The position numbers were made by a program, and so were the translations under genes. From the NCBI GenBank assembly GCA_028829895.1, contig CM054177.1:53565164-53629163 (forward strand): DNA of 64,000 bases, written 5' to 3'. The notes beneath the pieces were generated by a model. The model ran no database searches, had not been told where the DNA came from, and worked only from the letters and a program-made list of their open reading frames with translations. Of the stretch, positions 1 through 64,000 are shown one piece after another (within the stretch, counting starts at the first letter, position 1; the number at the start of each line of letters is the position of its first letter). Source of the DNA: Sinotaia quadrata. Taxonomy: Eukaryota > Mollusca > Gastropoda > Architaenioglossa > Viviparidae.

Positions 1-2065
1 TCCACTTATATATCAAGAATTCAAAGAATATCCAGAATAGAATAGATTTCAAACATTAAGGACACAAGGATATTCTAGGAGAGCATTTGGAGCAATTCTT
101 GTATGCATAATGTCTCAGCAAATGGATTGAGGAACTGGAAAAACGACCATAAAGACACACCGCAACAATGCAACATCACAGTCACTGAGGAAGATATTAA
201 GAAAAAGTTAAGAAAGATGGCAACTGAAAGCATCAGGTTTAGACCAAAATATTCTGGTTAAAACACCTTACCTCTTTACATGTTAGAATTGCTGACCAAC
301 TGCAAGGAATATTAGACAAACCAGAAACCTTACCAACCTGGATGATAAAAGGGAAAACGAGCCTGATTATGAAAGTTCCAGAGAAAAGCACAACACCAAA
401 AACTATAGGCCAATTACATGCTTATCAATTAATTAACTTCAGGAATTATATCTGATAAAAATCATGTCCCATCTAGAAATAAACAAAATATGAACAAATG
501 AACAAAAAGGTGTTAGACTAGGCAGCAGAGGAACAAAGGACCAATTGGCAATTGATAAAGTGTTATTTAGTGATAGCAAGAAACAAATCTATCCATGGCA
601 TGGATTGACTGCCAAAAAGCCTATGATTCAGTTCCACATTCATGGATACTGCAAACATTAAGAATGTACAAAATCTTATACAATTATCAATGACAAGCTG
701 GAAAACTACCCTAACATGCAACAATAAAGAAATTGCAGGCATACCAATAAGATGTGGAATTTTTCAAGGAGATTCCTTATCACAACTCCTTTTCTGCAAA
801 GTCCTAAATCATCTAAGTCAAGTCATTCAGAAAACAGAATTAGGGTAAAAAATTAAATCAGGGCATATTATCAGTCATTTACTGTATATGGACAATCTAA
901 AGCTTTATGGTAAAAAGGAACATTATATCAATTCACTGATAAAGTGATCATGTAAAGTCAAGATGTGTAGTGGGGACATTAACATGAAATTTGGCCTTGA
1001 GAAATGTGGCAGGATTATCATCCAAAAAGGCAAGATAAAAACAACCGAAGGCCTACAATTCAACATCGGAAAAATCAAAGATGTTTCAGTGGAAAAAGGA
1101 TATAAATATCTAGGGATACTGCAACGTCACGAAATATACAGAAGTCCAAAGCTAAAAGAGAGCATAAAAAGTGAGTTAGACAAGTTCTAAAGTCAAAGCT
1201 AAATGGGGCTAATAAAATACAAGGCCTTAATGCTGTAATTAGCAACACTGGAAGTATCATAGATTGGACAACAAATGAAATAAATGAATTAAACAGAAAA
1301 TCAAGAAAACTACTCACAATTCACAAAGTCCTACATCCAAAAGCAGATGTAGATAGACTATATGTATCAGAAAATGTGAGGCAGAGGACTCCAAAAAAAT
1401 CATAGATGTCATTGAAGGAGAAGTTATAGACCTCAAGGACTACATTTGAATAACAACAAAGATGAGTCACTGATAGAAGCAGTAAAGATGATTGATTATA
1501 CCAACACCCAGAAACAGACAAAGAAACATGGAACAGCAAAACGGACATTAGCAAACAGATGAAGCCAAAAACTTCTCCAGGGGTCAGTATGTGCAACAAG
1601 CTGATGAATTATCAACAAAACAATCAAAATACAGTTGGTTAAAAGAAGCAGGTTTGAATGCAGAAGTATTAATAATAACAGTAGCACAAGATCAAGACCT
1701 AAACACAAAATCACACAAAACCAAATCATGAAAATCTCAAATGATTCCAAATGCAGACTCTAAAAAACATGGATGAAACAGCAGAACATATACTATCTAG
1801 ATGAAAGTTTCAGGCTGGAATAGAATACACCAAAGACAAAACAAAATCCTACATTGAAATCTTTGTGAGAAGTATGGAGTAAAAACCCCAGAAAGAGTCT
1901 GGATGCACCAACCAGAAGCAGTCATCAAAATAGAAGTAAAATACTGTGAGACTTTGAAATAAGGACAAATCGAGTGATTCCTGCACAAAGATGGTGTAGT
2001 CATTAATAAGTCCAGTAGAGCAGCAAAAATCATCAATGTTGCTGTTCCAAGTGATTTAATAATAA
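1..2065 (+). mobile_element. Decayed non-LTR retrotransposon (reverse transcriptase and 3' part)
   Basis: Broken plus-strand reading frames carry reverse-transcriptase text. The clearest piece, at 642-848, contains IPIRCGIFQGDSLSQLLFC, which matches the non-LTR RT motif before the catalytic strand (usually a G-x-x-Q-G-D-S-x-S-P-L-L-F pattern). Near 1110-1125 the text reads YKYLGI, and near 1320-1370 it reads HPKADVDRLY, both typical of the thumb and connection region of R2/R4/Dong-like elements. Around 1900-2050 a decayed C-terminal domain ends with text like AAKIINVAVPSD, followed by a short (AAT)n tail near 2057-2073. Many stops and frameshifts separate these pieces and the catalytic YMD strand is degraded, so it cannot be active. 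The 5' end lies outside the window. Family assignment is from recalled motifs only. Confidence 0.85.
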
Positions 2066-2214
2066 TAATTTGACAGTCAACAGATGTGAATAAAATCTTA
2101 ATCGTAATATTAATAGTTCTCTTGCAAGAAATACTTACAATATAAAATTTCTAATGAAGCAGTAAGTTTCATTTAAGAAGTATGTCCCATTTCTATGTGT
2201 TTGTATCTACGGAC

Positions 2215-2600
2215 TATGTTCAATTCTTACGGTTAATAAGCCAATGTCATCAAAGACAGAGATGATGTCTGATTCTATAGCCTGTATATGTTTATTTGGG
2301 TTTATAAACCAATAAACTCAAAATTGAGATGGTGTCTGTCTATAGACTACATTGAATGATATGGCAAATAAACCAATTTTGCCAAAATTATAAGTGATAT
2401 TTGAGTCTGTAGTCTATGTATGAATGATATAAATATATCAATATCATCAAAGATTGAGATAATATCTGTCATATCAGCAAAGGTAGAAATGATGTCTGTG
2501 TCTGTAGCCATTAGGCCTCATCTGAATATTATTGTTAATAAACCAATATAATCAAAGATAGAGATGAAGTCTGCATCTGTCTTATGGATTCATTCATACT
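2215..2600. repeat. Degenerate tandem repeat, unit about 85-100 bp
   Basis: Phrases of the type 'aataaaccaat', 'atcaaagatagagatgatg' and 'tctgtgtctgtag' recur about four times with substitutions and small deletions between 2230 and 2600. The array lies directly downstream of the retrotransposon tail. From 2600 to 2946 I see only AT-rich unique sequence. Confidence 0.6.
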
Positions 2601-2946
2601 GCTAGGTGACTGCATTTACTTAATATAAGAGTCTTTAACAATAACAATCATTCTTGACAACTGTCAAGCAGTATTTAAATGGTGCAGCATAATTAAAACA
2701 ACCCACATGTCAGAACTGCATGTAGGTGTTAGTCCCACATTCTCACATTTCTGAGAACTTCAATATCAGGTTGCAGTACTTAAAATATTTAAACAGCAAC
2801 AATTCCTTTAGCATATCCCACAACTTAGATTTGCAATTAAATATCTGCCCATATTCTTACCTTTATGAAAAATTTACCACCAGCATTAGTTAGGAAAGCA
2901 AAATATGTGTACATATTCAATTGGATTTAAACAATTTCATCTTTAC

Positions 2947-5900
2947 CTTATCTGTTCCTGATTCATGACTGCAACAGATGCTCCAGTTATATTTCTTCTG
3001 TCTTGTGACTTAGAATTTCTATCTGTACTTGAAACAGCAGAACTTCCTGAATCAGAAGACCTTCGACTTTTTGTTTTTGTACTGCGATCTCTAGAGCTTG
3101 ACTTGTTCTTTTTTTTGTGACTGTACTTCTTTTTGATTGGAGACCTGGACCTTGATCTGCTAGAGGCCTCATCATGTGTAGATGAGGATTTATTGTGTCT
3201 TCAACAATCATACAAAATTATTAAAATGTAGTAAACGGACTGGTAAACTCACTCTAAAATTTCTTTTAAAAGCTGCTTTGACAAAGAAAATATGTAACTT
3301 TAGCAGTATACATTCAAATACTGATTATAAATCTGTCAAATAATAAAATTAAATTTTTGCAAGATAGAATTGTCATGATCCTAATTAATTATATATGGGT
3401 CATTCTGTAGGCAAATGTACCATTTTGTGACAAAAATTTAAATAAAATAAAGTGGATTAAATCTAATTATTTTACAAAATTAAAATCTACAACTGGGCTT
3501 AATGCTTGCATAAAAATAGTAAACTAATTGGTAAGTTTATATTCTTGAATATAATTTACAGATTTTCGACCCATACTTGCTCAGGTTTAAAACAAACACA
3601 CAAGCTATATGAAACTTTAAATACAAAAATGTGTAAGCTATTTCCAATGTAAATCAATTTATTCAAAATATATTGAGATTATCAGAAGTCTTTGCTGTTT
3701 TCAAATGTTGGTGACTGAAAGTTTTGTTTTATTAACTGTGATCTTTGATGGAAACAGGAGTTATTTTTCTTATTTGGTACTTAAATTGATCACACTAAGA
3801 CAAAATGACATGAGAGTTGTCTTTTTGCAATATGGGCATTTAAAAAAAAAAATGTAAGCAGTCATCTGTGATATAATCATCATTATTTTATTCTTGTGAA
3901 TTTATTATTTTCTTCATCACATGCTAAAACAGAAATAAAGGCAAATTAGTTTACTTACAGTTGAATATTTTGAATTCAATGAATAATTTTTTAAAATTTT
4001 AGTGTATTTTTAATATTTTGATTAAACTGATTGCTTAAATAGCAAATGGAATATATGTATGACATGAAGGTGTTCAAAAACAATAAAAATTTAAGATATC
4101 ATATATTTTGAAACAAAATGTTACAAAAAAAATTGCATTTTAAAAATATTATTTCTTCAAAATTTTAACTGTTTCAAGACAAAAGGGATCCAGAATGTTG
4201 CTTTGATGTATCATCACTTCTAAGTAAACCCTGGTATGGTTTGTCAATTATTCATCATAATGAAAATTAAAGAAAATAGCAAAACTCAAGCATGTCACAA
4301 AAAGAGGCACCATGTTCAGTTCAAAACAAATTTGTTTTACAAATAATTACAAAATATATAAACACAAATTCATGCAAATATCTATCTCACTAATTTTGAA
4401 TATACAGAATAGAATTGATACTTTTAATTAATGCTTTATTTTTAAGACAATGACACCCTGTCATACACTTGTCCAGAGAATGACCCATATATATATATAT
4501 TAAAAACTCTTATCACTGCTTATGAAAATAGTAAAGCACGTGCACAGAGGGCATGGTGGGCTATAAACAGCTCTGAACTTGTATTTCACTCAGATTGCAT
4601 TTCTCCTTCTGAGCATTAGATTTTAGGCTGTAATAAATATTGGAATTTGGAATTTGGTAGGTTGCATTAAGCTGTGTTTAGCTCTTATTTTTGCGAAGCC
4701 TCCCCTAAAGAGATTAGACCTTAATTCAGTTTTGGTGAATACAAAGAGAAACTGACTGAAACAGCTAATGGAAAGCCAAATGTACTGTAAAATTAATTTA
4801 CTTTAAAGCAATATAATATATATTCTGAAAACAAATATTAAAATAATACTAAATGTATGTGCTCATTAACTCTAAACATTATGTCTTATGTCTGATGAAA
4901 AATCACACAAATCTCAACACAAAAAAAATAAAATTGAAACACACATTCATGATCTGATGATGATGTTTTTATATTAAATGGAATTTATAATAAATAATAT
5001 GGTAACAAGTAATAAATAAAAATTATAAGAAAAATACCTATCTAATGTCATAGTGGGTTTTTTTTAAAGTTGTACTATATTATAAATAAGGCACATATTT
5101 ATTCATAAGCATATTTATGCCCATAAATATGTATAACTGTAAACACTTTTTATACAAGAGAATAAACTAAAACCAAACGTACTATACAATTAATTTACTT
5201 TAAAGCAATATATTCTGAAAAAAAAATTTAAAATAATACAAATTGTATGTGCTCATTAACTCTAAACATTCTGTCTTATGTCTGATAGAAAAATCACACA
5301 AATCTCAAAACATACAAAAAAATTGAAACACACATTCATGATCATGTTTGTATATTAAATGGCATTTCTAATAAATATTATGGTAATAAGTAATAAACGT
5401 ACCTAATGACATGGTGTTTTTGTTAAAAAAAAAGATGTACTATATTATAAATAAGGCACATATTTATTCATAAGCATATTTACGCCCATAAGTATGTATA
5501 ACTGTAAACACTTTTTTTTTATATATTATATTGAATATAAGAAAAGAGAATAAACTAAAACCAAAACTACTTCAATTAAATTCATATTTACTGTAAAATT
5601 ATTCTCTACATATATAAATATCAAAGTCTGGAGCTTTAATTTAATATAACTTTAAAAACAATTTCAGCATTAAATTTTATTTTAATGGATTACCAAGGTT
5701 GCTTGATCAGGTAAATCAAAGGCAATTTTCAAAAATGTATATGTATTATATTATTACAATAAAAAGTATATATTATGAAATGACTGAGTAGTAATAAATG
5801 GTTTTATCAGCTGATATTAGAATTAAGTTTTGTATCATTTGTATGCTAATAGAGTATATATAATTATATTTGAATACATTGACTACAAGTACAACTATTT

Positions 5901-7089
5901 TCTGTTTTTAATGAAAAGGTGGCAATGTCAGAGCGACACATATAGTGATATACATGTCACCATTGAAATTCATAAGCCAAAAAGCAATTATGAGCTTCCT
6001 TCTTTATTTTCTTGGCCTAATATTTTATTATATTTATAATTATTAATATATATATATAATAAAATATTATTGTTAAACAGTTATTCATGAGTTCATTTCT
6101 TTATTTTCAGCCCTGACTAATAGTAATGCATTGTAATGTACTCTACTGTTAATTTGGCACAGCTGTGTGATAAACTTTCCAAAATTACTAAATTTTTATA
6201 TGTGAATCTTTTACAATGACATTTTTTTTAATTTTAATTAAAATGATTGTTTTTATTTGATTTATTTTAACTTTTTTTTTTTTTTTTGGGGGGGGGAACA
6301 GTTAGGCTTGTGGGCATCACTTCCAATAGTTTAAATATTGTGAAAGTAGTGTGGCTGAACTATTGATGCAAAGATTTAACTTACACTGTTACAGTTACTA
6401 ATTTAGTAATTATATAGGGGGTGAATAACTGGCTTGAATTTTAAACAGAGAGATTGCTTCTTCTGTAACTTGGCAGGTGCACATTCAAATTAAATTAAGT
6501 TCATTTACTGTTGCTACTTTCTTTTACCCTTCATAATTAAATAAATTAACCAAAACCCCAACAAAACAAAAGCCTGTATCTTCATGTATGTTCTTATAAT
6601 TTTTTTTTAATTGAATAAAATCTTACATCTAAATTTTCATTATTTATTTTTTTAAAATCAAATATAAAATTAAAGATTTGATTAGATTTACATAAACACT
6701 CAGAATTAGGGAGTTACAATATTTAAATAGTTTTAAACACTGTGGTTGAGCTAGTGTCTTTACTGATTAGATTTAGATGGGGCCGAGGTCATTCTTTCAC
6801 AATCACTGAATCAGTAAACGATTTGCTTTCAGGAGCCGCTTATTTTACTGCCATAAAGGTACATGTTAAAATCAACTGAAGTTTGTCTGTTTGCTTCTTT
6901 AAATTTACGTAAGCAAATTAACAAAACCAAATTTTCAAATAAAACTACACCCAACTTTGCTTGAATTTGTTGACAATGAAGCCTACATTGAGTTTCCACC
7001 AACCATACAACATACCGTTCTCTTGTCCTTTTTTTATGTTCTCTCAGTCTTGATCTATGTTTGTCTTTTTTCTTCTCCTTGTGGCCCAT
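2947..7089 (-). CDS. RS-rich nuclear protein, first two coding exons (partial gene)
   Basis: Two minus-strand exons join in frame. Exon 1 is 7089-7016 (ATG at 7089, 24 codons plus CG, donor GTATGT); exon 2 is 3198-2947 (A plus 83 codons plus AG, donor GTAAAG). Together they give about 108 residues. Residues 1-25 are almost all K, R, H and E (starting MGHKEKKKDKHRSR). Then comes a Ser/Arg tract with SRSRSRSP, further K/S/R text and an exon-2 end reading GASVAVMNQEQI. This composition is typical of SR-like splicing or RNA-processing proteins of nuclear speckles. I do not recognise which family; recalled SART1, ARL6IP4 and RSRC1 do not match well enough to name it. The next exon should lie below 2946 but was not found, and the retrotransposon fills 1-2065. 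The intron of about 3.8 kb holds the inverted-repeat element, the tandem duplication and AT-rich unique DNA described separately. Confidence 0.7.
3393..4490. mobile_element. Candidate 1.1-kb element with terminal inverted repeats
   Basis: The left end reads atatgggtcattctgtaggc (3393-3412). The reverse complement of 4471-4490 reads atatgggtcattctctggac, so 17 of 20 bases match in inverted orientation, with looser similarity continuing inward. Between the ends is AT-rich DNA with no coding capacity. The element sits in the RS-gene intron. It could be a non-autonomous DNA transposon; target duplications are obscured by flanking TA-rich sequence. Confidence 0.5.
3530..3690. repeat. Interspersed repeat copy 1 (second copy at 8675-8890)
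   Basis: The segment starting 'gtttatattcttgaat' and ending 'atattgagattatcagaa' recurs at 8675-8890 with about 80% similarity by eye, plus extra inserted bases including a (GTA)n stretch near 8722-8750. The shared core includes 'gaaactttaaat' and 'gtaagctattt'. This copy lies inside the 3393-4490 inverted-repeat element. Confidence 0.6.
4776..5564. repeat. Imperfect tandem duplication of about 395 bp
   Basis: Copy 1 (4776-5172) and copy 2 (5173-5564) share the same order of blocks: 'taatttactttaaagcaata', 'gtgctcattaactctaaaca', 'tctgatgaaaaatcacacaa', 'gcacatatttattcataagc', and an end near 'gagaataaactaaaacc'. They differ by scattered substitutions, A-run length and a short AT insertion at the end of copy 2. 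There is no coding capacity. Confidence 0.85.
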
Positions 7090-7313
7090 TTCTAACCGCA
7101 CTTATTAATTATCTTCACAATGAAGAATAGTAAATCAATGTTTATACAACAATATACATACTAAATACGAACTTGCGTGTGCGAAAGCAGACAGCCACCA
7201 AGACTTCCGGATGTCAAATCAAGAAAGACAACTCTAAATGAAGTAATTAAATCAAACTATAATCTTACATGACCGGGTGTACACACTGGGTTTTCTGATT
7301 CAGTGATTGTGAA
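6796..7313. repeat. 19-bp exact inverted repeat flanking RS-gene exon 1
   Basis: ttcacaatcactgaatcag at 6796-6814 is repeated exactly as its reverse complement at 7295-7313. The arms sit about 480 bp apart, on either side of the first coding exon (7016-7089). Adjoining bases are partly complementary too (cttt/ctg before, taaac/aaaac after). Confidence 0.75.
7090..7300 (-). promoter_or_regulatory. Probable promoter and 5' UTR region of the RS-rich gene
   Basis: Upstream of the minus-strand ATG at 7089 the DNA becomes locally richer in CpG (near 7170-7210, 7274). It contains acttccgg at 7203-7210, which on the minus strand is CCGGAAGT, an ETS-family core common in housekeeping promoters. No TATA box at a convincing distance was seen. 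The transcription start is not determined. Confidence 0.4.
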
Positions 7314-8391
7314 CAGCCTTACAAACAACAGTTAAACTATGGCAAGTACAAGTTCTACAACGCAGTTTCTTTTTAAGTTTCAAGTGTTGATTTTTTTTTC
7401 AAGCTTTACAAGTAATAATACAATTTAACTGTAGAACTACTTTTTCAGAATCCATTCATAGAATTGGCTAATTCGTGAATCGAGTAACATTTATGGGTAA
7501 GAAATTTTAAGTTGCAGATGGGGATGATGCTTATTTGAATTCATGCATGTTCGATTATTTTAAGTATGTTTTGTGCGAATTATTGAATTTAATGGTTTGA
7601 GAATATTTTGCCAAAATGTATTAGTATTGAATGGTTTATACTTAAACTTGATACTTTGGATTGGTAAGCATAGTTTGATAGTACGATAGTTTATACATTT
7701 GAGTTTAAATCAAAAAAGTTCCAAGATATTATAATATACTAGGTTGGGGTGTTAAGTTTAACAAAATAATAATCTTTAATTAGTGCACAACCCTTCAATT
7801 AGGCAGCCCATATTTGGTCACGTTTCAAATACAGTAAATCAAAAAATTTTAATGACATATTTTGGGGACATTAATCATATGTCTCAATTAATAGAGTGCA
7901 GAGTGATTATACACAAAGTGATTAGATAGGTAGATTTCTCTTCAGCAAGTAAACTTTTAATCTCGGCCCATTGGCTTGGTCTCGCTCTCATAAATCATAA
8001 CCATTGGATAATAAAAACTCACTAGTTTGCATTACATCAGCAAATCTAGAATATTCTTGCCTCGAGCATTTACTTCAACTTAGACACTGTCGAAAATACC
8101 ATCATAAGGAGTTCCCAAGGTTGTGTTACTGTGACAATTTAACAATTAAATTTTAAAATAGGGAGAAGCAAATTTACTCCACCACAATTAAGAAAGCTGT
8201 TCTGTAAATAGTCATTATTGTGGCATCAGGGAAAGAGTTGAATCTGGATACATATTTACATTAAATGGGGCATAAAACTATAACTTCGTCAGGTGGAAAT
8301 CTTATTTGGCTCCCAGTGACAAAAATATCATCCATCACAAAAAGAAGCTCTATTTTTCTTATCTAAACATAAAACAGGCTATGAGTTAAGA
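7314..8391. other. Intergenic, no feature recognised
   Basis: AT-rich unique sequence. I found no sustained reading frame, repeat array or RNA gene here. Confidence 0.5.
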
Positions 8392-8593
8392 CAGGGGTTC
8401 TTAACCTGGGGTCCGTGGATGGGCTTTATAGGGTCCATGAAAGTCAAATGTTCAAATGTTATATTTTTATATTCTGCTTGTGTGCATTTTTCTAAGAGGC
8501 AGTTCCATAGTTTTCATACATTTTCAAAGGGGTTTTGTGACTAAAATAAAATTTTCAGAAGGATCCATGACTCAAAAAAGTTAAGAATTACTG
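8392..8593. mobile_element. hAT-type MITE, about 200 bp
   Basis: The left end reads caggggttcttaacctgggg, with gtccgtgga following. The right end, reverse-complemented, reads cagtaattcttaac and then tcatggatcc. These are the paired CAG-gttcttaacc ends typical of hAT (Charlie/MER-like) miniature elements. Possible 8-bp target duplications (agttaaga and ggctaagg) are imperfect. It has no transposase. Confidence 0.75.
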
Positions 8594-11351
8594 GGCTAAG
8601 GTATTATTCTGCAAAGAGAGTATTTAAATAATAAACAAAGTATCAATTTTAATATATATCTACTAAGCCTACCCACAATGTTTATATTCTTGAATGTAAT
8701 TCACAGGTTTTTCTACCCTTACTAGTAGTACTAGTAGTACAGTAGTAGTAGCTCTAGTTTAAAAAATAAAACATTCACCTGCTGTGAAACTTTAAATGCA
8801 AAAGAAACCATATGGATATGTACATAAATATGTAAGCTATTTACGATGTTAATCATTTTAAATTTAATCAAAATATATTGAGATTATCAGAAATGAGAAA
8901 AGGAGTAAGTGGATCTTCACCCCTACCATCAGTAGTTTCAGGGAGTATACTTACAGTTACAAAACACTGACCTAACGCATACTTGGAAGTACATGATAAT
9001 ACTCTCTCACTTGTAATTAGCAGCCAGAGGGCCGGAACAATCCTGCACATTATACATTCCATTCACACATTCGCTCACCTGCCTTCAAGTGACACTAACA
9101 AGGACAGGCAACCTAACAAATCAATAAGTAAGCTCTAGCCTATGCACTACTGACACAAAATATGATCAAAGCTTACAAAATATATTAAAATATCATAATT
9201 ATTAATAATGAAATAAAAAGAGCAGTGGAATCATTTTATTACAACATCTTTAAACAGACTCAAAAATTCCATAAACACTTATATTGTTATAATAGTTATA
9301 TAGGAGCATTTCAGTATAAGAGAATTCTAGCATAGAAACTGCTTCAAAATATTTAGTCCCACTTCAGTGCTATGCCTTTTCACTCAGCTGATATGTGTAC
9401 AGTCTGCAGAGAGCTATATATCAATTATTTAGCATGCTACCAGAAAGCAGTAAATATACAAATATTTTAGAAATTAGAATAAATAACTCCTGTTTTACTA
9501 ATCAAGAGATAACAGTCATAATTTTTTTAAAGTGCTTTATATACAGATAATATATATAATAACAGAATTTGTCTATCAAGTGTTGGCATTTAAATTAATA
9601 CAAAATAAATGAAAGATTAAATAGAAATGTTTAAACAATACAATTTACAGATAGTTAAATAAAAATGCCCTCTCACAATTTAGAAAAGTAATCTGAATTA
9701 CATTGCTGGAAATTATATATAAAGTATTTTCTCTTACTTCTTGAGATGCAGTAAAAATAATTCAGTGCAAATGACAGAGCACTAGAAGTGACCTCATCAA
9801 GCAAACACTGCAAAAGCAGTTCTTTTTACATTTGTATCTTTTATCCATCACTGTTCTATTATTTTTAAAGTAATTTTTGTAACTCCTAAATCAAAATCTG
9901 TTCATATTTAACACTTATTTTAACTGACTGTATATGTATACAGTATATGTGTGAATTGCTGAGTTGTACACAGATGACTAAATAATTGTAACTGTTTTCA
10001 GATTAGCAGTGCTTATAATGCATTGTTCAAATAAACACAACTATTGTTATTTATTACATGCATCTCCTGAATCTTCAAACCAATCCAGCAAACAAGCTTA
10101 GAAAATATAAAGGCACAGTACTTATCAAGATCATATTCAAATAAATTCTTAGTAAACAATTAACATTTAAGTAGAAAATGCCCTTTTGACAGCATTAATA
10201 TGTAAATTGGATGATGAAACTTTGTAAGTATATTCTCAGAATGTCTTGTGTGCACATGGGCATGGTGGTCAGGAATAATCTTTTCATTGAATCTTGAGTT
10301 ATATATAAATTGTTCTGGAATGGACAAAGTACAAAACCAATACAAAAAATTACAATCAAGAAAAATAAAACAGAGGCTAAATTAACAATTAATGAAGCTA
10401 AGAAAGAAAATGTGAAAGTATTAACCTTAAAATTAACAAGGGAATATTGAAACAAAATCAGAATTTTATCTGGTTACAAAAAAAGCCACAATTCTCCAAA
10501 TAAATTCTGAATTGTATAAAATAGAACCAGTGGGGAAAAAGATTAAATTTTAAATAAACCTTTTCAAACAGCTCAAATAGTAACAATATCTGCTTTTTCA
10601 GGAAAGAAAGATAATTTTAGGGATCCAAATAAAGAAAATTATGACAGTTTTCTTATAGATTCACTAGAAAAGGTCACATATAATGATTAAAAACTCGTAG
10701 AAATCTGCTCACCAAATTGTTTAACCACTTTTAAATAAAGAAAATTCACAGAACTATGGTACCAATCTGATTTTCCTTGGAAACTATATGAATTTGTTAA
10801 AAACTAAAACTCATATCATTTTCTAAGAATGGAAACTGATGTAATTTTCATATAAATATGTGTTATATTCCCAGTGTTTCAGTGTTTTAATTTTTTTTTA
10901 TTCTTTTTTTTTTTTTTTTTTTGGGGGTGGGGGAGGAGGGGTGTATTCCTTTGTTGATTTCCTGTATATATCATGTTCTTTTAAAGAGATTTTTAAATCT
11001 CCCTGTCCATTTTTAAAATGTGTTTGTTTTATCAACTCCCAAACTTACACGAGGTTGTCCTATTTTACAGACTATTTGTATTTAGCACATGAGCCCCTTC
11101 CCACTACAACCTCTGATCCAGTTAATGGAAGGACTAATTAAGTAATCATATAAAACACAAATATTTTTATGAATCATACTATGATTTATAATAAGATGCT
11201 TTAGCATAGCAAATAATAATATATAGATACAAATTCCAAGAGAAATTTATAGAAACAAGGAAAACTCAAAATATGGCATCTGATATCACAGAGATAAAAA
11301 TGTTTAAAACTGCCTGTCACATACAATAGGCTTGAACCTAACATCCAAAAG
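8594..11351. other. Intergenic, mostly unique AT-rich DNA
   Basis: It contains the second interspersed-repeat copy (8675-8890) and a T18 run passing into a G-rich run (about 10905-10940). Otherwise it is unique sequence with no supportable exon. A slightly less AT-rich patch at 8900-9130 may be an old insertion of unknown type. Confidence 0.4.
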
Positions 11352-11402
11352 TCCTCCGGGGGCCACATAGAGCCCTGTCTCGGGCAGCGGTTTGTGCACC
11401 CC
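11352..11402. mobile_element. Truncated hAT-like element end
   Basis: The reverse complement of the right edge reads caggggtgcacaaaccgctg, followed by a GC-rich stretch. This matches the common hAT terminal pattern CAGGGGTG-CAAAC. No matching left end was found, so this is a fragment. The region from 11403 to 13730 shows only AT-rich unique DNA. Confidence 0.55.
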
Positions 11403-13730
11403 TGATATTTATGCTAGGGAAAAAACTGTCAACAAATGCAAGAGACAAACATGCACTGGCTAGCTCATATAATGATATTTATTCTGTCAAAATGCTGTGA
11501 TCTCAGATTATGTATTCTCATGCCTAATTTGGAATAATTTGTTTTTATATTTTCAAGATTTTGCACCTGAAAACATTAAATAATATTTTTCAGTTCCTTA
11601 CAAATAGTTTTTCCTACAAGAATAATGTTACAAGAATCACAATGCAGTTGTTGGTATTTTTTTTTAAGTGGACACCCAGCAAAAGAATTATTTTAGATGA
11701 GTAAAATCGTAAAATAAGCATGTTTCTTTTGATTTCAAAATTGTGCTACTTGACTTAAGGATAGCCTTTGTCATCTGCTCTGTATATAGATAAAATAACT
11801 GTCTCATATTTTGTTGAAGAGCATTGTTAATATGCCACAAATTCTAAACATGTGGTCATCTTACCTGACCATGACCTTTAAGAACAAAGGCTGTTGTGAT
11901 GAATGTAGCACAATGAAGCATTCCCCCCCAAGTGAGGTAACTCAATGGAAGTCTGTATTGGGGGTGTTGTATATTTGAGGGAAACTCTCACAGATTAACT
12001 AAAAAGGGACTATTCTAACAGTTTATTTGGAAATTATGATATGAAATTATTACTGTCATTAAAAATTATACTTCACTTTCCTTTAAACTGGAAGTTGCAA
12101 AAGGAACTATAGATCTATACAATATTGATTATCAACAAGAAAATTTGTAGGTTGTTTTAATATATATACTAAGTTGATTAGTTCTCAGAAAGTATCCTTA
12201 ACAGATTATCTTTCCTTTAACTAGTTTAAGTGGACAAATAACATGAGCTAATATCTATAATAATGTAATTGTCAACAAGTGAAAATATTTATGGGTTGTT
12301 GTAATGTCAGTCAAACTTGATAGACATATTCATTGCCAGTAGAAAGTTGAATTTAGTAAATTTCTTAGATCTTGCAGGAGCCTGTAAATTTATTGGATTT
12401 TTCTATTGGACCTAAAGTACACTCTCATGATCTAATGTAGAACTTCCTAATCATATATCATTTCCTTCTGCTTATGTGGATCTGTCCCATACATGTGCAT
12501 ACCTTTGTATTTGTAATTGAGCTAGACATGCTCTTTGCAGGCCATTCTTATTGCTAGTTTAAAGATAGCTACTTATTGCTTAACTTGGCAGAAGTATCAA
12601 AACATTACATCGGCCTATTATAGTTTCTCTACGTTTACTGTGAAGAAGTCTGTGCTTAGAGAGCTCCTGCCAGAAGGGTGCCTATGCATTCTTCATTTGG
12701 ATTTTCTTTTTCTTTTCTTTTTTTTTTTTGAGGGTTAATTTTCACCAGTTTGAAACCATATGTTGATTGACATTTTTATGTATGTGTTTTTAAGTGTCCT
12801 TTTTACAATTGCTAATTTGACATTAGTTTTTGATTGTAGATCATCATCAAAGTGCAGGCAGTATACAAGTCTGTTTATGTTTTCTTAAGTTTCATCATTT
12901 TTCTAAGTTTTTAGTCTGTAGATTAATACAATATCAAGTGCACTTTAAATCCAAATAATATTTGTCTTGGAACAAGATGTGGCAAAATCTGATTATGTGA
13001 ATTTGAGATTCTCAATTGTAGTCAAAGAACTATACAGTTGATTTTAATGCTTATTTATATGTGTGCATATATATATATAAAAGAAGTGTTATTTGTACAA
13101 GTATGATAGAGTCCAAAGCATTGAAATAGAAACAGTGAGATGTCTAAAATTCATGAAAAATTATAAACTGGTCTTAAGGGACTATGGCTGGAGGGAAACA
13201 ACAGCAGAGAATGAAATTACAGATGTGTGAATGAATTAGTGCCCTTAGATGTTTTGTTTGGAGTGGGTCTGCAATGTGTCATGAGGAAGTTATGTGACCA
13301 TGAATTGTATAATGTCAGCATTTTATTAATATGAATTATTAATTTCCTATATGGAGTTAGGTTAAAGTAAGTGAGAACGGTGGGTCAGAAAATGTACAGG
13401 AGAGGTGTGGAAGTTGAGTTTATATGACCTCAGTATTTTGGTTGATTTGAATTATTAAACCTCCATGCTGAACGTAAGGTTAAAGTTCTTGTATAGATCT
13501 CCTGGCATTTGAAATTGAATTGCAAGAGTAGCAATGAGATGGTGCAATAAAAAAATTGTTTGTTCAGACACATTTGAAGCATAAGGTTCTTGCCACTGTG
13601 CACATGGGTCTAAGTCAGGAAATAGAACTGTAAAAAGTGTAATCTATTCTTTTCTGGAATAGACCAAATGAACATAAATTCACATCAAGTATATATATTT
13701 ATTTATATTTTAAATATTTCAGTATTTTTT

Positions 13731-13994
13731 TTATTTTTAAAAACAACCTGGCAAAATTAAAGCAACCAGCACATTATATAAATGTTGCTATTTTAGTGGT
13801 GAAAGGGAAGTATCATAGTGATGCATGAAATAACTACATATTGGAGTAAAGTGGCTAAAATGTTATTTTTAAAAACAACCTGGCAAAATTAAAGCAACCA
13901 GCACATTATATAAATGTTGCTATTTTAGTGGTGAAAGGGAAGTATCATAGTGATGCATGAGATAACTACATACTGGAGTAAAGTGGCTAAAATG
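13731..13994. repeat. 132-bp near-perfect tandem duplication
   Basis: The segment from 'ttatttttaaaaacaacctg' to 'aaagtggctaaaatg' occurs twice in a row (13731-13862 and 13863-13994) with only a few differences (for example gaaataact/gagataact and atattgg/atactgg), so the duplication is recent. Confidence 0.9.
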
Positions 13995-14220
13995 CTCTGG
14001 GCCATAACCTGGTCAAGGCTGTTACTTTGATCTGTACACAGGTATGCAATAGCACGAAGCATTAATGCAAAGAATGTTTTGCTTTTGCCAAGCAATGTAT
14101 CTGCAACACAAAAGAGTACTTCTCTGGGCCTAGGCTGTTCTGCATACAGGTATGCAAAAGCATGAAGCATTATTGCAAAGAAAGTTTTTATTTTGCCAAG
14201 TGATATATCTTCCAACATGA
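13995..14220. repeat. Two diverged copies of a ~115-bp unit, also seen at 44.9 kb
   Basis: 'ctctgggcc...ctg...acaggtatgcaa' and 'agcatgaagcattattgcaa' recur twice (13995-14115 and 14125-14220) with drift. The junction text 'gtggctaaaatgctctgg', followed by 'gtcaaggctg', reappears at 44888-44925, showing an interspersed component. Confidence 0.6.
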
Positions 14221-14300
14221 AAGAGTGTCTGACTGGCCCTATGTAATGCCATCAAACTGATGTTTATTTGTTATTAAAATGTTTTTCAATTCATTACACT

Positions 14301-14480
14301 ACTACTGGAACTTGAAATTTACTATATAACCAGAACATCCAGTACTATTGGAACTTGAAATTTACTTTATAATCAAAACATTACAATACTATTGGAACTT
14401 GAAATTTACTATATAACCAAAACATCCAGTACTATTGGAACTTGAAATTTACTATATAACCAGAACATCCAGTACTATTG
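14301..14480. repeat. Minisatellite, about 4 copies of 44-46 bp
   Basis: The unit contains 'ctattggaacttgaaattta' and 'ctatataaccagaacatcca'. Four consecutive copies differ at a few positions. Confidence 0.9.
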
Positions 14481-16686
14481 ATTTGGTTTATATATAGGGT
14501 TAATAATATAGATTCCTCTTCACTTGGTTTTTAATGGAAGATATATCAGCTGTGTTACAGTATATTTAATTAAATGCTATTGGATTACAATGTGATAGAA
14601 ATATCAGTAGGGTAACTACCACTAAGTTCCTAGATTGTCAGCACAAGTGTTGACACAGTGTGAAAATGTATAGATGGATAAAAATGTGTGTGTGTGTGTG
14701 TGTGGAGGGGGTTGTATACATATGTAAGCATGCTTAATCTTGGACTTGAGTTATGCTATTAGACTTGTTTCCCTTGTTACTCTGTAAATTCAATGGCTAG
14801 GGTTGGGCGTACTTGTGAAAATATGTACATACAACAGACACCCAAGGGTGAAAATAGCTAAAAGTTTTAATTTTACTACACAGGTAAGAAAATAATATGT
14901 ACAGTAACCTGTACACTAATGGTGTAACAAATACCTTTACAGTTTCTTCTTTTTACAGCATGTTGCAATGTTTATTTTATTATTTTGAAATTATCTGAAT
15001 GCATGAATGCGCAAAATTAATGATAATTAATGTACCTTCAGGAATGGTGATGTTTCTAAGCCACCTAAGTGCACTGGCTTATTATATAAGTGTTATAAAA
15101 ATTAGTAAATGTATTTAATTTTAGATTTATAAGTATCAAAAAAACTAAAGTACAAGAAAATTTCCTCTGCCCAAACTTTGACAAATGACATTATAATTAC
15201 ATAGTATGACACTATAGATGTATTTTGAGACTGCTTCTTCTGACATTTTGATAATATAGTTGTTTGCATAGATAAGCAAAGGATTTATGACTGAACATAT
15301 GAAGCGTGAATTCTTTTCACTCATTTTCTAGCGTCTGCATGCTTGTGATTAGCCACATTATCTTCAGATTGTTATTTTAATAAATAATTTTGTTTCTTAT
15401 TGTAGGTGCACATCTGTTCTGTTGTCAATTACTGAATAAGCTTAAGGGTGGTTGATGCTTTTTTTTTTCATCTGTGGTAGGAGCTTAATAAATTAACTAA
15501 TTAATACAAACACTTAAAATGATTTCACCTGAAATTTTCATTAGTGACAATCTAATTAATTATACCTGAGATTTATTAGTCAATGAGAGTAATTATTAGG
15601 ATCTGATTTATGATATGAAAGGTGAACATCTATTTCAGACCATCTGACCAAGCCTAGCTCACATACAGGAGACTAGATAATTAATATAATAAAGTTATTA
15701 TGATTTTTAATAAATATGAATGCCTTTTCATATAGCGTAAATTAAAAAATTTTACAGTAGTTTGAAACGCTTTTATGATCATGCCATCAAGTAAAAAAAA
15801 TGTTACAATGATGCAGGGAAATGTGTATTTGAAAGACAGGTTAACTTGTGACTATTTTGTCTTCAATTAGGAGGAAAAACCTGTGAGTTTCATTTGCAAG
15901 AAAATTATAAAAGTATAATGTGAAACAATTATGAGATGATTTACATCCAATTGGACCAGGTTATTGGTGATTAAAGTGATCAAAAGATGGGGACTGCTTG
16001 TTCAAAAACTGTAATATTGATTACAGGTGCTGATAGTTGTGTTGCATTTAGAAGAAATCGTTTCTTGTATGGTCATATAAAATTATAATGCAGCATTTCA
16101 GTATACCAGCTTGCCTCAAATGACAGTATCACAGAAAATAGGAGAGATTTGTAAATACCTACACAGTCGATTATGTTCATAAATGCACATCTTTATATTT
16201 AGAAATGAATCTCAAGTACTACCTACTGTATATACAGTTGTTTGCTGGAAAATCCCATTAATCTCTCAGTAAATAAAATAAACAAATAAAAAAGATGTGC
16301 CTTTTGCATACCCAATTATAATAATACCTGTACTTATTTGTTTGATATTTCAGTCCTTAAATCATACCCAGAATGCTGAATGGTCCTTATCACTCACAAG
16401 TTTGGGCACTCCTGAACTGACCAGTATTTTTTAGCCATATATATGATGCACAGTTATCTTGCAGTTTGACTTTAATTATTTTTTGTATAATACTATAGAA
16501 TCAATGACTTTTAAACTTAAAATACTTCATTCAGTGGTGTAACTATGCCCCTGCAATGCTTGGGAGTCTTTCAGCAGAAAGACCCCATATTTATTCCTTC
16601 AAAGAAACAATGTAATTAACATTTGAAAAATAATACACATAATACACATGGGTGCACAGCAAGCTGATTCTCTGTGGAGCAAAGAG

Positions 16687-16731
<45 letters not shown>

Positions 16732-17894
16732 TAGAGAGAAATTAAGGGGGGGGCCTTCAGAGGTTTTGCAGGAGAGACCAGTAGTAGTTACACTACTGAC
16801 TATTTTAATTTACACATGCCACCTGAGAAAACACCACATACCACCTAGATACAATTCATGCATCATACTACAGAGGTACAATAAAACTAGTTCAACAGTG
16901 CTAGCAAGATACATCTCATGACACTGCTAGCGAGTGCTACCTAAATATAAAACACATTACTAACGTACACCATTTGTGCATTTTTAAGCAGTTGTAGATA
17001 CCTTTGGCACTAAAACAGATTATTGTTTCAGTGATGCACTCACAACTGTCTACTAGAATCGGAAAGATTTTATAAATTTGGTGATTAAATAAAGATGTGA
17101 GACTGATAATGCAGAAGACCTGAGTTCAAACCTTGCACGGTCTTTGGGATTTTTCTCACTCAGTCTTCATCCACACTCTTAGCGTGGATCATGAGTGCTG
17201 AGTTTTTTCTTGCTCCACCTTTGTCCACTCAGCCTGGATCATGAATACAGAGCTTAGAAGTCATGACAGCAAACTGAGAAACAGCATTTTCATTCTACAT
17301 CGTCATCATAGCATATTAATGTTCAGAAATGCATACAAGTAAACTGGGGAGGGGGGGGGGCATCTTTCTGATACCTTTACATATTTAAATTTGTCACAGA
17401 TGGTAGAATATTGAATCAGCAATCAAAAGCATATATAAATGCACTCTTTGTCAGTAAGCCACAGGCATGATATAAATTGTACAATAAAGTTAGTCTGAAC
17501 ATGGTTAATTCGACTTTTTACTGACATTTAGTGACAAGACACAACAAAGAAAGATTCCCTTTTAAAGCATTGTTTATTTAAGCAAGAATTGATTTAAATT
17601 AGTGATTAAATTTTCTGTGACGTGAAAAGTGATTAAATTTCTCATTAAAAACAGCAAATGGTTGCAGAACTATAAATAGGAGAATGATAATCAAATCATT
17701 TTTGTTTCTTTAAATTTTCTACACATGCTGATATCTATATGTATTATTAAAAATGAATTTGTTTACCCTGCTATAACATATCTGATTAAAACAATTTTAA
17801 TATTTAACCAAAATTAACTCTTACCCAGTCTGTGTGAATTGAGATTGACTGTGTGCTGCCATAGCTAAATGACTTTGCTAGGCTCATTCCAAAA
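14481..17894. other. Intergenic, largely unique
   Basis: It contains a short (TG)n at 14687-14703, a (TG)20 tract at 16691-16730, and a segment near 17115-17140 with a box-B-like string (gagttcaaacc) that could be a relic of a tRNA-derived SINE. No exon or RNA gene could be supported. Confidence 0.4.
16691..16730. repeat. (TG)20 microsatellite
   Basis: Uninterrupted TG dinucleotides, preceded by a short GA run and followed by 'atagagag'. Confidence 0.95.
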
Positions 17895-18245
17895 TTACCA
17901 AAACTAAAAATAATGTATGGTGAGATGATGGTTGTTTGGGGACAACATTTGTGGTGACTAAAAATAATGTATGGTTAGATGATGGTTGTTTGGGGACATT
18001 TGTGGTGACTAAAAATAATGTATGGTTAGATGGTTGTTTGGGGACAACATTTGTGGTGACTAAAAATAATGTATGGTTAGATGATGGTTGTTTGGGGACA
18101 ACATTTGTGGTGACTAAAAATAATGTATGGTTAGATGATGGTTGTTTGGGGGCAACATTTGTGGTGACTAAAAATAAAGTATGGTGAGACAGAGGTTATT
18201 AGAACATTTGTGGTGACTAAAAATAATGTATGGTGAGATGGTGGG
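17895..18245. repeat. Minisatellite, unit about 52 bp, left part of a split array
   Basis: About seven copies of 'tggtgactaaaaataatgta' plus 'tggttagatgatggttgttt' plus 'ggggacaacattt' run from 17895 to 18245. Some copies lack 3-6 bp. The array resumes at 19656 after a 1.4-kb insert. The open frame through it is a by-product of the repeat. Confidence 0.9.
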
Positions 18246-19655
18246 TGGTGGTGGTGGCTACTTGACGTCACGAAATACACAACAATTTTTGAAGTCGTCG
18301 CTCCATTAGCTCGTGTACAGCCCCCAGAGGTTCAAACCTCACATTTAAATGATAAACAGGACAGACTAACAAACACACTGACAACGGACAGACAGACAGA
18401 CGCTATGGCTACAATAAATGAATTCTACACGAACGAAAAGAACAAGAATTGACACAAAGCCAATGAACATTAATAAAATATTTAATAATATTAACATTAA
18501 TAAAAAATGTTATTCCTTTTAATTAGTTTCTTTATTTATATAACAATATACTGCAATTATATTTACGCTGAGCACCAAGCTCGAAATCTAATCAGAGAAA
18601 TTAGCTTCCCCTTAACTGTCTCTGAATCTATGGTTTCTTTTTAAAGTTCGGACAAGTTCCCGATTTCCTTAAAGAGTTAATATATGTCGTTGCACACTCC
18701 TGGCCAAAGTACTTCGTTACTTAACTGGGAGGAGTTGAATAGTGCAGGAAGTGTCCCAGGTTGATCACACAGCAACCTCAGTATCAGGTTGATCACACAG
18801 CAACCACAATAGCAGGTTGATCACACGGCAACCTCAGTATCAGGTTGATCACACGGCAACCTCAGTATCAGGTTGATCACACGGCAACCTTAGTATCAGG
18901 TTGATCACACAGCAACCACAGTAACATATACGAAGAATAAAATCCTGCAATTTATAATAAAAGGGCTCAGAGACTACTAATATTAATTTTCCTATATTTA
19001 CTAATTAAAAGCTAATCATTTCTCTGAGTACAATATCACTAACCTGAAATAGAATGAATTAGTTTTACATATCAATTTTTTTATCAAATGACATTCTATA
19101 CATTAATTATTAATTTAAAGTGATGTAAAAGCAGCCAGCTTACCTTTCGTTTTCGGCGAAAAACCAAGGATTAAAGAAAAACTGTAACGGTGTAATTATA
19201 CACTTTATTATCAAGCCTTCTGGCTGATCCACTCAGATAATTTTTAACTAGGTATTAAAATCTGGGCTATTCCGACACTCTCGATCAGGGAGTCCTTGTT
19301 GTGGAAAATGCAAAGTGGGTGGGAGATTTTCCTTATTTATAGTTTTTGTTTTGTTTGTTTTTTTCTGACCTCAGGGTCCATTCTCCATTCAACTCCTACG
19401 CTAAGGTCACACTTCCTTCCTACGTGTTTATTTGACAGGTCCGACTTCCGGACTGACCCAGAAAACCATCCGGCCCTGCCTCTCATTGATGATGCAATAC
19501 GTGCGTCATCCGTACAAGCTTGTTTTAAACTATCATATTTAGATCTAGTTTTCTCACTTATTCTTTTCGTTTAAAATTGTATTCTTTCCTATATTTAATT
19601 TTTAATATTTATAACTGGGATTCGGGCGAGATTTACAGAAGATCCTGACAGGTGG
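18246..19655. mobile_element. 1.4-kb insertion in the minisatellite, possible solo LTR
   Basis: The repeat array stops near 18245 and resumes near 19656. The sequence between them has a different character, with CpG-containing GC-richer blocks at 18260-18420 and 19260-19510. A candidate element runs from TGACGTCA at 18263 to a CA at 19650, the TG...CA form of an LTR, but no target duplication is clear because the flanks are GGTGG repeats. No transposase or Pol reading frame was found. It contains the 28-bp minisatellite listed separately. Confidence 0.5.
18757..18924. repeat. Minisatellite, 6 copies of 28 bp
   Basis: The unit contains 'caggttgatcacac' followed by 'agcaacctcagtat'. Six tandem copies differ at one to four positions. 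It is nested in the 1.4-kb insertion. Confidence 0.95.
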
Positions 19656-19755
19656 GTGCAAACGTTTGTGGTGATTGAAAATAATGTATAGTGATGTGGT
19701 GGTTATTTGGGTGGGGGAAACATTTGTGGTGACAAAAAATAATGTATGGTGTTGG
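19656..19755. repeat. Resumption of the 52-bp minisatellite
   Basis: Two more diverged units with 'tttgtggtgattgaaaataa' and 'tttgtggtgacaaaaaataa' follow the insertion, showing that the array once was continuous with 17895-18245. Confidence 0.8.
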
Positions 19756-20399
19756 TGTGTGTCAATGTCAAATACATACGCTTGGAAAGGTAGGAGGAGG
19801 GAAAAAAGTATGTCAAGCCAGATAGGGTGAGATATTTCAAAAACTGCTGATGTTCGTGTAATTACTATATGGGCGGTTTCTTAATGTGCTATGTATTTTA
19901 AGTAAATACATTAACGTAATCTTGATTAATTTGTGAATCTTGCATGTTCAGTATTCTACTACATTACATTGTGTCTAATATTTTGAGAAAATAAGAAACT
20001 TAACCATTGACAGTAAATGTAATATTCTGCTTTGCTATAATATACTTTATATGTTTTATCAAAAAACATCCATTAAGTATAATATTTCAATGTATTATTT
20101 GTGCATAGTACCTTACCCTCAGCAATAAATGCAGTATCTTGCTATATTAATGATGCATTGTATAATCAGAGAGCATCAGCCCTAACCAAATGTCCACTGG
20201 CCCAAAACTTACTTTTCATCGATCAGAGGGTTTGTGTCGAGACATTTAACCGAATTGCATGTACCACTTTTGGGTTTGTTACAAGAAATAAACTGTTCTG
20301 GATACTGACAACACACCTTGAGCCATTGAATTCATCTAATGATTCTAATCTTTCATCATCAGACATCTGTTCTTTTTGCCCTTTGATTTCTTCGCCACA

Positions 20400-21110
20400 G
20401 GCGAACATGGAAACATTGAAGATATATTCAAACCTTCCCGTCAGTATTATACTATAAATATTTCTTTGTAGTTGAAACATTTGGAATATGGTAGCATTTA
20501 TACTTGGCAATGGAAACATTTGAGATAGGTAATATTTGAGGCTTCCAGTCCGTGTTACACTATAAATATGTTTTTGTGTTTGATAATGGAAACATTTGAG
20601 ATACGGTAATATTTGAGGCCCGCCAGAATTATACCATAAATATTTCTTTATGCTTAGTAATGGAAACATTTGGGACAGTAATATTTTAGTCTTCCATTCA
20701 GCATTTTACTCTTAAGCACTTCTTTGTTTGACAGTCTCAGCATTTGGGACATAGTCTTCCTTTCAGTATTACACACGTAATACTAATTTGTGCTCGACAA
20801 TCTCAACATTAAGGATTCGATGATACTGGAGTCCAAGACTAAGAGATATCTAGATAAATGTTGGAGTCTTTCTTTCAACATTACACTGTAAGTACTTCTT
20901 TGTGCTCAGCATGTAGGGTACAGTGATATTGGAGGTTTCTTTTCTGCATTACACACTTAATACTTCTTTGTGTTCGACATTTTTAACATTTGGGATACGG
21001 GAATCTTTAAGTACTTCTTTGTGTTCGACATTTTTAACATTTGGGATACGGGAATCTTTGAGTACTTCTTTGTGCTCGACAATCTCAGTATTTGGGACAC
21101 GGCAAGCTGG
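20400..21110. repeat. Degenerate tandem repeats, unit about 55-80 bp
   Basis: Repeating phrases are 'ggaaacatttgagata', 'tttgggatacgggaatcttt', 'agtacttctttgtgttcgac' and 'attacactataaatatt'. The best-preserved pair is at about 20955-21065 (55-bp unit). The open frames on both strands here follow the repeat period and are not supported as genes. Confidence 0.75.
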
Positions 21111-21289
21111 TTCACTCTTGTTTTGACTTTGCTGATAAGCCGATCGTGTTGCAAGCTGTCTATTCGATAAGGAATTTTAAAATAATATTTTTATTATTAA
21201 GAGTAGCCTGTCACTGTTCGAACTGCCTTATACTTTTGCACAAAAAAATTATATAGGCAAAGTGTTCTGATGCCTGCACTTGTCATCTG

Positions 21290-21410
21290 CTGCGCGACAT
21301 TTTGCCGAAAGTTCCGTTTATAAAGTACGTCTGCGTACGCCGGCCTGAGACCCAGAATAAACTTTTCCGTCGGCCTCAGCTAGCAGTAAACAAACAAAAT
21401 CTCCAACAGA
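21290..21410 (+). promoter_or_regulatory. Candidate promoter and first (5' UTR) exon of PIGY/SLC35A4
   Basis: This short block stands out by its CpG content (gcgcgac, gtacgtctgcgtacgccgg, ttccgtcggcc) within AT-rich DNA. It ends with a strong donor, AACAGA|GTAAGT (exon end 21410). It precedes the PIGY/SLC35A4 exon by 1.1 kb on the same strand. No ATG extends in frame to PIGY from here, so if it is exon 1 it is non-coding. This is inferred from composition and the donor only. Confidence 0.45.
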
Positions 21411-22544
21411 GTAAGTTTTGTTTTAGTTTTATATACGTTTGTGTCGCCTCGTAGGCTTACGGCGCACTTCGTAGTTGGTATTGTTTCACTTCACAAGACG
21501 CTGCTTAGCCAATTGTACAAACCATGCGATAGAAAACTCTCACTTCGTTTGTTCGCGTTGGATGATTTTTTTTTTCTCCAATGGTGTTCGCCGATAACTT
21601 TTTAGCTCTGTAGAAACCCGTTGCAGCATTTATTCATTCAGGCATTGTATTTGTAATGAATTTGATCAAGCCACGCCTAAACTGCCTGGTATGGCTTCTA
21701 TCAACGTGCATGTAATTATCAGCCCGAACTGATCGGTTCGCTAAAAGAATATAAAACCCACACAAGGACTGATTTATTAATTATTAGCTTTAGTATATCA
21801 AGATTTATAATAATTTATCAAGGTTTTTTGTAATTATACTGCCATCTCTAAATATGATTAGGGCCTAAGTTCATGGTCAGTTACTTTCAGCTAATAATTT
21901 ACAATGAAACTCACTGCTTAACTCAGACTGTCAAAAAGATGATAATTATTAAATAGCTTCACTTATAGTGACTACATATGACAGACTTTTTGTTGGTATA
22001 GATAGGTTGCAAATATTGAATTTGAAACATCTATATTCATCTGAAATAATGTGTAAATTCTTGAATTAAATGCATCAATCACATTCAAAAGTTACTTTGA
22101 TTAGGTCTAACTTAACAATATTAAGAACTATTTCTTACATGAAGAACTTGCATTTGTAAAGTTTGTGTGTGAGAGAGAAAGAGCAGAATCATATAAACAT
22201 CCATAAATACATAATTAATGTCTTAATATATCAAACTTTTATTTGCTTTTAATATTATTCAATATTGAATTTATTAATGAACATGGATGCTTTCATGATA
22301 ATGATTTTTACAATTTGTGACTACTAACATGTATTTACTATTTACTGTATTGACAATATAAGTTATAACAGAGAACACACAAATATACATTATACATATG
22401 CACGAATGCTCATAAACACTTAGACATTCACAAGAAAAGTATTTGTGGAATATGACATTGAAAAATTTCATTTTTCTTCTTAAGAAAATAATTTTAACAT
22501 AATCTGTGACACTGAAATATTTACCTTTTTATTTATTTTTTTAG

Positions 22545-22679
22545 GAGAATAATTACACAAAAAGCATTGATACAGCATCATCAACCTATTACCTTCTGCT
22601 GCTTCCATCCACAGTTATTGTTTTGGTCATCACCCTTTTTCTAAACTGGCTCGGGTTGAAATTCTTCCGACACAATTAG
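22545..22679 (+). CDS. PIGY: PIGY, GPI-GlcNAc transferase subunit Y, C-terminal exon (partial)
   Basis: The exon opens after a polypyrimidine tract and TTAG and reads 44 codons to TAG at 22677. The product starts ENNYTKSIDTASS and continues with a hydrophobic segment (YYLLLLPSTVIVLVITLFL). It ends NWLGLKFFRHN. The known human PIGY, 71 residues with two membrane segments, ends WMGIKLFRHN and has the same spacing between the STAS-like stretch, the LLLP turn and the stop, so this is the second half of the family. PIGY is a small ER membrane subunit of the PIGA-containing complex that makes GlcNAc-PI, the first step of GPI-anchor synthesis. The first transmembrane helix and the start codon must lie on an upstream exon, which I could not find between 19.7 and 22.5 kb. 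The same exon continues into SLC35A4 26 bases later. Confidence 0.8.
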   Translation, partial: ENNYTKSIDTASSTYYLLLLPSTVIVLVITLFLNWLGLKFFRHN

Positions 22680-22705
22680 ATTGTGAGAAAGATGAAGAAC
22701 TGCCT

Positions 22706-25345
22706 ATGTCTGTTGATATTTCCTGTACCATGAACAAATTAAATTCGTATGCAGACAATCAAAGCATCTGTAACTATAATAATGATGGCAGTTCTGCATC
22801 TGACACAGGACAAATGGGTGAACATGTAAAGGTAAGTTCAACTCTCATTTGTAAATCCATGTTTAGAATACATCTGTCATTTTATGGCTTAATATTATTT
22901 TTGTTTATTGTTTCTTACATATTGATTCAAACGCCTAACAAATATTTTTTGTAATAGGTGATTTACTGTTTAACTTTGAATAAATTATTTATTTATTTTT
23001 TTTATTAAAAACACAAGTACCTACATATTTGTGATCATAGGCAACATTTTTTGAACTGGTGGGAGCATTTATATTTAGTGGTATTTATTCTTTTCTTTTG
23101 TTACTGTTAAAAACTATACAAAAGAACATTCAAAAAAAGTAGGAGAATAATATTTTCCACAAGAGGCCATTATGATTAGTCTAAAATCATTTTGATGAGG
23201 CTCAGCAGCTACCAACAGAAATATAAGTAGGTTTAGTGGGAATTGTTCCTCATTTTCTTTTTATTCATAGAAGTTAGGATTAGAAATTTTCATCTGTTAA
23301 TATGAATTTTTTAACTAAAACCACTCTGACTATGAGCTAAAATGTCAATACTTTTTTAGTTATGTATTATGATGCATTTGTGACAAGTTTGCTCTAGGTG
23401 ATGAGCAAGTGGAGATTTGCAGCAGCTTTACCTGTTTGCTGGCCATAAAAAAAAAAGAAAATCATTTTAAAATTAAAATACATTTGAAAAACAAATTGCA
23501 TGGAAACTCTTAATAATTAATATATTGAAAACAAACAATGAAATCTGTTCACTAACGACTAATATAATCTTCCTTGTCCCTTCTTTTTTTTTTTTTAAAA
23601 CTCAGTAAGTTACTTGTGTATATACAAATATTGATCTTTCATATAAGCAGATAAGTGATTTTTCTGATAAAAAATCATGTGAAATGAAATGGGCTGAATG
23701 TAGGTGTGAGTCAGCATCTAATCTATGTAGAGATAAACACAAGAAAGTATACACCAGAGCTGTTAGTCAATGGGGTTTTTCTTCCTTAAATCTATAAATA
23801 AAATACTCTCTAATGCCATGTTCTGTACTTAGTTTTATTAGAAGTGTGTATAAAATTTATTCAAGCTCCATCTGATGTTCTAAAACTGAAACAAATAACA
23901 AAAATTGTGTAGACACAAAAACGTGTAATTTTACAATAAAATAACAACCACTGTTTCCAAGTTAAAATCTCTCATCCTACCAGTGTTTTATAGATACAAC
24001 AGATACACCTATCCAAATTTCAGTCTGACAGAATGGCACAAGAAGGCTTTGATCAACATTCAGTCATGTTATACACATTAGAGGTAGATTATACATTGTA
24101 TTAACACATACATATTCCTAGTGGGAGGCATTTAATCTTTTCCCCATCAGCATGGAAATACAACTGAATATTAGAACATTGGCTTTGGTACTAAGACAGT
24201 ACAGCAGACATTCGCTAACTTATGCCTAGATGAGTGGCACCAACTACTAGCACATAGACAATATGACAAACATTTCTCACTCTTGATGACTGTACCAATG
24301 ATGTACACTTTGGCCTTAAAAATGTAAACAGCCACTGAATCATACCAGAATTCCTCCACAGCTACCAAATGATATTCATCACAGAGTTGTCCCCAGAGTC
24401 TCCAGACAGTATTCCAATGAGAATTTGAAAACTAGTTACTGATTAGCAGAGATCTGTTCGACTTTTAGAATCTGACAAAAGTAATTGTAAAAATCGGGGT
24501 TTAAATACACTTTCATTAATGTGGGTGTTATTGATTTTATGACAATGAGCATGGGAATGCCCTGGTGAACATGGCTTCAAACTCACCAGGCAACACCTCA
24601 AGCCACTACAATAGAATTGTCCAGTGTGCTGGCCCTGGTCATTCTTAAATGGGCAACTTTTTTTAGCACTGCAACAAAAGGCGTAGACTGAAAACTGATT
24701 TCACCATGCTTCTCCTAGTATGCCCTTGTTACCTGGCATAATCCTTATATGCGGTCACCATGACAAAATAGCATTTACTAAATACTAGTTATTTCCACAA
24801 ATCTACCTCAGCAAACCTTCTACCACTACCATGGCAACAGTATAAAAAATATCTCTCTGAATTGGCAGTGACTTCATGCTCACAGTCACACACAGCCTCC
24901 AAACAAGGTTCAAATAAATGTTACAATAGAAGAATTAAGCTGTCTCATTGCTGGCATCATCAGCTTGCTAAAAGTTCATGCACAAATAAACAAGCATTTT
25001 CAAATAATAAGTAACTAGAGAAAGTAGAGTATTAATAAAATATTAATTAATCAATGTAATTAGAACAATAGGATTTTGTATCTTTACAATATTATTTTTA
25101 GACTTCATACATCTTGATATTGTCCATAATTGTAATGTAGTATTGTACTTGTACTGTAATTTTTATTGATTTATGTTGGTGAAACATCACCTGGGGCACA
25201 AATATAAGCCACAAAGACAAATAAATCAAATTGTGGAGTGTCAAAACAGAAATTTATATAACATTGGCATAAGTACATATAAACACTAGGCATATTATTA
25301 TCACCCCTATTTTTATTCACATCACAAGCTCACCTTAGTAAATTA

Positions 25346-25399
<54 letters not shown>

Positions 25400-28300
25400 T
25401 GTTGCATTCACTATTCAGATAAGTACTGTTAGTTTTATATTAAATATCTTTCTAGTAAATGAAATGTTAATCAGTTTATATTGTAGTGAATGTTGTAAAT
25501 TTATAGACTAATTCATTTAATATTAATATTGAATTCTGGTACTGGATCATGGTTTGTTAATCCTATCAAGAACTCAATCATTAATTCCCAATATTATTTT
25601 GCTAGCATGTTTATGTCTGTCAAGCCAGTTTGGCTTTAAAGGAGTAGATGATGATGGTGAGGAAGATATGTAATGATGATGAATATTTGCAGAGAGAATA
25701 GATTAAAACAATAAAAGAGAATACTGAGTAGTTTGTAACATCATGATGGACTGGAAAGTAGTAACTAACAATGATCTAGTGAGAGGATACTGCTCTGAGT
25801 GTGAATAGAGATAAACTGTTAAAGAAGCCATGAAGAAATAAAAAGATGAAAATTTGGCATATGACCTACCTTTGCCTTCTAAAATTTGTAATAGTACTTT
25901 ATCAAAGGAAGTTCCATTTTTTCTCATACCTATTTCCATATTTATTTATCTGTATGTCTCCCTGTCTGTCTATCTGTAACTGTTTATGTGTGCTCTGTCT
26001 TGAAATAAAAGTTGATGCACACGTAATGGAGTATTGTACTTTATATACACTTAACGTTATTACATATATAATAAACTAATTTATGGTATCTCTAAGCTGG
26101 GGAAATTTATACTTCCATTTTCTTTCTCAACATATAACTGAAAATCATGGATACCTATATATTTCTTTCAGAAAAGTCACCTTTATTATTATGTAATAAT
26201 TTTATTTATTTATTTTATTTTTCAAATAATGGGAAATTGAACAACTCCTCTAAAATTACTTTAATAAATATTTTTATAGATGATTACATTTTTACAGTTC
26301 AATTTTAGACATCATTTTGTATTGAAAGGTGTTCTAGGAGTAAATACTTAGAGTCTTAAATTCAATATAATTTATCCTGTAACAAAATAATAAATAAACA
26401 CTACTGTACTTTTTTTAATGTCATGGACTTAATCTCCATACAGCCCAAAAATTAATTCTCATTGTTCAATTAAGTGTTAAGATTGACAATCTGAGCAAGT
26501 TTTCACACTGAACACTAAACAAAATTTCTATATGTGTGGTGATTTTGACCTTATCATATAAACTAAACATCAAAGCCTCATGGGTCATCCACTTTCTCTT
26601 TGTCTAATATCTGTCTGTTAGAGATGATTATCCCTAGATTACCTTTCTGTTTCAACTTGTGCTAAGTTTTAAAAAATCCTACCATCTCACTATGCACTAA
26701 TGAATTCATTGTTTGTTTTGAATCAGAATGCCCTTCCACTGTGGAGAGATAAAGGGGCAGTCAGAATGGGAAAACTACCATGCCTGTGGTGGCTGGCTCT
26801 GGCAGCTATGTAAGCATGAAGTAAACAAACTGCTGGCCTGCACAAGGGTTCTGCTTATGTCAAACAATGTCTTAGGGTTCTTGGTCATTGTACTTTTGTC
26901 AAACAATGTCTTAGGGTTCTTGGTCATTGTACTTATGTCAAACAGTGTCTGACATATTCTTGGACATGTTGTATTATTTTGTCATCAGGAGATGTGGATA
27001 CTAGTGTATGTAGTACCATCATTCATTAATAAAGATGTAATTAATAGCAAATACATTTATGTGAGACTAAAAGGGGGAGGGGGAATACCATTAGGGCAGT
27101 TACATAATGACATTACTGCATGGTTATACGGTAATACTTTACAGCTGTTTGTAGCTGTAACATTTGGAGAATAGCATAGATAGCAAGAAAGTAATGTGTG
27201 TAATATAGTAACATTACTTCATGGGTACTACTTCTAGTAACTCAGTAATATCTTGCAATTTGTGTTTTGAAGCTATGGTATTTGACTAATAGAGATGTTA
27301 AGATTTGCATCCATCACCTTTCTCATCCCTAGTTGTCTAAGAACAGTCATAGCAAATGAGAATATAAATTCTTTATTAAAATGATACACTTTCTCTTTAT
27401 TTGACTGATTTATTTAGAATAATACACACTTTTTTTTATTAGAATAGCTCTCACAATTTCTCTATTTAGAAGGCACACACATGCACCATTTCTTCATTCG
27501 AGTAATACATCTTTTTAGAATGAAACTTGCCACTTCTTTATTAAAATAATACTCCATTTATAAAAAATTGAAATGATACAGATTGTTTCTTAAAATGATA
27601 CATACATCCAGATTCTGAGATAAAATGACACAGTCCATTTTAGACTGATACACACTATGTCTTTATTTGAATACATAAAATAACCATTTTTTATTAGAAT
27701 ATTATGCACCTTTCATTATTAGAATAATATTTTTAATATATATCCATTTCTTTATTAGAATGACAACACACCATTGTTTATTAGAAAAGTACACACCATT
27801 TAAAATAACAATCACAATTTATTATTAAACTAGAGTATTTGGCCATCATATCACGTGACGGGTGTAAAATTAAAATGAATGAATTGTTTATTGGAAAATT
27901 GCCAGTGAAAATTTGAGCATCGTTTAGCAAATGACCTTGACTGTCTTTTTTTTTTTTTAATTACTTTCATGTTGTCTCTTTTTCATGAATGTAGCAGAGC
28001 AACATAAAGCAGACCATGTGGAAACTTCCTTCCTTCCCATTCCCTCCAGCCTTTCCATGAACGCAACAATGCAACATAAAGCTGACCATATGGGGGGGGG
28101 GGGGGAACCTCACGTGCTCAAAGCCCTCTCATGACTGTGCAGTCACTTACAATTTAAACTATACCTATCAGCTATGCATTTATGCAAAAATAATCCATCA
28201 ATGAAAGGAGGAAAACAATCTACCTCATTCACATTCATAATTGCCTAATTCAGTAATTGCATAAAAATATACTTATATTCTATAGGGCAAAAAGAAATTT

Positions 28301-31300
28301 TCAAGCACTATGTACCAATTACTTATTTTCTTATTTCCCATTCCCATGTTTACCATCACCACAACAGAAATTGTCAATTTCACAATTTATAGAAAGGTGT
28401 GAAGATGTGACATGTAGTTCTTGTATTATCGCAGAATAAATGGAAGCATTTAATCAAAGGAACACACTGTAAGAGACTGTATGTCTGAATATATTTCTTT
28501 CACTGTGTGAGAGAGAGACTGGGCATATTTTAGCAGTATAAATTGAAGCATTTGATCAATTAAATGCACCCTACTTTTGGGGGTGGGGGGTTTAGTCTGA
28601 ATGTCGCTGAGTGTGAGAGAGAGAAAGTGAAATAGAGCATATTAAATTTATGTGTACATTTCTAAACAGTAAAGCAAGTGGAATTTAAACATCACCTTAT
28701 GAAGATGGTGATAAGATAGATAGGTAGGTGGAGAGATAGGTTGACAGATAATTTTTAGTTAGATAGTGTGACAGAGCAAAGTTTTGCCCAAATAAACAAA
28801 CCACATGCTTGAAAGGTCAAGGATGCTTTAGCATCACTCCCAAAAATCCCACATGCTTGAGGGTAAAGCTGGCCTTGTGAATAAAACTCTCATGTGCTTT
28901 AAGAAATGCATTATTCACAAATCTGGAAAACTATATAAAACAACATGCACAACTTTTAAAATTAGACTGATACTGTGATAGTTGCACACTACACACACCA
29001 TTTTTTAATTATAAAAACATACATTTTTTTAAATTAAATGATAAACACCATTTTAGAATGACTGACAATAATACATAGTCCATTTCTTTATTAGTGACCA
29101 TGTGATTTATTGTTTAGATTGACATATAGTGATATACACAGTTTGTTGTTTTGAATGACAAATACCATTCTTTTTATTAGAACGATAGAAAAAAGTTGAC
29201 TCAGTTCCCCATTTCTTCTTTAAGTTCTTAATCTCTCTGTTAATCAAATTAGAAAAATAGAATATGACTTGGCTTGGTTTACTGCCTATGCTGCACTCTC
29301 TAGTTATATAAAGCTAAGAATAATCCATGTCCTCATAAATACATGTAATACTGAATTTGTCATTCCTATAAACACAATACATTTGCAGCTTTCGCTTACT
29401 AAGGTGGCTATTGACAACTAGAAGATACTGTACTACAGCTGTAACAAAGTATTGACATATGATAAAATGATATATTATCAAAAGTGAAATGCTGTCATCT
29501 GCTTCACATCTGCAGTCTTGTGCTAAATTCAAGTTATTGATTCAAGCAGTGCTTATAAAATAAATGTGCAACATACTTTTCATACAATAGTACTCACTTT
29601 AGATGATTCTTGAGTTAACATTCTGATAAATAGATAATTCTTGATTTAATAATCTGTAGATAAATGAGTCATGATTTAACATTCTCCTAGATAGATCATT
29701 CTTGATGTATCATTCTGTTAGATAATTCTTGATTTAACAACTATTCAAGAAAAAAGTACATTTAACTAAACATATAGTGTGACATGAGACAGGAAAAGAG
29801 GGAGAGTCGGAAATTATGACATCACTTCTTTCTTATATTTTTTTTTTTACAGTTGGTTTTACAACTAACAATTGAAAGAGACATTGTTTTTATAGAATGG
29901 TATTGAATAAAGTTTTTTGAAATGATACTTTTTTGACAATAATTTTTGAATATGATTACTTTTTTAAAGTGTTTATTATTAGTTTATTATTAAAACTGTA
30001 ACAAATAGTATCTTTATCACTAAATGGTATGTGTGTGTTATATGTACATGTATATATATATGAATATACTTTTTTTTTCTTTAGATATAAACTGTACTTT
30101 TATTACCTATTCTTTTATTTAGTAAAAGTTGCATAATTAACAGTTGCCATAATTAGACATTTTTAGTTGCAAACAGACTATTGTTTTCTGTAAAATATTA
30201 TTATATGCCTTCATTTTATTGAAGACAGAAAGTAATTTCAACTCATTCCATCCACTCCAAGCAATTAAAGATCTGCAATATTTACTTTAGAGATGGGAGA
30301 ATCTGCAATCTTATGATATACTGTTAAAAGGAAGTTAGATTCTGGCAGATTGTGACAAGAGGGAGAGGAATGAAATTGTCGCAAAATGTGTGATTAAATT
30401 TAGTATAGTCCCCTGAGTTGTGAATCTTCTCTCCCTAGTCATAACTTTTGCTAAGGATGTAAAGATAAAATAAAAAATATTTCTATAATTGGCATTGAAC
30501 TCTGTTTGTTTTTATTCAAATGCTCAGTATTCATTTAGTAAGATACAAGCTACTTAGTGTGCATTAAAACAATGAATCTTTCTGGACAGTGCAAATTCAG
30601 GAGCAAAACTAATGTCAAGTTACTGGAGCCAGATGCTTAACAGGTTTTGCATATGCTAAAATAATCTAATAGAAAGTGTTTGGTTGTTTCTGCTTTGTAC
30701 AAGCCCTGTGGGTATAAATCACAATTCTTAGTTATAAAACAAAAATAGAAATTATAATGGTTTCATCGGCCATTGTAAAATTTGTGTCATATCATTATCA
30801 ACCAACATCATTGAACAGTTTAAGATGACTGAGTGGTAGGAACCTCACATTTATTGTATTATTGTTGTTTTTTCTTGTATAACTAAAGGATCCTAAAGTT
30901 TATTGTACTAAAAGTGTTTAGTTTCTATGTAAAGAATACAAAATGTATTGTATTAGTGGTGTTTTGCTCCTATGTAAGAACTTCATATTTGTTGTATTAA
31001 AAGTGTTTTGTTGATTTGGTTAAATAGCTTCTCATACACATATGCAAATATTGTTCAGCTACCTATTATGAAGTATCAAAGTATTGCAATTACAAACAAA
31101 AATTTTACTGTAATTGAAACTGCTTAGCCCATACTCTCGTTAGTAGTGTAATTAATTTTGGTAATGAGATGCAGCAAAATATAAATATGTTAATACTCAG
31201 GTACCTAAACACATTATATAATTGTATTTTATATGAAATAAAATTAATGGCAAATTACTGGGCAGAGAGAAAATCATATATTTTACAATAAATATCTCAT

Positions 31301-34300
31301 TGTTGAACTTGTCATCACTTCATTTCCTAATGTAATTTTAGTTAGGGCAACATCATATTCTTCATGGAAATTAATATCTCAAAAACTGGTTCTTGACATT
31401 TTATTTTTTATGCAATTTTAGCTAGAGCAGTATTATCCCTTGGATTAAGATATGTTACAGAGAATAAAATAGCTATAAAATTTATTGAAGCATGAAAGAT
31501 TAAATAAGTTACCATTATGTGTGAATGATTCTCACATGTAAAGTCAAATAATTCTTTTGTCATGTACTTGTCACATAATGGCCTTATGTAGCCCACAATT
31601 TTATTGAAGCATGAAAGATTAAATAAGTTACCATTATGTGTGAATGATTCTCACATGTAAAGTCAAATAATTCTTTTGTCATGTACTTGTCACATAATGG
31701 CCTTATGTAGCCCACACTTTTATTGAAGCATGAAAGATTAAATAAGTTACCATTATGTGTGAATGATTCTCACATGTAAAGTCAAATAATGTCATGCACT
31801 TGTCACATAATGGCCTTATGTAGCCCACACTCAGTGACTCACTCTCCTCTAAAAATAGACTACATTCAAACCTAGCTCTAGGACAGTTGACCCTTACGCC
31901 TGGGCTAGAGAGTGGCTTAATTAGTAACCCACTTTAAATGGACCATTCAGAGTGCAACTGAACTATGCATGACAAACATACAAGAAACCTACTGTTATTC
32001 AGCTAACCATGCAAATTGACTGTTGAGCAACATATGCTTTGGTCTCCCAACCTTAATTAGCTACAATTATAGTTTTATACTGCATAGCCGCTTCCACTCT
32101 TATTGCTGGTTACTGATGCAGCAGGAACCCATTCTCTGTGTATATTACTGCCGAAACTATATGGTTTTGCTTGTATAACTGAATATTATACCCATGTTTA
32201 TCTTTAACCTTAACTATCTTTTCAAATTGTTATACATTCTACTTAGGATATTAGACTATATGATGATTACGTACATAAGCGTGTTCTTTCAGAGAATGCT
32301 TCAAGTGGACAAATTCTTTAGCCCATATGCTTTTACTGGCAGATCAGCTCTTTATTTCCAACATTGATTTTTGATGAGCACTGAGCCATGAAGCAATGCC
32401 AGAGTGGAGCAACTCACTGGCCAGAGACAACAGTTCAAGAGACCATGTGCGCCTCTGCTGCAGCATCACTAGGATCCTGGACGACAACATCAGGCATATA
32501 CTGAGATATGTGGGCCACAAAATCAACAGCCATACAGCAGCTTCTCTCATAGCTTCATTTATAATTTCGCCCACATAAATAACCAAAACAGTGTCCTAGG
32601 GTTCAAGCAAACTATCTCTTAAGACATGACATGGTCCTGATTATGAACACTATACATTTATAAACTCTAATTATAACCATCTTAAGACATGACATTGTCC
32701 TGATTATGAACACTATACATTTATAAACTCTTAATTATAACCATCGAACCATTCACTATGTTACCACCTTTCCATCTTATTTTATTTCTCTTTAAATATA
32801 TTTTAGTATTGATACTTAAACCACATGTGTTGGCATAATACATGTTATATATCATTGTGTATCACCTGTATTTAATTAATATACCTGTCTGTACGTATCA
32901 GGAGGCTCAGAGCTATATTCTCAACTTTACTCTTCTTTCCTACATTATCTGTATTAGCTCTTTCCAATATGTGTAGCCAGCCAGAAGGTGTGTTTTGGGG
33001 GATTAGCCTAAGGTTATGGGCAGCCTGGGATGGTGGAGAATTAACATCTTACCCATCTCCCAGCAAAATGTCACAGTACTGCAGTGGTTTGTATTCCTTA
33101 TCCCAGCATAGCACTTGTATGAATTAATCTAATTTGTCCGCTTATTTAGGAGAAATTTTTTTAATGTAAATTTGCTACACAGTTTTATTTTATTTATTTT
33201 TTACTTTTTGAAAGATGTTCTGTTAATTTATTGTTTTTTTACAATTTTGATAGTCTTCTGTTTCTCTCCTTGTATAGGGTGTTAGTATATGGCTCATATG
33301 GGGTTCTGATGAACTTGAGTAAAGTGGATGGCCAAATTCCATTCAGCTCTATGTCTATGGTTCTTCTCATAGAGGCAATTAAGGTAATTTTCATAGATAT
33401 CTTCCTCTTTTTAAAAAATTTGTGTACATAAACAGCATTTTTTAATACAATTTATGTTCTATCTGGAACTATAATTTTATATGTGACGGCAAAAATGATA
33501 GTTTGATTAATTGTCTTAAACCGATTCGTCTATCTTTCTTACTTCTGCACTTCTCATTAATTTGCCTAACAGTCTGTCTTTCTGCCTTCTGTACCTCTCA
33601 GTTAACTTTTATTATTATCATTAAAACTTAAAATGTATTTGGACATAAGCTATTCAGTTATTAGTTTAATATTTATTATATTTATGTAGTATTTTAATAT
33701 TTTTTATTTCTATTGCAGTTTCTTTTTTCTATTGTACTGTATGTGTCAGAAGTTGGCGAAAATGACTTCTCCTGGCCAAGTATACGACTTGCATTGCCAT
33801 TTTCTGTACCAGCTATTCTGTATAGCATCAACAATAATCTGTCAGTCATTTTGCAGTCATACATGGATCCAGCCTCTTACCAGGTGTGGTTTTTTTTTTA
33901 ATAATTTGTTTGTTGGATTGTGAATGCCTATGTACACTACAACACTCATTCATTTAGCTAAAAAAATAAACACCTGGTAAAACTAATCATTAATTCCTCT
34001 ATAGCCAAATGACGCCCAGGTATGATTGTAGTAGCAACAAGTGAAGTTGACATTGAATCCATTACTCCAATCTCTTTGCCTAAGTGTTGATAGTTTGGAT
34101 CACCTCTGGATGATTTTACCCATCTGTCACTGACGTGAAGATATGAAGTCAGGCAGATAACAAATTTCTTGCAAAGATCAATTTTATGCCGACATTGCCA
34201 ATATCTGCTGCCCAGTAGTGATCAATCTCTGCTGAGACAGGTCCATCAAAATATTGTATACAATATATGTTTTCCTCTCTGCTAGCATTGTCTGCTCAAA

Positions 34301-37300
34301 ATTGGTTCATGTATGGAGTATAAATGGGGTTGACATTCAAGACTGAAAGAGAATAAGTATGACTGTGGGTGGAATTGCTGGAAATACGTTTTTTTTGGTT
34401 TCTAGTAAATTCTGTCATCACAAACGCTTTCATGCTTTATGACCAGACTTAAACTTCAGTCCACTGACAAACATTTTTTTTTCATTGATTTTCATCATAA
34501 GCTTGCCACACAACTCATTGTTGGAATCATTGCCAGTAAACGACAACATTTTGAAGTTGTGTGAGCACTGTCTTGTGATGATGAGAATCTGTGAGGTCAT
34601 CTCAGCATCAAGATGTCCAAGAGAAATTGCTGCTGTTGTCATCTCAAGCAATAAGCCCAGAAAAATACAATTTTTGGTTGTGGCCAGAGTAATATATATT
34701 TATTTAAGGACTGTCAAGAACAAACCACCAATAAACTGTAAAATGTCAGTACATTAACATATATCAGTCCCACATACCCACCCCAAAAGTAAAGGCATTT
34801 TGTTTTGTTTATTTGTAAGAATTTGTTTGTTTGTTTTACTACATTCACAAGATTATAATAACTATATTTACAGCAGCATACTTAGTTAATGCAAAAACAA
34901 CAAATACAAACATTTGTTTATGTATAGTTTAGGCAGAAATTAAGTGTCAATATGCATTTTTAAAAATATCCTCACCCCTCTAGAGTGTGTTGTATTTGCA
35001 ATTATGTTTGTTTTTGAGTGTGCAAAGATAATTATTAATTAGTTCAGTATCAAAGTTTTGGGTGATTGATGTGAAATCAGGTGATTACACAATTTTCCAA
35101 AAATCTTTTATTTAATTTATATTTTTAAAATATATTTTTATTCTTTATCATCAGTTTTTAGATTAAAAAATATATATTGCTGGTTTTCCAACAAATCCAC
35201 TGAACCAGGATACTTTTTATATAGATTGTTGAATGATAAAATCAGTTTTGAGTAACTTTTGTTACTGTTATAAATTGATTACAATTTGTTTTGTAGGTGA
35301 TATAACAGTTCAAGCATAACTCATTTTTGCTCTCACTTCATAAAAACCCCAACATTTGTAGGGTTTCAGATCTAAGCATATTGACTGGTCAATACACAGC
35401 TGCTTTGATGTAAATGAGCATTATTGAGAAAGCTGCTCTATAAATAATAGCCATCAAGTGAAGAGTTGTAAAGAATTTTGAAAATGTTTATAAGTCTACC
35501 TTTGAGAAAGTTAATGATTTATTGGAAAATATCTTCACATATAAGTACTAATTTTTCAGACACTCAATCATATAGTGCTTCACAAATATAACACGTCAAA
35601 TAGGATTTGATCTTAAGCATAGGCAGACTTATTCCTTTATATTTTTAACAATGGTGAATTAATTTTGTTACTACAGTGGGGCCTCAGTTTATGATGCCAA
35701 CAATTAAGCATTTAACATGAGCAGTTTTATGTGATATTTCCAGTTGATCATTTTCTTGGAATGCATTTCCATTTTTAAATAACACCATCCCCTATATCCC
35801 TTTTTAATAAAGAAAATAATTTCATTGGGTTTTTCTTGACAGATTCTTTCAAATTTGAAAATAGTGACCACTGCTGTTTTGTATAAACTAATCTTGAAAA
35901 GGTAATGGATGTTTGTTTTTAGTGTGAGTGAGTAATTCATTTAGTACAGAATCTTTGCAATAAACTAATCTTGAAAAAAGTAATAGATGTTTGCTTTTAT
36001 GGATTAAGATAATCTCTTATTTGCTTTTATGGATTAAGATAATATCTTATTTGCTTTATGGATTAAGATAATATCTTATTTGCTTTATGGATTAAGATAA
36101 TATCTTATTTGCTTTATGGATTAAGATAATATCTTATTTGCTTTCTTCCTATATAGCCATGAAATGTGTATGATTGAAATGTTTATCTCCTAATGCTTCT
36201 TTTATTATTTTATTTTTAAACTGATTAGTGCTATGTAATTTATATATTTGCAATGTTTTTTAAAAAGTGCCCTGTATTAATGTATTGATCGGTGTATGGT
36301 TTCAACATTACCAACATTTTTGTAACAGATCTCTGAGCATGCAGCAATGGATATCAGTTGGGTTGCTGACTTTGGCAGGAATCTGTGATAGGTGAGAAAA
36401 ATAATTTGTTTATAAACAAATAATAAATCAATTAAAAGAGAACAATTTAAATTATTTTTCATTTAATTTTAGTTGTGATGTAAATTGCACACTCTTGGTA
36501 TCAGCATCCATTTTTTTATAGTTATTATGATAGATTAACTTTTGTTATTTTGTGTGTTGCAGTTATTTTTATGGAATATAATTTCAAGTAGTCTTCTGTT
36601 TACAGAAACATAACTTGAAAACTATATAAATAAAATAATAAAATTAAAAGCAATATACTGTAAATACATTGTTAAGAAAATCTCTGCAGTGTAAAATATT
36701 AATATATTTATAAAGTTCTAATGTTATTGACCTACCATCTTTACTAATAAAAAGGAACACTGAAAACATTTATAATAATTTTTTTTTTACTTCATAAACT
36801 TTCATTTTAATTTTTTTTAATGCTTATTCTATGCCTTTCAAATGTACAGATGGCCAAATCTATGGCACATTTTATTTATTTCTTCTACTGCTTTCCTTGT
36901 AATCTGTACAGACTGAATTTGTAAGTGTAAACATGACTTAACAATCCTTTGTCTGTGAAATTTATCACTGATTTACACTATGCCACCCATTCACACATGC
37001 TCTCTGTTGGTTCTTTGGAGGCTATTCTCAACATCTCTGCAGAATAGATTGTCAGTAGTACTTGTCAAGGAAAACATTTTCATACACCTCTCTCCAATTT
37101 TTAATGCTATTTATGTGTGTGTGTGATTTACAATTTTATTAACTTATAAAGTTTAAAAATAAGACAGAATATTGCTAATCTATGCATGTTGTTTGTAAAT
37201 ATCAGCATAAATTCCGATTCATGCAGAGAAAACATACAATTTTGTTTTTTTATTGAGAAAGTAAGTGAAGCAGTGATTCACCATAATAAGTAAGCAAAGG

Positions 37301-40300
37301 AGTGATTGATCATAAGTGAATGATCAATCTTGAATATGTGAAGCAGTGGTCTTTCAAAAGTAAGTGAAGCCATGATTGAACCATAAGAAATTTTAGTGAT
37401 TAATTTATCTCATGACAATTAAATTTCAACTAATTTTCTTATTTATTTACTGAAGATGCCGATATTTAGTTGCACCGGAAGATTTTAATTGTTACTGCCA
37501 AAATGGCCGATTCTAAGATGAAAGGCTATAAACTGGTTAATGGTTGCATGACCATTTTGGTTTTAAAGTAGACTGTTATATTTTATAAGTTGAGTATTCA
37601 CTTTTATTATGATTAGTGAACTAAGGCAAGTCAAACTTGTTGACTCGAACTGTTAAACTCTAACTACTTATTTTATACTTTACTGATTTACTTGATGTTT
37701 TTGCCTATAGATTAAAAAATAGAATTCTATGAGATTACTGATTTGTTACATTTGTAGCTGAAATCTTGTATTTTCATGCATTTCCATAACTATGTTCAGT
37801 TTATTTGATTGCTATTTTCTTTAAATTAAATTTATATTAAATCATTTCTATCTTCCTATGTCATTTCTTCTGCATGTGACATCATCGTGTCAGGTCTTAA
37901 GGGGTGGGGGGCAGAGCCAGGAAATAGTTGTATTCAGGGACGACACTATTGGAAGATACTTCTCCCTAAGGCTAATAAGCTAACCCAGGTATTATTGATA
38001 ATGTCATATTTATTATTATAATTAGTATCCATATCATAATTCCTACATAATAGAAGGCTCTGACTGGGCTAGCATACCAGCAGAGTACATAAGTAAAATA
38101 AATCAGTGATTAAGTAAGTGAAGCAATGATTGATCATAAGTGAAGCAGTGAATGATCATAAGTAAATGAATTAGTGATTGATCATATTAAATAAATGAAG
38201 CAGTGATTGATCATAAGTAAGTGAACCAGTGATTGATCATAACTTTGTTATCACTTTCTCTGTCCTGCTGTTGTGCTAGCTATGGCAGCATAGGTCAGAA
38301 GTCCGAATCTCCAAGAGAACTACGGCTGCATGTAACGGTGGAGGGTCTGGTCATTATGTTTATTTATTGTACAATATCTGCGCTGGCTGGAGTCTACACA
38401 GAATACATTTTAAAGAAAGATTTCCTCACATCACTGCATTTGCAAAATATACTGTTATATGTGTTTTGCATTTTTATAAATTTGGGAAGCTGGTTTATGA
38501 GTCAATTTTACTACAGTGATAGTGAAGGTGAGTAGAATTTTTATACTTTTTCAAATTTATTATTTTCTCTAATTTTGAAATAAAATGTAACTTACATTTT
38601 TCCAATTTAATTAATCAGTATTACTTCTAGCACAGAAAATATACATTCTGGTTTAGTAGAGATGTCATGTTTTGCCATGAACTGCTTGTTAGTTTGGGGA
38701 TCATTTGGATACTTGCCAGTAAAAACAAAACCATCAGCAGAAACTTCTATCTGCCAGCTTGCCAGCAGCATTAGTGGCAGTGCTAGTAAATATTGCAGAT
38801 CTCTGCTGTGAGAAGAATATTTTTTTTAATTTTGTTTCTGTTTTAGTGCTAGTAAATACTGCAAAGCTCTGCTGTGAGAAGAATAATTATATATTTCGTT
38901 TCTGTTTTACAGTGCTAGTAAATATTGCAAAGCTTTGAACTGACAAGAATAATTATTTATTTTGTTGATGTTTTAGTCCTAGCACAAGCGGAATAATTAA
39001 TGCATGTTCCATAATTACCCTAACTATCATTTTCATGTTTTTGGTAATAAGTCATTTTAATTTCTTTTAAAAAATTTTGGGACATGCTTTTAGACGAATT
39101 TATTATACAAAATTACTAAAATCAACAAGCAAAACTTTGTGTTTTTAAATGAATTTGTTTAAATAGTTGACATGTATGATGCCTACACCACCTTAGTTAT
39201 TGGCTATGACTATTATTATTATTTAATCATCAATAACTAATTACAAGTGATGATAATCGTAATTTATGTTATTAATAATTCACCAGAAGACACCACTCGT
39301 CTCTCTCACTTGGCAGATATGCGGTTGCTGTAAATGTTTCCTCTCTTCTCTCTTCCACAACATTAAAGATAACATTTACCATCACACAATATTTCCACAT
39401 ATGAAAAACTTCTTACCAAAGGGGAAGACAAATCCATCTTTTAATCTATGTTTAGTGAGCCCCCATCTATCTGTCTCTCCAACATATGGTCATCAGTATA
39501 TGTAAGAAGGTCAATAAATTTATTAAATCAACAATCAAATATACAACATATGAATATAATCAAAAGAGTGTTGACATTTACATCACTTCACAATATTGTT
39601 CAATCAATGCTGGACTGTCATTTAGTTTATCCTAGCAAGACATAAGTAGTCAGTTAACATATTTATATATATAATCAAATTCGTGGATGTCATATCATCA
39701 CAGTTTTAGAGAAAATTAAAGTCAATGATGGCAGCTGTTGCCAGCACATGTTTACAATCCCTTAGCCTTCAATTCTGCCACAGTTCCGTTTCTGCCAATG
39801 ATATTTTGCCCCATATGTTAAAACTAGTATTCTATTTGAACTTGACATTATGATTAGTAAGGCTTTATTTTGGTTTTTCTGTTTCAGGCACATTTAATTT
39901 TTTCAAAGGATTCTCATTTTACACTTGGCTGATTATTTTTACACAGGTAAGTGTACTCTTTCTGTACTTGGTTGATTATTTTTACACAGATAAGTGTATT
40001 CTTTCTATACTTATCTGATTATTTGTATACAGGCAATATACTCTTTCAGTTCTTAGATGATTATTTGTATACAGATAGGTGTACTCTTTCTGTACTTGGT
40101 TGTTCATGCACGATATAACATTTTTACAGATTTACTTTTCATTAACTTATGTCTTATAAAATATGTGATTGTGTAACTCTATTGACTCACATTTAATCAG
40201 ATTGACATCACTTAACACTGGCAAACTAAATCAGATATTGAAATAAAAATATTTTCTATGTCATTGTTTTCTGATATTTATTCATATCCTTCAAATAAAA

Positions 40301-40520
40301 TCATTGAAGAAAATTTTATTTATATTTTTAGGCTTTTAATGGCCTGGCAATGTCTGTTGTCATGAAACATGGTAACAACCTGGTGCGACTGTTTGTCATC
40401 TCCTGTGCCATGATTGTCAGCACAGCATTATCAGTTATCGTTCTCGGAATATCACTCAATGTTCTTTTCTTCATTGCTCTTTTCCTTGTTGTTTTTGCCA
40501 TTTATTTGTATTATCAGTGA
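22706..40520 (+). CDS. SLC35A4: SLC35A4-type nucleotide-sugar transporter, nine coding exons
   Basis: Exons join in frame with GT-AG borders: 22706-22831, 26727-26809, 33278-33383, 33719-33883, 35843-35901, 36329-36391, 38280-38527, 39888-39946 and 40332-40520 (TGA). They give 365 residues; human SLC35A4 has 324. A polar, Asn/Ser-rich N-terminus (1-55) leads into about ten membrane helices. Family landmarks are YGSYGVLMNLSKVDGQIPF (74-92), NNNL (143-146), YMDPASYQ (153-160), NLKIVTTAVLY (164-174), GVYTEYILKK (238-247), LQNILLY and MKHG (314-317). The NLKI-TTA and KHG motifs are those of the SLC35A nucleotide-sugar transporters of the Golgi. Human SLC35A4 has been linked to CDP-ribitol transport, but substrate here is not deducible. 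The start begins MSVD, like human MSVE, but its context (cctATGt) is weak; Met9 has a better one. Introns carry the minisatellites listed separately. OSTF1 lies convergently downstream. Confidence 0.88.
25353..25396. repeat. (AC)22 microsatellite
   Basis: AC dinucleotides in SLC35A4 intron 1. The rest of this intron is AT-rich unique DNA, except 24170-24900, which is less AT-rich and may be an old unidentified insertion. Confidence 0.9.
26850..26965. repeat. Minisatellite, about 2.5 copies of 41 bp
   Basis: 'gtcaaacaatgtcttagggt' plus 'tcttggtcattgtactt' occurs twice and partly a third time, starting 40 bp downstream of the SLC35A4 exon 2 donor. Confidence 0.85.
27360..27835. repeat. Degenerate tandem repeat of ~28 bp (TTTATTAGAATGATACAC-like)
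   Basis: Many variants of 'ctttattagaat' plus 'gatacacacca' follow each other in SLC35A4 intron 2. Related copies recur at about 28980-29190. Between the two stretches are a G-run (28092-28104), GA-rich patches and unique DNA. Confidence 0.65.
29590..29745. repeat. Minisatellite, about 5 copies of 28-32 bp
   Basis: 'tagataattcttgatttaac' plus 'attctg' repeats with variation within SLC35A4 intron 2. Confidence 0.75.
30840..31015. repeat. Three diverged copies of a ~58-bp unit
   Basis: 'ttattgtactaaaagtgttt' and related 'tgtattagtggtgtttt' and 'gttgtattaaaagtgtttt', each near 'tatgtaa', recur in SLC35A4 intron 2. Confidence 0.65.
31481..31830. repeat. Three tandem copies of a 119-bp unit
   Basis: Copies start at 31481, 31600 and 31719 with 'tttattgaagcatgaaagat' and end with 'ggccttatgtagcccaca'. 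The first two are nearly identical and the third lacks about 8 bp (ttctttt region). The high identity points to recent expansion. It lies in SLC35A4 intron 2. Confidence 0.95.
32340..32580. other. Less AT-rich intronic block of unknown origin
   Basis: About 240 bp in SLC35A4 intron 2 approaches 45-50% GC and is open in one frame on each strand (80 and 60 codons). Neither product resembles a family I know and no splice or start context supports it. It may be an old transposable-element piece. Confidence 0.3.
32618..32744. repeat. 63-bp tandem duplication
   Basis: 'cttaagacatgacat' followed by 'gtcctgattatgaacactat' and 'acatttataaactct' occurs twice, with a one-base length difference and one substitution. 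Confidence 0.95.
35950..36144. repeat. Copy of SLC35A4 exon 5 end, then ~28-bp minisatellite
   Basis: 'taaactaatcttgaaaa' at about 35960-35977 repeats the last bases of exon 5 (about 35884-35900), followed in both places by a GTAAT and 'gatgttt'. From 35991 the unit 'ttgctttatggattaagata' plus 'atatctta' repeats five times up to 36144. Confidence 0.85.
37258..37390. repeat. Degenerate repeats 'gaagcagtgattgatcataag', block 1
   Basis: Several copies of 'aagtgaagcagtgattga' and 'tcataagtgaa' variants lie in SLC35A4 intron 6. A second block with the same unit is at 38098-38242. Confidence 0.75.
38098..38242. repeat. Same repeat family, block 2, next to SLC35A4 exon 7
   Basis: About five copies of a 26-30 bp unit with 'gcagtgattgatcataagta' end about 37 bp before the exon 7 acceptor (exon start 38280). 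Confidence 0.8.
38765..38990. repeat. Three copies of a ~65-bp unit
   Basis: 'tgctagtaaatattgcaaag' plus 'ctctgctgtgagaagaata' plus a T-rich 'tttgtttctgttttag' stretch repeats three times in SLC35A4 intron 7. Confidence 0.8.
39922..40105. repeat. 43-bp minisatellite that starts in SLC35A4 exon 8
   Basis: Unit 1 covers the last 25 exon bases (acttggctgattatttttac through the CAG at 39946), the donor gtaagt and 'gtactctttctg'. Three further units follow, with matching CAG ends at 39989, 40032 and 40074, then a partial unit. In each downstream unit the donor GT is changed: at, gc and at respectively. Confidence 0.9.
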
Positions 40521-40641
40521 AAAACACATTTTCGCTTGAAACTAAGAGCAAAACTCAGATTTTGTGTCTCTGCATTTTGTCCAAACAAAACAAGATTAAA
40601 GTTCAAAGCATATTTGTTACAGACATTGTGTACCAGATACA

Positions 40642-40647
40642 AATAAA
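40642..40647 (+). terminator. Candidate polyadenylation signal for SLC35A4
   Basis: AATAAA lies 122 bp after the stop codon. Another AATAAA is at 41422-41427. Which one is used cannot be told from sequence. Confidence 0.45.
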
Positions 40648-42321
40648 TTAATGTTTATGGATTGTTTTAGCATTTATTATTTTCTTGAAAGTTTTAGTTC
40701 TTGTTTTAAATTTCTTTTTATGAATACTTATAATATATTATTATCCTGTCATTGTAGCCAATGTGCATGTATCAACAGCTGTAAAGTTTTACAAAATAGG
40801 TAAATGTTAGATTATTTTTAATATATATTGTCTTGACCAGCTTGGTGTAGACTTTAAAATGTCCTCAATAACATCCTTCAAGATGGATGTTGCGTGTTTT
40901 GAGAAATGAATGATGCCAGATAGATAAGGGTTCACTCTTCCACCAAGTCATGGGGGATTTGGGGGAGCTTTTCCAACCAGTATGCTTTCTCACTGGATTA
41001 TGGTAGTCTAGTTATACCTCTGATTGTTAAACAGTCTTCCATGGTTTTTCCTACTAATCCTCTTCCATGCTGGATTGGGATAGTCCAAATATACCTCACT
41101 TTGTCAACACTAGATCATATTTATTTTATATGAAGGGTTATTAATCTTTATTGTTATTATTAAATCTGTTTTACAGAAGAAATTTTATATTTTTTAAAGC
41201 ATTGACTTCATACAACTGAATCTCAGCAACAGATCATTTAAGTCTGAATAGTTCTGTGAGGTATCTATTACAATAAGAATAATTTTTCCAATGCTTTTGA
41301 TTAATTTTTTTTTTAAAGCTGATTAACAGTTAATTATTAAAAACATTAAATTCTAGTCATTGTCACATAAAAGAACTAGCATTATGTTCCTCAGCTCATA
41401 ATGTTATTCCAGAATTGTCGCAATAAACTCTTTTACCAAATTACATGTTGAATCTGTAAACCAATATTGTGCTTACTATTTATAGTGCTGCTGAGAAACC
41501 TTATTGTCCTGTTCACTTTCTTTTACGTCTGTATTGCAATTTTAAATATTCTTTACAAAAGTTACAAATATATATATTTTTTTTTTAATTACTATTCAGT
41601 GTTTTTATCAGTATAAACCAGTATGAATTTAAAAGTGAGATTAAATAAATCAGTTTTGAATTTGGACATTTAATGATGGATTCAGACAATTAATTAAATT
41701 AAATGATGATTTATGACAATGAAAAACCTAAATTAGCAGTTCTGAAATAAGTTACTAAAAAGTACACATAAACATATCAGAATTAATTTATGATTAATTA
41801 AGATATCAAAACAGAATTAGTGATTAATTAATTAATGAAAATGTATAGATTAATGATGAATTTAGATTGGTTCATAATGAGTTTGACAACGAAACAAGTA
41901 GGATTTAATTCATTCAGTTAAAAAAAACACCACAAATGAGACATTTTCATAGTAAAGCAAGTTAATTTGTTTAATTCATCAATGAGACAAGATAATTTAC
42001 TAAATTAATTCATTGAGATGATGGAAGTAAATGAGATGAAATTTAAGGAAAATGTTTAATACAATAAAAATGATATCTCAGATGATTTCCATTTTCAATA
42101 CAATTATAGAAATTTTATTGAATGATTCAATCAGTGTATCAGCTATATCTGATGAAGATGAAGTTAACAGTTTACTAATAAAATGATTCTGTAGTTGCAA
42201 AACATATTTATTTTCCTGTAGAGACTAAAATATTTCTTTAGTTTGTAAAACATACTTGTTTTGGTATAGTGACAAAAATGTTTTTGTACTTTGCAAAACA
42301 TTGTTATTTTTTTATATAGAC
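40648..42321. other. Downstream flank of SLC35A4, AT-rich
   Basis: Long 3' UTR or intergenic DNA. I see loose repetition of 'taatgatgaattta' phrases around 41640-41890 and no exon. Confidence 0.4.
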
Positions 42322-42553
42322 CAGGGATCAGCAGTCTTTGGCATGAATTCTATGCTTGGCATGTAGAGCAATTTTTAATGACATATTTCGGGCACATAGT
42401 AAAGAAAAATTAAGCAGCGGTGATTTTTTTTTCCCTTGTATCTTAGAAAATTAGACATAGGCCTAGTTGAACTTGAAGAAATGTTTGACATGAGAGGTCA
42501 CTTTATTTATTACTGTGGCGGCACATTGCTCATAGAAAGTTGCCAACTAACAA
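42322..42553. mobile_element. hAT-like MITE, diverged
   Basis: The left end reads cagggatcagcagtctttgg. The right end, reverse-complemented, reads ttagttggcaactttctatg. Together they resemble the hAT pattern CAGGGGTCGGCAACCTTTGG. The interior has a short open frame with no recognised domain. The right boundary is approximate. Confidence 0.55.
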
Positions 42554-43579
42554 GTTTAAAGAAATATAGAAATATTGTGCCATTTATTCTATTCATGTAT
42601 AAAAAATTATATGCTTTCTCATAGTTTATTGAAATACTGTACAATTTGTCCTATTCCAGCTTTTTTATAACAAAGAGCATTTCCCAGCGTTTGTGGTTTT
42701 CATTTTAATTTGAAAATTAACATTATGTAGGATTTCTTGTGTACCATTTTATAAAAGTCATTTGCACATTTTTTTATGCTCATTAAATTACAGATAATAT
42801 ACTTATATCTGTTATTATAAGCAGCAATAATAGATATATTATTGCCCATAAAAAAAATACTAATTAATGATAGTTAACAGTGTGAAGTTCATTTACGCAA
42901 CAGATAATTACATAGAATATATTTAGTATGTTTGCCCTTAAGTGTTTGAAAAGTTACACAAAAGCAACAATACTAGCTATGTTCATGTAGTATGAAGTTT
43001 AGTACTGCAACAGTAATAATTACATAGTATACAAATGTTCTAATAATAATTAAAGCAGCCATGCTAGTTATATAGTATGGTTTAGGATTGTTTGTCCATC
43101 AGTGTTCATATTGTTTGCTAAAATTATATTGATAGTTACCTAGTATGATTATTAGCAATATTTGCCATGAATGTCTTAATAATTACAATATAGCAGCAAT
43201 GCTACTTAAATTGTGTGCTTGTTAGTATAGTGTGCCATGAACGTCAGTTTCATTACAGCAATAATATTGCATATCTGATGATATGTGTTTTATCAGCAGT
43301 ATGGATCATGTTTAGATCTGAATGTTTGCAAGGTGAAAATGTTAATAATCAGAAACAGTTTGTAAACTTTATATTTCTTTAGGAAAATCTGTCATTAACA
43401 AGTAAACATTTGAAATGATGAGAATAATTCATTTTGTATATGTCATAATAGCATTTCCTTTCAATTTTAAGAAATCTTATTTTCATTTTGCTCACACTTT
43501 CAAACTAGATAATACAGAGAATCAATATTAGATCTAAACAGAAATTCAAGTTCCTGCATACATTTTAAAAACTTTACTG

Positions 43580-43880
43580 AGTGTCAGTACTTATCTACAA
43601 AGAAACTCAGTTAAATGTACACATTAAAGCTTTCCATGGCACAGTCAATCAATTAGTACTGTCAGTTAGTTAGTACTATCTACAAAAAAAACTCAGTTAA
43701 ATGTACACATCTAAACTTCACATGATACAGTCAGTTCGAACTACATAGAAACTCAGTTACATGTACACATTAAAACTTCCCACGGCACATTCAACCAGTA
43801 CTATCTACAAAGAAATTCAGTTACTTGTACACATTAAAACTTTTCATGGCACGGTCAGAAACTGAATGACATGTACACGT
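43580..43880. repeat. About four copies of a ~75-bp unit
   Basis: 'ctacaaagaaactcagttaa', 'atgtacacattaaaactt' and 'catggcacagtca' recur in order with drift. The flanks from 42554 to 43579 are AT-rich, with loosely repeated 'agcagcaatactag' phrases. Confidence 0.75.
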
Positions 43881-44952
43881 TTATTAAGACTTTAAATGAC
43901 AAAAAATCCTAGAATTTCCAGTGCAAATATCTAATTAATATTCCTTGGGAATTTTTAAAGTACTTATACTTGATAAATGTATATTTTTCTGGTATTTATC
44001 ATTTTATGCATCATACTTAATTGTTACTAACAGTATTAATTTGAATTATTTAAAATCTAATTTTAACCAATAATTATTATTACTAGTATTAATATGATTT
44101 AAAATTTTCTAGCATTATACTAAACATCAGAGTAGTATTATATTGCTTAAATACATTGTGTAATAAAATTTATGTGCAAATTATTTATATACGAATCTTG
44201 TTTGTAAACAGTATATTTTGCTTATATTTAAATATTTTTAAGATTTTTTTAAAATAAAGTTTCTCGCAGTCATTAATTCATAAATAATTTATTAAATCCA
44301 TATCTTGTAATTTGAATAATGAGTCTGTTTTGTTCATAGAGTGTGGATGTGGGTGTGTGATCATATGCACAATTTATTTTGATCATTGATAACTGTATTG
44401 TTCAGCAGTTAACTTATAGAACCCTAGTAAAGCTTGTTTCAGTTTAGCATTGATGTGTGTCTGCTTCAGACAAATGGTTATATATTTCCAATGCTTTGCC
44501 CACAAATCAACAGCCCACTTAGTGAATCCAGGTAAACAAACATTCAAAATGGTTTAGATATTTATTAGTTTGTTTGCCTTCTGAAAATCTAGGCATGTGA
44601 TTTCCTTCTACTTGATGAACAGCAGTTTGAAGTATTAATAGTAGTTTAAAACAGTCCTCTATGTTTACAATAGTTAACTGCAGTCTGTAATGTTTAAACA
44701 CAACTTTTACCTTGCAATGGTTTTCAGTGGACAGGAACCCAATATGAAGCATGCATATTTAAAACAAATGTTGCATTACTTTTTAAAACATCTTGGTCAA
44801 GTTTAAATAATGAGCAACATATATGAATGTTATTATTTAAGTGTAAAGGTGCAAAATAAAATTCAAATTTCTTGTTAATGTATAAGTGGCTAAATGTTCT
44901 GGGTTATAATCATGTCAAGGCTGATTCATTGTACCATATACTGTTAAGATTA

Positions 44953-45150
44953 TACTTGGGTTACATTAATTTACAATGGAACATTACTTTTATCAGCTAA
45001 ACCACCATTTATTTCTTTGCAAAAGATTGTATCAAGGTTACATTAATTTACAGTAGAATATTACTATTATCAACTCAACCATTTATTTCTTTGCAAAAGA
45101 TTGTACTACTACTAGGGATACATTAATTTGCAGTGGAATATTACTTTTTG
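44953..45150. repeat. Three copies of a ~80-bp unit
   Basis: 'ttacattaatttacaatgga' plus 'tattacttttatcagct' plus 'atttatttctttgcaaaaga' repeats three times. Just upstream (44888-44925) is a piece of the interspersed repeat at 13.98 kb. Confidence 0.8.
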
Positions 45151-45299
45151 TAGCAAACTATTGTCCAACATTTTGCTTTGAAGAAATTCATGACCCTGAT
45201 ACAATGCCCTATTTGACTAGAATTCAGAGACAAGTGTTGCCCATTCCATCCCTCTGTCATGAATGGAAGCAAATGTACATGGCTGTGCTTTTTATTTTA

Positions 45300-45550
45300 C
45301 ACTGGAAAATTCATGCTAGGCAGATCTCTGATCAGTTTTAGGGATTTTCTTTTTCTTTAGCCTTTTGAAGATGTCCAGAATATATTTCAACAAGAACATT
45401 CATGTTCATGTTAAGTTTTGGAGATTTTTGTTTTTGCCCTTTGAGGATGTCCAGAAACTGTACCAAGAGTGTTCGTGTTCATGTTAGGCAGATCCCTGGT
45501 CAGTTTTAGAGATTTTTTTTTTTACACAATTGAGGATGTCTTAATACATT
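45300..45550. repeat. Three diverged copies of a ~95-bp unit
   Basis: 'cagttttagggattttt', 'ttgaagatgtccagaa' and 'cattcatgttcatgttagg' recur in the same order. Confidence 0.65.
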
Positions 45551-46189
45551 TCACAAGAATACATAATATCAGTAACAGTATATAAAATAAAAATAGTGAT
45601 AGTGTAGTATAGAAAATGTTTATGACTATAAATGGAGATACTTTCTCTTGGTCTTGTATGTTGATATTACAGGATTTGAAAGCTATAGTGCTCTCTTAAA
45701 TTATCATTAAGTTTATTATTGGTACTCAGTATACACTTGCCATTCTGATGAAATGTTTAATAACTTTATTTAAACTGATACAAGTTAAAAGAAACATGAG
45801 TTCATAATTTTTTTCCCAAGAAAAGACAACTATAAAATGATTTTTATAAAAAAATATTTTATAAAAAATATACATACAAACAGTTGGTAAATTTTGTCCA
45901 GGAAAGAGGAAAAAAATAGTTAACAGCAATGAATCTAGAGCATAAGTGCATAAATTGTCTATATCTGAGAACACAAATTCTATAAAGTAACAATCAAAAT
46001 GGATTTTAATTTTTGGGAGGAAGGGGTTGTTTTAAGTTGAGGAAATTTTGATAAAACTGAAAATCTGAACAAAAAAAAAACAGATTTAAGCACAGTGATA
46101 AATAAAATTTTAAAACATTGAAAATAATTCATACTGCAAGATATGAATACAAAAGTCATATACAGACTGACAACTTCATTAACTCTAGA

Positions 46190-47260
46190 CTTTTTTTTTT
46201 AAAAAGAACAAATATACTATGATCAGTTCTTTAACAAAATTAACTCTAGATATTTTACAGTACAACTATGCTATAACCATTTCATTAACTCTATACATTT
46301 TATAGTACAAATATCATATGATCATTTCATTAACAAAATTAACTCACATTTTACAGCACAAATATCCTATGATCATTTCATTAACAAAATTAATTCTACA
46401 CTTTTTACAGTACAAATATACAGAGGAACCCCGCAATAACGCAAATTCGGATATAACCCGGTTGTGGCCTGGCTCCCAAAATTTCATGTATTCATTCATA
46501 CATTTTTTTTTCAAAGTACATGAAAAAGAGTATAAAAAATATTTAATTTCATTTTGGGGATGAGATCATGGATGAATTTGAATACGGTCGTGGCATGGTT
46601 CCTGAAATTTGAAATTCATTAAGGTGTATTTTTCTCAAACTGGGGGAAAAAAATTTACAGGTAGCTGCATGCCTTAACAGTATGATATCAGATGGTAAGT
46701 AAATGGTTTTAATACTCTGTTCATACTATAGATGATGAATTCAGACACAGTGATCTGTGACAAAATTATTGAATATTTTTAATCTCTGTCTGATTTTTCA
46801 ATGGAATTACATGCCTTATGGATGACACAATAGCACTATATTGATATACTATTCATGATTTAACGCCAGTCAGGGTATTATCAGTCAATGTGTATTATCG
46901 CACAAACAAATAAAAATTAGTAAAACTATTCAACACAAAAGTAATAACCGTATAAATTATTATCCATCCATTATTTTGAATATATCTTAATAATGCGTTC
47001 CATTTAATATTGGTCTGATAATAACCTGATCGTTTACATTAGACAATAATACACATATATGTTCTCAGAAAAAAGTAAAGTATTATAAAACCCCACATTA
47101 ATGCGACCCTGCTATTAACAATCCGATTTTATGTACCCCAATTATCACGCTATAGCGAGGTTTCATTGTACTATGATCATTTCAAAAACAAAATTAACAC
47201 TAGACTTTTTAAAGGACAAACATACTACGACCACTTTATTAGCAAAATTAACTCATGTTT
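46190..47260. repeat. ~50-bp minisatellite, split by a MITE
   Basis: 'aaattaactctagacttttt', 'acagtacaaatatactatga' and 'tcatttcattaac' repeat about four times at 46190-46420 and about twice at 47169-47260. The two parts are separated by the MITE at 46421-47168. Confidence 0.85.
46421..47168. mobile_element. pogo/Tigger-like MITE, about 750 bp
   Basis: The left end reads cagaggaaccccgcaataac; the right end, reverse-complemented, reads caatgaaacctcgctatagc. Both are flanked by TA (46419-46420 and 47169-47170), the expected mariner/pogo target duplication. Removing the element restores caaataTActatgatca, which matches the surrounding minisatellite unit. There is no transposase frame. Confidence 0.8.
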
Positions 47261-47689
47261 TAACAAATGTCTAAAGAACAGACTTTTACCTACAACACAC
47301 AGTCCTCTATATCTCACAATTCTCAAACAAGTAAACAATTTATGTAATACTGTAATATTTTTCTTTTTTTTCAGTTACACTCCTTGCTATTTAACTACAA
47401 AATGTACATATAAATTAACAATATTTCTGCAGAATACAAATACAGCACTTTATAAGTAATTTATAAAGAATTTAACAGAGATGATATATGAAAAATGGAT
47501 ATATGCTAAAATCTCAACATTCATGAGAAATACGTTCATATTTTGTCAAAGTAGAAATTCATGAATAAACATTTGAGCTGATTAATAATCAGCCATATCA
47601 TTGCTTCATGCTTACTACTAACCCTTTAATTTAGAGTTCTTAGACCCAAACAGCCAATTAAAAGCAAAGTGACATGGTCTGAGAGGGAA

Positions 47690-47893
47690 TGCAGGTAAAA
47701 CTGAAATTGTCCAAAAAGAGGAATGCAGGTTAAAATTGAAATTGTCCAAAGAGAGGAATGCAGGTAAAAAATTGAAATTGTCCAAAGAGAGGAATGCAGG
47801 TAAAATTGAAATTGTCCAAAGAGAGGAATGCAAGTAAAATTGAAATTGTCAAAAGAGAGGAATGCAGGTAAAATTGAAATTGTCCAAAGAGAG
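47690..47893. repeat. Minisatellite, about 6 copies of 34 bp
   Basis: 'gaggaatgcaggtaaaattg' plus 'aaattgtccaaaga' is repeated six times with small changes. The minus-strand frame through it is a repeat by-product. Confidence 0.95.
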
Positions 47894-48513
47894 GGAATGA
47901 TGGTTGCAAAGTAGATAATATCAGAGTGTAATAAAGTAGATTAGTAGATTGCAGCAGAATGACTCCAATTCTCCTAATTATAACTTAGTGGGGCAGTGTG
48001 AATTCTAAGCTGCTATTGGTAAGGACAATTAGTAGACTTTTGAAACTTTAAATTTTAGTACCATCTCGTGAACATCTGAAATGGCAAATATTTAACTCAT
48101 GGCTGCTCAGGTACTGGTGAATACCAAAAGAAATGTTTTAATATATATTATATATATATATATACATATACACATTTACTTTCTCTTTTACCTAGTATAA
48201 TCTGACTTTGTGCATAACAGACATTTTCGCATTTTCCAAACCATATGGAACATATAATAAAACTTAACAGTATTTTAATGTATTTCAATGACAGAAATGT
48301 AACATTATATTTTGAGCCGATCTCAGCCAAAAATGGAAAAGTAAGTTTGTTTCCCCTGTTCTTTTTGTACAGCATATGATCTAAAAATAAAATTCATAAG
48401 AGCAAAGTGAATGGTCTGCAAGATGCTGCAGACACTTTATGCTTATGCAAACCAAAATGATGTTCCTTTTAACCTTCATGTAGCAATTATCAAATATAAT
48501 AACAAAAGAGTAG

Positions 48514-48531
48514 TTTATTTTAGATTTTATT
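48514..48531 (-). terminator. Candidate polyadenylation signals for OSTF1
   Basis: On the minus strand AATAAA occurs at 48519-48514 and 48531-48526, about 475-490 bp past the OSTF1 stop. A (TA)n tract sits farther on at 48148-48172. Confidence 0.45.
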
Positions 48532-49005
48532 GTTTAACAATAAAATAAAAAAAACAATAAAAGCATTCTGTGAAGCATGTACACAATATGTTAAAAGTAA
48601 GTGTTACAAAAAATGAGAATTACACTTTTACAATCCTATATAATATTCTACATGATTAAATTAAAATAAAGTCTAATGTATAGCTCAAATCAAATGATGA
48701 AAAAAGAGAAAAATATTAGAATTTGGGATAATGCATTTTAATTTCTTCAATGCTTTAACTTAATGTGAACAAGCCTCCAAATTTTTAAACATTAACATGT
48801 TTACTTCAACTGTCTCTGTGAAAGTATACAACCTTTCTCACAATTAAGTAGCAGACTCAGTTTTGATAGGAAGAACTTTAATAATTATTGGTTATTATGA
48901 GTTTTGTATCTGGTTCCTCATACCAATTAACAGATCACAGTAAAAGTATCCAGAAGACAGATATTTCCAAGACCCAGTATGCTCAGCAAACTCCAATGTG
49001 CATTA

Positions 49006-52000
49006 TTAATCTGAAGCTTCTTCGTCATCTTCACCATAATCATTGGAATACCGAGAAGCTCTAGATATACCAGCTGAAACAGTACAACTTTCAAAGTTAG
49101 TCTGATAGTAGCCAGTAAAATTAAACAGAAACAAAAAAACCCATAAAGATTATATAATATAAATTAGGTTTAACATTTAATAGCTGGTCTTGTAATATGC
49201 ACAATCAACCAGTTGGATATATTTTTATCAGTGTTGAATTCTTTTCATTAAATTTCACATGACCATTACTACAATACATACAATCACATAAACATTACAA
49301 TATATTTAATCATACAAATATTATATTACGTAGGACATGCTATCATAAAACATTACTGTATAATTATATAAACATTACAATATATAAAATCACATAATCA
49401 TTATAAAATACAACCATATCTATATTGCCAAACATATAATCACATAAACATTACAATATACTCAAATCAAATAAACATTACAATATATTCATTCACATAA
49501 ATATTATAATACATGCAATCATAAAACATTACAATACAGTACATACAATCATTTATTCTCTTAATAAGCAGAATATAGTGTATTTGTTGTCAACATTCTC
49601 AATTCATGGTGTAAAAGAAATTGAAATCAGAAAATTATTTGTATTAAATTACTTTTTTGAAAATATTTTTTCAGCTGTAAAAAGCGATTTATGTCAGTAT
49701 ACTGAAATGCTATGATACTGCATTTAAATATTCTTTTTATGTAATGATTTATAAACTCTGGGCAAATGCAAGTGAATTATATGTCTGCAAAAAACATTAG
49801 ATCCAGTAATTTGTATCCAAGCCCCTACCATGGTTTTATTGTAAAGAAGGTATACATCATTTAAATTTGACAGTGATTTTCTTTTTTGTTTTAAACATTT
49901 TTAAAATCACTGTCAAATTTAAAAGATGTATATCTTCTTTACACTTTTTAAACTGAAAATTGGGTAAATTACTGACTTTTCTCTTAAGTAGTATATACAT
50001 GGTATATACATGGCTAAATTAAAAGTTTTTTTTTTAAATCAATATCCTTGAAAATATTTAGTTAGAGCAGGTATGCAAAATGCAGAATACTGACCTGCTT
50101 CTCTCAGCAAGGCAGCCACTTCTGGGTCTTTTGTCAAATCCACAGGCAACTTTCCTTCATTGTTCTTCAAATCCACATGAGCACCTTCAAATTCCAAAAC
50201 ATGTCATGTTAAATAAAAGATATTAAACCATTTAAAAATGTCTAGTATTGATAAAGCTTAAATTTTATTTTTAATATAAAAGTGGGAAGGAGAAGTTATA
50301 AAAACATATAATACAAAAGAATCATCGATGGCATCTATAATTATGTGGCAACAGTGCATGTTTGAAGAGTGTATACATTAAACATATTAAAGATATCTGC
50401 AATGATATTGAAAATCATGGAAAACACAGTTAAAACAGAAATAGAAGTGCACACTTTAAACATTAAAACCAGTCATAAAAAGAATGTATAAATTAAGCAT
50501 TAAAGCCATACATCCATTCTTACAAGAGTATACAAGCTATCCATTAAAGCCAAACACACAAATCAAAATAAACAGTGTATAAAATACTTTTATTTAAAAG
50601 TGCCCCAATTATGCATTAAGGCCATTTGAGAAAAAAGATTATAGAAATTATGGTGCACATTAAAGCCACACAAACATTTTAAGATATCGTAAAATTACAT
50701 ATTAAAGCCACAAATAAAAAATATTTATCCTAAAATGGTGCATAAATTACAGATTACAGTCACACATACAAAGTTTAGGGGGAAAAGCACATAAATTACA
50801 ATTAAAGTGAAATATATAAAACTAAAAAGAGTGCACACATTAAACACTTAAAACCACTCTTACAAATCCTACAAAGTTATACAAATTCTAAAATATAATA
50901 CACAAATAATATCCTAAAGCCGTAAATACGTAGCTGCACATATAAATCCTAAAATCTGCTAAAATCACACACAGAAATCCTAAAAGTGGTGCACAAATTA
51001 TGCATTAAACTGAATAAAGCATACATTGTACAAGGATACATTAATACATATTATAGTTTATGTTACTTATACATTAAAAAACCACACCTTTATCCAGCAA
51101 AAGCTTGACAGCTGCTGCATGTCCTTTCCATGATGCAGAATGAAGTGGTGTATCCCCGAGCTTATTCTGTTTGCAACCAGAAATAGATATGTTAATATAA
51201 CATTCACAACTCAGTTGTTTATACTATGTTTATGTTGCCAACCAGAAATTAATGTAGCCATTCACAACTCAATTGTTTTTACCATGTTTATGTTGCCAAC
51301 CAAAAATAGATATGTTAATATATCCATTCACAATTTAGTTGTTTTACCATGTTTATGTTGCCAACAGAAATAGATACATCAATATAACCATTTACTCAAT
51401 TGATTTTCCTAAGTTTATGATGCAAAACACAATTTTGTTACATCTTCCCCAAACTGCTACAATATAATTCTGTTTGGGTGATGCATGACTATTATAATGT
51501 GATTCTGTTTGGGTGTAGGATGGATGCTACAACATACTCTTTCTGAGTGTAAGATGACTGTTCCAATATAATTCTGTTTTGGTATAGGATGACTACTACA
51601 ATATAATTGTTTGACAGTAGGATGACTACTACAATATAATTCTGATTGTAGGATGACTACTACAATATAATTCTGATTGTAGGATGACTACTACAATATA
51701 ATTCTGATTGTAGGATGATTACTACAATATAATTCTGATTGTAGGATGACTACTACAATATAATTCTGATTGTAGGATGATTACTACAATATAATTCTGA
51801 TTGTAGGATGATTACTACAATATAATTCTGATTGTAGGATGATTACTACAATATAATTCTGATTGTAGGATGACTACTACAATATAATTCTGATTGTAGG
51901 ATGACTACTACAATATAATTCTGATTGTAGGATGATTACTACAATATAATTCTGCTTGGGTGATGGATGACTGCTACTAGTTATCTTATTCATTATATGT

Positions 52001-55000
52001 ACAGAACATGTATAAATTATTATTTTTTAAGTATTATAGCATTTTATTTTAGGAGTCTGATTGATTCTTATTTATATATTAATTTTATAATACTGTAAAT
52101 TACATTATTTTCATAATTATTTATTACTAAATATTATATTTTGTGTGTATTGGTTGCTTTATTTATATATTTTATAAAGTTGTAATTTATTTTTATTAAT
52201 ATTTATTTGTACTTCACAAAATTTCAATATATGCATTATATCAGTTGATAATAAACACATCATAGGAATGACAAAACTAAAAATCCAAACATTGCTTTAT
52301 AAAAAAAACCAGACATGAGAGACGCAATTATCAATAGGCTAAACTACCTAAATAATCTACATTCTAATTAATGTCTATTTGCTAAGCATTCAAATATTAA
52401 AGCTTAATCAGAGAGATTAATTGTGATTGTTTCTGGATTAGATAAATCTATCACCTGCTTCCATTGAAACTGACTTGCAAACTGTCTATCAACATGTCCG
52501 AATGTATCATTCTGTTTCAACAGACTCAAACTGATAAAGAGCTAATTCCTTTTTTTTTATAATAGATTTCAGATATCTCCATGTTATTGCTTACAACTTC
52601 ATAAGTTTCTTGTCATGACTTTGCAAGCTTATGCATTTCCAAAGACACTGAAACCTTATGTTCAGCAAAGTCCATAAAGAAAAACATTTTAATTCACAAA
52701 GTGCATTTATTGTTCATTCACAATAAAAGGACTAGGTTTATCAAAATGATAATTAATTTTTGTTTTAAAACTTTACAAAAAAAATGTTGGAAGCAATACT
52801 AATCCTTTAAATTTTCCTCTTGGTTATCTTCCTACGACAAGTAACTACTTTCCAGATATATGTTTATTATAAAAATGTAGGATGCACTACTTTCTAAATT
52901 ACAAAGTCTTACTGTTTGATTTTATTACTAGACTGACCTTCACCTCTGTGATATTGTTCCATTTTTCTGTCACTTCGACTTTAAGACATCAATATATAAT
53001 ATTAACAAATCTATACTACTCAATGAGAATCACTGTTTACTCAACTTACTAACCAAGTTCATTTTGTATTTAAATGTATATTTAATTTTTAAATCCCAGA
53101 ATTCTTTATCAGTTCCCCTGAACTGAAAGTTCATTAACCAATACAAATATATTCAATAAAATTAACCCCTTGAACAAAGATTATATAATAATTATGAATG
53201 TGAGATACAAGCAGTTATCTGACCTGAACATTGATCTGACAGTTAGGCTGGGCAAGTAGCATCTCTAAACACACCATGTGACCACCATGAGCTGCCCAGT
53301 GGAGAGGTGTTGAACCAGCTTTGTCCAATGAATTCACTGACACCTAACAGTAAATAGGACATTTTGAAAATTAAACTGTTTAAATAAAATTTTATCTAAT
53401 TTTCAAAGATTTTTAAATGAAATGTTAACTTTTATTTCTAAATTCTGATATTTAATGCTCTTTTAAATGAATAAAGCTGAAAGCCATGTATTACATTATA
53501 TATTAATAATATATTAAAATCACAAAAACTGCCATTTTGTATATAGAGACTATCAAGATGTCATTTTATACTACTACCTAAATACAAGCAAGCAAACAAT
53601 ATAAAGAAAAATACAATATACTATTCAAAACAAAGCAAACAAATAATATAAAAGAAATAAAAATGCACTTCTCTAAATAAAGCAAACAACTAATATAATG
53701 GAAAGAAAAATGATTGTTGGTATTTGGCTGTGCACAAGTATGGGGTGTGCAAATATCACTTGAATGTGTTTAGAGCTGGATATGTAACCATGCACTACCA
53801 TTAATGTATACTTTTGGTCTTTCTAAGTGGCATTGGGCATAATGCTTTAATTGCATTGTTTTGATTCATTAATTTAAAATAGTAAACTGTTATTCATTAA
53901 TTTAACAAAGAAAACTGTTATTCATTAATTTCATACAGGAAGCTCTTATTAACTTAACAGTATTTATTCATTAGTTAAACAAACTCCTATTTATTAGTTT
54001 GACAGAGTAAACTCTTTTTCATTAGTCTAAAATTTGTAATCATTATTTTTTCCCATTAGTTTAATTGTTATTTATTCCTTTAAGTTTAACATCAGTAAAC
54101 TATTATTAATTAGCTTTACACAGCATTATTCTTTAGTTAATACAGTTTTAATCATTAGTTTAACACAACAATTCATTACTTTAATACAGTAAACTGTTAA
54201 ATGGTTGGTTATTCATCACTTTCACACAATAAATATTCAATACCTTAAATCAGTAAATAGTTATTTATTACTTTAACACAGTAAACTGTTATTCAAAACT
54301 TTCACACAATAAACTGTTATCTATTACTTTAAAACAGTAAGCTATTATTCGAGATATGTTAGTAGCCGCAGTTTGAGAGCAGTGCAGGCCAACTGGAGGT
54401 TCATACATACCAAACTGGACAGAGATCCTGGGAGGATTAATCTTCATAACCATGATGGGCCTTGAGAAATTAAGAAAGTAGCCCTTATATATATATATAT
54501 ATATGCTATAGTCCATCGATCTCATAGCTTATTCTTAATGACCCAGGATCACTTACAGATTTTTATATATGTACAGTGGATCAACTTACAGCAGATTTGA
54601 AGTTACGGCACTCTGTCCACATTTAAAATTGCCTTACGGTGAGAAATTCATAGTTACAGCACTCAGTTTGGTACCGCACTACTTTCATCCGCACAATAAG
54701 ACTAAAGTCTTGCACCATAGTGGTAGACAGGCAAATGGAGAATGGTTAAATATATGAGAGACATTAGCGTGACTGCTGCTATATGCCGTTAAAGACATCA
54801 GCGGAGGCGAAAATCGATTTAATTTGGAAAAAAAAACAGAACTCTGCCGTAACTCAAAGAACCGCCTGTATATAAAAAGAATGTTGCTAAAAGATTTTGA
54901 AAATAAAATTATGGATACTGCCAGTGTATCATGATGCTGGATTATAAGATTTTCAAAATTTCAAGATTTAAAAAAAATTTTAAATTCATACAAGTGATCT

Positions 55001-58000
55001 GACATAACCAGCAAAAAATTTAAAATTCATTCTAAAAGATAAATGAATTTCAGGTAATAACTATCTTCTTTTTCAGATAACAATCAACAGAATTTAAACT
55101 TTAATTAAAATGTGTGTGTGTGTGTGTGTGCATGCACATGCATGCAGGCAAGAGAGAAAGATGAAAGTACTGATTTAGCAAATTAATTTCAGTGTTAGCA
55201 GAAATATTTAATATGTAAATAGCAGCAAAACCACTTCACTCTTACCCGGTTTGAAATACATTCCTTCAGGAAATCCAGATTTCCACGCTTGGCAGCATCA
55301 TGTAAAGGATTGTCTATGGACTCTGTATTCTCCTCCACTATATATATCACAGACAAAAAAATGCAAGGCAACCTACATAATGTATGGCACATTACCAAGA
55401 TGTAAGTAAGGCTACATTTGATAGAGTGCTACTACACTACATTAGCGACATGTAAGAGAGGCTACACAAGAGACTACTACTATAGTACATTACTGACAGA
55501 AAATCTGAGAGGAGCTACACATAAGAGAGTACCACTCTACTATATTACAAAGAAATAATGAGAGGGATTATGGCATGATATTAAACTACAGACAAAAAAA
55601 TATGAACTACAGAAGGAATGTGTAATAAAATAATCAAGCCTGTATATATATCATCTTAAATGTTATGATTTGACTTATAGTCTGTATGAATCTAAATATA
55701 GCTGGATGTTAAGAAAACAAGCAAGTGAGGTTTAGAGACTATGTTAGAATTTTTTGTTAAAAGTGCACATGTAAGTGTAGTCATTAGAAATAAATGGACG
55801 TGTGAAGAACCGGAATGAATAAAAAGCACGCAGAATGGATGAAGTGAGAGTTGTCCACAGAAGTGAGAGTTCAAGTCTAGTATGAAGGCAGGTAAAATGA
55901 AGCTTAACAGCCAGCTGCCTATGTAATCTAATTGATTTCATGAATAATTATCTAACCAGAAGAAATTATATGAAAAGCCTCAATTGTAAAATTCAGTGTT
56001 GAGCAAGTGAGTCCACTCCCAAATATACAAAACCCACTGTTCATATTTGTGACTTTCTAAATGGTACTATTATAGCAAATTTAAATAATACTATTATGAA
56101 TATGTGTGATATTAATGTTGCAAATGTTTATTTATAATCTTTCATAAATACATATTACAGTTTTCTGGTTAAATCAGAAAGATATTATTGCTTGTATTAA
56201 GCAGTTATTTAAAGTATACTTGTTGCACAATTGGTTTTAAGTGACTATTTTCAGTAAAACTCAAGCTGAGATAGTGCTTAGGAGTATACCAAAATATTTC
56301 TGGGGAAGTACTGTGAGAGTTGTATTTTTCATTCAAACAAGTTTGTTGGTCTGGCATTTGTCAGAGCCATGCTGAGATTTGAAGTATAGTAAATTGAAGT
56401 TTGTTTGCCTGTCTGGTCCTTTTGAGAGCCCAGTTGAGTTTTGAGTTGGACTTTTGATTTAAGAACATGTTAGTTCTAGTGCAAAATGTTTAGTGAGCAG
56501 ACAATACCACAAGTATGCAATCAATGGAGGGACCCAAGCACCACCAACTAGTCAAAGTCAAAGATTTAGAATGGAAGTATTTTTTTTAAAACTATCTATT
56601 TCTTCTCTCTAAATCCTCAGTTATTTATCTAGATGTAACATAATTAGTGCATCCAAGAAAATGCTACCTGGATGAATCAATCAAACACATGTGCACCCAT
56701 GAACATTCCCAGTGGGATAACTCTTATCAACAGCCAAGATGTGAGTGGCAGAGAGTTAAAATTACCCTTTCTAAAGTACATGTGCAGGAGGATTAAAAAT
56801 GAATTGAGAGTATGAGTCATGCACTTTAATTAAAGATCATCTGTGTGTATGAAATTTATATTTTGTCAATTTATAAAATAGTTCATTTAAATTTGATTTT
56901 TAAAAAATAAACTGTCTGTTTTTAACTCTCTAAATATGATATTATTGAAGTACACATCATTGCACTTGTGTTTGAAGCAATAAAAGTAATAATATTAAGC
57001 AGGGACTGCAACACTAATAAGCAGTGGACCCAAATGCAGTTTAGCTGGAAAACAAATATTATATCTAAACAATATTATAACAGTTAATATAACAGCATAT
57101 TTATTTCAGTTCAGTAACAAATGCCAACCAAGTTTATGGAACAAAGTATTACCAACCTTCCAGGAAATGCATTATCATTAGCAATTTTATTAGTCATATC
57201 ACATGCATGTGTAGGTCAGAATGAAATCATGATACAATTATCTTTTAATTAAAGATATACCATAAATATCAATGCAAATTATGGATAGTGAATATCTAAA
57301 CATAGAAAAACTTAGTGCAAACACTACTGACTATGATTTCTGTAGATATAGAAGAATAATTTTTCCTTTGTTTAAAGCAAAATGTTTCAACATTCAGTAT
57401 ATGTTACATTTGTGTAAAAAAAAAAAGTGACAAATAAATGTATACTGATTTTTTGAGTGATAGGATCATTATAAATACAACAAACTTTTGGCTTAAAAGT
57501 GTGCTGGAACATGCAATTAGAACTTTTGCTGGTATCTACAGTCACTGTAACCAAGCAGAGCAGATGACAAAGAATATCCTTAATTCAGATACACATTAGG
57601 GTATGAAATCAAGGCCAAGAGAAGGAGATTGCTTATTTTATGATGCATAATGCCTTAAAATTATTCTTTTAAGTCGAAATTAAACATGTTGCATAGTGAT
57701 TCCTGTAGAGCTTTCTTGTAGGAAATAATTATTTTAAGGATTTGAAAAATATTATCTTTCCTCTAACTATTCACTTATATGTAAATGTTTTCACACACTC
57801 ATCTCCTTGAATTAGTTTACCATTTGATTAAATTATTAGTTAGCAATGTTGTTAATTTCTAGTAATGATCCACAAATTTTCTGCCTGTGATCCCACACAA
57901 AACTGTTTTTTTTCCAGCTTCCACACTACTACTGTGATGATTCTTTCACTCACTTTTTGTCTGTGATCTCACTTAGTTATACTGTTTCTTGCTTATTGCT

Positions 58001-59507
58001 ATGATGATTCTTTCACTCAACTTTTTGTCTGTGATCTCACTTAAACTGTTTCTTGCTAATGTCTCATAGCTATGGTGATTCTTTCAAATGTCATGGAACA
58101 AATCGACTAAAGGATTGCTAATGGAATATGTTAACTAAATAACTGCTAATGGAACATTTAGAATAAAGAACATCTAATGAAAGAAGTAGAAGAAAGGATT
58201 GCTAATGGAACATATTGACTAAAAAAAAAAAAACCTGCTAAAGGAACATGTAAAATAAAGAGCTGCTAATGGAACATATTGACTAAAGTACTGCTAATGA
58301 AACATGTTGACTAAAGAACTACTATTGAAACATGTTGACTTAAAACCTGTTAATGGAACATGATGCTAAAGAACATGTAGAATAAAGAACTGTTGAAGGA
58401 ACATGTTCACTAAGAACTGCTAATAAAACATATTGACTCCAGATATGTTAAAGGAACATGTAGAATAAATAACTTCTAATGGAACATGCTGAATAAAGAA
58501 CTACTAAAGGAACATTTTGAGTAAAGAACTGTTAAAAGAATATAATGACTTAAGTGCTCCTAAAGGAACATTTAGAATAAAGAATAGCAAAAGGAACAAG
58601 CTGATTAAAGAACTGCTAAAGGAACAAGCTAAATAGAGGGAGCTGCTAAAGGAACATATTGATTAAAGAACTACTAAAGGAACATATTGACTAAAGAACT
58701 GCTATACAAAAATACTAGTACAGAACTGCTAAAGGAGGAAGCTAACTAAAGAACTGCTAAAGGAACATATTGTCTTAAGAACTGCTACAGAAAAGAATAG
58801 TAAAGAACTGTTAAAGGAACATATTGTCTTAAGAACTGCTACAGAAAAGAATAGCAAAGAACTGCTAAAGGAACATATTGTCTTAATAACTGCTACAGAA
58901 AAGAATAGTAAAGAACTGCTAAAGGAACATATTGTCTTAAGAACTGCTACAGAAAAGAATAGTAAAGAACTGCTAAAGGAAGAAGCTGAATAAATAAATT
59001 AATAAATAAATAATAATAAAAAAAAAAAAAGACAAACCATAGTTGCTAGGAATAAGGCCTGTGTTTCGATTGCAGCGTGCCTTCCACCAATCCTTGTCGT
59101 TCATGTCCAAAATGTAAAGTAAGTCACCTTCCTCAAAGGACAGTTCATCTGGCTGTTAACATTCCAATAAATAACATTAACATTATAAATTAAGAACATT
59201 AACATTCCAATAAATAAATACATTATAAATCATTACAAGTGGCAAATTCACATTCCTTGAATGACATTTAATATGCCTATTAATAAATACTATAGTATTT
59301 TACAATAGTATATAAAAAATAAGTACATTATAATAATCATCTCAAGTACAAAGTATGCTTACATAATCATCATGGTTTTTTTTTTTATCTATACAATCCT
59401 TTTGCTGTTAGTATTTTATAAAAGACGTAATAAAAAAAAATGTTATAGTCACTAAGAGACTGCTCTTGGATGATCTAATAACCCAGATTTGTGAACTATA
59501 CTATATA

Positions 59508-59594
<87 letters not shown>

Positions 59595-62500
59595 ACATGT
59601 GCATGATGTGTGTGTGATTATGTGCATGCATGTGTGTGTGTGTGTGTGTGTGTGTGTCCGTCCTGTCATTTCAATACATACTGTAACAGTAAAACTGTGA
59701 ACCACAATTTTCTATTGTTAATGAAATTTACTTCTATATTTAATTACATGGATGGTTATGATAAATGGTTTGTATGTGTGTGTGAGAGAGAGTGTATAAC
59801 AAATACCAAGTTGGAAATGATAATCAATCAGCTGAATAAAGTTAAAAGGGTGACTAGAAATTCTTTGGAAATATGGACATATATCTAGATGGGTAATTAA
59901 ATCTTTAGAATACAGGATGATTTACATATTCCAACTTTAAAACTGATATAACCTTTCAAAATAATCAAATAAATTAATGAAACTTCACCATTAGGTGTGT
60001 TTATATGATATTAATGGGTGAAAATGTCATTTTACAAGATTGCTTAATAAAAGTGAAAGCTGAAATATGAAAAATATTTTGGTGAATTGTATGTGCCTAT
60101 AACTTGCCCACAGTCTATGCTTTTCTTTTTATTTTGCTTTCATGCTATAATTTATTCTAAAATCTCAAAAATTATGTAATAAGCTTCAATATATATTGTT
60201 TGTTTGCTTCTCTTGCAGATTCTTTATTAGAGTAGAGACTATATATATATAATTTTGTTTAATAATGTTTACAAGTAGAAAACAGGTAGGGTTTTAATGG
60301 GCTGTATACAATGAAGTATAATAGGGGTATAGCTTAAAGGGTTGAATACAATGAAACATAGTTGGTGGTGGAGTTTTCATGTTTGAGTGGTGGTTGCACA
60401 GAGTGAAAATGCATACAGTTAGAGGTAGGGTTTAAGTGGAATATATGCAAAGAAGGGGCAGGGTTTTAATAAGTAAATGCATAATATAGAAAGGGATATG
60501 GGTTTAATGGTTGCATACAGTGAAGTATATAGTAAGAAGTGGAGTGTTACTAGTGGTGTAATACACACACACACGCACACATATATATATAGTTAGGGAC
60601 ATGGTTTTAATAGGCTTTATACCATGAAATATACTATAGCTAGAGGTAGGGTTTTAATGGGCTGCATACAATGAATTATAACAGGGACAGAGTTTTAATG
60701 GGCTGCATACAATGAAGTATAACATGGTGGAGTTTTAACAGTGAAATTATATGTTGTGATGTTCAAGATTCATTGTATCATGAATTAAGTAATTTAATTC
60801 CTTATATGTAGCGGTTAGGGTTTTTAATGACCTGTATAGAATGAAGTATAATACAGTAATGAATATGGTTTCAATGGCCTGTATACAATGAAGTATAACC
60901 TTAGTGTTTAGATGATTTGTATTTAATGAAGTATAATATATAATTAGGGGTGGAATTTTAAAAGCGTTGAATACAACAAAGCTGTGTATAGCTAAGGACA
61001 TAGTTTTGTAGATGATGCAGGACAGAGCTATATACATTTGTATTTTGGTTTGGATGATGGCTGTGATTATAATTTATATAAAAATTGTTCTAACCTCTAT
61101 CCAATACTGCATTCCTTGACCTGTCTATGACATGCATTATAAAGACAAGTATTCAAAGAGTAGAAAGTTTGGGCTTTTTAAAAGTTGTTTTAATTAATGA
61201 AGAAGAAAACTTTTGATATTTCATTTTACTTAAGAGCATGATGAAATACAAATCAAGAATAAATTCCCTAAGATATATTTCTGCCCTTCATGTGCACCCC
61301 ACGACTAACCTGTTGAGCTTCGTATGCATACAATGCTCGAACAACTTTTACTTGTCCTGAAAAATAGTTTATATATTTCATTATATGTAATTTAGTCAAA
61401 AGTAATATTAATAACATTTCAATTTGTGTACTTCAGTCAAAAGGTATAATCAATATAACTGGTTAGAATTTGTGTGACTCTATTTAGCCATAATACCCAA
61501 AATAACTGCGTAAATGTACTTTAATTACAAACTGAGAATTCAAATGTACCTTAATTACTGAACCTGGGGAATATAAATGCAATTCAATTACTGAACTGAG
61601 GAAATATAAATGCAATTCAATTACTGAACTGGGAATGCAAATGTACCTTAATTACTGAACTGGGAATATAAATCATACAAACATTTTATTAATTACTGAA
61701 CTGGGAATATAACATTATACATGCATTTTAATTACTGAACCAAGAATGCAAATGTAATTTAATTTTAAAAAACTGGGAATATAAATCACTTCAATTACTT
61801 TATTTGGAATATAAATATATTTTAATTACTGAACTAGAAATATAGTGTAGAATGTGGTGCAATTTGGGGGCACTGATATTTGTAGTGATAATATGCATTT
61901 TTATACTTAAGTTTCTAAGATACTTTTAAAACTACATCTAACTATAAATAATGAATTAAAAAAACAACAACAAAAACTAGAAAATATACAATAGTATTAC
62001 TATTAGTAAACAAATTAAAAGATGAGCAAGTTGAACATTTCAAAAATTACCCTTCAAGCAATCTTGAAGTATCTTGATTAAAGTTTTGTTTACAGTATAA
62101 TAAAGTGCTCTGAAATGCACAACATAAGAAAAGTGATACTGTAACCTATTAATATTTTTTTAATATATTTTTTATTTTACTTATTTATTATTATTATTAT
62201 TATTCAATGCAACCTTACTTTTCAAATGACTAAATTGAACTGTAAATAACTAACAATGCAACTTTAAAATTTATATGTAATAAACCTAAACTAATAATTT
62301 ATTAACTATGACTGATAATGTAAAATTAAAATTTATATGCAGTAAACCTAAACAAATAATTTATTAACCATGACTGACAATGTAGCATTAAAATGTATAT
62401 GCAATAAACCTAAACAAATAATTTATTAACCATGACTGACAAAAGGCTAAATATTTTACAGGTCATTAGCTTAATATTTATGAAAAAATCCCTGAAATAT

Positions 62501-62812
62501 ATAATTTACAAGTATAAAAAAATAAATGATCAACGCCTACAGATTTAGGCCCCTACAATTTACTTAATTAGTAAGTCATTATATACATAAGTAATTTTTT
62601 AGTACTATACAAGGTAACATTTATATTATTCAAAATAAGAAAGTTTCAAATATTTGCTTTCACCCTATTACTTAATTTTTAAGTTTAAAATTAAATTAAT
62701 ACGTGAATATTTTGATTTTAATTCACAGTACGTCATAGCTTGTCGTCTGCTAAAACCCCGATTGTTGTTTACCAGGTTTTGGAGGTGGTCTGGACGGTTT
62801 TGGCGCTGACAT
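49006..62812 (-). CDS. OSTF1: OSTF1 (osteoclast-stimulating factor 1-like), SH3-ankyrin adaptor
   Basis: Eight minus-strand exons join in frame: 62812-62773, 61356-61310, 59152-59038, 55337-55246, 53343-53224, 51166-51088, 50184-50095 and 49073-49006 (TAA). They yield 216 residues; human OSTF1 has 214. A Pro-rich N-terminus (RPPPKPG, 8-14) precedes an SH3 domain at about 15-68, with ALYAY (21-25), DELSFEEGD (31-39), the WW pair (51-52) and GLIPSNY (61-67). Ankyrin repeats follow, with [11 protein letters not shown] (77-87), [13 protein letters not shown] (108-120) and [13 protein letters not shown] (142-154). The acidic tail ends GEDDEEASD. The domain order, exon junctions and length fit the whole family. 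OSTF1 is a cytosolic adaptor; the human protein binds Src-family and other proline-rich partners. All splice sites are GT-AG. The introns carry minisatellites, a MITE and a hairpin, listed separately. It is convergent with SLC35A4, 8.5 kb away. Confidence 0.96.
49250..49560. repeat. Degenerate ~28-bp repeats (ATAAACATTACAATATA)
   Basis: 'cacataaacattacaatata' with varying spacers recurs around ten times in the last OSTF1 intron. Confidence 0.75.
49841..49942. ncRNA. Near-perfect 40-bp hairpin, possible small-RNA precursor or mini-MITE
   Basis: Arm 49841-49880 and the reverse complement of 49903-49942 match at 38 of 40 positions, with a 22-base T-rich loop. Complementarity stops abruptly outside the arms. 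It lies in the last OSTF1 intron. The shape would suit a microRNA or hairpin-siRNA precursor, but the near-perfect stem suits a miniature palindromic transposon as well. I recognise no known mature miRNA in it, so the RNA-gene label is tentative. Confidence 0.35.
50340..51070. repeat. Degenerate repeats with 'GCATTAAAGCCACACATAC'
   Basis: Phrases such as 'aaattatgcattaaagcc', 'acacatacaaatcctaaaa' and 'gagtgtataaatta' recur some twelve times with heavy drift in OSTF1 intron 6, ending just before exon 6. Confidence 0.65.
51169..51420. repeat. About four copies of a ~62-bp unit abutting OSTF1 exon 6
   Basis: 'gccaaccagaaatagatatg', 'ttaatataaccattcacaac' and 'tcaattgtttttaccatgtt' repeat up to within a few bases of the exon 6 acceptor (exon start 51166). 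Confidence 0.85.
51465..51960. repeat. 31-bp minisatellite, about 10 near-identical units
   Basis: 'aggatgactactacaatata' plus 'attctgattgt' repeats head to tail at about 51618-51955, alternating between gactac and gattac variants. More diverged units extend back to 51465. It lies in OSTF1 intron 5. The rest of that intron (51960-53223) is AT-rich unique sequence. Confidence 0.95.
53860..54350. repeat. Degenerate ~27-bp repeats (AGTAAACTGTTATTCATTA)
   Basis: 'cagtaaactgttattcatta' plus 'atttaaca' variants recur at least fifteen times in OSTF1 intron 4. Confidence 0.8.
54574..54868. mobile_element. pogo/Tigger-like MITE, 295 bp
   Basis: The left end reads cagtggatcaacttacagca; the right end, reverse-complemented, reads caggcggttctttgagttac. 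It is flanked by TA on both sides. Inner sequence repeats 'gttacggca' in both orientations. There is no coding capacity. It lies in OSTF1 intron 4; a short (TA)n is at 54486-54504 and a (TG)n at 55111-55130 in the same intron. Confidence 0.7.
55350..58079. other. OSTF1 intron 3, left part, mostly unique
   Basis: Between exon 4 (ending upstream at 55337) and the 27-bp array I see unique AT-rich DNA. There are small repeats at about 55410-55560 ('gaggctacacataagagacta' type) and at 57950-58080 ('gatgattctttcactcactt' type). Confidence 0.5.
58080..58990. repeat. 27-bp minisatellite with a higher-order repeat
   Basis: 'aagaactgctaaaggaacat' plus 'attgact' and variants fill about 900 bp. From about 58740 the array becomes a more regular repeat of two different units ('...attgtcttaagaactgct' then 'acagaaaagaatagtaaag'), four times over. 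It ends about 50 bp from the exon 3 donor at 59038. Confidence 0.9.
59511..59657. repeat. Long (GT)n microsatellite
   Basis: About 41 uninterrupted GT units at 59511-59593, then shorter interrupted GT runs to 59657, in OSTF1 intron 2. Reading frames here encode only alternating Cys-Val or Thr-His and are meaningless. Confidence 0.95.
60270..61030. repeat. Degenerate ~50-70 bp repeats (GGGTTTTAATGGGCTGTATACAATGAAGTATA)
   Basis: About twelve variants of 'ggttttaatgggctgcatac' plus 'aatgaagtata' follow one another in OSTF1 intron 2, in the interval between the GT tract and exon 2. Confidence 0.85.
61500..61850. repeat. Degenerate ~35-bp repeats (AATTACTGAACTGGGAATATAAATG)
   Basis: 'ttaattactgaactgggaat' plus 'ataaatgcaattc' variants recur about nine times in OSTF1 intron 1. 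Confidence 0.85.
62258..62455. repeat. Minisatellite, about 3 copies of 60 bp
   Basis: 'aaatttatatgcagtaaacc', 'taaacaaataatttattaac' and 'catgactgacaatgta' repeat three times with few differences in OSTF1 intron 1. Confidence 0.9.
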
Positions 62813-62960
62813 GATGCTGCTTCAAATATGGAAGACAAAAACTAATGTACCAAATCTTCTCAACCATATATGAAACAGTAAATTACGAGCTTTTACGACG
62901 AGGAAGCGGATATTTGTTCAGGAAATGCAATCTTGTCTTGCCATGCAAGTGAGCTCCCTT
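62813..62960 (-). promoter_or_regulatory. Probable OSTF1 5' UTR and promoter
   Basis: The 150 bp upstream of the minus-strand ATG (62812) are less AT-rich and contain CpGs (ttacgagcttttacgacgag, gaagcgga). No TATA box is evident. The start codon sits in cATCATGT, with an A at -3. Confidence 0.4.
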
Positions 62961-63199
62961 GACTTAACGTTTCGATACCATAAAATCACACTAGTGACTA
63001 TATACACGGAAGCAGAAACCGCAAACAATTTAAGTAGTTACAAACATTACAACACGGCAGGAACAATCAGTGAGCCCTTTCATTTCTATCTTTTAGTCAA
63101 CATTAAGAAAAGAAGTGAGGTGCATACAATAATTAGGGGAATTAAATAAATAGCAAATAATGGAAAAGATGTAATAAAATGATCGTATGTCTCTAGAAA

Positions 63200-63500
63200 G
63201 TTTATGAGCCATCATTAAAACGTGTAAACTCAATCTTGATGGCAAGATTTCTATTAAAAGGCAATGTTTTCGGAATCTTGAGGGCAAGACTGCTACAGGA
63301 GACTTAAATGGCGATATCGGATATCTCCATGCTAAAATTTTTACAAGTCTTAGTTTAAATGGCTCTGCCTGGAGAATCTTGGTGGCAAGATATCTACAGT
63401 TAACTTAAAATGACAATATTTTTGAGAATCTTGATAGCAAGATTTCTTGTGGAGACCTGTAAAGCAGTGTTTGTGGAGACCTATTTGTAAAACAGTGTCT
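63200..63500. repeat. About four diverged copies of a ~80-bp unit
   Basis: 'gaatcttgatggcaagattt' with 'ctacaggagacttaaatgg' and 'cgatat' recurs, degrading into two short 'gtggagacct' direct repeats near 63455-63480. Confidence 0.7.
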
Positions 63501-64000
63501 TGTGAATGCCTAGTTATAAACCATGGGAAAATAGCCGGGCCACTTAAAGAGACAGTGGAATTTATCAGGTGAATCGTCTCTACTCCAATGACAAGACTTA
63601 TGAAATCATTACAGTGCGTGAATGAAACAAGCCAAACAGGGCATTTTACACGAGACAACTGAAAGACCTGAATCAGACAAATGCTACGGATGGGCATGCT
63701 ACTTCTAAACAGAGGAGTGACAGAGTTCCATGCCACGAGAGTACACCCACTGAATGGCGGAAACATGACAACATGTTGCCAACACCGCAGTACATGGTGA
63801 GACTGCTTGACCCTAGCCTTCAGACGGGCAGTCAACTTTTGAGGTTCAGTTGTTCACTGACCCTTTGGCACCTGGTAGTGTGCTAAAAGAGGGGGGAAGC
63901 TTTGGATGATTGACCCCCCCTCCCCGTCTACTTTTTTGGCTACATCTCCAAATTAATCAATTCTTTGTTCATCTCTCTACAAAGCCGTTGATAACAGCTT
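63501..64000. other. Unassigned less AT-rich flank
   Basis: About 400 bp (63520-63920) approach 48% GC and are open on the minus strand for 161 codons (63835-63350, running into the repeats). The predicted product has no domain I recognise. It may be part of an unidentified transposable element continuing beyond the window. Confidence 0.3.

Follow-up and report, generated by a model that had tools for sequence, protein, structure and literature searches.

The stretch of DNA analysed here (the window) comprises 64,000 nucleotides of contig CM054177.1 of Sinotaia quadrata, within an assembly of 984 Mb in 26 contigs, and contains on its plus strand a single exon in which the C-terminal coding part of PIGY is followed by an open frame predicted to continue into SLC35A4 (Table 1). 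The exon is bordered by an AG at 22543-22544 and a GT at 22832-22833, and its splice signals are among the best in the window, placing fourth and second, respectively, when all 3434 AG and all 3352 GT sites of the window are ranked with a generic score. The preliminary description of the locus had claimed clear AG and GT borders for this exon, a PIGY C-terminus ending in FFRHN-stop at 22679, an ATG at 22706 separated from that stop by 26 bases, and an in-phase joining of the ATG frame to eight further SLC35A4 exons, all of which were borne out. The frame from ATG 22706 exits the shared exon at phase 0 and yields, with eight more exons, a model of nine coding exons in phase (1098 nt including the stop codon, 365 amino acids) in which all introns are GT-AG. 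The two frames are non-overlapping and belong to the same strand and exon chain, their conservation being judged by compatibility only. Between the PIGY stop and the donor of the shared exon, the SLC35A4 frame has no stop across all 50 codons, an openness that occurred in 1.6% of 20,000 simulated sequences (P = 0.016).

Table 1. Features of the PIGY-SLC35A4 locus, in window coordinates.
Feature	Position	Strand	Evidence or remark
CpG peak, proposed shared promoter, with donor-like site at 21410 (putative end of a 5' leader exon)	21101..21700	+	24 CpG per 400 bases; promoter role putative
Shared PIGY/SLC35A4 exon	22545..22831	+	acceptor rank 4/3434, donor rank 2/3352
Last 44 codons of PIGY and TAG stop	22545..22679	+	PF15159, 43.9 bits; sole PF15159 match in the assembly
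Base that follows an acceptor-like AG within PIGY; splicing to it would remove part of PIGY from the mRNA	22615	+	score 5.5
13-codon frame after PIGY, out of the SLC35A4 frame, its TGA overlapping ATG 22730	22692..22733	+	reading frame
SLC35A4 coding exon 1, ATG 22706 to donor (in-frame ATGs 22706, 22730, 22814)	22706..22831	+	open frame
AATAAA in the intron after the shared exon, possible end of a PIGY-only mRNA	22979..22984	+	one of 168 on the plus strand
SLC35A4 coding exon 2, in-frame ATG 26766	26727..26809	+	likeness to SLC35A4 and in-phase model
SLC35A4 coding exon 3	33278..33383	+	in-phase model
SLC35A4 coding exon 4	33719..33883	+	in-phase model
SLC35A4 coding exon 5	35843..35901	+	in-phase model
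SLC35A4 coding exon 6, 63 bases; matching 21 residues missing in Babylonia isoform X2	36329..36391	+	in-phase model
SLC35A4 coding exon 7	38280..38527	+	in-phase model
SLC35A4 coding exon 8	39888..39946	+	in-phase model
SLC35A4 coding exon 9, with stop	40332..40520	+	in-phase model

Both gene names given in the preliminary description were right. By its family, PIGY would act in the first enzyme of GPI synthesis, and the gene is required for protein anchoring at the cell surface. The first 135 bases of the shared exon match the Pfam PIG-Y family with 43.9 bits against a cut-off of 25, covering profile positions 34-69 of 69, and a scan of the whole assembly with this profile (PF15159) returned this single match. 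The PIGY frame is shut on its 5' side by the TAG of the acceptor itself (22542-22544), which leaves the N-terminal part outside the shared exon. A complete PIGY was taken to carry an N-terminal membrane segment and to have about 71 residues in all; its N-terminus must come from a separate upstream exon. We looked for this exon by donor phase, hydropathy, likeness to the human sequence, a motif, and a profile built on 65 N-termini among the best 120 of 188 PIGY matches, but it was not found within the 22.5 kb upstream in the window, nor in the 10 kb beyond the window, where profiles only were applied; the top N-terminal profile score was 6.7 bits and nothing stood out. The absence of this exon from the stretches searched is the main weakness of the case for a dicistron. 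The 44-residue piece, when used alone in a protein search, gave no candidate homologue, and none of the solved structures matched it in sequence at E up to 1. The alignment-based search returned 188 proteins, the best 120 of which were vertebrate-named or nameless, with no mollusc-named PIGY among these 120.

For the downstream gene, the nucleotide-sugar transporter family PF04142 spans residues 64-363 of the 365-residue model with 156.5 bits, and functional names among the best 120 of 166 protein matches were SLC35A4, S35A4 or transporter A4. The nearest homologues among the matches listed were those of the snails Batillaria (69% identity), Littorina (62%) and Nucella (61%). As a rough comparison across different databases, SLC35A4 of the frog Aquarana scored 259 bits, and solved CMP-sialic acid transporters scored 113-153. 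The best 120 of the 166 matches were scanned, 39 were read, and 28 were placed with the window protein in a tree of 29 rows, which held no SLC35A1, A2, A3 or A5 rows; the assignment to SLC35A4 and not to another SLC35A member is by best hits. In this tree the window protein fell in a seven-member caenogastropod clade (support 100/99), together with proteins of Littorina, Nucella, Babylonia and Batillaria and with proteins P0002 and P0004; its position inside the clade was poorly resolved (92/75). By this placement the source is most likely a caenogastropod, in agreement with the mollusc origin implied in the preliminary description. Within the gene model, the splice signals of exon 2 are of medium strength (rank 326 for the acceptor and 112 for the donor), and this exon was chosen among 37 candidates by its likeness to SLC35A4. 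SLC35A4-named proteins among the matches listed came from molluscs, a brachiopod, a nemertean, an annelid, hemichordates, echinoderms and rotifers. Given this spread, SLC35A4 appears to be older than the lancelet date suggested in PMC13303939, with the reservation that many of the names are automatic.

Four in-frame ATG codons are candidates for the start of SLC35A4 translation. Three of them lie in the shared exon, at 22706, 22730 and 22814 (distances of 26, 50 and 134 bases from the PIGY stop), and the fourth, at 26766, lies in the next exon. The preliminary description had taken ATG 22706, which begins MSVD, as the start. Its frame is indeed open, in phase 0, and 26 bases past the stop, but it is neither the first ATG after PIGY nor the best-supported start. 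The first ATG is at 22692, 12 bases past the stop, and opens the 13-codon frame of Table 1. ATG 26766 has an A at -3 and a G at +4, and the annotated start of the Batillaria protein aligns there, one residue off, so that SLC35A4 need not start within the shared exon. A likeness of MSVD to the human start MSVE was considered and dropped, because none of the six other clade members has a clear equivalent of residues 1-36.

Comparison with related snails bears on the age of the arrangement. The annotated SLC35A4 proteins of Nucella lapillus (P0005) and Babylonia areolata (P0009) begin with MVPAAASIN and MVPSATSFN, and in each of them 15 of 33 positions match what the window would encode across PIGY when read one frame off. 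The protein models were back-translated with codons chosen freely, read one base over, and scored against the PIGY of the window. A hidden PIGY reading, stop included, was compatible at 28 of 32 positions in Nucella and 29 of 32 in Babylonia, with scores of 151 and 154, respectively. Shuffled sequences averaged 25 and 30 and reached maxima of 78 and 79, none of 1000 shuffles attaining the observed score for either species, and the best segment among the other matches listed (first 80 positions of each) scored 100. A scan with 11-residue segments singled out the same two proteins, and only these, among the best 120 of the 166 matches. The overlap in these two species is compatibility of protein models, not observed DNA. 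By implication, the PIGY exon is joined to SLC35A4 in both gene models, with the PIGY frame and its stop kept, and the arrangement is consequently likely to be older than the split between the window lineage and neogastropods. In Nucella and Babylonia the next in-frame ATG lies 71 bases past the PIGY stop. Note also that the Babylonia model (isoform X2) lacks the 21 residues that match the sixth coding exon of the window, and the borders of that exon therefore appear common to both. The other clade proteins (Batillaria P0001, P0002, Littorina P0003 and P0004) have models that start further downstream and lack the overlap, and they speak neither for nor against it. As a separate observation, the Littorina saxatilis model starts with Met-Asn, which falls in the alignment where PIGY has its stop. 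An ATG followed by an asparagine codon must read TGA one frame over, and the PIGY stop may be kept in this species, with the start codon overlapping it as ATGA; with two aligned residues, this is only a lead.

CpG counts provide a further line of evidence. The highest CpG peak of the window lies just upstream of the shared exon, with 24 CpG in 400 bases where the window averages 2.2, and the next separate peak, of 15, is found at 62.7 kb. Sampled segments at 22.4-40.8 kb, across SLC35A4, contained 0-4 CpG, and none of the segments sampled between the two frames or across SLC35A4 revealed a peak. A single promoter serving both frames would be the simplest reading. A scan with a bacterial promoter model found nothing in the window, such a model not being applicable to animal DNA.

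Taken together, the end of PIGY and the SLC35A4 frame in one exon suggest that both proteins are probably made from one dicistronic mRNA, and a conserved dicistronic transcription unit is our best reading of the locus. The gene models of two species likewise suggest that both frames stand on one mature mRNA. The preliminary description had proposed that PIGY became the upstream cistron of a unit co-transcribed with SLC35A4. Co-transcription survives as the best reading, because the shared exon appears to recur in the two neogastropods. Transcription would start from the CpG peak, an upstream exon would supply the PIGY N-terminus, PIGY would be the upstream cistron, and ribosomes would come to SLC35A4 either by scanning on once the short PIGY frame has been translated or by leaky scanning past the PIGY start. 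From the PIGY stop to the end of the shared exon there are 152 bases, and eight exon junctions lie downstream of this stop. A stop codon so placed can expose an mRNA to nonsense-mediated decay, and the dicistronic mRNA would be vulnerable to it unless the SLC35A4 frame is translated as well.

The locus could also be read as a pair of genes overlapping in a single exon, with PIGY mRNAs being polyadenylated in the next intron and SLC35A4 mRNAs starting or being spliced without PIGY, with joint molecules as minor read-through taken up by gene predictors. Such an arrangement could make use of the AATAAA at 22979, of the acceptor-like site at 22615, and of ATG 26766, where the annotated Batillaria start aligns and positions -3 and +4 are A and G. 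However, AATAAA is common (168 on the plus strand of the window), the CpG counts between the frames and across SLC35A4 show no peak, the SLC35A4 frame runs unbroken across the shared exon (P = 0.016), and the overlap appears in two other species. We consider this explanation unlikely, if the most serious of the alternatives. Even less probable is that the PIGY piece is a relic in the SLC35A4 leader from which PIGY is no longer made. The missing N-terminal exon, sought over 22.5 kb in the window and 10 kb beyond, would fit such decay, but the frame and stop appear to be kept, with no frame breaks, in two neogastropods, and no other copy of PIGY was seen in the assembly. Finally, a trans-spliced operon, in which a leader RNA joined between the frames would produce two monocistronic mRNAs, might be imagined from frames only 26 bases apart, but it is very improbable, given that the stretch 22680-22831 has no convincing acceptor (best score 0.6 vs 8.4 for that of the exon itself) and that leader trans-splicing is not known from molluscs.

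The production of two proteins from one shared mRNA is rare in animals. In the known PYURF-PIGY transcript, PIGY is the downstream frame. The dicistron that we favor would resemble that unit in carrying PIGY on one transcript with an unrelated protein and would differ from it in order, PIGY standing downstream of PYURF there and, by prediction, upstream of SLC35A4 here. PMC13303939 counts PYURF-PIGY among human bicistronic transcripts, places a bicistronic transcript of STREMI (SLC35A4-MP) and SLC35A4 in jawed vertebrates, proposes retroposition for the intronless SLC35A4 near STREMI, and has SLC35A4 already specified in lancelets. In both systems SLC35A4 lies, here by prediction, downstream of a short frame for a small membrane protein, whereas the upstream partner is STREMI in one and PIGY in the other, and SLC35A4 is intronless there and has nine coding exons here. 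Searches of the window with human sequences gave no significant match for STREMI (best E 0.89) and none for PYURF (best E 3.5), for which short exons could be missed. The preliminary description knew of no account of the PIGY-SLC35A4 pairing, and we likewise found no earlier report in the open-licence literature.

If the dicistronic reading is correct, the locus would represent a conserved animal dicistron linking two secretory-pathway proteins, with SLC35A4 standing downstream of a short coding frame in a second case, separate from that of vertebrates, and it would indicate that such pairs can form without retroposition. More tentatively, and by analogy, it is conceivable that caenogastropods built their own SLC35A4 dicistron, in which translation of SLC35A4 is governed by PIGY as a coding frame upstream of it, in the manner of STREMI in jawed vertebrates. 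SLC35A4 would then have acquired an upstream frame for a small membrane protein on two or more occasions, in this case without retroposition, and a single mRNA would link the synthesis of GPI anchors to sugar import into the Golgi. This raises the question of whether the stress-responsive translation of SLC35A4 depends on an upstream coding frame, whatever that frame encodes. There is also a warning for annotation, since the SLC35A4 N-termini deposited for two snails (P0005 and P0009) are apparently artefacts of annotation in which PIGY was translated in the wrong frame.

Scans of the window for tRNAs and Rfam families were empty. On the minus strand, at about 2946-7089 and head to head with PIGY-SLC35A4, lie coding pieces rich in Arg-Ser and in Lys, with a likely start MGHKEKKKDKHRSR near 7089; the piece at 2946-3200 had no Pfam match at E up to 0.01. 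Tandem repeats are numerous in the window (74 rows, e.g., 51541-51958, 17903-18244 and 58229-58787) and include long arrays of 31-, 54- and 56-base units.
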